Position numbers and translations under genes: made by a program. Source: a virus. From it: a stretch of 35,473 nucleotides of DNA. The notes beneath the pieces were generated by a model. The model had not been told where the DNA came from. It saw only the letters and a program-made list of their open reading frames with translations, and ran no database searches. The stretch is taken from positions 1 to 35,473 of the IMG/VR virus record IMGVR_UViG_3300044729_003256. One strand, written 5' to 3'. This document shows, piece after piece, positions 1 through 35,473 of the stretch (positions are counted from its first letter, which is position 1; every line of letters begins with the position of its first letter).

Positions 1-244
1 TGCCTGCCACTGAGTAAACATCGCCCTGTACCGGTTCACTCTCCAATCTAATATTCCACGTGTCTTTGATGGCTACGAACTTGCGACCACGGATATCAAT
101 CTTGATAGGACTCTTGAACACCTTGGGCTCGCGTTCGCCCTGTGCAACAAAGGCAAACATCTTGCTCCGGCTGTCGTTCAAGAGATAGCAGTGATTGCGC
201 TCAACACCATCTTTCCACTCAGTGGTTTCTTGGAACCAAGGCAT
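1..244 (-). CDS. hypothetical phage protein, 3' end outside window
   Basis: The ATG at 244 overlaps the stop of the preceding 41-aa gene (TGATG), so the two are translationally coupled. The frame stays open to the window edge, giving 81 codons that begin MPWFQETTEWKDGVERNHCY. The visible part is soluble, with alternating charged and hydrophobic residues and no signal peptide or membrane segment. I do not recognise the family. It belongs to a minus-strand run of very small genes behind the promoter at 570-598. The reading frame is inferred from the coupling and from the absence of stops. Confidence 0.6.
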   Translation of the reverse strand, partial: MPWFQETTEWKDGVERNHCYLLNDSRSKMFAFVAQGEREPKVFKSPIKIDIRGRKFVAIKDTWNIRLESEPVQGDVYSVAG

Positions 245-369
245 CAGCGAGCCACCTGTGTGGAAATCTGCTTGACCTGATCAACACCACGATCCAAAAT
301 CTTGGCCATGCCTGCAAAGCCCACGGTGGCCACAATAATGCCCACTATGATACCAGAGAAAAAGTTCAT
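244..369 (-). CDS. small single-pass membrane protein (41 aa)
   Basis: This 41-residue protein starts MNFFSGIIVGIIVATVGFAG. It has one hydrophobic segment at about residues 4-22, then a short charged tail (KILDRGVDQVKQ). The ATG is preceded by a strong GGGAGG ribosome binding site and overlaps the stop of the upstream gene (ATGA). It also couples through TGATG to the gene that follows. Tiny membrane proteins like this are common among phage host-takeover genes. No specific function can be assigned. Confidence 0.7.
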   Translation of the reverse strand: MNFFSGIIVGIIVATVGFAGMAKILDRGVDQVKQISTQVAR

Positions 370-539
370 GCTGCCTCCCGCAGAGCATAGTTATTGGTCA
401 CATTGAACATGTTTACTCGCTGCCAATGCCAGACCTGATTACAGGTATGATACACTGGACCCACGCGAACCTCTGAACCATCGGCAAACTGTAATTGGGT
501 CTGCCATCCGCCTATCACACTGACTGTGGTTACTTTCAT
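366..539 (-). CDS. small hypothetical phage protein (57 aa)
   Basis: The start at 539 (MKVTTVSVIGGWQTQLQF) is chosen because AAGGAG lies 6 bases upstream. An in-frame start 10 codons further upstream would place the ribosome binding site inside the gene. The product is a beta-rich, soluble small protein that reads like a small barrel (QLQFADGSEVRVG). It is the first gene after the promoter at 570-598, and its stop overlaps the next ATG (ATGA). I do not recognise a family. Confidence 0.7.
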   Translation of the reverse strand: MKVTTVSVIGGWQTQLQFADGSEVRVGPVYHTCNQVWHWQRVNMFNVTNNYALREAA

Positions 540-569
540 GTTTGGCTCCTTGTTGTTCACTATACCCAT

Positions 570-598
570 ATTATAACAAAATGGGTCTTTTTGGTCAA
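570..598 (-). promoter_or_regulatory. sigma70-type promoter, TTGACC-17-TATAAT
   Basis: The minus strand reads TTGACC (593-598), a 17-base spacer, then TATAAT (570-575), about 30 bases upstream of the ATG at 539. The leader that follows (ATAGTGAACAACAAGGAG) is nearly the same as the one after the promoter at 1171-1199, which suggests duplicated promoter/leader units. Confidence 0.85.
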
Positions 599-816
599 CT
601 CAATTGTTCAGCTGCCTGTCTTGCAAGTTTTGCAACAGCACGATTCGCAGCTTCTTGAGAATTGGTAAATGCATAATCATCGCTGAAACTGTTGAAGCCA
701 TGGTACAGAGTCCACTCGCCATCCTGTAGCCATTCTACACGAATGTCATAGGCTGTGTTCATGGGATCACCAGCATGTACGATACGAACCTGTCCAAAAT
801 CTTTTGCAATACGCAT
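595..816 (-). CDS. small hypothetical phage protein (73 aa)
   Basis: The start at 816 (MRIAKDFGQVRIVHAG) is preferred over the ATG two codons upstream, because GAGGAG abuts that first ATG but lies 6 bases from this one. The upstream gene's TGA overlaps this ribosome binding site (TGAGGAG). The N-terminal half looks like a compact beta sheet (RVEWLQDGEWTLYHGF) and the C-terminal helix is rich in Ala, Gln and Arg. It is probably an early accessory gene. The family is not recognised. Confidence 0.7.
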   Translation of the reverse strand: MRIAKDFGQVRIVHAGDPMNTAYDIRVEWLQDGEWTLYHGFNSFSDDYAFTNSQEAANRAVAKLARQAAEQLS

Positions 817-826
817 GGTCATCTCC

Positions 827-1141
827 TCAAGCCCACTCTAGTTCTTTTGCCGGATAAACAATCCGACCCTCATACTCCAACTGGTCACGCTCGTATTGGG
901 TAAGGTAGTCGTCGTCAACGAGCTCCCAGTCTGCGATTGTTTCTGTGATGTAGTCGCTGGCTTTCTCAATCTGCTCGCGCACTGCCATCACCGTTGCAAT
1001 TGCGGCGCTTGGGAGAACATCTCGTACAACGTACTCGTCACCGCCCTTGGCCTTCCAATAAGCGTCCTTACCGGTACCAAGAGTACCGTCTTCGTTCCAA
1101 GCATAATTCTCGTAAACCTGGGTATAGATCACTAGCTTCAT
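827..1141 (-). CDS. conserved small phage protein (104 aa)
   Basis: The product starts MKLVIYTQVYENYAWNEDG and is acidic and aromatic-rich. It has a WKAKGGDEYVV segment that I associate with small phage proteins of unknown function. AAGGAG lies 5 bases before the ATG. The gene sits directly behind the strong promoter at 1171-1199 and its stop overlaps the next ribosome binding site, so both form one early-type unit. There is no signal peptide or membrane segment. Confidence 0.8.
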   Translation of the reverse strand: MKLVIYTQVYENYAWNEDGTLGTGKDAYWKAKGGDEYVVRDVLPSAAIATVMAVREQIEKASDYITETIADWELVDDDYLTQYERDQLEYEGRIVYPAKELEWA

Positions 1142-1170
1142 TTTTGCTCCTTGTTATTCACTATGACTCT

Positions 1171-1199
1171 ATTATAGCAAATGAGCGAATTTTGGTCAA
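1171..1199 (-). promoter_or_regulatory. sigma70-type promoter, TTGACC-17-TATAAT
   Basis: TTGACC (1194-1199), 17 bases, TATAAT (1171-1176) on the minus strand. Immediately upstream of the -35 is an AGCAACATTTTG-like stretch (1206-1217 region) that also appears before the promoters at 7141 and 28668. Confidence 0.85.
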
Positions 1200-1210
1200 A
1201 TCTGGGCAAA

Positions 1211-1231
1211 ATGTTGCTGATTCTGCAACAT
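1211..1231 (-). terminator. possible terminator hairpin after the 1254-1694 gene
   Basis: A 7-bp perfect stem (ATGTTGC/GCAACAT) with a 7-base loop is followed on the minus strand by a short TTTT run. It lies 23 bases after the stop at 1254 and directly before the promoter at 1171-1199. The T run is short, so part of the signal may belong to the promoter-upstream box instead. Confidence 0.35.
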
Positions 1232-1253
1232 TTGTTGCTAAAATGCAAACAGT

Positions 1254-1694
1254 TTAGAGCATGGGCTGCAACAACCAGCCCTGTCCGCTGACCTTGTGCA
1301 ACCAGTGATAGAAAGGTACCACGCTGTCAAATTCCCATCGTGAGCCTGCGGTGATTTGATTGGGAGTAATCAGTTTCATGTTGCTGTGCTGTAGCACCCA
1401 GGCAGTGACTTCTTGGCCGTCTACCCAGATGCCTTCAAAGTCTATGCCAGTGGCAAACAGATTGTGATTGGCTGCAGGCGTATCGGGATCCTCCACCATG
1501 ATGGTGATGTAGAACTTGGATTGGGCTGCTGCATAGTGTCGCACTGTCATGGTCTCATAGACTCGTTGCATCATGACCGGAGTGTGATTGATGTACACAC
1601 TGACCAAGGGCCAATCCCCGCCCATCAGCGGTGACATCTTGATCTCCACGAGGGGAGAGTAGTCAATAGCCTGAAGTTCTGAGTAGGTCAGCAT
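1254..1694 (-). CDS. hypothetical protein downstream of the radical SAM gene (146 aa)
   Basis: The ATG at 1694 (MLTYSELQAIDYSPLVEIKM) is the first conventional start. The frame can be extended to a TTG at 1748, deeper inside the upstream gene. The chosen start overlaps the radical SAM gene by 32 bases, implying coupled translation. The protein is beta-rich and soluble (PLVSVYINHTPVMM, KFYITIMVEDPDTP) and has the look of a carbohydrate-binding or jelly-roll-like fold, which is an impression only. Pairing with a radical SAM gene makes it a candidate substrate or accessory protein. No family is recognised. Confidence 0.65.
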   Translation of the reverse strand: MLTYSELQAIDYSPLVEIKMSPLMGGDWPLVSVYINHTPVMMQRVYETMTVRHYAAAQSKFYITIMVEDPDTPAANHNLFATGIDFEGIWVDGQEVTAWVLQHSNMKLITPNQITAGSRWEFDSVVPFYHWLHKVSGQGWLLQPML

Positions 1695-2940
1695 ATTGGG
1701 GGAGATAATCAAACACAGAGTTGCCACGATTGTGATCCAGTCTGGCAAGATATCGTGCTAGGTCTGGCAAGCGATGGCTTTCGTCCGGTGCGGTACGTAG
1801 ATAATCACAGTAACTGGCAAGGTCTTGTGTGAGTTGAGCGCGAGTCTGGTGGGGATCACGGGTGTTGATAACCTGTGACTGAGTCTTGGGTCGCTGCTGA
1901 TACCAGGCCTGCATGGCATCGGCTATTTGCTGTCTCACGGTCTGTGGCAGTACAGTGGGACGCATGAACGCAGGACTTTCCAAAAAGTTGCAACTTTCTA
2001 CCGGCAAATTGTTTTTCCAGGCATAGTCATAAACCGTCAACACATTGGCCACTGACAAGCAGGTGGGTGTGGTTCTAAGCTGGCCGTACCAGCCCCGATG
2101 CAATATCAAGTCGCGCCAGCGATCCAGATTCATCATCACTGTGTCTATACGGCTGGGCCAACGCACATAGTCATTGACTGAGTCCAGGCACTCCACACTC
2201 ATGCCCACATGAACATCCTGAAATTCTATCAAAAGATCCAAGATGTCTTGGTCCCAGGTTGTGAGATTGGTAGTGAATCCCAGGGTTATGGTGTTGCTGC
2301 GTGATGTTGCAACCAGTTCCTTGAGTATGGTGCGGAAGGCCGGAGTGATCAAGGTTTCGCCGCCAATGAAGTGCAGATATTTCACGGGAGATTGGTCAAG
2401 AGCTTCAATGAATCTAGCGACCAGTTCAGGGTCACTGCTCCAATTGGCAGCCGGCAGTTGGTCAATCATGCCCAGTCGAAGATACTCAGCGGCCAATTTG
2501 CTGCTGGCTTCGGGCACACAAAACACACAGGCACTATTGCAGTGGTTGCCAAGATGCACTTGCCAATCCTGTGGCATCTGCTGGGTATCGCCCTGTTGAT
2601 CAACACTGTGCATGAACACCGGATGCCAATCACTGTTGAGCACAGTGGGCACAAAATGGTCTGTGCGAACGCCAGTCTTGAGCAGTTGCTTCTGGCGACC
2701 ACTGACTTTGCCGTGCTGTTCCATGACATGGCACGAGCTGCATCCGGGAGGTTGTTGCCCCTGTAACAGTTGCTGACGCACCGGCGCCATGTGCTGCTGG
2801 AAGAACTGTTGCGGAGAGATTTCCCGGATGTTTGAGTTCACCGTCGGTGAACCAAAATTCCACCTACAATAGTCCATGGTGCCATCATTGAGCACCTGCA
2901 TGTGGAACCATGGACTGCTGCAGAAGTGTTTTTCAATCAT
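1663..2940 (-). CDS. twitch-type radical SAM protein
   Basis: The product is 425 aa from the ATG at 2940. Residues 134-141 carry the radical SAM CxxxCxxC motif (HCNSACVFC), which binds the 4Fe-4S cluster that cleaves SAM. A GGE-type motif follows (FIGGETLITP, ~191-200). The N-terminus has further cysteines at 7, 25, 67 and 70 in a CSSPWFH...YCRW...CSSC pattern, typical of twitch/SPASM-like proteins that bind an auxiliary cluster. No peptide substrate can be read from sequence. Another ATG at 2985 would overlap the start codon of the divergent gene; neither start has a clear ribosome binding site. Such enzymes occur in large phages, but their function is unknown to me. Confidence 0.85.
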   Translation of the reverse strand: MIEKHFCSSPWFHMQVLNDGTMDYCRWNFGSPTVNSNIREISPQQFFQQHMAPVRQQLLQGQQPPGCSSCHVMEQHGKVSGRQKQLLKTGVRTDHFVPTVLNSDWHPVFMHSVDQQGDTQQMPQDWQVHLGNHCNSACVFCVPEASSKLAAEYLRLGMIDQLPAANWSSDPELVARFIEALDQSPVKYLHFIGGETLITPAFRTILKELVATSRSNTITLGFTTNLTTWDQDILDLLIEFQDVHVGMSVECLDSVNDYVRWPSRIDTVMMNLDRWRDLILHRGWYGQLRTTPTCLSVANVLTVYDYAWKNNLPVESCNFLESPAFMRPTVLPQTVRQQIADAMQAWYQQRPKTQSQVINTRDPHQTRAQLTQDLASYCDYLRTAPDESHRLPDLARYLARLDHNRGNSVFDYLPQYADLLRTSGY

Positions 2941-2983
2941 GTGTTGATTGTGATAAGTACAAATTATAGTTGATTTATCAATC

Positions 2984-4543
2984 ATGCGCGATATCCTAAA
3001 CAAACTAGTCACAATATCTGAATCAGTGGGCTTGGCCAACCGAAAACCCGGCGAAGTATTTGCCAATGATCAGGGCAATGAAATCCGTTTTCAACAGGTG
3101 GACTTCTACCCACAGGGTGGCGGCCGCTATGAAGATGGCAATCAAATGCAACAGGCCATGGACGAAGTTATTGAAATCATTGGTGTTTTGCCACAGAAAG
3201 TCAACGCATACAACCCAAGATATTTGTCATTTGGTGTTGCACAGTTCATTGATTCGCGTGGCAAGCCCATGGCTTTCATGAAGTTCTACCCCGAAGTCAA
3301 GGCCGATCCCCGAGCCAATGCCTGGGATAATCAAACCGGACTGCCCGGATATCGCTATCGTGGTCGTGCCGCTGTGAAAACACAGAGTTCAGCCACACCA
3401 CAAGACATTCTCACCAAATTGGATGATCTCACTGCTGCAGACATAGTAAATCAGGTTGCGGCCAAATTCCCCAACAGCAGCCTGGTCACTGTGACTCAAC
3501 ACATTGCACAAGGCGGCGAATTGCCCTACACCTTTGATGCTCCTGCAGAAATGGACATATCAGCATTTCAAGACTATTTTTGCGAACTGTTGCAGCCCAT
3601 GGCACTTCAGACCGGTCAATACACCGGAGAAGCCTCAGACGCAGCAGAAGTTTTCTTGCCGGGCACAGGATTTGCCGACACCTTGATCAGTTTTGGAAAA
3701 AACAAGACCGAAGGACTCAGCGACAGCATAATGACAGCCGCAGATGGCCGAAGCATCAAGGTCAGCAGCAAAGGTGGTAGCGGAGCTGCTGCCAGCAGCA
3801 AGAACATTCTTGATGCCTATCAAGAACTGCAAAAGTCACCCAATAATCGACGACTGTTGAAAACTTTGCAGGACACCACAGCCTTGATTCAAACCATGGT
3901 GGAGGCTGGACAACACGGTGCTCCGCTGGAACTGGGTTTACAGTACGGTATTATATCATCCAAGGACAGTGATTACATCAAAGCTCTGCGAGGTACTTCG
4001 CCTAAACCATTGGCGTCACTCAAAGACGTCTCTGTCATGGGCAAGGATCCCAGCAAAAATCTTTTGAAGTTGGCCAACTCACGCACCACAAAAACGCCAG
4101 AAAAAGTCAACCTCTATTTCCATCTCATGGCCGCAGTGGCACAAAAGGTGGTTGATCATATCAACGAACACACCAGTTTTGGCAAGGACGCTGCTGTGAT
4201 ATTGAACCACAGTGCCTTGATACAGATGTACTCACAGGTCAAGTCCTCAGGTGATAGTTGGACTTTGCAGAAGTTTTCTACCAAATGGCCAGGCAGTCTG
4301 GTCACAGGTGTGGCACTGGATGCCAAGAAAAACTACATGAGCACCAACATCAAAGGCAATTTTACCTTTGTATTGAATCCCACCAAACAAGATCTCAAGC
4401 CAGACACCGGTCAAGATGACAGTGACACAGACAGTGATCAAGACAAACCAAAGAAAACCCGGCTGCAGGGGCCGGGAGTGAAAGCTGCCAAAACAGCAGC
4501 CGCTAAAGATACGCCGCAGGTGCTGGGACGCAAACGCCGTTGA
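2984..4543 (+). CDS. conserved T4-type phage protein, nuclease-like core (519 aa)
   Basis: The start MRDILNKLVTISESVGLANR matches my memory of a family found in marine T4-like phages. Residues ~1-200 form a conserved domain (VDFYPQGGGRYEDG). A central segment reads GLSDSIMTAADGRSIKVSSK followed by GG and an Ala/Ser-rich loop; the spacing of acidic residues and Lys resembles a PD-(D/E)xK-like core, which is inference. The C-terminus (~480-519) is a charged, low-complexity Asp/Lys/Ala tail. There is no Shine-Dalgarno. It diverges from the radical SAM gene and ends exactly where the convergent clpP ends (4543/4544). Confidence 0.75.
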   Translation: MRDILNKLVTISESVGLANRKPGEVFANDQGNEIRFQQVDFYPQGGGRYEDGNQMQQAMDEVIEIIGVLPQKVNAYNPRYLSFGVAQFIDSRGKPMAFMKFYPEVKADPRANAWDNQTGLPGYRYRGRAAVKTQSSATPQDILTKLDDLTAADIVNQVAAKFPNSSLVTVTQHIAQGGELPYTFDAPAEMDISAFQDYFCELLQPMALQTGQYTGEASDAAEVFLPGTGFADTLISFGKNKTEGLSDSIMTAADGRSIKVSSKGGSGAAASSKNILDAYQELQKSPNNRRLLKTLQDTTALIQTMVEAGQHGAPLELGLQYGIISSKDSDYIKALRGTSPKPLASLKDVSVMGKDPSKNLLKLANSRTTKTPEKVNLYFHLMAAVAQKVVDHINEHTSFGKDAAVILNHSALIQMYSQVKSSGDSWTLQKFSTKWPGSLVTGVALDAKKNYMSTNIKGNFTFVLNPTKQDLKPDTGQDDSDTDSDQDKPKKTRLQGPGVKAAKTAAAKDTPQVLGRKRR

Positions 4544-5101
4544 TTAGATCATGGCCACATGATCACAGATGTGTAGTTGCTTGGCTTCTTGGGCATCTAA
4601 CCAAACATCTGTGGGCGGAAGAAGTTTTTGCTTGATGGTGTCTTGATCAAGACCAGTGCATTCCTGATACAGCTGAACCATGCGTCGTTGTGTGAGTTCA
4701 AATTCTTTGATCGTGGCAAACAGCTCATGTGCTTTGCCATCGCTGCCCCAACTGAACTGATGACTCAAGATGCTGGTGTTAGGTGTTAACACACGTCGAC
4801 CCGGCGCACCGGCCAAAAATATCATGAGCCCTGCTGAGGCTATCTGACCCAGGCCCACAGTTTTCACTGGGATTCGGCTGCTGCGCATGACATCAATAAG
4901 GGCAAAGGCAGCAGAAACATCACCACCTTCGCTGCACAACATCAGCAAAAGTTCTTTGCGACGTTTTCGAGTTACAAAATTTTCTTGCAGGATCCACTCG
5001 ATTGCAGGCTTTACTGTGTCTGTGCTGACCTCACCCATGAGCACAAACATGCCATTGTCTTGCAGAGTTGGAGTTGGGTTATCAGTGTCTGGGGTAGCCA
5101 T
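4544..5101 (-). CDS. clpP: ClpP-like serine protease subunit
   Basis: The product is 185 aa from the ATG at 5101, close to mature bacterial ClpP length. The catalytic triad is visible: Ser89 in GQIASAG, His114 in LSHQ and Asp165 in PTDVW, with spacing close to E. coli ClpP. The EGGDVSAAFAL stretch is the conserved substrate-channel segment. ClpP forms tetradecamers and degrades proteins fed by ClpX or ClpA; this phage also encodes ClpX and ClpS. An alternative ATG at 5119 lies inside a 9-bp hairpin, so the downstream ATG is preferred. Neither start has a strong ribosome binding site. Confidence 0.93.
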   Translation of the reverse strand: MATPDTDNPTPTLQDNGMFVLMGEVSTDTVKPAIEWILQENFVTRKRRKELLLMLCSEGGDVSAAFALIDVMRSSRIPVKTVGLGQIASAGLMIFLAGAPGRRVLTPNTSILSHQFSWGSDGKAHELFATIKEFELTQRRMVQLYQECTGLDQDTIKQKLLPPTDVWLDAQEAKQLHICDHVAMI

Positions 5102-5109
5102 AGTGGAAA

Positions 5110-5131
5110 ACAGGTGCATTGCTGCACCTGT
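5110..5131 (-). terminator. GCAA-loop hairpin with T run before clpP
   Basis: On the minus strand a 9-bp perfect stem (ACAGGTGCA/TGCACCTGT) is capped by a GCAA tetraloop and runs into TTTTCC. It lies 19 bases after the LPP20-like gene stop and encloses the upstream candidate ATG of clpP (5119). It may terminate the lipoprotein transcript, hide the clpP start, or both. Confidence 0.6.
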
Positions 5132-5149
5132 GCTGCTAGAGTTTATATA

Positions 5150-5707
5150 TCATCGCTGATCCATTTCGCGGAACACTTCTGTGCCGCGTTGGTTGGCCTG
5201 CTCTTGCGCACGTAGATTGTCTTTGCGTTTTACAATGGCATTGGCATCGCCAGTGGGCAAGGCCACCAGCACATAGCTGCGGAAACGAGTGCCTTCGGCC
5301 ACACGCTTGACTTCCACAGTTTCAACCCCAGAAATGTCTACTTTACGACACATGCTACGAATAGCCATTTCGCTGCTTTCTACCGAAGTGTCTGTGAGAT
5401 CGTTACGATACACAGTGCTGCGCTGATCCACTTCACCGCCTGCAGCCATACAGATCTTGCCATAGGCCATGACCTTGGCCTTGTTGTCTGCCATGGTAAA
5501 GTCAGAGCTGGTTGCAGTGCCATTGGCATAAACCGCAGCGTTGCTCTTGGGCAGTTCGTTCATCCACTTGGGTGCCTTGTCAATGGCACGTTCGGTGTAG
5601 CGTTCTTGCCGTGTGCGCTCGTCTTCGGCACGGCGCTGATAGGTATCGGTGCTGCTGCAACCCACCACAGTCATGGCAACCAAACTGGTACATAAGAGTC
5701 GTTTCAT
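5150..5707 (-). CDS. LPP20-like outer-membrane lipoprotein
   Basis: The product is 185 aa starting MKRLLCTSLVAMTVVGCSST, a type II signal peptide with lipobox VVGC, so Cys17 should be lipidated. An Arg/Glu-rich helix (~22-45) is followed by a domain (APKWMNELPKSNAAVYANGT, then a helix and beta strands) that resembles the LPP20 lipoprotein family. The start is fixed by AAGGA upstream, which overlaps the entericidin-like gene's stop. It ends before a hairpin and clpP. The role is unknown; lipoproteins delivered by a phage may alter the host surface or exclude other phages (inference). Confidence 0.8.
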   Translation of the reverse strand: MKRLLCTSLVAMTVVGCSSTDTYQRRAEDERTRQERYTERAIDKAPKWMNELPKSNAAVYANGTATSSDFTMADNKAKVMAYGKICMAAGGEVDQRSTVYRNDLTDTSVESSEMAIRSMCRKVDISGVETVEVKRVAEGTRFRSYVLVALPTGDANAIVKRKDNLRAQEQANQRGTEVFREMDQR

Positions 5708-5715
5708 GTTAGTCC

Positions 5716-5838
5716 TTAGCGATTTTTGATCCACTCACCGGCCTTTTGTAAATCAGTGCCAGCACCACTCACAGCACCGCCCATGGTACCACATCCTGTC
5801 AGGGCAGCAACAAAAACAAATACCACAAAAGATTTCAT
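5716..5838 (-). CDS. entericidin-like small lipoprotein (40 aa)
   Basis: The sequence starts MKSFVVFVFVAALTGCGTMG: a short signal peptide with lipobox LTGC (Cys16), then a mature peptide of 25 residues with GAGTDLQKAGEWIKNR. This pattern fits the entericidin EcnA/EcnB family, small lipoproteins linked in E. coli to a stress-regulated antidote/toxin pair. GGAGG lies 5 bases before the ATG and the promoter at 5848-5876 immediately precedes it. It leads a two-lipoprotein unit with the LPP20-like gene. The family call rests on a short motif, so it is moderate. Confidence 0.75.
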   Translation of the reverse strand: MKSFVVFVFVAALTGCGTMGGAVSGAGTDLQKAGEWIKNR

Positions 5839-5847
5839 ACAGCCTCC

Positions 5848-5876
5848 ATTTTACACACAGTGTCAAAATTTGTCAA
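5848..5876 (-). promoter_or_regulatory. sigma70-type promoter, TTGACA-17-TAAAAT
   Basis: TTGACA (5871-5876), a 17-base spacer and TAAAAT (5848-5853) on the minus strand. The -10 lies 9 bases before the entericidin-like ATG, and the -35 lies within the end of the upstream coding sequence. The -10 is so close that the GGAGG ribosome binding site sits at or next to the predicted transcript start. Confidence 0.7.
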
Positions 5877-6432
5877 CCACTACCCAACCATCATCGGCCA
5901 CTTGACATATCACACCCTGATAGGTATAGATGTCACGATCCTTGAACGCACTTTCCAAAAACCATCGGCATTGAGTTCCGTTGTGCCAAAAGCGATTGGG
6001 AAACTCTGGGTGCGGTCTAAATTGGTGCAATCGTCCCTGACTACCAACGCTGGTGTTGCGCAGAGTCAGACTGTCTGTGGCGTCATTGCACACCAGCACC
6101 TGCTGAGATGCCACAGTGGCTGGACGCAGTTGGTTGCGCAGAGTCTGTTCTGCTCGTTTCATGGCCACAGCACAGGCTTCTTCGCGTGGACGATCGCCGG
6201 GCCAATCGTACTGACCTGTGGCCCAGTGCCAAGTGTCGTCAACTCTGGCGCGAAAGTTTACAATGCACCGCTGTCCGCCGTCAGGAACAGGCACCACTTC
6301 GCGTCGGATGTTGCTGCGTTCCTGTACCACAACCACAGCATCAGTCACAGTGCGATCCTGCATCACACATTCGGTGGTCCAGGCTGTCAAGGGAAACATC
6401 AACAGCACTGCTGACTTAATCAATTGCCGCAT
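5863..6432 (-). CDS. secreted cysteine-containing protein (189 aa)
   Basis: An N-terminal Sec signal (MRQLIKSAVLLMFPLTAWT) is followed by a mature domain with cysteines near residues 22, 56, 87, 114, 154 and 175, consistent with disulfides in the periplasm. Trp-rich stretches (DDTWHWATGQYDW, DDGWVVVDKF) suggest a compact binding domain. The ATG overlaps the end of the preceding lipoprotein gene by 13 bases. The family is not recognised. Context is a run of exported proteins, pointing to an envelope role such as exclusion or lysis control (inference). Confidence 0.7.
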   Translation of the reverse strand: MRQLIKSAVLLMFPLTAWTTECVMQDRTVTDAVVVVQERSNIRREVVPVPDGGQRCIVNFRARVDDTWHWATGQYDWPGDRPREEACAVAMKRAEQTLRNQLRPATVASQQVLVCNDATDSLTLRNTSVGSQGRLHQFRPHPEFPNRFWHNGTQCRWFLESAFKDRDIYTYQGVICQVADDGWVVVDKF

Positions 6433-6770
6433 AGTGATAACCTGTAGAGTTTGTCATTGACATACATGTTGTTATTGCCCCAACCCACGCTTTGATCCAT
6501 GTCATAGGCCGCGGGATTGGTCCACATACGCCAGGGCTGAAACATCAATCTAAACCTGGCTGCCAGCTCTTCGTCGGGCGTGGTGCGCATGCTCTGCAAT
6601 TGCTGTACCTGACTTTGTTTGTCAGCACACACAATTTGATAACGGTTGAGGTCTTCCACGTGCATGGGCACTCGAGCACGATCTGGTGCTGTGGCACAAC
6701 CGCTACACAGGCTGACAGTTATAACGCACAGACCAAAGACGCTTTTTGATAATGGCTTGATTGATTTCAT
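6420..6770 (-). CDS. lipoprotein of unknown function (116 aa)
   Basis: The start MKSIKPLSKSVFGLCVITVS leads into the lipobox LCSGC, giving a lipidated Cys near residue 25. The mature part has a helix (VPMHVEDLNRYQIVCADKQS) with a second Cys and an aromatic segment (RLMFQPWRMW). The ATG lies within the previous lipoprotein gene (68-base overlap) and has no clear ribosome binding site, so expression probably depends on coupling. A start 6 codons upstream is possible but would delay the signal peptide. Confidence 0.65.
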   Translation of the reverse strand: MKSIKPLSKSVFGLCVITVSLCSGCATAPDRARVPMHVEDLNRYQIVCADKQSQVQQLQSMRTTPDEELAARFRLMFQPWRMWTNPAAYDMDQSVGWGNNNMYVNDKLYRLSLCGN

Positions 6771-6960
6771 ACTGTTTTTGGCTTTCAAGTGAACTGCGAG
6801 GAATAGCAGCCTGTGTTTCCAACCATCTCAGGGTGGCCACACGATTGGCACAGTCATTGGGCATGACCTGCACTGCCGCAGGGTCTATCATGCTCACGGG
6901 CTGACTGGCGCAACCTGTGAACAACACTGCACTGGCTAATATCAATGCAAGATTCTTCAT
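6703..6960 (-). CDS. small lipoprotein (85 aa)
   Basis: The product starts MKNLALILASAVLFTGCASQ, a textbook lipoprotein signal with lipobox FTGC (Cys17). The mature region is helical (NDCANRVATLRWLETQAAIP) with two more cysteines, one at the C-terminus (YNCQPV). AAGGA lies 11 bases upstream, inside the ArfA-like gene, whose stop is one base before this ATG. This fits an operon starting at the promoter 7141-7169. Function is unknown. Confidence 0.75.
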   Translation of the reverse strand: MKNLALILASAVLFTGCASQPVSMIDPAAVQVMPNDCANRVATLRWLETQAAIPRSSLESQKQYEINQAIIKKRLWSVRYNCQPV

Positions 6961-6961
6961 G

Positions 6962-7111
6962 TCAAAACCAGTCCTTGCGATGTTTGTCGCGACGTTGATA
7001 TGTCTTGCGATTTTTTTCCTGGCGACCACGAAAAGGTGACACCGGGCTGTAGAGTTCAATGGCACGACGTCGAGTTCGGGGCACTGTGAATTGTAGAGTT
7101 GTGTTTTTCAT
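6962..7111 (-). CDS. ArfA-like basic peptide (49 aa)
   Basis: A highly basic peptide with the core RRAIELYSPVSPFRGRQEKN, then RKTYQRRDKHRK. E. coli ArfA, the alternative ribosome-rescue factor that recruits RF2 to stalled ribosomes, has a very similar order (NAIEAL...PLFRQRVEKNKKGKGSY...RKGKH). The match in spacing of AIE, FR, EKN-K and Y-R-KH is what I rely on, from memory. It could instead be one of the small basic phage proteins of unknown role. No ribosome binding site is seen before the ATG, which lies 30 bases behind the -10 of the promoter at 7141-7169. It leads the lipoprotein cassette. Confidence 0.6.
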   Translation of the reverse strand: MKNTTLQFTVPRTRRRAIELYSPVSPFRGRQEKNRKTYQRRDKHRKDWF

Positions 7112-7140
7112 AACAAGTGAAAATCCCAATCAATGTACGT

Positions 7141-7169
7141 ATTGTACACAGACTGGGATTTTTGGTCAA
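7141..7169 (-). promoter_or_regulatory. sigma70-type promoter, TTGACC-17-TACAAT
   Basis: TTGACC (7164-7169), 17 bases, TACAAT (7141-7146) on the minus strand, with a GCAACTTTTTGC stretch just upstream. An inverted repeat AAAATCCCA/TGGGATTTT brackets the -10 (about 7121-7164), which could be an operator or a leader hairpin. Confidence 0.75.
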
Positions 7170-7194
7170 CCGCAAAAAGTTGCTAGATCAGCAA

Positions 7195-7461
7195 TTATTT
7201 GGTTTTGTTGTAGGCCTTCATGATGCCTTCGCCAAATTTCATATAATCGAACTTCATGGCTTCTTTTTGAGCCTTGATGGTTTCATTCAGCACTGATGTG
7301 CCAGTGTCAAGGCCTACCTTGATGGCTTCTTTGGTGTACTTGGTCTGTGCATCAATGAAGTCGGTTAGAGCAGCTACCACGGCTTCGTTGGTCACAAAGC
7401 TCTTGACCAAAAGCTTTTTGTTGTCTTGCACAGTGTCAATCACAGTTTCATATCCAAACAT
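7195..7461 (-). CDS. phasin-like small helical protein (88 aa)
   Basis: An all-helical, soluble protein starting MFGYETVIDTVQDNKKLLVK, with amphipathic helices and an FDYMKFGEGIMKAYNKTK tail. The pattern of short helices around a T-K-Y-T-K-E-A motif is phasin-like; phasins coat polymer granules, but the likeness here is only in helix pattern. AGGAG lies 6 bases before the ATG. Upstream is a strong promoter (7519-7547) with an intrinsic-terminator hairpin between promoter and ribosome binding site, so it may be controlled by attenuation. Confidence 0.75.
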   Translation of the reverse strand: MFGYETVIDTVQDNKKLLVKSFVTNEAVVAALTDFIDAQTKYTKEAIKVGLDTGTSVLNETIKAQKEAMKFDYMKFGEGIMKAYNKTK

Positions 7462-7472
7462 GTCAATCTCCT

Positions 7473-7499
7473 AAAAAAAATTGGGCAGCAAACACTGCC
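7473..7499 (-). terminator. intrinsic terminator inside the leader of the phasin-like gene
   Basis: On the minus strand GGCAG/CTGCC forms a stem with a 6-base loop (7484-7499), followed after three bases by eight T (7473-7480), then the AGGAG ribosome binding site. It lies between the promoter at 7519-7547 and its gene, the arrangement expected of an attenuator or of a terminator releasing a ~40-nt RNA. Confidence 0.7.
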
Positions 7500-7518
7500 T
7501 TGTTGCTTTATTTAGCTG

Positions 7519-7547
7519 AGTATATGCTGCAACGCACAAAATGTCAA
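7519..7547 (-). promoter_or_regulatory. sigma70-type promoter, TTGACA-17-TATACT
   Basis: A consensus TTGACA (7542-7547), exactly 17 bases and TATACT (7519-7524) on the minus strand. It drives the leader with the terminator hairpin and the phasin-like gene. It lies in the intergenic gap shared with the divergent gene at 7610. Confidence 0.8.
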
Positions 7548-7585
7548 GTATTTTGGGCAAAATCCTATTTGTGTCAAAAAGTCAA

Positions 7586-7593
7586 GTAAATAC
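7586..7593 (+). promoter_or_regulatory. possible late-promoter element GTAAATAC
   Basis: GTAAATAC lies 16 bases before the ATG at 7610. It resembles the TATAAATA late promoters of T4-type phages and recurs before other genes here (TATAAATAC for dnaK and hsp20, GATAAATAC at 12844). Motif similarity is the only evidence. Confidence 0.35.
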
Positions 7594-7609
7594 AACAAAG
7601 GAGATATCT

Positions 7610-7861
7610 ATGCTTAAGGCCATTTTCAACTGGTTCAATCACAAACAGCCAGCACCGCAAGCTCTAGCACCTGCTGTGCGACCCGAAGACGCACCCTACA
7701 AAATTGAGCCGCCCGTGGTACCGGTCTTGGTTGGAGTGCCTGAACCAGTGGTTGTAGAACAACCCACCAAACCTGTGAAAAAACCACGCACCAAAAAAGC
7801 TGTGGAAAACACCAGTGAGGAAGCAAAACCCCGACGTGCCCGGAAAAAATCCGAGGCCTAA
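7610..7861 (+). CDS. basic Pro/Lys-rich protein with an aromatic N-terminus (83 aa)
   Basis: The start MLKAIFNWFNHKQPAPQALA is set by AAAGGAG at good spacing. After a short aromatic N-terminus the protein is proline/valine-rich (~25-50), then strongly basic (KPVKKPRTKKAVENTSEEAK, PRRARKKSEA). It looks like a disordered nucleic-acid- or nucleoid-binding tail, perhaps a virion-packaged or histone-like protein; this is inference from composition. It precedes the structured leader of the desaturase. Confidence 0.75.
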   Translation: MLKAIFNWFNHKQPAPQALAPAVRPEDAPYKIEPPVVPVLVGVPEPVVVEQPTKPVKKPRTKKAVENTSEEAKPRRARKKSEA

Positions 7862-7877
7862 CCAACACCCTTAGGAC

Positions 7878-7960
7878 CGTAACTCTGTTACGAGGTGTGC
7901 CCGGCTGCTGGGCTTGGGAGTAGCGATTCGCTACCGCGAAACTGAAAAGTGAGCACTTTT
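7878..7960 (+). ncRNA. four-hairpin structured leader before the desaturase
   Basis: The 99-base gap between two genes holds consecutive perfect hairpins: CGTAAC-TCT-GTTACG (7878-7892), GCCCGG-CTG-CTGGGC with one G-T pair (7899-7913), GTAGCG-ATT-CGCTAC (7920-7934) and AAAAGT-GAGC-ACTTTT (7945-7960). Linkers of 6, 6 and 10 bases separate them. The last touches the ATG at 7961 and contains an alternative GTG start. I do not recognise a known riboswitch or tRNA. It is probably a structured 5' leader or small RNA. Confidence 0.55.
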
Positions 7961-8668
7961 ATGCTAGAAGTTTTATACACACTCATAGTAACTCACATTA
8001 CCATTGTGTCGGTCACGCTGTATTTGCATCGTGGTCAAGCTCACAGGTCAGTGGAGTTTCACCCCGTGGTCAGTCATTTCATGCGTTTTTGGTTGTGGCT
8101 TACCACAGGAATGGTTACAAAACAGTGGGTGGCCATACATCGCAAACATCACAGATTTTGCGAAAAGGCCGAAGATCCACACAGCCCACATCAGGTTGGA
8201 CTCTGGCGTGTGTTGTTTGGCGGCGCAATGTTATATCATGAAGCATCAAAAGATACTGAAATGGTTGGTGCTTATGGTGCTGGCACTCCTGATGATTGGA
8301 TCGAGCGCCATGTATACACGCCTCACAGCCGACTGGGCATTGGCATTCTCTTTGTGTTCAACTGTGCCATCTTTGGCTGGCTGGGCGCCTTGATCTGGCT
8401 GGTACAAATGCTTTGGATACCGTTCTGGGCAGCGGGTGTGATCAATGGCATTGGGCACTGGTGGGGCTATCGCAACGGTGAAACCAGGGATCAAAGTCGC
8501 AACATTTTGCCCTGGGGCATCATCGTGGGCGGCGAAGAGCTGCACAACAATCACCATCTAGCACCGGGCAGTGCCCGTCTCAGTATCCGGCCCTGGGAGT
8601 TTGACCTGGGCTGGTTCTATATCTGTCTGCTTAATACACTAGGATTGTCTCGCACTAGACCCACGTAA
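7961..8668 (+). CDS. membrane fatty acid (acyl-CoA delta9-type) desaturase
   Basis: The product is 235 aa with the three histidine boxes of membrane di-iron desaturases: HRGQAH (23-28), HRKHH (60-64) and HNNHH (195-199), plus GHWWGYRN near 165-172. Hydrophobic segments lie near residues 3-22, 40-55, 125-150 and 150-165. Such enzymes put a double bond into acyl chains and so change membrane fluidity. It is shorter than most bacterial relatives (~270-400 aa) but complete in motifs. ATG 7961 is chosen; a GTG at 7949 is in frame. A four-hairpin leader precedes it. It is a likely auxiliary metabolic gene acquired from a host. Confidence 0.93.
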   Translation: MLEVLYTLIVTHITIVSVTLYLHRGQAHRSVEFHPVVSHFMRFWLWLTTGMVTKQWVAIHRKHHRFCEKAEDPHSPHQVGLWRVLFGGAMLYHEASKDTEMVGAYGAGTPDDWIERHVYTPHSRLGIGILFVFNCAIFGWLGALIWLVQMLWIPFWAAGVINGIGHWWGYRNGETRDQSRNILPWGIIVGGEELHNNHHLAPGSARLSIRPWEFDLGWFYICLLNTLGLSRTRPT

Positions 8669-8712
8669 ATACGTAAGACCAGTTCCACCTATAAAAATTC
8701 TAAAGGAACAAA

Positions 8713-8796
8713 ATGTCGTACGTGATCAGTCATGAGCTGATTTTGCCCGTGGGGGGCGGTGTTAGATTCGGGGGTTCAATGGCATGGATCCCCTAA
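8713..8796 (+). CDS. 27-aa leader-like peptide overlapping the next gene
   Basis: ATG at 8713 with AAAGGA 5 bases upstream; the peptide starts MSYVISHELILPVGGGVRFG and ends in SMAWIP. Its end overlaps the start of the 8784 gene by 13 bases, and that gene has no ribosome binding site of its own, so this peptide may couple translation. GTTCC (~8681) can pair with GGAAC in the ribosome binding site. Function beyond coupling is unknown. Confidence 0.5.
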   Translation: MSYVISHELILPVGGGVRFGGSMAWIP

Positions 8797-9551
8797 CCCT
8801 CTTTGCCCTCGCAAATGGTGCGGTACAGGCTGTCAAAAAAGGCTGTGAACTCTACAAAGAAATAGCCAGTGCAGCCGGTGATGTCAAAGGTATTCTAGCA
8901 GACCTTGACCAACAGTTTGGCGATAAGTTTAGAGATCGTTCGCCCACTGTTGCGGAAAAAAATCAATACATTCAAGAAAAAAATCGCATCATTGAGCTGA
9001 GCAAGCAACAGCCCAATGACATCTACACCACCATTGGCGAGGAACTGGGTGTGTATTTTGAAAACTACGCCAAGTGCAGTGCCATATTTGAAGAAGAAGA
9101 AAAGCATGCTCTTGAAGTCTACACCGGAGAAACCAGTCTAGGCAAACGTGCTCTACAACGAGTGTTGATGCAAAGCAGACTCACTGCCATGGAAGCCGAA
9201 CTTCGTGAACTCATGGTTTACAATTGTCCTCCAGAACTGGGTGATTTGTATACTCGTGTGTATGCCATGATGGAGAAGATGAAGAAAGAACAATCTATTG
9301 CCTGGGCCAAGAAACGTGTCCAGGACAAGATTGCTGCGCAAAAAAGACGTCGTAGAATAGAACATATCAAATGCAATGCCTGGAAATATGGCATTGCCGC
9401 TGTGGTCAGTGTGTATTTGATTTGGTTGGTGTGGGCAGTGGTTCAAATAAGAATAGAAGTTGAACCTGAACTAGGCCGATGTTTGATACCCAAAGGAAGT
9501 GCAGTATACAATTGGTATAACAATTTGAAGTGGGTGGACTGCGAAAATTAA
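8784..9551 (+). CDS. coiled-coil protein with C-terminal membrane anchor (255 aa)
   Basis: The start MDPLTLFALANGAVQAVKKG belongs to a family I associate with T4-like aquatic phages. Residues 55-195 are helical and highly charged, likely coiled coil. A basic patch (AAQKRRRRIEH) precedes one transmembrane segment (~202-221, ending LIWLVWAVV). The C-terminal ~30 residues would be on the other side of the membrane and hold two cysteines. A membrane-bound structural or assembly factor is plausible. Starts with ATG inside the overlapping 27-aa peptide gene. Confidence 0.75.
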   Translation: MDPLTLFALANGAVQAVKKGCELYKEIASAAGDVKGILADLDQQFGDKFRDRSPTVAEKNQYIQEKNRIIELSKQQPNDIYTTIGEELGVYFENYAKCSAIFEEEEKHALEVYTGETSLGKRALQRVLMQSRLTAMEAELRELMVYNCPPELGDLYTRVYAMMEKMKKEQSIAWAKKRVQDKIAAQKRRRRIEHIKCNAWKYGIAAVVSVYLIWLVWAVVQIRIEVEPELGRCLIPKGSAVYNWYNNLKWVDCEN

Positions 9552-9562
9552 TAGGCTAAGTT

Positions 9563-9700
9563 ATGAAGCACAAAGTCAACATAAATTTAATTATACGCAT
9601 GTATCGAGATCATCATTACTCAGTGGCCGACATCTGCCTGCGCTTGAGATACAGTCCCGATATTGTGGAAGCTGTGATCAAGAGATATGGTGACCGATGA
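9563..9700 (+). CDS. tiny helix-turn-helix protein A (45 aa)
   Basis: The product starts MKHKVNINLIIRMYRDHHYS and continues VADICLRLRYSPDIVEAVIK. The segment SVADICLRLRYSPDIVEAVI reads as a helix-turn-helix of the homeodomain-like/sigma-region-4 type, with almost nothing else. It overlaps the next gene by ATGA. No strong ribosome binding site is visible. Its partner at 9697 has the same layout, suggesting tandem duplication. Likely a DNA-binding regulator or half of a heterodimer (inference). Confidence 0.65.
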   Translation: MKHKVNINLIIRMYRDHHYSVADICLRLRYSPDIVEAVIKRYGDR

Positions 9701-9825
9701 CTGAATACCGACATGCCAAGGCTGTTTTACAATTACACAATGCCGGCATGAGCATGCTCACCATTGCCAAGCTTTTGAATCTCTCCATTGACCAAGTGGC
9801 CAATGTCATAGCTCATTACTCCTAA
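9697..9825 (+). CDS. tiny helix-turn-helix protein B (42 aa)
   Basis: The product starts MTEYRHAKAVLQLHNAGMSM and continues LTIAKLLNLSIDQVANVIAH. It has the same arrangement as protein A: an N-terminal helix, then a helix-turn-helix (TIAKLLNLSIDQVANVI). The start overlaps the stop of A (ATGA) and its own stop overlaps the AAGGAG of the next gene. It is a candidate transcription factor or DNA-binding partner of A. Confidence 0.65.
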   Translation: MTEYRHAKAVLQLHNAGMSMLTIAKLLNLSIDQVANVIAHYS

Positions 9826-9835
9826 GGAGCTGGCC

Positions 9836-10276
9836 ATGAAATTGTTTGTTTCCGCTGTGTTGCTGGCCTTCGCCACTCTGTGTGATGCTGCCCCTGTTGA
9901 ATTTCCTGCACCTGGCAAAATGTCAGTGAACGTTTCGCAGTTTGTTCGCGTGGGCGCAGAAAACAACTATGTGATGTACATGACACCTGATGCGGTTGAT
10001 GCACACAAGCCTGTTATCGAACTTGTGAGCGTGGTAGAGTTTGATACGGAATGGCATTACTATCTACTGACTCAACCAGTCAAGCAAATAGTTGCGCACG
10101 GAGCATTGTTGTGTGAACAACAACAATATTTCATACTCACACTGTGGTATGTGGATCATGAAAAAAACATTGTGCTGATTGAAAGATATCAACCAGGGGA
10201 GTTTGCCAGCGATTTGAGTCAGGCAAACACTGCCAGAAACGTCATGATGCTCATGGCCTGCCGATCCAGTTCCTGA
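9836..10276 (+). CDS. secreted protein of unknown function (146 aa)
   Basis: A Sec signal peptide (MKLFVSAVLLAFATLCDAA) precedes a beta-rich mature domain (EFDTEWHYYLLTQPVKQIVA, YFILTLWYVDHEKNIVLIE). AAGGAG overlaps the stop of the upstream helix-turn-helix gene. Mature cysteines near residues 93 and 142 could form a disulfide. It ends in a 26-base overlap with a convergent small membrane-protein gene. No family is recognised. Confidence 0.75.
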   Translation: MKLFVSAVLLAFATLCDAAPVEFPAPGKMSVNVSQFVRVGAENNYVMYMTPDAVDAHKPVIELVSVVEFDTEWHYYLLTQPVKQIVAHGALLCEQQQYFILTLWYVDHEKNIVLIERYQPGEFASDLSQANTARNVMMLMACRSSS

Positions 10277-10397
10277 TCCAATCCACAGCGTATTCGCATG
10301 CGTGAGCAAAGCCCAGAGCAGTGATCATTACGATTGTGATCACCGTGCCTGTCATGAGCCAGTAACCAATCATGGACAAAATTGTTGACAGTATCAT
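10251..10397 (-). CDS. small membrane protein (48 aa)
   Basis: The product starts MILSTILSMIGYWLMTGTVI, with a hydrophobic stretch covering about residues 2-30, then an amphipathic tail ending VDWIRNWIGRP. Its ATG overlaps the stop of the upstream membrane-protein gene (ATGA). Its 3' end overlaps the convergent secreted-protein gene by 26 bases. It is the last gene of the uvsE operon. Function unknown. Confidence 0.65.
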   Translation of the reverse strand: MILSTILSMIGYWLMTGTVITIVMITALGFAHACEYAVDWIRNWIGRP

Positions 10398-10681
10398 GTC
10401 AGCATCCTTATCAATCCAACAGTATCAATGGTGGTGAGCAAAATGTAGTTGGCCAGCATGCCAAATGATTTGCGGCTCCAGGCAGCCCAGGCATACATTG
10501 CACAGCCAGAAATCCAGGCAGGATATAGAGCCAGCAGTGGCGGATTGGGCACTGTGATGGCCATGGTAAAGGCGCAGCCAATAGAAACTGCCCAGGCCAG
10601 TATTTCAACCACAAATCGCACACGATTTGACGCCCAATCATCCCGTATCCAATCAAACGTATGTCGTAGCAAGTTGTTCAC
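10394..10681 (-). CDS. conserved phage membrane protein (95 aa)
   Basis: A GTG start at 10681 overlaps the stop of the amidinotransferase-family gene (GTGA), with GGGAG 5 bases upstream. The product has about three membrane segments (FVVEILAWAVSIGCAFTMAI; LALYPAWISGCAMYAWAAW; MLANYILLTTIDTVGLI). I associate this type with T4-like aquatic phages. The function is not known; position in the operon with amidinotransferase and uvsE is its only context. Confidence 0.75.
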   Translation of the reverse strand: MNNLLRHTFDWIRDDWASNRVRFVVEILAWAVSIGCAFTMAITVPNPPLLALYPAWISGCAMYAWAAWSRKSFGMLANYILLTTIDTVGLIRMLT

Positions 10682-11796
10682 AGCGGCTCCCTATGTAATT
10701 CAGCTGTCATACAATGTATGCCACCATCCCAAAAATACAGCGTTGAAAAATCAGGCAACACATGCGGGGTGATGTCATTGTCAACCAAGATGTCTAACAA
10801 CTGAGGATCAGCTGCGGTTGTGATCACATTGGCATTGTCTATGCACAACATGTTGACATCATAACTGCTTTCCCAACTGTATCCAAACCACTGTTGAAAA
10901 CGTGATTCAATTTCTTGAGTCAAGGTCTGGTCATGTTCCATGCCCGGTATCCACCATCGTCCCTGAGTTTGATCCAGGAACTGTTGCATTTCTTGACTGC
11001 GAGCCAAGTCACGCATGAGGTTGTTGCCCGGTAATCGATAGATTTTCCAACCAGGCAACATGTGTTCATAATCAATCCAACAGTTGGGCTCGTCCACAGC
11101 AATCAATAAGCCAGGTTTGGGCACACAGAATATACCATCAATGTGTCCGGCACTTGACACAACATGATGTTGACGTCCGGGAAAGAGTTGTTGATACTTA
11201 TCATTAGAGTTGGCATGCTTGGTGTCCGTGCCCCAAATCCATTGCTGACCGAGTCGCATGATCTGACCACCGTCGGCCCAGTCCAGGTTGATGACCTGAT
11301 TGCCCTGGCTGCGCACATGATCAACTATGTGTTGATAAGATGCAGAAAACTTTTTTATATATTTGAGTTCGCTTTCAAGGTGACCGCGTCCCATGAGATC
11401 TTGTATCTGATGAGCCGGGGCCAAGGCTAAAAACTGCTCAAGAGTGTCATAAGGCAACCAATCCGGAGCCTTGACATTGTTGTAATAGGTGTGCCAATAG
11501 CTGTCGCGATAACAAAAAACATCGCCAGCCATGAACATGTAATCTCGAGGCTGTTGTGGCGGAAGTGGAAAATTTTCTGGATCTGCTTGGTCTGGAATGC
11601 GTGGACGAATTGTGTACACACCAAACTGATCCAACAAGCTCAAGAGACGATCCAAGCCAGCACAAGTAACCGAAGCCATGTGCTGCATGGTATCTCTCAC
11701 TCGGTGATTGGGAATCCAATCATAGAAACTGGTGGGATAACTGCTGCCCACCACACAAACTTTCAGTCTATCCCATTCATGTTCAACTGAATACAT
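10678..11796 (-). CDS. amidinotransferase-family enzyme 1 (372 aa)
   Basis: A member of the guanidino-group modifying superfamily (amidinotransferases and arginine deiminases). It starts with EWDRLKVCVVGSS, followed by PRD at 83-85, an acidic motif ADGGQI (Asp175), GHIDG (His218) and a C-terminal GGIHCMT with Cys362 as nucleophile. These match the Cys/His/Asp machinery that moves or hydrolyses a guanidino group. The substrate is unknown. The ATG overlaps the end of uvsE by 14 bases; no ribosome binding site is seen. A second, more canonical member lies at 13256. Confidence 0.85.
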   Translation of the reverse strand: MYSVEHEWDRLKVCVVGSSYPTSFYDWIPNHRVRDTMQHMASVTCAGLDRLLSLLDQFGVYTIRPRIPDQADPENFPLPPQQPRDYMFMAGDVFCYRDSYWHTYYNNVKAPDWLPYDTLEQFLALAPAHQIQDLMGRGHLESELKYIKKFSASYQHIVDHVRSQGNQVINLDWADGGQIMRLGQQWIWGTDTKHANSNDKYQQLFPGRQHHVVSSAGHIDGIFCVPKPGLLIAVDEPNCWIDYEHMLPGWKIYRLPGNNLMRDLARSQEMQQFLDQTQGRWWIPGMEHDQTLTQEIESRFQQWFGYSWESSYDVNMLCIDNANVITTAADPQLLDILVDNDITPHVLPDFSTLYFWDGGIHCMTAELHREPL

Positions 11797-12802
11797 CGTT
11801 CAAGAAACCATCACGAGCCAAGTTCTTGCCTTTGGCTTCACATTCAATGTCAAAGTCTGTCATGAATCCAGCGGCCCATTGATTCACAGCATGGTTCCAG
11901 TAAAAGTCTGAATGGGCTCTGAGCTTTTGCTTTTTAAAATTTCCAGCAAGTAATCCAGCAAGATCTGGTCTAGTATGGGGATCATGTCCAACAAGAAGAT
12001 CTTCGCGGCTAACACTGTAGTGAATAGCAGGGCGCACACCACGCCAAGACTCAGAAACCCGCTTAACACGATCGTCGTTGGGGTCAATATATTCACCTGT
12101 CTGCACCCAATGATGATGCACATCCAGAACAAGAGCCACACTACCAGCCACAGCAAGAGTACAGTCAAGGCCATTTGTTATTTCGTCGTTTTCTATGGTT
12201 ATGAGATTGCGAGCTTCCGGAGACAGCCTACCAAGAGTACGCAGAAACTTTTCTGCGCCGCCTCGTCCACTCAAATGTACATTTATCATGAATCCATGAT
12301 CGTGCCAAGTTTTACCATAGCCCATCCAGCGAGCCATGTCCGCATGATACTCAAATTCCTCAATGCTGCGTTCCACAATGTTGTCATTCTCTGAAGCCAA
12401 CACGCAAAACTGCCCGGGGTGAAAGCCAATGCGCACACCCAAACGTCGAGCGGCTTCGCCCACAGGTGCAAAGATGCGTTCACAGTGATCTTGTACATCC
12501 CTGCGTTGCCACCAGGCTTTCCAGTCCTTTTCGGTATAGCCCTGAAGCATTTCTGAACCCAGACGCACCATGCGCAGATGCTCAGGCAATGCGCCCACAC
12601 GTTCTACCATTTTCAGCGCAGCCGCTGCGTTGTGGTTCATGATGTCCCACTGACGCTGTTCGGCTTCCTCAGGGTGCTCACGCAGCCAGCGCATGGTGGT
12701 ACTACGTCCGTTTACCGAACGATCTGTGGCGTTGACTTTCATCCCACCAGTTTCTGAGGGATCATTTAGCCATTTGCAGCAAAATCCAATTCTAGCAATC
12801 AT
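11783..12802 (-). CDS. uvsE: UV-damage endonuclease (UvsE/UVDE)
   Basis: The product is 339 aa starting MIARIGFCCKWLND. The RIGFCCK start, GFHPGQFCVLAS, NVHLSGRGG and ITIENDE segments, with scattered His/Glu/Asp, match the UVDE TIM-barrel metal enzymes that nick DNA 5' of UV photoproducts. Length is typical. It heads an operon with an amidinotransferase-family gene and two membrane proteins. The promoter's TATACT ends only 5 bases before the ATG, so the transcript would be leaderless or nearly so. It supports repair of sunlight damage. Confidence 0.93.
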   Translation of the reverse strand: MIARIGFCCKWLNDPSETGGMKVNATDRSVNGRSTTMRWLREHPEEAEQRQWDIMNHNAAAALKMVERVGALPEHLRMVRLGSEMLQGYTEKDWKAWWQRRDVQDHCERIFAPVGEAARRLGVRIGFHPGQFCVLASENDNIVERSIEEFEYHADMARWMGYGKTWHDHGFMINVHLSGRGGAEKFLRTLGRLSPEARNLITIENDEITNGLDCTLAVAGSVALVLDVHHHWVQTGEYIDPNDDRVKRVSESWRGVRPAIHYSVSREDLLVGHDPHTRPDLAGLLAGNFKKQKLRAHSDFYWNHAVNQWAAGFMTDFDIECEAKGKNLARDGFLNDVFS

Positions 12803-12807
12803 ACCTT

Positions 12808-12836
12808 AGTATACGCACATTTAGAAAAAACGTCAA
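12808..12836 (-). promoter_or_regulatory. sigma70-type promoter, TTGACG-17-TATACT
   Basis: TTGACG (12831-12836), 17 bases, TATACT (12808-12813) on the minus strand. Only AAGGT separates the -10 from the uvsE ATG, so transcription should start at or next to the start codon. Confidence 0.75.
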
Positions 12837-12843
12837 CAATTTA

Positions 12844-12851
12844 GATAAATA
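12844..12851 (+). promoter_or_regulatory. possible late-promoter element GATAAATA
   Basis: GATAAATAC lies 7 bases before the ATG at 12859. The downstream gene has no Shine-Dalgarno. The motif resembles T4-type late promoters but sits very close to the start codon. Confidence 0.4.
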
Positions 12852-12858
12852 CTAGACC

Positions 12859-13272
12859 ATGGCAAAATACTCAATTTGTTTCCCAGACGCATTTGTATGT
12901 GTACCTGTTCAAATGGCACCCCAGGAATTTGACCCTTGGGAGTACACCAAAGATTGTTTTTATTTGTGGAACAATGGTTCGGTACATTGGGTAGAATTCT
13001 ATTTCAAAGTTCCTGATTATGACAGCATACAAGATCAACCCGCTGCCCGATTGATCCGATTTGTTGCGTCTGAGATGTCCTGGACACCAGAGTCTGGTCT
13101 GTCAATGATTGTAGACACAGATCACATGTATGTTGATCCCGGGCATGACGATTGGTTCATTCGAGATATTCCGTTTGATCAGCAAGATCTTGTTGTGGCC
13201 ACGGATCTCACACGTGAGCTGTTTTTTTCTTCCTGGCGCATGTTGGGGTGGCAGATCAGTCGTATCGACTGA
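12859..13272 (+). CDS. hypothetical protein (137 aa)
   Basis: The product starts MAKYSICFPDAFVCVPVQMA. It is acidic, aromatic-rich and soluble (WNNGSVHWVEFYFKVPDYDS; DTDHMYVDPGHDDWFIRDIP). It lies alone on the plus strand between two minus-strand operons, with a GATAAATA element directly upstream and no ribosome binding site. Its end overlaps the convergent amidinotransferase gene by 17 bases. I do not recognise a family. Confidence 0.7.
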   Translation: MAKYSICFPDAFVCVPVQMAPQEFDPWEYTKDCFYLWNNGSVHWVEFYFKVPDYDSIQDQPAARLIRFVASEMSWTPESGLSMIVDTDHMYVDPGHDDWFIRDIPFDQQDLVVATDLTRELFFSSWRMLGWQISRID

Positions 13273-14176
13273 GATCCAGCGTTACGCAATGAAATCCACC
13301 ACCAAGAGTTCGGCTATGCCGCAGTTCCAACTCAATAACGTCAAAGTTTAGATCACGCAGTGTTTCAATCAAGGGCTGTTGGATGGTATCGACTATCACG
13401 GTATGTGAATTCACTACCAATAGATTCATACCAATCCATTTGCTGGCATAGGGATATTGGTAGAAATCTCGGGCCACTACGTCCTGGACCCAGACTTTTT
13501 GCCAAGTGTCAAACACACGTGGGCAATTTGATTCATTGACCCGGCTGGCGTTGAGCAACACCAAGCCTTCACGCAAAGGCATCACAGTGCTGTCAATATG
13601 CACCCCGGCATAAAAGTTACAGAGTTCAATGTTGACCTCGGGCAACATTGTAGAAAGATATTCATAAGACTGCAAGTTCCCGCTGGGACTCTGCAAATAC
13701 AGCATGTGTTCTGGGCCCAATTTCAATACATTGGCAGCGTCCAAAACATACCCCAGTGACCGATCCATGGTTATGAATTGTTCAGCTTCGTCCCAAAAGG
13801 TCTCATAAGCTTCGCGTTCCATGTCGCGACTGGGATACATCATGGCAGTGTCAATCACCCAACTGCCATAGATAAGAAATCTATCTCGCGGGCAATAATT
13901 GTAGAAACCATTTCTGCCTTGAAAGTCAATCACACTAGGACGCAACACTTCGACCCCCAGTGATGTCAAGGTAGATGCCAAAATGTCTAGATCTTGGTTG
14001 GCTTCATCAATGATCCACTGTGGTACCGGTCCTGACGGCACCGGGGTTTCACGCCACGTGGTCTTTTGGCTTTCCAGCGCAAACACAGGATCGGTGGTGG
14101 GCCAGTTGGCATTGGTGGCATCGCCCACAATCACTTTGCGTAGCTGGCTCCACTCATCATAGGAATTGATCATCAT
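13256..14176 (-). CDS. glycine/inosamine-type amidinotransferase 2 (306 aa)
   Basis: A canonical amidinotransferase. CPRD lies at 95-98, DAANVLKLG gives Asp146, GVHIDST gives His193, and GGGFHCVTLDL gives the nucleophile Cys297. These match the triad of glycine and inosamine-phosphate amidinotransferases, which move a guanidino group from arginine to an amine acceptor. The product is slightly shorter than cellular relatives (~350-420 aa). The ATG overlaps the upstream oxygenase-like gene by ATGA. The neighbourhood (sugar dehydrogenase, glycosyltransferase) suggests an amino-sugar acceptor, which is inference. Confidence 0.9.
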   Translation of the reverse strand: MMINSYDEWSQLRKVIVGDATNANWPTTDPVFALESQKTTWRETPVPSGPVPQWIIDEANQDLDILASTLTSLGVEVLRPSVIDFQGRNGFYNYCPRDRFLIYGSWVIDTAMMYPSRDMEREAYETFWDEAEQFITMDRSLGYVLDAANVLKLGPEHMLYLQSPSGNLQSYEYLSTMLPEVNIELCNFYAGVHIDSTVMPLREGLVLLNASRVNESNCPRVFDTWQKVWVQDVVARDFYQYPYASKWIGMNLLVVNSHTVIVDTIQQPLIETLRDLNFDVIELELRHSRTLGGGFHCVTLDLSRYD

Positions 14177-14691
14177 AGATGGCCCGTGATTTGCAGTGTG
14201 TATCGAGGAGTGGTGCCAAGATTGGCAGCCATGTGCTCTAGATCATAGACCCATTCACACACATGCCCGGCCTGCCAGCCTGTCACAGCCTGGCCACCAC
14301 CTTCAAAATAATGGCCGCTTTGCCAGGGTTCTAAAAAAATCACAGCACGTCTAATAGAGTGCTTTTTATGTTCCAGACCAAAAATCTGCACGTATCTCAG
14401 ATAAGTGTCTCGATGAGACGGCAACACAGTGCCGGGCATCATACGGTAATAGGCAGTGCCAATATCTTGCCAGCCAAGATTTTGATAAAATTCTACGAAA
14501 CGATGATTCCACGTAGGCTGTTGACGTCGCATGTCACACAGGTCGCCTGTGAACCTGGAAGAGAAGCCCTGTGCTTTCCAACGCTCAACTGTGTCAGGAT
14601 CATTGAAAGGATCTTGCGAATAATCAAGACGTTGATATTCATCGTCCCAAAAAGGAACAATGTTATACTGAATCAGACCTGGTGTTTCCAT
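14173..14691 (-). CDS. 2-oxoglutarate/Fe(II) oxygenase-like protein (172 aa)
   Basis: The start METPGLIQYNIVPFWDDEYQ is the first ATG; a GTG at 14724 is in frame. LPSHRDTY gives an HxD pair, and a later His in DLEHMAANLG with Arg in TPRYTLQI gives the distal His and a 2OG-binding Arg. The segment between (RRAVIFLEPWQSGHYF) is cupin-like. This suggests a small hydroxylase of the aspartyl/prolyl-hydroxylase type; the substrate is unknown. It overlaps the sugar dehydrogenase gene by 29 bases and the amidinotransferase gene by ATGA, so the three are co-translated. Confidence 0.7.
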   Translation of the reverse strand: METPGLIQYNIVPFWDDEYQRLDYSQDPFNDPDTVERWKAQGFSSRFTGDLCDMRRQQPTWNHRFVEFYQNLGWQDIGTAYYRMMPGTVLPSHRDTYLRYVQIFGLEHKKHSIRRAVIFLEPWQSGHYFEGGGQAVTGWQAGHVCEWVYDLEHMAANLGTTPRYTLQITGHL

Positions 14692-15916
14692 ATGAAATAA
14701 CTTTGATTTGTCCCGGTAACTCACGTGGGAGAGTTCGCCAGGGATCTACAACTATGCTACCAGCAGGAATATCGCAATAGAATCTGTCTTGTTGCACGTT
14801 GCCAGTATAACCATATGTAACTGCCCGATTATGAGCCATCAAAATCACATGTGGTTCATCCAGTTTCATCACCACGTTGGCTGTGTCATCAGCCAAGGGA
14901 TCTAGGTATTTGATACTCAAACCCATTTTGGCAACATAGTGCCCCACCAAGGTGCTGTAGCTACCTATGCAGTAAGGTACATCCGGCTTGTAGGTCTTGC
15001 CGTGTATGGCAATGGGAATACCACAGTTATCGTCGCTGACGCCAATCAAAAAATGTGCTAGATTTTTGGCCTGACGTTCACGTGCATGCATGATGGTGTC
15101 AAACAGATCATAACCTAGATCATATTCTTCCGCCAACCAACGCAGAGCAATGTTGTCTCGTGGATGACAAGCTCCGGCATCGCCCATGCCTGCGGTCATG
15201 TACTTTGGTCCCATGATACGCATGGTGCTGCGAGCCAAGGCCGACGTAACCACATCAACGTTGATGTTGCCAATCTTCATGGCAAAATCTTGAATCATGT
15301 TTGCCAGTCCAACTTTGGCAGAAATAAAAGTATTGTAAAAAATCTTGATTGCTTCACATTCTTCCCAGGTACCTATTTCATATCTGGGATCGTTTTCCAT
15401 CACTGTGTTATAGAGTTCACAGAGCTCACGTGCAACTCCTGTTTCACTACCGTCCTCAGTGCCAATTATGACCATTTCAGGATTGACCATGTCCCATTTC
15501 ACTGACCCCATGGCAATGAGATAAGGATTGTAAATGAAATTGTGTTGTGGTTCCAAGAGTTCTGCAAAATGTCGTCGTGTGGTACCAGGTAACACAGTGC
15601 TGATCAGTACAACATTTTTGCTGTCGCTGGCATGCAAATTAATTTTATGCAGAGCATTCAATACCGCATCATGGCCAAAATCTCGGGGTTCTAGATGACT
15701 GCTGGGCACTGAGCCATCGTAACCCTCTGCATGCGGTGTTGGCACTGCTATAAAAATCCAATCGCTGCTGTCAACAACTTCAGCAATGTCGCAAACTTTG
15801 ACAGAATCGCTGGTGCGCGGGTAAATATCGTAACCCTTTACAGTATGCTGGGTGGCGAACACTTCAGCACAATCCAGTCCCAATTTGCCAAGGCCAATAA
15901 AACCAATTCGTTGCAT
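14663..15916 (-). CDS. UDP-glucose/GDP-mannose dehydrogenase family enzyme (417 aa)
   Basis: The N-terminus has the NAD-binding GxGxxG (IGFIGLGKLG). IAVPTP at 56-61, STVLPGTT at 106-113, Lys201 in FISAKVGLANM and catalytic Cys250 in GACHPRDN match the nucleotide-sugar 6-dehydrogenase family, which oxidises a UDP- or GDP-sugar to the uronate. Cys250 is kept, but FPKD of typical enzymes reads HPRD. The start at 15916 is chosen because the glycine-rich loop must be N-terminal and AGAGGA lies upstream. It heads the operon with the oxygenase-like and amidinotransferase genes. Confidence 0.88.
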   Translation of the reverse strand: MQRIGFIGLGKLGLDCAEVFATQHTVKGYDIYPRTSDSVKVCDIAEVVDSSDWIFIAVPTPHAEGYDGSVPSSHLEPRDFGHDAVLNALHKINLHASDSKNVVLISTVLPGTTRRHFAELLEPQHNFIYNPYLIAMGSVKWDMVNPEMVIIGTEDGSETGVARELCELYNTVMENDPRYEIGTWEECEAIKIFYNTFISAKVGLANMIQDFAMKIGNINVDVVTSALARSTMRIMGPKYMTAGMGDAGACHPRDNIALRWLAEEYDLGYDLFDTIMHARERQAKNLAHFLIGVSDDNCGIPIAIHGKTYKPDVPYCIGSYSTLVGHYVAKMGLSIKYLDPLADDTANVVMKLDEPHVILMAHNRAVTYGYTGNVQQDRFYCDIPAGSIVVDPWRTLPRELPGQIKVISYGNTRSDSV

Positions 15917-15917
15917 A

Positions 15918-17204
15918 ATGTCTGTTCCTCTTGATAAATTATACGATTTTTTAGATTCAATAGTCAAGCAAGATCTAATCATTTATCGCTGGATGCCACA
16001 TGGTTCTAGAAAACTGCAAGATCTACAGCCTTTGAAAGATTACCCAGACGATTTTGTTTTGCATACCACCCCCATGGCAATCTTTCATGATCAAGAGCCG
16101 CTGAACTTTGAACTGTATGATCTAGAAAACTTGATACAGACCTATTTGCATTACCAACCCACATCACAGTTGCGATTGAATTTTGATACCAACGACCTAG
16201 AACTCATGACGCTGTTGCGGGATATGCATGTTCGCGGTGTTGGCACCACAGCCTTTGCCAATCTCTATGATCAGACCATTTTGGTACACAGTGAGAAACG
16301 CAGTGAACAGGTGACCCTGTGGCAACAACACAATTACTTACCAGTGTATTATTGGAGCCATGCTGTGATTGCTCGCGACTGGTTTAGATACGCCCAGTAC
16401 GATCCTGAGTTGAGGCAACGCAGTCCCACTCAGGATTTTTTGATATACAATCGCTCTTGGTCTGGCACCAGAGAATACCGTTTGAAATTCACAGAGATGT
16501 TGTTGGAACGAAATCTCAATCAACGCTGCATGATCAGTTTCAGCCGCTGGTGTGACAACATTGATTACACCGATCATGAGTTTGTTAATCCCAACTTTGC
16601 GATCCACAATCAAAATCTGCACCAACATTATGATCAGTGTTTTGCCACCAGCAACAGCAGTGCAGATTACTGGGCCCCGGACTATGTGTCAACAAGATTT
16701 GAAATTGTGCTGGAAACTTTGTTCGATGATGATAGACTGCATCTCACAGAAAAAATCTTACGACCCATTGCCTGCGGTCATCCCTTTGTGTTAATGAGTA
16801 CTCCAGGCAGTTTGGAATATCTGCGCAGTTATGGATTCAAAACGTTTGGGGACTACTGGGACGAAAGCTATGACCAAATCACTGACAGCAAGCAGCGCAT
16901 GTTGGCAGTGATTGATCTCATGCAACACTTGGCATCACTGCCCAACAAAGATCAATTGTGCCAAGAAATTCAGGCAGTGTGCGAACACAACCGTGCTAGA
17001 TTTTTCAGTGCGGAGTTCTTGAATTTGGTTGTGGATGAATATAACACCAACATGACTCATGCACTAGAGCAAATGCAACAGCACCGTTCCGGAGTATTTT
17101 TCCGGCGCATGTTGCGCTATTTGCACAGCAGGTCACTGCCAATTTGGGATCACTTTATGCCTCGTGAACTTGTGGTAAAACTTTGGCGTCATCTAAGGTC
17201 TTGA
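15918..17204 (+). CDS. putative glycosyltransferase (428 aa)
   Basis: The start MSVPLDKLYDFLDSIVKQDL lies one base from the divergent sugar dehydrogenase ATG. The region LHLTEKILRPIACGHPFVLM near residue 275-295, followed by STPGSLEYLRSYGFKTFGDY and WDESYD, resembles the C-terminal donor-binding part of fucosyltransferase/exostosin-like enzymes and matches a family I associate with marine T4-like phages. No N-terminal signal or membrane segment. With the divergent sugar operon it may decorate virion, envelope or DNA. No ribosome binding site is seen. Confidence 0.65.
   Translation: MSVPLDKLYDFLDSIVKQDLIIYRWMPHGSRKLQDLQPLKDYPDDFVLHTTPMAIFHDQEPLNFELYDLENLIQTYLHYQPTSQLRLNFDTNDLELMTLLRDMHVRGVGTTAFANLYDQTILVHSEKRSEQVTLWQQHNYLPVYYWSHAVIARDWFRYAQYDPELRQRSPTQDFLIYNRSWSGTREYRLKFTEMLLERNLNQRCMISFSRWCDNIDYTDHEFVNPNFAIHNQNLHQHYDQCFATSNSSADYWAPDYVSTRFEIVLETLFDDDRLHLTEKILRPIACGHPFVLMSTPGSLEYLRSYGFKTFGDYWDESYDQITDSKQRMLAVIDLMQHLASLPNKDQLCQEIQAVCEHNRARFFSAEFLNLVVDEYNTNMTHALEQMQQHRSGVFFRRMLRYLHSRSLPIWDHFMPRELVVKLWRHLRS
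15938..15967 (-). promoter_or_regulatory. sigma70-like promoter, TTGACT-18-TATAAT
   Basis: TTGACT (15962-15967), 18 bases and TATAAT (15938-15943) on the minus strand, ahead of the sugar dehydrogenase gene. It lies inside the divergent glycosyltransferase coding sequence, whose ATG is at 15918. Confidence 0.6.
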
Positions 17205-17547
17205 TTCTAACACCATCCCAGTCAGCTGCTGGTGGCTGTTCTTGATACTGCTTGACCCTGCTCAGTAAATCATCATAGAAGCTGTCTAGCACACCGGCCC
17301 ATTTGCCTCGCATGCCTTCGATGGCATGTTCACAATAGGTCCAATTTTGTATGCGATAATTTTGCAATATGTCTTGATGTACTTTGACATGGCTTTCAAG
17401 ATTGGTGAGTTCATCCAAGGGCAAGGATTCCAACACGCAGTATGCGGTTCGACGTTGATTGGTTTCAGGAATCAAAAAAGTGTCAAGCTCCAGAACAACG
17501 TATCTTTGTTTCAAACTTTCAATTTGGTCTTCAAACACAATGTACAT
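17155..17547 (-). CDS. conserved T4-like phage protein (130 aa)
   Basis: The start MYIVFEDQIESLKQRYVVLE follows GGAG at 6 bases. The pattern LELDTF...TAYCVLESLPLDEL and NWTYCEHAIEGMRGKWAGVL plus DSFY is one I associate with many T4-like phages. The function is unknown. It is soluble, mixed alpha/beta. The 3' end overlaps the convergent glycosyltransferase gene by 50 bases. Confidence 0.8.
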   Translation of the reverse strand: MYIVFEDQIESLKQRYVVLELDTFLIPETNQRRTAYCVLESLPLDELTNLESHVKVHQDILQNYRIQNWTYCEHAIEGMRGKWAGVLDSFYDDLLSRVKQYQEQPPAADWDGVRIKTLDDAKVLPQVHEA

Positions 17548-17601
17548 TTTTTCTCCGTCAAAATTGGTAGGGTTGGTCAGCGTTTGCTTTAAATATGTAT
17601 C

Positions 17602-18390
17602 ATGCAATTCGCATTTGACCTAATTTCAGACTTACACGTGGATCAATGGCAGGGGCTTGATTGGTCTCAACAGGCCACCAGCCCAGTGTGCATTGTGGCC
17701 GGCAACGTTGCCACTGGACACAAAGCCACACTTGATGTGCTGCGTCATCTCACACAGAGTTATCAAGTTGTATTTTACATTGATGGCAGTGTTGAACACG
17801 ATCATTATCGCAGTCACTTGTTCCATAGCTATCAGCAGCTGACTCAAAGACTGAGCTCCATACCTCGATTGGTTTATCTCCAAGACAACGTGGTTGTGCT
17901 TCACGGCGTGGCCATATTGGCCACCAATGGCTGGTGGAATTTTGATTTTGACCCCAAGCAAGACCCTGATGATGTCAAAACATGGTACAATGTCAAGCAC
18001 GGGACCAGTGATGTTGAAATTGAACAGATAGGCAACATGTGCGAGTTTGATACCAGTTACATGATCAAAGGTGTGCGCAGACTACAAACACACACTGACG
18101 TCAAACGCATTGTGATGGTCACGCATTCTGTGCCTGATCCCACATTGATTGACCACGATATCAGCATAGCAGGACAACCTGAATTCAGTTGCATGGGCAA
18201 CAGCACCATGCAGCAGGCACTGATCGCCGACACCGAAAACAAAATCAGCACCTGGTGCTTTGGTAGATATCATGGATCAGTTGATCAGATTCGCAATGGT
18301 ATACGTTTTGTAAACAATCCAAGAGGGTCACCCAGTGACCCTTATCCTCAGACCACTTACTATCCACGCAGAATTATTGTGGAAATTTAA
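17602..18390 (+). CDS. degenerate calcineurin-like metallophosphoesterase (262 aa)
   Basis: The N-terminus FDLISDLHVD carries the first metal motif (DxH, D10/H12). Later blocks are altered: VAGNVA has Asn where GD is expected, IDGSVEHD replaces GNHE/D, MVTHSVPD keeps its His, and CFGRYHGSVD stands where GHxH is normal. So it has the fold, but the metal centre is changed; it may bind rather than cleave, or use other ligands. A TTAAATAT element lies 6 bases before the ATG with no ribosome binding site. It overlaps the convergent clpS gene by 4 bases. Confidence 0.75.
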   Translation: MQFAFDLISDLHVDQWQGLDWSQQATSPVCIVAGNVATGHKATLDVLRHLTQSYQVVFYIDGSVEHDHYRSHLFHSYQQLTQRLSSIPRLVYLQDNVVVLHGVAILATNGWWNFDFDPKQDPDDVKTWYNVKHGTSDVEIEQIGNMCEFDTSYMIKGVRRLQTHTDVKRIVMVTHSVPDPTLIDHDISIAGQPEFSCMGNSTMQQALIADTENKISTWCFGRYHGSVDQIRNGIRFVNNPRGSPSDPYPQTTYYPRRIIVEI

Positions 18391-18695
18391 TTAGATTCTG
18401 GTTCTAGTTTGATTTGCAGCGGATATTGTTGTTGCCGTGCCAGCATAGTAACTTCGATGCCTTTTTGTTCTGCAATTTCATAGGGCAACACTGCTACCAC
18501 AGCACTACCAGCTTCATGGATGTCCATGGTGATTTTGTCTGCTGTTTCCATGGTGTAATCAAAATATTCAATCAAACTCTCAATCACGAATTCATAAGTG
18601 GTTTGATTGTCGTTTAGGTAAACCACTTTATACAGCGGTGGTTCTCTTACATCTACAACGGTACGTACTCGTGTGCTTACTTCAGAATTTGCCAT
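18387..18695 (-). CDS. clpS: ClpS N-degron adaptor
   Basis: The product is 102 aa, usual ClpS length. PPLYKVVYLNDNQTTYEFVI, then helices and a DIHEAGSAVVAVLPYEIAEQ block align with ClpS throughout. The degron pocket keeps Asn-Asp (YLND) and the pocket His (DIH). The gatekeeper Met of E. coli ClpS (TPMEFV) is Tyr here (TTYEFV), and the second Asp is Asn. ClpS passes N-degron proteins to ClpA; no ClpA is seen in this window, but ClpX and ClpP are. The second ATG (MANSEV) is chosen because GAGGA lies 7 bases upstream. A palindrome precedes it. Confidence 0.93.
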   Translation of the reverse strand: MANSEVSTRVRTVVDVREPPLYKVVYLNDNQTTYEFVIESLIEYFDYTMETADKITMDIHEAGSAVVAVLPYEIAEQKGIEVTMLARQQQYPLQIKLEPESN

Positions 18696-18710
18696 GATCA
18701 TTCCTCACAT

Positions 18711-18735
18711 ACAGTGGCAGACTATCTGCCACTGT
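18711..18735 (-). promoter_or_regulatory. 11-bp palindromic hairpin in the clpS leader
   Basis: ACAGTGGCAGA, loop CTA, then TCTGCCACTGT: a perfect 11-bp stem between the hsp20 stop and the clpS ribosome binding site. On the minus strand an AGTAAATAC element overlaps its 5' edge. There is no T run, so it is more likely a leader hairpin or operator than a terminator. Confidence 0.6.
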
Positions 18736-18749
18736 ATTTACTGTTTAGA

Positions 18750-19199
18750 TTAAGAAACGTATGTGATTGCAATGCTCTTGGGACGAGCTGTTTCAGGCAC
18801 TATACGCTCCAGACTCACTGTCAAAATTCCGTCTTGACAGGTAGCACTCTTGACTTCAATGTAGTCTGCCAAGGGAAAAGTGCGTGTGAATTTCCGTGCG
18901 CTGATACCGCGATGCAAGAATTGTGTGTCTTCTTGGTCTTCGCGTTTTTTGTCCCCGGTCACTGTTAGGGTGCCGTCATGGAAAGTCACATCAATTTCGC
19001 CCTGACTGAAGCCAGCCACTGCCAAACGGATTTCATAGGTTTCGCTTTCTGCCCCGCCTGTTTTCACAATGTCATAGGGCGGATAATTGCCCACTTGAGC
19101 ACTGGTGTCAATTTGGTTCATGATGCGATCAAACAGTCGGTCAATGCCGATGCTGTTGCGATAGAAGGGGGTTAGATCAATAGAAGTTACTCGTGTCAT
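18750..19199 (-). CDS. Hsp20/IbpA-type small heat-shock protein
   Basis: The product is 149 aa. The alpha-crystallin domain spans about 40-140: YEIRLAVAGFSQGEIDVTFH, TLTVTGDKK and ATCQDGILTVSLER are its signature. The C-terminal RPKSIAI gives the IxI motif used for oligomerisation. Such proteins hold unfolding proteins for DnaK, which lies directly upstream. A strong AAAGGAG lies before the ATG. The ~60-nt leader is homologous to that of dnaK. Hsp20 is known from T4-like cyanophages, so the gene type is not new; the pairing is. Confidence 0.95.
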   Translation of the reverse strand: MTRVTSIDLTPFYRNSIGIDRLFDRIMNQIDTSAQVGNYPPYDIVKTGGAESETYEIRLAVAGFSQGEIDVTFHDGTLTVTGDKKREDQEDTQFLHRGISARKFTRTFPLADYIEVKSATCQDGILTVSLERIVPETARPKSIAITYVS

Positions 19200-19230
19200 T
19201 TTGGTCTCCTTTTAAGCAAGTAATGACTGT

Positions 19231-19251
19231 GTAGACCCAGGTGGCATCTAC
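19231..19251 (-). promoter_or_regulatory. hsp20 leader hairpin shared with dnaK
   Basis: On the minus strand GTAGATGCCACCTGGGTCTAC folds as GTAGA/TCTAC enclosing CCA/TGG with a TG bulge. It lies 5 bases after TATAAATAC. The dnaK leader has the same element with an A-T pair changed to C-G. After it, both leaders share CTTGCTTAA and the AGGAGAC ribosome binding site region. Confidence 0.8.
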
Positions 19252-19258
19252 AGTTGTA

Positions 19259-19287
19259 TTTATACAGGATTTGGCAGTTTTTGCCAA
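19259..19287 (-). promoter_or_regulatory. hsp20 promoter, TTGGCA-17-TATAAA (TATAAATAC)
   Basis: TTGGCA (19282-19287), 17 bases, TATAAA (19259-19264) on the minus strand. The -10 is embedded in TATAAATAC, which is also a good T4-type late promoter. The transcript would begin just before the shared hairpin. Confidence 0.65.
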
Positions 19288-19294
19288 ATCCTGT
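19264..19294. repeat. 13-bp perfect inverted repeat between dnaK and hsp20
   Basis: ACAGGATTTGGCA, a 5-base loop GTTTT, then TGCCAAATCCTGT. It begins 10 bases after the dnaK stop and includes the -35 of the hsp20 promoter. There is no T run on the minus strand, so it is either an operator overlapping that promoter or a 3'-end stabilising/processing hairpin of dnaK mRNA. Confidence 0.75.
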
Positions 19295-19303
19295 GTGGCC
19301 AAA

Positions 19304-21157
19304 TCAATCAGATTTGACTTCAGCGTCAACCACTGTGTCGTCTGACGATGTTGGTTTGGCATTTTTGACCTGGTTCAAAGGCTCCAACTTGCCCATGAAA
19401 TCGCCAAACGCTTTGCGCATGGCATCCAGATCTTCCGAAGCTACCAAAGATTCATATTCATCAATGGCAGTTTCGATATCTTGGCGTTGCTCTTCGGTCA
19501 ATGCATTACCGTGTTCTTTGAGATCAGATCGCGCCTGGTGTGCTGCGGCTTCAATTTGATTGCGAGCTTCGATCAATTCACGCTGGTGTCGATCAGACTC
19601 TGCGTTTTCTTCAGCTTCGCGTATCATGCGATTGATCTCTTCGTCGGTGAGACCGCTGTTGGCCTTGATGGTGATAGTATTTTCTTTGCCGGTGCGTTTG
19701 TCTTTGGCACTGACTTTGAGAATACCGTTGGCATCCACATCCAATGTGACTTCAATTTGCGGTACACCGCGTGGCGCAGGATCAATACCTTCTAGGTTGA
19801 ACTCGCCCAATAGCTTGTTGTACTTGGCCAATTCACGTTCGCCCTGATACACCTTGATTGTCACAGCAGGTTGATTGTCCTCGGCTGTGCTAAACACCTG
19901 ACTGTGTTTGGTAGGAATGGTGGTATTCTTTGTGATCAGCTTGGTCATGACACCGCCCACGGTTTCAATGCCTAGGCTCAAAGGAGTCACATCCAACAGC
20001 AACACATCTTTGCGATCGCCCGCCAACACCGCGCCCTGGATGGCCGCACCCACTGCCACAGCTTCGTCTGGGTTTACGTCTTTGCGAGGCGATTTGCCAA
20101 ACAATTTTTCCACGGCTTCCTGCACTCGGGGCATGCGGGTTTGTCCGCCTACCAAGATAACTTCGTCAATGTCTGAGGCCTTGACACCAGCATCTTTCAG
20201 AGCTGTGCGGCAGGGTTCCAGACTGGCTTGAATAAGATCGTCAACCAAACTTTCAAGTTTGGCTCTGGTGATCTTGATGTTGAGATGCTTGGGACCTGTG
20301 GCATCAGCTGTGATATAGGGCAGGTTTACATCTGTTTGTGTGCTGTTGGAAAGCTCAATCTTGGTTCTTTCAGCGGCTTCCTTGAGGCGTTGCAGAGCCA
20401 TGACATCCCGGGCAAGATCCACGCCAGAATCCTTTTTGAATTCAGAGATGAGATAGTCAATGATGCGCTGGTCAAAGTCTTCACCGCCCAGTGAGGTATT
20501 GCCATTCGTACTCAATACTTCAATCTGTTTGTCGCCATCAACATCGGCAATTTCAATGATTGACACATCAAATGTGCCGCCGCCTAGGTCATACACAGCT
20601 ACCTTGCGATCGCCCTTGGTTTCCTTGTCCACACCGTAGGCAAGAGCCGCTGCTGTGGGCTCATTGATAATACGCAGAACTTCTAGACCTGCAATGGCAC
20701 CGGCATCTTTGGTGGCCTGTCGCTGACTGTCATTGAAATATGCTGGAACTGTGATAACTGCGTGTGTTACTTCGTGCCCAAGGTAGTCTTCGGCAGTCTT
20801 TTTCATTTTGCGCAGCACTTCGGCTGAAATCTGTGGTGGTGCCATGTCGCGATCCAGCGCACGAATCCAAGCATCACCGTTTGTGGCCTTGACTACTTCA
20901 TAGGGCATGTGGTGCGATTTGCTTTCTTCAAAGCGACGACCAATAAAACGCTTGGCAGCGTAAATGGTGTTTTTGGGATTGGTCACAGCCTGACGTTTGG
21001 CTGGTGCGCCCACGAGAATTTCGTCAGAGGTGTAGGCCACTGTGCTGGGTGTTGTTCTCGCACCTTCTGAATTTTCAATTACTCGGGGAAGTCCGTTTTC
21101 GATTACTGCGACGCAGCTATTGGTGGTACCTAGGTCGATACCTATTACTTTGCTCAT
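19304..21157 (-). CDS. dnaK: DnaK (Hsp70) chaperone
   Basis: Full-length DnaK, 617 aa. The ATPase domain starts [14 protein letters not shown], has [39 protein letters not shown] and [10 protein letters not shown]; the linker is [16 protein letters not shown]; the substrate domain runs to ~510, then the helical lid and a [12 protein letters not shown] tail like the bacterial EEV-type end. It resembles betaproteobacterial DnaK from memory. It refolds proteins with DnaJ and GrpE, which are not in this window, so it probably uses host co-chaperones. TGAGGAG precedes the ATG. Its leader is shared with hsp20. Confidence 0.97.
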
Positions 21158-21190
21158 GTTTAGTCTCCTCAGTTAAGCAAGATTTGAATT

Positions 21191-21211
21191 GTAGACCCCG
21201 GGGGCATCTAC
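21191..21211 (-). promoter_or_regulatory. dnaK leader hairpin shared with hsp20
   Basis: On the minus strand GTAGA/TCTAC encloses CCCC/GGGG with a TG bulge, 4 bases after TATAAATAC. Position, sequence and following CTTGCTTAA tail match the hsp20 leader; base pairs differ in a compensatory way. It could be a heat- or factor-responsive leader or an mRNA stabiliser. Confidence 0.8.
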
Positions 21212-21218
21212 AACAGTA

Positions 21219-21247
21219 TTTATACAGCAAAAAACACACAGTGTCAA
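21219..21247 (-). promoter_or_regulatory. dnaK promoter, TTGACA-17-TATAAA (TATAAATAC)
   Basis: TTGACA (21242-21247), exactly 17 bases, TATAAA (21219-21224) on the minus strand. The -10 is within TATAAATAC, the T4-type late motif, so the site may be used by host sigma70 and by a phage late factor. A small hairpin AGTGTC/GACACT (21240-21253), followed by six T, overlaps the -35 and the end of the upstream gene and could terminate the clpX operon. Confidence 0.75.
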
Positions 21248-21251
21248 GACA

Positions 21252-21506
21252 CTATTTTGGCTCTACTAATCTAAAATTTTTTAGATAGTGTGTCAAAACA
21301 TCATTATGGCTCTCAGGCTGCCAGGTCAAGGCAAAAAAATGATACATTTCGTCGTCATCAAACGTGATACGCAGAGTGTACTTCACAACTTTTCTACGAT
21401 ACACCACTCTAAAACGTTCACTCCAGGCAGCTATGCGATTGTCTAGTTCTTTGAGAATCAAGCCTGCGGCCTGAGACGATGAGGGCAAAGCAAACTCTAT
21501 GTACAC
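21252..21506 (-). CDS. conserved small T4-like phage protein (84 aa)
   Basis: A GTG start at 21506 overlaps the clpX stop (TAGTG). The product begins VYIEFALPSSSQAAGLILKE (V read as Met) and contains VKYTLRITFDDDEMYHFFAL, a pattern I associate with small T4-like phage proteins. Alpha/beta, soluble. It is the last gene of the membrane-protein/clpX unit. Function unknown. Confidence 0.75.
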   Translation of the reverse strand: MYIEFALPSSSQAAGLILKELDNRIAAWSERFRVVYRRKVVKYTLRITFDDDEMYHFFALTWQPESHNDVLTHYLKNFRLVEPK

Positions 21507-22696
21507 TACTGATTGACAGCCAACAGTTGATGCGGGTCTTGTACTTGGTTCACATCGATACTGACATGTTTGATGCCTTGTCTGCGATATTCTGCTAGAT
21601 AAAACATGTGTGGTAACAACACCCTTTCCAGTTCGCTGTGAAGCCCGCGAGCTCCGGTGCGATTTTCCAAGGTACGTTGCGCTATGAGATTCAGCGCCTC
21701 AGCGGAGAATTCTAGTTCTACATTGTCACGTTCAAACAGCCAATGATACTGACTGATGTAGCTGTGTTTTACATCCTGCAAGATTTTCACAAGGTCTTCG
21801 CGAGTGAGCTCACTGAGGCTTACCCAACTGGGAAAGCGGCCCACAAATTCTGGAATCATACCAAATTTGATTAGGTCTTCAGGTGTGACATCTTCAAGAT
21901 ACTGTTCAGGGTCTTCTGTGACTCGGGCATTGAATCCAATGCTGGTTCCTTTGATGCGATTTTTTACTATGTTATCCAGTCCCACAAAAGCACCGCCGGC
22001 AATGAACAAAATATTGGTAGTGTCAATTTCCACGGTTTCACCTGCAGGATGTTTGCGACCGCCTGTGGGGGTGATTCTGCAACGTGTGCCTTCAACCAGT
22101 TTAAGCAGGGCCTGTTGCACGCCTTCGCCTGAAACATCGCGAGTGATGCTGGCGCTTTCGCTGCGGCGACTGATTTTGTCTATTTCATCAATAAACACAA
22201 TACCACGTTGACAGCGTTGTACGTCACCATCAGCTGCTGCAAACAGTCTGGATATCAGGCTTTCAACATCGTCGCCCACATAACCTGCTTCGGTAAGACT
22301 GGTGGCGTCGGCTATCACAAAAGGCACATCTAGATATCGAGCCACACTGCGAGCCAGCAGAGTTTTTCCTGATCCAGTTGGTCCCAACATCAGGATGTTG
22401 GTTTTCTCAATTTCTGCTGTGTTGTCAGTGTTGTTGATGCGTTTGTAATGATTCACAATGGCCACACTGAGAACCTGTTTGGCTCTCTGCTGACCTATCA
22501 CGTACAAGTCAAGATTTTGCTTGATGGCCATGGGATCCAATGTCATGTCCTTGGCCGGCTCAACTTCTTTGTCAACCAGCAGAGTTTGACACAGCTCCAC
22601 ACATTCGTTGCAAATAGCAACTCCTTCGCCAACAATCAGCTTGGCTACTTCGTCTTTGCTTTTACCGCAAAAATTGCACGATGTTGTTTCGGTCAT
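21506..22696 (-). CDS. clpX: ClpX ATP-dependent unfoldase
   Basis: The product is 396 aa, near the usual ~424. The N-terminal zinc domain has C7, C10, C29 and C32. AAA+ motifs are intact: Walker A GPTGSGKT (105-112), Walker B VFIDEID (167-173), pore loop GYVG (138-141), RKH loop (214-216) and sensor-2 GAR (348-350). The IGF loop used to dock on ClpP is present (SIGF, 252-255). It should unfold tagged proteins and feed ClpP, which the phage also encodes at 4544. The ATG overlaps the upstream membrane-protein gene (ATGA); no Shine-Dalgarno. Confidence 0.96.
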   Translation of the reverse strand: MTETTSCNFCGKSKDEVAKLIVGEGVAICNECVELCQTLLVDKEVEPAKDMTLDPMAIKQNLDLYVIGQQRAKQVLSVAIVNHYKRINNTDNTAEIEKTNILMLGPTGSGKTLLARSVARYLDVPFVIADATSLTEAGYVGDDVESLISRLFAAADGDVQRCQRGIVFIDEIDKISRRSESASITRDVSGEGVQQALLKLVEGTRCRITPTGGRKHPAGETVEIDTTNILFIAGGAFVGLDNIVKNRIKGTSIGFNARVTEDPEQYLEDVTPEDLIKFGMIPEFVGRFPSWVSLSELTREDLVKILQDVKHSYISQYHWLFERDNVELEFSAEALNLIAQRTLENRTGARGLHSELERVLLPHMFYLAEYRRQGIKHVSIDVNQVQDPHQLLAVNQ

Positions 22697-24132
22697 GTTT
22701 GATTTTTTTCTTGCAGTCTAGCTGCTACTTGTTCACGCTCGGTTTCGCTCAAGAGCTCGATGTCATATTCGCCCGCTGATATTTTGTCAATCAAATGATC
22801 AATATAAGCTGTGTTGTAGGTATAACTTTCGCTGATGTTCTTGTCAATCAGGATCCAATCATCACCGTTGTACTTATACACACGATTGGGCATGATGTCT
22901 ACTCGCACAAACACATCGCCTTTGCGGGGCGCAGCCGGAAATTCTACTCCAAATCCACTGCTGTTGCCCTGCGGTGGTTCATTGTCGGCCACCAAGGCCA
23001 TCCAGGGCAGTTCTTTGATTTCACCACGTGCCAGACGCATGCGTTGATTTTTCAGTGTGTCATTTGGATGGTCTTGCTTCCACTGGGTTTTGGCATCTTT
23101 AACGGCCTGAGATTCTTCGTCACTGTCGGGCTCGTCCGGTTCAACAACAGGCTCAGGTGGAGTTTGCAGACTGTCGGCCACCATGGGTTTGGAATCTTTG
23201 AACCAAGACCAGTTTCTGAGGTAGGGAAGATCGGGTGATGCTTCCACAGTGTTGGGTTTTGGCGCTGTTTCTTGAATCTGTTGTATTTGATCCTCGGTCA
23301 AGGCACCATCATCGGGCTCGTATTTTGGCGTATCTGTTTTCTGCAGCGCAACTTCGGCCATGGCCGCTGCATAATCATCGCGATGCCATTTGAGACTTTC
23401 TGTTGAAGCCAACACCATCATGATAGCCAAGGGATCAAACACCACCACCAACATTATGATTACCCAACGCACTGCACGTTCCAAGAGATTGGCATCAGGA
23501 TTGTCGCCATAGATCAAGGCAGCTATGTATTTGATTGGTCCAACTTCGGCTTCAACCTTGCGCACTTCGGTGGCAATAGGTGCTCGTTGTTCGTTGAGTT
23601 CGGCTATGAGCTTTTGTTCTGTTTCTATTTCACGCATGAGTCGCGCACGTTCTTTGGTCTGCTGACGGCGAATCTGCACGGCTTTGTCAGCGCCTTTTTC
23701 GTCACTGCTGCGACCCATGACCTGGTCCACGGCCTCATCCATTTGTTTGAGCACACGGCGATTGGCTTCGATGTTTTCTTTGGCTGTTTTGATTTTCTCA
23801 TCATAGATGGCCAGCCGGGCCAACACATCGCCACTGACAAGACTTTGATCGCTGTGGGCCTTGCTGAGAAAACCAAAGATACCCATGCTGGTAATGATCA
23901 TGAGCATGACCACAGCCGGCACAAGATAGATTTTCATGGCCAGGCGACAGCGATGCCAGTATTCGTGTAGCCAGACCGTGACCACAACCTTGGCCAATTC
24001 CAAGAAGCTGCCCATGATTATGATAGGTACCACAGCAGCGGCGAATATGGCCGCAAGGCCTATGATACTGTACCAAGCAGCTACCAGACTGAGGCTCAAG
24101 GCCACGAATAGAGTTAGATAACTTAGAAACAT
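22693..24132 (-). CDS. multi-pass membrane protein with coiled coil (479 aa)
   Basis: N-terminal membrane segments (~5-30, 28-50, 68-90), a long charged coiled coil (~105-200), one more membrane segment (~218-240) and a Pro/Glu/Asp-rich C-terminal region. Near ~395-430, FVRVDIMPNRVYKYNGDDWI resembles a small carbohydrate- or virion-protein repeat. I associate this architecture with T4-like aquatic phages. It is co-translated with clpX. A role in membrane association or virion assembly is inference. Confidence 0.75.
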   Translation of the reverse strand: MFLSYLTLFVALSLSLVAAWYSIIGLAAIFAAAVVPIIIMGSFLELAKVVVTVWLHEYWHRCRLAMKIYLVPAVVMLMIITSMGIFGFLSKAHSDQSLVSGDVLARLAIYDEKIKTAKENIEANRRVLKQMDEAVDQVMGRSSDEKGADKAVQIRRQQTKERARLMREIETEQKLIAELNEQRAPIATEVRKVEAEVGPIKYIAALIYGDNPDANLLERAVRWVIIMLVVVFDPLAIMMVLASTESLKWHRDDYAAAMAEVALQKTDTPKYEPDDGALTEDQIQQIQETAPKPNTVEASPDLPYLRNWSWFKDSKPMVADSLQTPPEPVVEPDEPDSDEESQAVKDAKTQWKQDHPNDTLKNQRMRLARGEIKELPWMALVADNEPPQGNSSGFGVEFPAAPRKGDVFVRVDIMPNRVYKYNGDDWILIDKNISESYTYNTAYIDHLIDKISAGEYDIELLSETEREQVAARLQEKNQT

Positions 24133-24136
24133 AAGA

Positions 24137-24439
24137 TTATTTATAGGGTGACATTTTGTGCACCACGGCGTACTTTACTGCGATCCAGGTGCCAAATTGT
24201 TCATCAGGAACTTCAAACCAAGCGGTTACCGGCTCAAAGCTGCGTTCCAGTTTGCGTTTGACATGCTTTTGAGTGCGCCAGCCACTGCCAAACATTTTTC
24301 TTGCTTCTGCCATTACAGCATACCAAGTCTTGGTATCCGAAAACTCAAACCAAACAAGATGCATCACCTGTGGCGTTTTTCTAAGAAAATCAAGAGACTC
24401 ATGCATGCTCGGCGCAGCGGCATCAGTATTGATAGACAT
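24137..24439 (-). CDS. hypothetical protein (100 aa)
   Basis: The product starts MSINTDAAAPSMHESLDFLR. The core is MHLVWFEFSDTKTWYAVMAE, then basic and aromatic residues (GWRTQKHVKRKLERSFEPVT). AAAGGA lies at good spacing before the ATG. The last codons (Tyr, Lys, stop) spell TATAAATAA next to the following gene's ATG. It is soluble. No family is recognised. Confidence 0.7.
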   Translation of the reverse strand: MSINTDAAAPSMHESLDFLRKTPQVMHLVWFEFSDTKTWYAVMAEARKMFGSGWRTQKHVKRKLERSFEPVTAWFEVPDEQFGTWIAVKYAVVHKMSPYK

Positions 24440-24664
24440 ACCTCATCCTTTCACTGTGTTTCCTTCATAGCATACCCCCTGGCGACCCAGAGTTTTGACT
24501 TTCGTCAAGGACAGTGTTTCAACCTACAGGATTTACGTTCACGTGCCACGGTTGTCTGCCGAGCTCGAGTCAAAGCTTTCTCAGCAGCCCATTGAACCAC
24601 CCCATCTCACAGGCAATGCATGTGTATGCTAACACAGCCTGTGACTGAAGTCAAATGTATTGGA
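24440..24664. other. 225-base gap without a confident gene
   Basis: No convincing coding sequence. A nested hairpin lies at 24607-24644: outer 8-bp stem TCACAGGC/GCCTGTGA, inner TGTGT/ACACA. A short TTGAC/GTCAA palindrome lies near 24495. A 31-residue GTG-initiated frame on the minus strand is not supported. The gap may be a processing or transcription-end region of the upstream gene. Confidence 0.5.
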
Positions 24665-25090
24665 TCAAAACCGCGACAACGGAGGGACAGTGTTGATACC
24701 AGAAAGACCGGCCACGGTCTGAAATTGATTCCATGCGTCTTTGACCGCAGGATTTTTTTCTAGATCTGAACTGATCACCGTGGCTTCTAACCAGGTATAG
24801 GGAAATCTTGGAAGTCGAGCATCAAACTGGCGAGGCTGATGTAGGCGCCCGGATTCATATAATTCAATGGCAACATCCCGCAACAAATCTTCTTGATCGT
24901 CGTCAAAGTCAATCCACTCCGGTGCACTCCAACCCTGTTTCGCGCGATAGCCGTTCCACACTGATTGCCACTGTTCTTCATCTCTGGGATCAAGATCGGT
25001 GCGTGATATCACGATCAAAACATCGTTGATGTCCACATTGCCTTGTGCGATATCACGCACACATCTACTAAAACTGAATCCGATCTTCAT
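24665..25090 (-). CDS. conserved T4-like phage protein (141 aa)
   Basis: The product starts MKIGFSFSRCVRDIAQGNVD, then INDVLIVISRTDLDPRDEEQ and SGRLHQPRQFDARLPRF, a pattern I associate with T4-like aquatic phages. Soluble, alpha/beta. The ATG overlaps the upstream gene (ATGA). It is in the run of genes following the DNA ligase. Function unknown. Confidence 0.8.
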   Translation of the reverse strand: MKIGFSFSRCVRDIAQGNVDINDVLIVISRTDLDPRDEEQWQSVWNGYRAKQGWSAPEWIDFDDDQEDLLRDVAIELYESGRLHQPRQFDARLPRFPYTWLEATVISSDLEKNPAVKDAWNQFQTVAGLSGINTVPPLSRF

Positions 25091-25266
25091 GCCGTTTTGG
25101 TCATGCCAAAACGATCAAGGATGTGCTGTTGCAGTTCAGGATCATGACACATAGCCACAATCTGCTCTACCACAGTTTCGCCAAAACGCACCAGTAACTG
25201 GCCACCCACGTCAGGATAGTGACTGCCACCTACCTGCAGAGCAATGTCATGCCAAGGTTGCTTCAT
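25087..25266 (-). CDS. small conserved phage protein (59 aa)
   Basis: The product starts MKQPWHDIALQVGGSHYPDV. The VGGSHYPDVGG stretch is a motif I associate with small phage proteins of unknown role. It is joined by ATGA overlaps to the ligase upstream and to the 24665 gene downstream. Soluble, helical C-terminal half. Function unknown. Confidence 0.7.
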   Translation of the reverse strand: MKQPWHDIALQVGGSHYPDVGGQLLVRFGETVVEQIVAMCHDPELQQHILDRFGMTKTA

Positions 25267-26642
25267 ATTTTTTCTCCTGCTTCAAAACTTCTAAATCTCA
25301 AGAATCGCGGGAATCGGAGGCTGTAGCTTCCGTCTTGGTTTTGTGTGACGGCGTCAGCTTGCACTTCAACCAAGTGACCCAATAACTGATCCCGACTGTG
25401 CCAATACTCATCACGATCAGCATCAGACAGGCCACTACCAACATTAACTCTAATCCTACGTCCATGGTCTTCTCCTTCACAAACTATAGCACCCAAGCGT
25501 CCGGCATTGCGACCAGTGCCTTCTTCAAAGTCCACAATATTTAGATCAACTGTGATCGTGGGTTTCCATTTCATCCAGTAATCTGCACGTTTACACACAT
25601 ATGGTGCGCCAACGTCCTTGATCATGATGCCTTCAAAACCTTCGGCCACGCAGTCCTCAGCATAGCGGCGCATGATGTCATGACCTTCAGCAGTGTTCAA
25701 ATCAACTTCAAGACCGGTCACAATGCGCAAACTGGATTCTTTGTCTTCCAATCTCGCACGGGCCTGCTCCAAATAATCAAAACGTTTGTACTGCTGCGCA
25801 TTCCAGTAGCCACGCTGGAAATCGTCCAAGGGAATGACATCAAAAATATTGTACACCATGTTGGCAGTTTCCACATCACTTTTGCGATGTGCCTGCTTCA
25901 TGAGCTTTTGAAAACTTTCGCCTGTGACTTCACCATCCAACACAAAGCGACCGCCCGAACCCAGACTTTTCTGGAATGCAGAACGGTGCAACAGGATGTC
26001 TTTTTCAATCTGCGGAAAGTTGGCAAACTGTTTGCCATTGCGACTGAACAAGGCCACGTTCATGCCCTGTATCACTGCCAACACACGCACACCGTCCAGC
26101 TTGGGCTCAAGTCGCTTGATGCCTGTGAGCTTCTTGGGCTGGTCGGCGGAATCTTGTGCCAGCTGACAAGTAAACACCGGTATGCGATATTCAGTCTTGC
26201 CCAGGATCTTGTTGAGAGTTTTTTCACTTATGCCGCAGCGTAGATCCTTGATCAACACTCGACGGCAAATCATGTTCCACTCGTCGCTGTCAAATTCTTG
26301 GCTAAGGTCTTCGATGCTTTGGCGAGCGTTGCCACCTGTTACTGATCTAGTGCGTAGACTTTCCAGCAGTGCCCAGAATCGGGGCCAGTCATTGGCAGCA
26401 TTGACAATGCCTTGAGTCTCAGGCACCTGCTTGATATGAAACGTATAGTAAGGATTGTAAGCTTGATAACAGTTATATAGAAAACACTGTGCTGCTGCAC
26501 TGCCCAACTTGGAGGCCATGAGAGCCTTTTCAATCACCGACTCTTTGTGCAGGCGACTGTCCGAACTTTCCAAATCACGGATCCAATCTGCTGCCAATTT
26601 GAGTCCTTGATACCTTGCATTTCTGAAATCTATTGTTTCCAT
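25263..26642 (-). CDS. T4-type ATP-dependent DNA ligase
   Basis: The product is 459 aa, close to T4 gp30 (487). Nucleotidyltransferase motifs are complete: motif I EPKLDG with AMP-accepting Lys181, motif III FVLDGEV (233-239), motif IV EGFEGIMIK (334-342) and motif V WMKWKP (356-361). The first ~170 residues form a helical DNA-binding domain, and the C-terminal ~100 an OB fold. It seals nicks in DNA replication and repair. TAAATATC lies directly before the ATG with no Shine-Dalgarno. Confidence 0.95.
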   Translation of the reverse strand: METIDFRNARYQGLKLAADWIRDLESSDSRLHKESVIEKALMASKLGSAAAQCFLYNCYQAYNPYYTFHIKQVPETQGIVNAANDWPRFWALLESLRTRSVTGGNARQSIEDLSQEFDSDEWNMICRRVLIKDLRCGISEKTLNKILGKTEYRIPVFTCQLAQDSADQPKKLTGIKRLEPKLDGVRVLAVIQGMNVALFSRNGKQFANFPQIEKDILLHRSAFQKSLGSGGRFVLDGEVTGESFQKLMKQAHRKSDVETANMVYNIFDVIPLDDFQRGYWNAQQYKRFDYLEQARARLEDKESSLRIVTGLEVDLNTAEGHDIMRRYAEDCVAEGFEGIMIKDVGAPYVCKRADYWMKWKPTITVDLNIVDFEEGTGRNAGRLGAIVCEGEDHGRRIRVNVGSGLSDADRDEYWHSRDQLLGHLVEVQADAVTQNQDGSYSLRFPRFLRFRSFEAGEKI

Positions 26643-26684
26643 GATATTTACGAATTCGCTGTTGGGTTGATAGCAGTATACAAT

Positions 26685-27389
26685 TTATTGGATCTGATTC
26701 AACACCTGTTGGGCCATGACACGGTGACCATCAGCGTCGGGATGGAAACCGTCGCTGTCAAGATAGCCATACTCTCGACAAAAGCCCCACATGTCTGGTC
26801 GTCCGGGAAATCGTATCTGATTGTGTTGATAAGGTGCTAATACCGGTGCCAGGGCTGTGTCTTTTTTAAAGTCTTTCATCAACAGGTATCTGAACTGATA
26901 ACCCTGGCTGGTAAGATCTTCAAATAGATGTTTGATGAATATAGAACTAACCAGTTGAATGGTGTCTATGTCCATGGACTTTACATGTTTAAGAACATCC
27001 ATACTGTCACGTGAAAAGTAGGTCCAAGGCACAAGATCAGATTCCCAAGGTATCCATTTGCTTTGATTGCCTTGATACCAATCGCACACAGCATCCAGTC
27101 GCACTGTTTCTGTGATGTTGAGCAACACCATGGTATCTTGTGGATCATAGGCATTGTTTTGCAGCACATGACTGATGGCCTGCCGTGTGACCATGTTGCC
27201 ATGCGAACCGGCTGCAACATTTACAAGACTAGTGACTTCAAGACCACGAGCCACGTGACCCACCCAGGTGCGAGGTTCGGCGCCATGCAGAAAACTGCAG
27301 GCGCCTGGATGATCTGCACGAGGTGGCATGCCACCTATGCCATCTGCTGTGAAACTGCAACCACCTGCCACAATGTGCTTGATCTTCAT
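26685..27389 (-). CDS. SGNH/GDSL-like hydrolase (234 aa)
   Basis: The N-terminal GGCSFTADG resembles the GDS block with the nucleophile Ser. NVAAGSHGN (~57-65) would be the Gly/Asn block, and the C-terminal DGFHPDADGHRVMAQQVL carries the Asp-x-x-His pair. This fits the SGNH esterase/lipase superfamily, though the first block reads GCS. Substrates of the family include acyl and acetyl esters; the one here is unknown. No signal peptide. It might modify envelope or virion glycans (inference). Confidence 0.7.
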   Translation of the reverse strand: MKIKHIVAGGCSFTADGIGGMPPRADHPGACSFLHGAEPRTWVGHVARGLEVTSLVNVAAGSHGNMVTRQAISHVLQNNAYDPQDTMVLLNITETVRLDAVCDWYQGNQSKWIPWESDLVPWTYFSRDSMDVLKHVKSMDIDTIQLVSSIFIKHLFEDLTSQGYQFRYLLMKDFKKDTALAPVLAPYQHNQIRFPGRPDMWGFCREYGYLDSDGFHPDADGHRVMAQQVLNQIQ

Positions 27390-27393
27390 ACCG

Positions 27394-27792
27394 TCACCAG
27401 CTGCTGTTGTAAAATACCTTGAGGCCCATGAACAAGTCAGCCTTGGCCAAGCGAATGAACTCTAGGTCCTGCGCACGATAATATTCGTCACTTTCCTCAC
27501 CAAAGAAAAATCCACGTGTGGAGGGCAATGCATTGTTGAGAATATCTTTTTCCAGCTGATCCAAATCTTCCCAGGTCAGCTCTAGTTCAACTCCATTGAA
27601 GGTGTCGTACTTGACACCTTTGCGTTCGGCCAACTTCTCCATCCAGCCCTGCAGGTTAGGATGCTTACGCCAGTACATGATTTCACGAGGCTTGCTGATG
27701 GTACTGGTTTCTTTGTCAAAATCATAGTTGTCCCAGTATTCTCTATTCTGACCAGCCTTGGCGGCCACGTATGCGTATTGATCCAATCCCAT
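27394..27792 (-). CDS. conserved phage protein, MGLDQYAYV family (132 aa)
   Basis: The product starts MGLDQYAYVAAKAGQNREYW. EIMYWRKHPNLQGWMEKLAE and GFFFGEESDEYYRAQDLEFI are the hallmarks of a widespread phage/prophage family of unknown function. AGGAG lies 6 bases before the ATG. Soluble. It sits in an early-type run with promoters at 28253 and 28668. Confidence 0.85.
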   Translation of the reverse strand: MGLDQYAYVAAKAGQNREYWDNYDFDKETSTISKPREIMYWRKHPNLQGWMEKLAERKGVKYDTFNGVELELTWEDLDQLEKDILNNALPSTRGFFFGEESDEYYRAQDLEFIRLAKADLFMGLKVFYNSSW

Positions 27793-27804
27793 GTCAGTCT
27801 CCTA

Positions 27805-28035
27805 TTAGTCCAGCAGGGTCATGTATGCTTCGGGGTTCTTGTTGGCAAACCAGGACAGCCCATTGCGTACACCGTTATAGTCGCCCATCAGCTCGCAGCC
27901 TTTGAGATAATCATACACCGCCAGCTCTTCCGGAGTCAGCACACAGGTTTCACCCGAAAACGGATTCTGAACTTCAGCAGGCTCAGCGTCCATGATAGTG
28001 ATGCCAGGGAAAAGATCAAAAATTGTTTTGGACAT
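27805..28035 (-). CDS. conserved small phage protein (76 aa)
   Basis: The product starts MSKTIFDLFPGITIMDAEPA. The NPFSGETCVLTPEELAVYDY and WFANKNPEAYMTLLD stretches are typical of a small conserved phage family. AAGGAG lies 6 bases upstream of the ATG. Acidic and soluble. Function unknown. Confidence 0.8.
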   Translation of the reverse strand: MSKTIFDLFPGITIMDAEPAEVQNPFSGETCVLTPEELAVYDYLKGCELMGDYNGVRNGLSWFANKNPEAYMTLLD

Positions 28036-28048
28036 GTTGCTCTCCTTA

Positions 28049-28225
28049 TTAATCTTTTATTAAATTTGCCGGTGTTAAACGATCAGCATGTACCCAAGTG
28101 AACCATCCTAGACCCAGGGCACCAACCTTTACATACTGTAGGCGTTTACGCAACACTTCGCCTACTAGAACACCGTGTTCACGATTCTTAAATATCACAT
28201 ATTCGCCTTTAGTCCAGACTTTCAT
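28049..28225 (-). CDS. small KOW/SH3-like phage protein (58 aa)
   Basis: The start MKVWTKGEYVIFKNREHGVL follows AAGGAG at 6 bases; an upstream in-frame ATG would lie above the promoter at 28253. The small beta-barrel look (GEYVIFKNREHGVLVGEVLR) fits a KOW- or SH3-like fold, which is inference. It is the first gene of its transcript. Confidence 0.7.
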   Translation of the reverse strand: MKVWTKGEYVIFKNREHGVLVGEVLRKRLQYVKVGALGLGWFTWVHADRLTPANLIKD

Positions 28226-28252
28226 GTTGCTCCTTGTTATCAATATGCCATT

Positions 28253-28281
28253 ATTATAGCATTGGCGTGAATTTTGATCAA
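28253..28281 (-). promoter_or_regulatory. sigma70-type promoter, TTGATC-17-TATAAT
   Basis: TTGATC (28276-28281), 17 bases, TATAAT (28253-28258) on the minus strand, 27 bases before the ATG at 28225. The leader GATAACAAGGAGCAAC matches the early leaders at 539 and 1141. Confidence 0.85.
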
Positions 28282-28284
28282 CGG

Positions 28285-28635
28285 TTACTTGATCAGGGCA
28301 TATGGAGCATTCCATTTTCCAATGTTGACACTGATATAATGCGAGCAGTGAAAATAATCGGTCTGTGCATCCGAATGGTCAAAGTAATCTGGTCCGTACA
28401 TGGCTGGAATAACTTCGCTCAGAAAGTCTTTGGCACGGCCAGTAAAGTGTTCGTGATACCAGTAGGGATTGACCTGGGCACGATTGTCACCAAAATCAAT
28501 ATCGCCTTGCTTGATATTCAGCACCAGGGTGCTGTGATTGCGAACAGCCAAGCTGGCTTTGACATTGTATTTTTTGCAAATGGCCTTGATAGTGGGTGCC
28601 AGTTTTGCTTTCATCTCTTGGGAAACGTATGCCAT
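28285..28635 (-). CDS. conserved phage protein (116 aa)
   Basis: The product starts MAYVSQEMKAKLAPTIKAIC. SLAVRNHSTLVLNIKQGDID, NPYWYHEHFTGRAKDFLSEV and SVNIGKWNAPY are features of a widespread phage/plasmid family of unknown function. AAGGAG lies 9 bases before the ATG, directly behind the promoter at 28668-28696. Soluble. Confidence 0.85.
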   Translation of the reverse strand: MAYVSQEMKAKLAPTIKAICKKYNVKASLAVRNHSTLVLNIKQGDIDFGDNRAQVNPYWYHEHFTGRAKDFLSEVIPAMYGPDYFDHSDAQTDYFHCSHYISVNIGKWNAPYALIK

Positions 28636-28667
28636 TTGTCGCGCTCCTTATCAGTTACTGTACCAAT

Positions 28668-28696
28668 ATTGTAGCAAAAAGACGAATTTTGGTCAA
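28668..28696 (-). promoter_or_regulatory. sigma70-type promoter, TTGACC-17-TACAAT
   Basis: TTGACC (28691-28696), 17 bases, TACAAT (28668-28673) on the minus strand. Just upstream is CAGCAACATTGTTTTG, part of the box shared with the promoters at 1171 and 7141. Confidence 0.8.
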
Positions 28697-28714
28697 CCAA
28701 AACAATGTTGCTGA

Positions 28715-28798
28715 TCAGCTATGGTGATTGTCGTCATCGGTAAAGGCAAAGTAGCCCCAGATCGCAATCATTACACAAATCAAAACAAACCAGATCAT
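28715..28798 (-). CDS. 27-aa single-pass membrane peptide
   Basis: The peptide starts MIWFVLICVMIAIWGYFAFT and ends DDDNHHS: one membrane helix and an acidic tail. AAGGA lies 6 bases before the ATG. It follows the small membrane protein at 28808 within 10 bases. Too short for homology calls; a membrane-active early peptide is possible. Confidence 0.6.
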   Translation of the reverse strand: MIWFVLICVMIAIWGYFAFTDDDNHHS

Positions 28799-28807
28799 GT
28801 CGTGTCC

Positions 28808-29038
28808 TTAGGTTAGCAATTTAACAATTAAACCTGTTGTATAAATTGCAAGAAGTGTTGCATTTATTGTAATAAGACTCCACTCGCGCCATTTTATGGC
28901 CACAATCAGCCACAAAAAAGCACCTACATTCAGCAGGGCCGGGCCCAGTGGGTAGATGTTAACACTAGTGCAAATCGCGCCCACAATTGTTACAAAAGTT
29001 GCAAGCCACTTTAGGTAAAATACAAAGTCTTTTTTCAT
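28808..29038 (-). CDS. small three-helix membrane protein (76 aa)
   Basis: The start MKKDFVFYLKWLATFVTIVG is taken because the promoter's TATACT ends 6 bases before this ATG. About three hydrophobic segments (8-24, 30-48, 55-74). The transcript would be leaderless. The pattern resembles small membrane proteins of T4-like phages. Function unknown. Confidence 0.7.
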   Translation of the reverse strand: MKKDFVFYLKWLATFVTIVGAICTSVNIYPLGPALLNVGAFLWLIVAIKWREWSLITINATLLAIYTTGLIVKLLT

Positions 29039-29044
29039 GCTCAC

Positions 29045-29073
29045 AGTATAGCATGATTGGCCATTTAGGTCAA
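29045..29073 (-). promoter_or_regulatory. sigma70-type promoter, TTGACC-17-TATACT, leaderless
   Basis: TTGACC (29068-29073), 17 bases, TATACT (29045-29050) on the minus strand. The ATG at 29038 is 6 bases further, leaving no room for a ribosome binding site. The -35 overlaps the stop of the virion-type gene. Confidence 0.75.
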
Positions 29074-31256
29074 CTGGCGTTGATTTGGCTGCGTGATGTG
29101 GGATAGTTGTCCAGCAGGCCAGTGGCCACTGTGGGATCAACAAAGTCATTGCCGGCGGTGCTCTCACCTGGAATCTGTGTTTGCGGTCTGCCCGAAATGG
29201 TGCCTGCATCCAACTCGGCTTGATTGCTGGCTTCGCGCAGACTACCCACCAAGGCCTGACCGCCTTCGGTGACTGTGTCGGCTATGCTTTCCAGATACTG
29301 ATAGGCACCGCCTGTGACTGTGTCTCGAGCGTATTCAGGAATGGCCTGCACAAAACTGTATATGCTGGTTTGGCTGGGTACAAGGTCGTTGGGAGTGAGA
29401 CCGGCTCTGAATATAAGAGATTCAAGAGAAATCATGCGAGCAAGAATGTTGTCCCAGGCAGCGTTTGCTGCGGCAGATTCTGCGGGATAAGCAGCGACGA
29501 TAGCATCTACTTCAGTTGGCACCAGACTTGCCAAGGTTTGGATAGCTAGATCAGCGGCACTGTCAGGATAGCTGGCGGTGAATACCCCAGCTCCCAATCC
29601 TGCTGGCACTGTGATAGGACCAACAGCTTGATTACCGTATACGCCATTGGCAACATTCAACATGCGAGTGTATATCTCTGTGAGATTGGTTATGGCTGCG
29701 CCAGCAGCAGTGACTATGGTGTTGATGGCAGTGTTGACTGTGGCTAGATTTGAAGCTACCACGGTGTCATTCACAGCCAGTCCCATGAAGTCAAAATAGG
29801 TAAGAGAACCATATTGTCCAGTGCCAGTGGCAATTTGATTTTGCACAATGGTATTGACATTGGCACTGACTGGTGTGGTCTGACTCTCAATCAAACCAAG
29901 ACCCTGCATGGTCTGTAGACCACCCAATTCTATTGGTTGCCAGTAGTTGGTGTCGTTGATGTCAGTGCCTGCAGGCACAGTGGTTTGGCTTTGATAGTAA
30001 TTGGGTACTGAAGCCGTGGGCACAGCCACCACAGTGTTAGGCAAGTATACTTGAGCACTGTTCCAGTTGTTGTTTACAAAGTTAGACACAGCCTCGGCCA
30101 GTTCAGGCCAAGTGGTATTTGCAATACCAGGAATGTTTTGTAATGAAACTTGCAAGGCCTTGTTGGCAGTGGCAATGCCCTGAGGTATAACTTTGCCTAA
30201 TTCATCGCAACCACTCAGCGATGGTAGATATGAATCTACCACAGGTTGGATGCTGCTGTTTACATTGCCAGCAGTGTCAAAAATAAAAAGATTACCGTTA
30301 GGGCTGCGGGTCAGCAGTGTGTCATAGCTCAATGGAAACATCTTGACCGGATCCAACAACTGATCTAGGCTGGTGATGTTGGGTGTGGTAACTCCCAAGA
30401 TCTGCAGAATCTGTGTGAGATCATCACCACGTATGGTGGTCATGGCCTGGTAGGCTAGTTTCTGTATTCTATCAAAATCATTGTCCAGCAGACCGTCTTG
30501 GTTGAAAAGACTCACACGATTGTCAGTCACAAGATCTCGTATGTCAGTCAAGTCAGCACCGGCCTGAACCATGGCCGATTCCAGCGCCGGAGTTGTGGAT
30601 CCTTGCAGGCCGGCCACGGCACTGATCTGCTGTATTACTCCAGCCGGAGTGCCATATAGGTCTAGATTGGCTGTGTTTACCAAATTACCTTGGCGAGCAA
30701 GATCATAGCCAAAGCGATCAAACACCGGATTGACATCACTGATGTTGGCAGTGGTCAATGCATCCATGCTGCTAAATGTTGGTCCAAGATAGGTGTTGGC
30801 ATTTTCATTGGCAAACACCACCTGATTGGTGCTGGCGACAAATCCACTGACCACAGCAAATATCTGTGCAAACAAACTGTAATCAGGGGTTTGGCTGGGA
30901 TAAGGACCTAGACCGCGATAGTAGCCTGTGAGTTGATTGATGTAGTCAACCAGCAACGGCGCCTGGCCGTAATAGGTTGTCAGAATACTGTTTGGTCCGT
31001 CTGGGCTACCGGTAAGCCAACGTCCGGTGCCGCCGCTGTCTGACAAAAATCTCAACACACCAATGGTATTGGAACTTATCCAGGCACCCGGTGTAGAAAG
31101 ACCCACAGCGATTGTGTCGGCCAGTGCTGATGTGAAATTGGCAAGATAATTGTTCAGGGCAGTTTCAAGTGCGGTGTTGGCCATTTTCAGCCCGGAGCTG
31201 TCAATCATGTTGGCAGCCAAGGTCAGCTGCAACGGCGTGTATGAACTGGTGGCCAT
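29070..31256 (-). CDS. large virion-type structural protein (728 aa)
   Basis: The start MATSSYTPLQLTLAANMIDS overlaps the PAAR gene stop by one base (TAATG). The protein is rich in Ala, Asn, Thr, Ser and Leu, mostly soluble, with many repeats of small helical segments (e.g. NTALETALNNYLANFTSALA). No enzyme motif or signal peptide is seen. Composition, size and position next to a PAAR spike-tip gene suggest a virion or baseplate component. The family is not recognised. Confidence 0.65.
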   Translation of the reverse strand: MATSSYTPLQLTLAANMIDSSGLKMANTALETALNNYLANFTSALADTIAVGLSTPGAWISSNTIGVLRFLSDSGGTGRWLTGSPDGPNSILTTYYGQAPLLVDYINQLTGYYRGLGPYPSQTPDYSLFAQIFAVVSGFVASTNQVVFANENANTYLGPTFSSMDALTTANISDVNPVFDRFGYDLARQGNLVNTANLDLYGTPAGVIQQISAVAGLQGSTTPALESAMVQAGADLTDIRDLVTDNRVSLFNQDGLLDNDFDRIQKLAYQAMTTIRGDDLTQILQILGVTTPNITSLDQLLDPVKMFPLSYDTLLTRSPNGNLFIFDTAGNVNSSIQPVVDSYLPSLSGCDELGKVIPQGIATANKALQVSLQNIPGIANTTWPELAEAVSNFVNNNWNSAQVYLPNTVVAVPTASVPNYYQSQTTVPAGTDINDTNYWQPIELGGLQTMQGLGLIESQTTPVSANVNTIVQNQIATGTGQYGSLTYFDFMGLAVNDTVVASNLATVNTAINTIVTAAGAAITNLTEIYTRMLNVANGVYGNQAVGPITVPAGLGAGVFTASYPDSAADLAIQTLASLVPTEVDAIVAAYPAESAAANAAWDNILARMISLESLIFRAGLTPNDLVPSQTSIYSFVQAIPEYARDTVTGGAYQYLESIADTVTEGGQALVGSLREASNQAELDAGTISGRPQTQIPGESTAGNDFVDPTVATGLLDNYPTSRSQINAS

Positions 31257-31540
31257 TAGTTTACTCGTACATTGGGACTGCCGCCAGATCTGGCATGACC
31301 GCAACTGTCGCTGTCGCCGGTGCGTGTGACCGGTATGTTGCCTGCTCGCACATTGGGACTGGCCACAGACACTCGTGCTGAACAATGTGCTCCACATCTG
31401 CGACGCCCGCAGCAGGGATGAGGTGTGACAGGATTGCCCTTGACAGCAATGGGACGATTGTTTACTCGCACCGAAGATACACCACCGGTAACTACTCCAC
31501 CGGCTGAATCGGCATCTCCCACTCGCTGTGCTGCTGGCAT
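31256..31540 (-). CDS. PAAR-repeat spike-tip protein (gp5.4-like)
   Basis: The product is 94 aa starting MPAAQRVGDADSAGGVVTGG, with repeated PAAR-type units: SVRVNNRPIAVKGNPVTPH, SPNVRAGNIPVTRTGDSDSC and SPNVRVN. PAAR proteins form the metal-binding cone at the tip of phage T4 (gp5.4) and type VI secretion spikes; His and Cys residues here (HPCCG, AHC, CGH) fit metal binding. It lies between the LSm-like and virion genes. A DNA repeat (31264, 31345) is the trace of these units. Confidence 0.88.
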   Translation of the reverse strand: MPAAQRVGDADSAGGVVTGGVSSVRVNNRPIAVKGNPVTPHPCCGRRRCGAHCSARVSVASPNVRAGNIPVTRTGDSDSCGHARSGGSPNVRVN

Positions 31541-31541
31541 A

Positions 31542-31847
31542 TTATCCCAAGATCAGTTTCTTTTCAGGCACTGTGATACCTGTGGTGGCCTGTACATATT
31601 TCATGCGTACTTCTTCGTCGGTGATGACAAACAGGCTCACGCTGTTGATATTTAGTGATGCATTTTCGTGGCGATCGCCTGTGAACAAACTGGGCACCAG
31701 GCCAATGCCCTGTGGTCCCGGAGCCACACTCACAGGTTCGTTGAGTTGCACTGAGTATTCGTTCTGTGATTCCACCTTGGCAATGAGTTCCTCACCACTG
31801 TTGAGTTTGAAGGTATAGACTTTGCCAATTTCAAGAGCCAATTTCAT
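31542..31847 (-). CDS. LSm/Hfq-like small phage protein (101 aa)
   Basis: The product starts MKLALEIGKVYTFKLNSGEE, with GEELIAKVESQNEYSVQLNE and the downstream GLVPSLFTGD. This Sm-like beta-barrel pattern is common in T4-like aquatic phages; RNA binding is suggested for the fold but not shown here. AAAGGA precedes the ATG, which overlaps the glutaredoxin stop (ATGA). It stops one base before the PAAR gene. Confidence 0.8.
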   Translation of the reverse strand: MKLALEIGKVYTFKLNSGEELIAKVESQNEYSVQLNEPVSVAPGPQGIGLVPSLFTGDRHENASLNINSVSLFVITDEEVRMKYVQATTGITVPEKKLILG

Positions 31848-32077
31848 GAGTTTCCTTTGAGAAGTTTTTGTCGTAGTTCCTGAAATCCACCCACATGGCT
31901 GTCATCCAGAAAGATCTGTGGCAGAGTCCGCGCTGTGGGCACTGCTTCTAGTAATTGTTGTTTTGTCCAATCCTGTGAGATATTGCGTTCTTCGTATTCT
32001 ATACCTCGGCTCTCCAGAAGAGCCTTGGCCTGGACGCAGAATGGACATGCGTCCTTGGACCACACTATTGCTTTCAT
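31844..32077 (-). CDS. glutaredoxin
   Basis: The product is 77 aa with the CPFC active site (C11, C14), TLPQIFLDDSHVGG (cis-Pro and glutathione/partner loop) and a C-terminal helix, all typical of a glutaredoxin or NrdH-type reductant. It probably supplies electrons to the ribonucleotide reductase encoded just upstream. GAGGA lies before the ATG. Confidence 0.93.
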   Translation of the reverse strand: MKAIVWSKDACPFCVQAKALLESRGIEYEERNISQDWTKQQLLEAVPTARTLPQIFLDDSHVGGFQELRQKLLKGNS

Positions 32078-32088
32078 TGTTTCCTCTA

Positions 32089-33189
32089 TTATAGATCTGG
32101 TAGTGCATCGTAGTCAAGGCTGTCGCTCATGACTCCGATAACATAGTTAGTTGATTCGCTTTCCTGCAGCGCAGTTTGTTTCTTGTGTGTGTCTACGTGC
32201 TTGTTGAACCAAGGAATGGGAGTGGTTCTTGGTGCCGGATTCCAGTACTTGATACCAATTTCTTTCAAGGCGTTGACTGCGGTATAGTCCACAAAGTCTT
32301 TGAGGATGGCCGCATTGAGACCAATCACCGGACCACGAGAGAACAGATAGTCGGCCCAGGCTTTTTCTTCTTGTATGACATCTGCATAAATGGTCATAAC
32401 TTCGGCTTCACATGCAATCTTGGCCTGTGCAAATCTTGGATCTTCTTTCACAACCTGATTGATGATCCAACCAGTCCAATCACGATGCAAGATTTCATCT
32501 TGTAGGATCAAGCTGATGATGTTGCCATTGCCAATAAAGATCTTGTTTTCTACCATGGCCAAGCTTGTGGCAAAGCTCACCATGAAGCGGAACGCTTCCA
32601 GGGCATAGCTGGCGTGTAGGGCCAGGTAAATGGCCTGCACATGATCCTGTTCGTCCACGGATTTGCCAACTTCTTTCTGGCAATTGATTTCGTGCAACTT
32701 GTCGTAATACTTGCCAACACTTGATGCCATGTCAACAATTTCCTGTGTGTCGTGGATGGTATTAAACACTTCCTTGGGCACATTGTAGATGTTGCGAATG
32801 ATGTGGCTGTAGCTACGACTGTGAATGTTGGTTTCAAAGAATGTCCAATTGTAGACCAAGGCTTCAAGTTCGGGCAGACTCACAACCGGAGTAAAGATTT
32901 GACTTGGGCCGCGACCCTGCAGACTGTCCAGTGCTGTTTGACGCAACAGGTTGCTGGTAAAGATATGACGCACAGTTTCCGACGCATCCTTGAAGTCAGC
33001 AGAGTCTTTGGTGAGATTGATTTCCTCAGGCACCCAAAAGAATCCACGAGCTTCCTGTTCAAACTTCACTATCTTGTTGTATTTGACTTCTTCAAATCGT
33101 TGGATGGTTACAGGACCGGCCGGATCCAAAAACATCTTGCGGCTGAGATAATCGGTGCGATTGCGTAGGTTGTATTGTGCTTGACTCAT
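32089..33189 (-). CDS. nrdB: class I ribonucleotide reductase beta subunit
   Basis: The product is 366 aa. Metal ligands fit: Asp88 (LDSLQGR), Glu119 and His123 (FETNIHSRSY), Glu198, Glu232 and His235 (DEILH), with the radical Tyr127 in HSRSYSH. Between the first Glu and His there are three residues (ETNIH), where E. coli and T4 have two (ETIH). It makes the tyrosyl radical for NrdA. No ribosome binding site is seen; the stop of the 92-aa gene lies 9 bases upstream, so coupling is likely. Confidence 0.96.
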   Translation of the reverse strand: MSQAQYNLRNRTDYLSRKMFLDPAGPVTIQRFEEVKYNKIVKFEQEARGFFWVPEEINLTKDSADFKDASETVRHIFTSNLLRQTALDSLQGRGPSQIFTPVVSLPELEALVYNWTFFETNIHSRSYSHIIRNIYNVPKEVFNTIHDTQEIVDMASSVGKYYDKLHEINCQKEVGKSVDEQDHVQAIYLALHASYALEAFRFMVSFATSLAMVENKIFIGNGNIISLILQDEILHRDWTGWIINQVVKEDPRFAQAKIACEAEVMTIYADVIQEEKAWADYLFSRGPVIGLNAAILKDFVDYTAVNALKEIGIKYWNPAPRTTPIPWFNKHVDTHKKQTALQESESTNYVIGVMSDSLDYDALPDL

Positions 33190-33197
33190 GATATTTT

Positions 33198-33476
33198 TTA
33201 ATTGTAATTGTACAGCAAACCGCCATCAGTTGTGCGGTGAGTTATTCCGATTGTGGCATGTGGGCGCACTGCCATTACAGCACACACAGCCGGTCCCCAG
33301 TGTCCTAGATCCAGTGTGAGTCGATGTTTACCTTGTGCCATGCCCATTCTGGGAACCAGTAACACAGTTTGTTGTCTAAACTGTTGAGTATCCAATTCCA
33401 AACACAAACTGTCGGCGTTCCAGTCTATGGGCTGAACCCTGGTACCATCTGCGTCCTGAGTAGTCACAGCTTGCAT
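33198..33476 (-). CDS. hypothetical protein between nrdA and nrdB (92 aa)
   Basis: The ATG at 33476 is inside the last codons of nrdA (13-base overlap) and the gene ends 9 bases before nrdB. The product (MQAVTTQDADGTRVQPIDWN; LLVPRMGMAQGKHRLTLDLG) is beta-rich and soluble, with His residues in its C-terminal half. Its place inside the nrd operon suggests a link to dNTP synthesis; no family is recognised. Confidence 0.7.
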   Translation of the reverse strand: MQAVTTQDADGTRVQPIDWNADSLCLELDTQQFRQQTVLLVPRMGMAQGKHRLTLDLGHWGPAVCAVMAVRPHATIGITHRTTDGGLLYNYN

Positions 33477-35473
33477 GCCTCACAATCTTCGTCCAACATG
33501 GGTTCCAACGCCAAGGGTGTTTCCTGGGTGTCTACCTGTTTCACGCCCTGTTTGTTGATCAGGCTGTAGTAAAAAGTTTTTAATCCCCAACGATGTGCCT
33601 GCATGAGATTGGCAGCAATCAATGTGGTTGGAACTTTACGCTCCGGAAAATGTGCTGGATTGTAAAACGTGTTGGTGCTGATGCTTTGGTCCACATAGGC
33701 TGCCAACACCGCTGCGGTCTTGATATAACCTATGCAGTCAGTCTGTTCCCACATCAACTGATAACGATTACGCAGTCGCTGATATTCAGGAACCACTTGT
33801 GTGAATGATCCGGCCTTGCTTTCTTTCACTGTGATCAAGCTCATGGGCATTTCAATGCCATTGGTTGAATTGATCACCACTGAACTGGATTCCACAGGTG
33901 CAATGGCCATCAAGGTAGCATTGCGTACACCATGTTGTTTCATGTTGGCACGCAGAGTTTCCCAGTCCAGTTCTGGCACAAAGTCTGTGAGTTCATTCAC
34001 GGCCTGCGCTCTACGCTCCCAGGGAAACACGCCACGACCATACCAGGTGTGATCACTGTCTCGGCAGCGTCCACGTTCCTTGGCCAGTTCCACTGTGGCT
34101 TCGGTGAGGTAGAAGGCCTGATGTTCCATCCAGGTCTTGACCTCGGCCAGGGCGTCGGCTTCACCGTAGTCTAGATCACGCTTGGCATGCCAGTAGGCCA
34201 AGTTTGTGACGCCAATGCCTAGTGGCTGGATTTCCTCGTTGCTGAGTTGGCTTTGAATTGATAGGAAATCTTGATAGTCCAGTATGTTGCATAGACTGCG
34301 TTGTAAAATTCTACAGGCACGGCGCATGTCTTCAGGATTGCGGAATGCACCCCAGTTGATACTGCCCAGAGTGCAGAGAGCAATACGCCCTTCAGCATCG
34401 TCTAGACGCCGGAAAGGACGTGTGGGCAACAGAATTTCGCAGCAGAGATTGCTTTGATAGATTGTGTGATATTCAGGATCAAACGGACCTTGATTGATCA
34501 CGTTGTCAATGAACACTAAGTAGATGCGTCCGGTGTCGGTGCGTTCTTTGAGAATGCCTGACTTGAATACTTCTTCGGCGCTGATGACTTTCTTTCTTAG
34601 GTCTCGACGCTTTTCGTATTTTACGTAAAGTTCCTCGAATAAGGCAGTGTCTTTATAGAAGGCTTCATAGAGGTCAGGTACTTCATTGGGGTCGAAGAAC
34701 GTAATGTTTTCCTTGTTCTTAAAGCGACGCCAGAAGAATGCAGATAGCACGACACCATAATCCATGTGTCGTACCCGGGTCTCTTCGGTGCCTTGATTGT
34801 TCTTGAGAACAATGAGGTCATCAAATTGATGATGCCATATGGGATAAAAAACCGTAGCCGAAGCATTTCTTATTCCTCCTTGACTGCAACTGCGCAGGTC
34901 ACCAAACCACTTCTTCAAGAATGGAATCATGCCTGTGTGCATGATTTCGCCACCGCGAATGGGCGAACCCAGGGGACGTAGACGACCAATCTCCAGGCCA
35001 ATGCCAGCTCGCTTGCTGGCATACTTGGCCATCATTTCACCGCTAGCGAATATACTATCCAGGTCATCATCAGACCTAATAAGAACGCAAGAACTAAATT
35101 GTTTAGTCGGAGTGCCAAGACCAGCAAGCACAGGAGTAGCAAGAGTGAAAAGCCCATCACTAGCAGCATTGTAATATTCCTTGATGTATTTCATGCGAGC
35201 CGTGTTTGGCTCTTCGCGGTGAAACACTGTGGCAGCGGCAATCATGTAGCGTACCTGGGGTGTTTCAAATATTTCCTTGGTGCTGCGATTGCGCACAAGA
35301 TATTTTTCAATCAGCTGTTCAATGGCAGCATAGCTGTACTGCTCGTCGCGCGAATGATCAATGATGTCATTCATGCGGTTCCAGTCTTCTTCGCTGTACC
35401 ACTCCAGGAGCTCGGGTGTATAAAGACCAACCTCCACATTTCGCTGTACAATGGCGTAGAGGTGAGGAGGTTG
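33464..35473 (-). CDS. nrdA: class I ribonucleotide reductase alpha subunit, 5' end outside window
   Basis: Open to the window edge; about 669 codons are seen and ~100 N-terminal residues (ATP cone) should lie beyond 35473. Active-site features include SCSQGGIRNASATVFYP (first cysteine region), NLCCEI (radical Cys), ALCTLGSINWG (second redox Cys) and the C-terminal CEAC that passes electrons from glutaredoxin. It reduces ribonucleotides to deoxyribonucleotides for phage DNA. A GTG at 35437 is unlikely to be the true start. Downstream are an unknown gene, nrdB and glutaredoxin. Confidence 0.96.
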   Translation of the reverse strand, partial: QPPHLYAIVQRNVEVGLYTPELLEWYSEEDWNRMNDIIDHSRDEQYSYAAIEQLIEKYLVRNRSTKEIFETPQVRYMIAAATVFHREEPNTARMKYIKEYYNAASDGLFTLATPVLAGLGTPTKQFSSCVLIRSDDDLDSIFASGEMMAKYASKRAGIGLEIGRLRPLGSPIRGGEIMHTGMIPFLKKWFGDLRSCSQGGIRNASATVFYPIWHHQFDDLIVLKNNQGTEETRVRHMDYGVVLSAFFWRRFKNKENITFFDPNEVPDLYEAFYKDTALFEELYVKYEKRRDLRKKVISAEEVFKSGILKERTDTGRIYLVFIDNVINQGPFDPEYHTIYQSNLCCEILLPTRPFRRLDDAEGRIALCTLGSINWGAFRNPEDMRRACRILQRSLCNILDYQDFLSIQSQLSNEEIQPLGIGVTNLAYWHAKRDLDYGEADALAEVKTWMEHQAFYLTEATVELAKERGRCRDSDHTWYGRGVFPWERRAQAVNELTDFVPELDWETLRANMKQHGVRNATLMAIAPVESSSVVINSTNGIEMPMSLITVKESKAGSFTQVVPEYQRLRNRYQLMWEQTDCIGYIKTAAVLAAYVDQSISTNTFYNPAHFPERKVPTTLIAANLMQAHRWGLKTFYYSLINKQGVKQVDTQETPLALEPMLDEDCEACKL

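Follow-up and report, generated by a model that had tools for sequence, protein, structure and literature searches.

A conserved phage gene cassette joining a StrB-type amidinotransferase to oxygenase-like and sugar-related proteins, with a possible role in glycan guanidinylation

In the viral DNA stretch of 35,473 nucleotides analysed here (hereafter designated the window), two open reading frames on the minus strand encode amidinotransferase-family proteins, AT1 (10678–11796, 372 aa) and AT2 (13256–14176, 305–306 aa), both of which proved to be real genes, as had been read from the sequence alone. AT2 forms an operon-like series of overlapping genes, in the order UGD-2OG-AT2, with a 2OG-Fe(II) oxygenase-like protein (2OG; 14173–14724, minus strand; start probably 14691, 172 aa) and a protein of the nucleotide-sugar dehydrogenase family (UGD; 14663–15982, minus strand; start probably 15916, 417 aa). 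The stop codon of 2OG and the start codon of AT2 overlap in ATGA, and these overlaps bear out the co-translation that had been suggested for the three genes. Likewise, the gene of a glycosyltransferase-like (GT-like) protein (15852–17204, plus strand; start probably 15918, 428 aa) was confirmed to diverge from UGD, with one base between the two starts (15916, minus; 15918, plus). Comparison of the window with locus L003 gave dN/dS values of 0.05–0.12 for 2OG, UGD and GT, and a dN of 0.19 with saturated dS for AT2; the dN/dS values indicate that the cassette ORFs are genes under selection rather than ORFs arisen by chance. AT1 is overlapped by 14 nt by a positional neighbour, a UvdE-like UV endonuclease (11783–12802, minus strand; PF03851, 1.9e-28), and by 4 nt by a hydrophobic, probably membrane protein of 95 aa (10394–10681, minus strand).

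By sequence homology, AT2 is an intact StrB-type, L-arginine-dependent amidinotransferase. It aligns over both halves with StrB1, the L-arginine:inosamine-phosphate amidinotransferase of the streptomycin pathway (PDB 1bwd; phmmer, E = 2.8e-58), and its active-site residues, comprising the Asp-His-Cys triad common to both enzymes and the acids of the PRD and HxD motifs, are all in place (D97, D145, H192, D194 and C296; alignment A1). Among 67 distinct AT2 relatives, 11 have the triad Asp replaced by Glu. A PF02274 search of the window's own record gave no match, which reflects the reach of that model and not absence of the family. AT2 also resembles StrB1 in the 300-flap, where both have small residues (Y-A-G-V in AT2, close to Y-A-S-T in StrB1), unlike AGAT with its Asn300 and Met302, the roles of which have been described (PMC4887976). 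Since CyrA, a glycine enzyme, likewise lacks Asn300/Met302, the flap lowers rather than abolishes the probability of glycine as the AT2 acceptor; labelling AT2 as the glycine amidinotransferase of creatine metabolism would probably mislead. AT2 differs from StrB1 in being a phage gene, in its length (305 versus 348 aa) and in its 2OG, UGD and GT partners, with no aminocyclitol pathway genes found in the window annotation or the conserved cassette.

The partners are assigned with varying firmness. For the 2OG protein of the window, the label of a putative 2OG-Fe(II) oxygenase is a weak one: its match to PF05118 is weak (0.0088; 16.3 bits versus a cut-off of 22.6), and only 3 of 26 family members match this model at 0.01. 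The HxD...H...R motif is nevertheless present in 77 of 78 members, and H104, D106, H164 and R174, corresponding to the iron triad and the 2OG-binding Arg, are invariant in alignment A5; a separate 2OG gene adjoining an amidinotransferase gene in contig L108 clears the PF05118 cut-off (24.6). UGD (phrog_9148, 1e-84; UGDH in PDB, 1e-24; score under the NCBIfam cut-off) is homologous to human UGDH (UDP-glucose 6-dehydrogenase) and keeps the catalytic Cys and the equivalents of Lys220 and Asn224 (alignment A6), whereas Glu161 and Glu165 of the active-site region are Tyr and Met in 52 of 52 phage members (YNPYLIAMG). A structure of human UGDH E161Q has been reported, and an E161 mutant traps the thiohemiacetal (PMC3184952); with both glutamates missing from all 52 members, plain UDP-glucuronate is a doubtful product of the phage enzyme. 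As for the 450-aa GT ORF, no Pfam glycosyltransferase model matches it and sequence searches of its family against Pfam and PDB gave no match, so that the GT-B resemblance comes from the predicted fold. Its AF2 model (pLDDT 86.8) gave weak Foldseek matches to PDB entries (best E 4.3e-3, TM 0.34–0.36), the top hits being mostly GT-B enzymes, which points weakly to a glycosyltransferase.

We found that the cassette is conserved far beyond the window. Among 68 distinct viral loci anchored on AT2, the 2OG gene lies directly upstream of AT2 in 61, the GT-like gene is present in 58 and UGD is nearby in 53, the last count indicating that UGD is not essential. When loci were anchored on 2OG, AT2 was within ~0.9 kb in all 76 informative ones, and a GT of the window family was divergent upstream in 69 of 72; the 4-nt start/stop overlap recurs in 28 loci. 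Thus, AT2-2OG-UGD-GT is one conserved unit, common to many large freshwater phages, contrary to the refuting case, named beforehand, of genes never conserved together. The AT-2OG pair also occurs, in either gene order, in S-SCSM2R (L001), L077, L098 and L103, and it is kept where the flanks have been replaced and where the marine-phage amidinotransferases are ~35–41% identical; in L077 and L098, it stands without the UGD and GT of the window. A host origin of the pair was considered and rejected, as the genome-collection contigs with both genes (L092, L098, L103 and L108) have the look of phage DNA that was placed in bacterial bins, and this 2OG gene was not found at the other StrB-like bacterial loci. 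No published description of the cassette was found in the literature. Many loci also keep UvdE, ClpS, Hsp20 and phosphoesterase genes in a constant order; nothing evident ties these genes to the cassette, and common descent explains part of the gene order that related phages share.

The sugar or glycan context that the sequence-only reading had supposed was encountered independently in several phages. Synechococcus phage S-SCSM2R (PQ898602) has an annotated inosamine amidinotransferase and 2OG protein, known from genome annotation, with no functional study of the two found in the literature. Its AT2 homolog (35%) overlaps 2OG as in the window, and the pair sits in a glycosyltransferase island with a DegT-family aminotransferase and radical SAM, although the GTs are of other families and a window-family UGD is not annotated adjoining; a second amidinotransferase of this phage adjoins KdsA/KdsB. 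In Campylobacter phage CP220, the amidinotransferase (annotated as a possible glycine amidinotransferase; 23% identity) is near two genes with nucleotide-sugar transferase domains, its neighbours being radical SAM proteins and not 2OG/UGD. Contig L107 brings together 2OG, amidinotransferase, GT-family, DegT and carbamoyltransferase genes. Moreover, eight large relatives carry a second locus with an RmlB-like 4,6-dehydratase, a DegT transaminase, one or two GTs of the window family and, in last place, an amidinotransferase, together with a NodU-type carbamoyltransferase in seven of the eight. This amidinotransferase, directly next to which the GT-like family recurs as it does beside others, is of a different class (AT3), which counts against the glycan model for the window cassette, and the window covers only a fragment of its own genome. 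A 2-deoxy-scyllo-inosose (DHQS-like) cyclase suspected there by eye (c8) had no Pfam match and was rejected.

The conserved linkage and these glycan contexts, including the AT3/DegT/GT locus, favour glycan guanidinylation, most likely of the virion or the host envelope; that the cassette serves to make a glycan unit with a guanidino group and to attach it is, in our estimate, evenly poised between right and wrong. In the step order proposed here, AT2 would react with arginine to form an amidino intermediate on Cys296 as ornithine leaves, and would then amidinate a primary amine other than glycine, probably that of an amino-sugar or another amine of a glycan pathway. The 2OG enzyme may hydroxylate the acceptor or the product, UGD would carry out C6 oxidation of a nucleotide sugar, perhaps skipping the hydrolysis that normally yields a plain uronic acid, and the GT-like protein would attach the completed unit at a surface, with a virion protein glycan or the host envelope as the likeliest target. 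Counting against this glycan model, the window cassette contains no aminotransferase or obvious amino-sugar source. More tentatively, large freshwater phages might run dedicated guanidino-sugar pathways that give cationic glycans, one being the cassette and another the second locus of the relatives. The latter, with a 4,6-dehydratase and an aminotransferase as well as amidinotransferase, GT and carbamoyltransferase genes, would be a nearly complete route to a 4-guanidino-4,6-dideoxyhexose; in UGD of the cassette, an amine rather than water may capture the thioester. To our knowledge, phages are not known to make cationic glycans of such kind, and accounts of their glycan and surface modifications mostly concern neutral or acetylated sugars. 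If true, addition of a strongly basic guanidino group by a conserved viral set would be new chemistry, with possible roles in virion shielding, altered adsorption or host surface remodelling, and the cassette would provide amidinotransferases and sugar dehydrogenases with new specificities.

Other readings account for parts of these data. AT2 could amidinate a free amino acid or polyamine, giving guanidinoacetate, homoarginine or a guanidino-polyamine, with 2OG hydroxylating it and the sugar genes forming a separate unit; known family members do use glycine, lysine and polyamines (PMC4887976; HsvA, 5wpi), GATM has been reported among marine viral AMGs (PMC10653327), and L077 and L098 have the pair without the UGD and GT of the window. 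The recurrence of the window-family GT, divergent upstream of 2OG and also beside AT3, and the missing AGAT flap residues make this free small-molecule metabolism unlikely. It is improbable that the genes merely share a position through side-by-side inheritance in one phage group with no joint pathway: the equally kept order of the UvdE, ClpS, Hsp20 and phosphoesterase genes would fit this, yet the AT2-2OG pair outlives its flanks, its sequence divergence and its gene order, and keeps the start/stop overlap.

The remaining alternatives differ in the target. Modification of a host membrane lipid with a headgroup of guanidino or uronic type, suggested by PlcP/Agt-like genes, PstS and desaturases close by in relatives, is distinctly improbable; metallophosphoesterase, GT4 and PstS genes do lie within ~8 kb in several relatives, and the window has a desaturase (7949–8668), but, except for the desaturase, such genes are absent from the window and most loci, and the LpxH/PlcP and Agt assignments are weak, under the NCBIfam cut-offs. 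Modification of lysine or other side chains of virion proteins by AT2 and 2OG, followed by glycosylation, would have a candidate in c10, whose C-terminus looks fibre-like by eye and which lies within five genes downstream of AT2 in 28 of 68 loci. However, the window has no c10 near AT2, comparisons with PHROGs and PDB gave no consistent match that would identify the c10 family as a known fibre, and we know of no amidinotransferase-family member that acts on proteins; this reading is highly improbable. Attachment to DNA, also named by the sequence-only reading, is disfavoured, and we see a very small chance that the DNA is hypermodified by a sugar of guanidino or uronic type. A distant UGD homolog (22.7%) does occur in Bacillus phage SP-15, the DNA of which carries glucuronate-type groups, but PF00303 (dNMP hydroxymethylase, hydroxymethylpyrimidine synthases) was not found in 24 of the 25 relatives (several being fragments), Tet_JBP is absent in 12 of 12 large viral relatives, and QueC is marginal only, in 2 relatives.

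Besides the cassette, AT1 is a divergent member of the amidinotransferase family, recognised only via profile and predicted fold. Its A2 profile matches AGAT (1.1e-25) as well as HsvA and SxtG, and its AF2 model matches SxtG, AGAT and StrB1 in Foldseek (E ~1e-13 to 1e-12), with deiminases lower (2e-7); the pentein fold is common to AT1, AGAT, SxtG, HsvA and CyrA. The Asp/His/Cys machinery ascribed to both window proteins is present in AT2 and in AT1 itself (D85, D175, H218, D220 and C362), but it is not kept through the clade of AT1, where His218, Asp220 and Cys362 are invariant across A2 and the site of Asp175 is D, N, P or S. In a quick tree, AT1 and AT3 form a clade found only in viruses within the sampled set and, in contrast to AGAT, SxtG, HsvA and CyrA, often devoid of the triad Asp. 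Presumably, AT1 is an optional extra amidinotransferase with a different acceptor. Thus, what the sequence-only reading observed stands, and its interpretation does in part: the enzyme families, conserved unit and glycan context are supported, and neither the DNA target nor a functional pairing of AT1 with UvdE is. Of the 68 AT2-anchored loci, 53 have UvdE no more than five genes downstream of AT2 and 6 have a second amidinotransferase; the AT1-UvdE link is positional and optional. The family of the 95-aa membrane-like protein occurs within the same distance downstream of AT2 in 26 of 68 loci.

The minus-strand gene at 13256–14176 encodes a StrB-type amidinotransferase (AT2), whose best match is StrB1, the inosamine-phosphate amidinotransferase of the streptomycin pathway (1bwd; E 2.8e-58), followed by HsvA, SxtG, and human L-arginine:glycine amidinotransferase (AGAT). 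A quick tree placed the AT2 proteins of freshwater phages in a single clade (support 100) inside the StrB-like half. As proposed in the sequence-only reading, the Asp/His/Cys machinery is kept: D97, D145, H192, D194, and C296 align with the acidic residues, His, and Cys of StrB1/AGAT, and a comparison of 20 diverse relatives shows little or no variation at these positions; the triad Asp is replaced by Glu in 11 of 67 distinct relatives. AT2 is very probably an active amidinotransferase. The acceptor site of AGAT is shaped by Asn300 and Met302 of the 300-flap (PMC4887976; PMC3684758). Because the AT2 flap (Y-A-G-V) resembles its StrB1 counterpart (Y-A-S-T) and not that of AGAT, the AT2 acceptor is likely larger than glycine, although CyrA, a glycine enzyme, likewise lacks Asn300 and Met302.

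The gene positions in that reading were correct. On the minus strand, the genes for a nucleotide-sugar dehydrogenase (UGD; start ~15916), a 2OG-Fe(II) oxygenase-like protein (2OG; ~14691), and AT2 (14176) successively overlap, the 2OG/AT2 junction being an ATGA overlap, and a glycosyltransferase-like protein (GT; 15852–17204, plus strand) starts at 15918, one base away from the UGD start. Compared with locus L003, dN/dS was 0.05 for 2OG and UGD and 0.12 for GT, and AT2 gave a dN of 0.19 with saturated dS.

A search with AT2 returned 80 viral loci (37–77% identity), of which 68 were distinct. 2OG lies directly upstream of AT2 in 61 of the 68 (28 of these with the 4-nt overlap), GT and UGD within four genes in 58 and 53, respectively, and the UV endonuclease-like gene uvdE at most five genes downstream in 53. 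A search from the other side, with a 2OG profile, confirmed 552 candidate stretches, of which the best 80 were used. AT2 is directly downstream in 69 of the 76 with downstream room and within ~0.9 kb in the other 7; the 72 with upstream room include 69 with a divergent GT and 61 preceded by UGD. Thus, the expected conservation of the cassette genes in related phages was recovered from both sides. Common descent accounts for part of this linkage, but the cassette flanks differ widely from locus to locus. The AT–2OG pair also occurs in phage S-SCSM2R (2OG E 5.9e-16, same overlap) and in contigs L077, L098 (AT first in both), and L103, and the sole strong 2OG homolog of ten large relatives adjoins AT2. 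Participation of AT2, 2OG, and GT in one pathway is probable.

The 2OG protein contains the iron- and 2OG-binding motif, and its Pfam scores are weak. UGD is a member of the UDP-glucose/GDP-mannose dehydrogenase family (phrog_9148, 1e-84; PDB UGDH, 1e-24) and retains the active-site Cys, Lys, and Asn, whereas in all 52 phage members Tyr and Met take the place of Glu161 and Glu165 of human UGDH. The thiohemiacetal is trapped in an E161 mutant of the human enzyme (PMC3184952), so either the phage product may differ or a different residue may fill the role. The UGD gene is interrupted in four loci (L039, L040, L042, and L074) by a 286-aa ORF, homing endonuclease-like by eye, possibly an intron or intein. 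The GT-like protein had no sequence match to known families, and its confident model shows a weak likeness to GT-B enzymes.

Similar surroundings were found elsewhere. Related UGDs of Bellamy and HTVC008M lie in a sugar island, close to a NadE-like gene, a carbamoyltransferase, and a methyltransferase, with GTs also in Bellamy. The AT2 homolog of S-SCSM2R is surrounded by glycosyltransferases, a DegT-family protein, and a radical SAM enzyme, and its second AT, with 2OG, follows KdsA/KdsB; in CP220, the AT is followed by one radical SAM gene and then two genes with nucleotide-sugar transferase domains. Contig L107 (Chloroflexi MAG), perhaps viral, groups radical SAM, 2OG, AT, a protein of the window GT family, DegT, and a carbamoyltransferase. 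Phage-like AT/2OG/GT genes also occur on L092, L098, L103, L107, and L108, which are filed as bacterial MAGs or genomes and are probably viral contigs within bacterial bins.

Among the targets first suggested (virion, envelope, or DNA), attachment to DNA is disfavoured: PF00303 was missing in 24 of 25 relatives, Tet_JBP exceeded its cut-off in none of 13, and QueC was marginal in two, with several of the records being fragments. A guanidino-bearing glycan on the virion or envelope has about an even chance of being the product. The cassette is close in kind to phage glycan-modification islands, here with an enzyme family already known but with gene partners that are strongly conserved; a literature search covering few subscription journals and no preprints found no description of this AT2–2OG–UGD–GT combination. 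GATM is among listed marine viral AMGs (PMC10653327), and a creatine role has been discussed for viral GAMT (PMC11360552).

The divergent family member AT1 (10678–11796, minus strand) gave no match in a PDB search with its single sequence, and a profile of its relatives matches AGAT (1.1e-25). Its AF2 model (pLDDT 77) matches SxtG, AGAT, StrB1, and HsvA at 1e-13 to 1e-11, and arginine deiminase and DDAH more weakly (~2e-7). The catalytic residues claimed for AT1 are all present in the window protein, but the triad Asp varies among relatives, in which His218, Asp220, and Cys362 are invariant; predicted catalytic activity is plausible. Another run of overlapping genes consists of those for UvdE (11783–12802, minus strand), AT1, and a membrane-like protein of 95 aa. 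This arrangement occurs in few loci only (the window, L003, L010, L011, and L035), and AT1 is therefore an optional insertion, not an evident UV-repair partner. The ~3.9-kb stretch from the desaturase end to UvdE (8500–12400) is 99–100% identical to L083 (contig 3300032295_002835), with flanks mostly at 70–90%, pointing to a recent exchange that carried AT1 along.

AT1 shares a virus-only clade (quick tree) with AT3, an amidinotransferase of another class with Ser at the triad Asp position. AT3 is encoded at a second locus, apart from the AT2 cassette, in eight large phages (L189–L192 and L194–L197; records G002, G003, G005–G009, and G017), together with an RmlB-like 4,6-dehydratase, a PseC/WecE-like DegT transaminase, and one or two proteins of the window GT family, the adjacent one overlapping AT3; seven of the eight also carry a NodU-type carbamoyltransferase. 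Taken together, these genes suggest a pathway to a guanidino-deoxysugar. An opposite-strand ORF of strongly variable length (cluster c6, L189–L197; 521–2047 aa) lies between the DegT/dehydratase genes and the GTs, and the one member scanned had no Pfam match.

The window, a 35,473-base IMG/VR-type virus record, is a fragment, the first 24.9 kb of which had no close DNA match in an annotated phage collection. Its other genes, including an ATP-dependent DNA ligase and both ribonucleotide reductase subunits, are typical of a large lytic phage. The chaperone and proteolysis set is unusually full for a phage, comprising a ClpP-like protease (4544–5119), ClpS adaptor (18387–18701), full ClpX (21506–22696), and, labelled by eye from sequence, Hsp20-like (18750–19199) and DnaK-like (19304–21157) proteins. 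Of the 68 distinct AT2 loci, 28, but not the window, encode a 350–430-aa protein with a phage fibre-like C-terminus by eye (cluster c10, L007–L072) at most five genes downstream of AT2, and a CHASE2 plus adenylate/guanylate cyclase protein (L009:708–2726) belongs to a 20-member cluster across viral loci. In L052, L060, L066, and others, the cassette has metallophosphoesterase, GT4, and PstS genes nearby that resemble phosphate-starvation lipid remodelling (PlcP/Agt-like), with assignments that are weak except for PstS.
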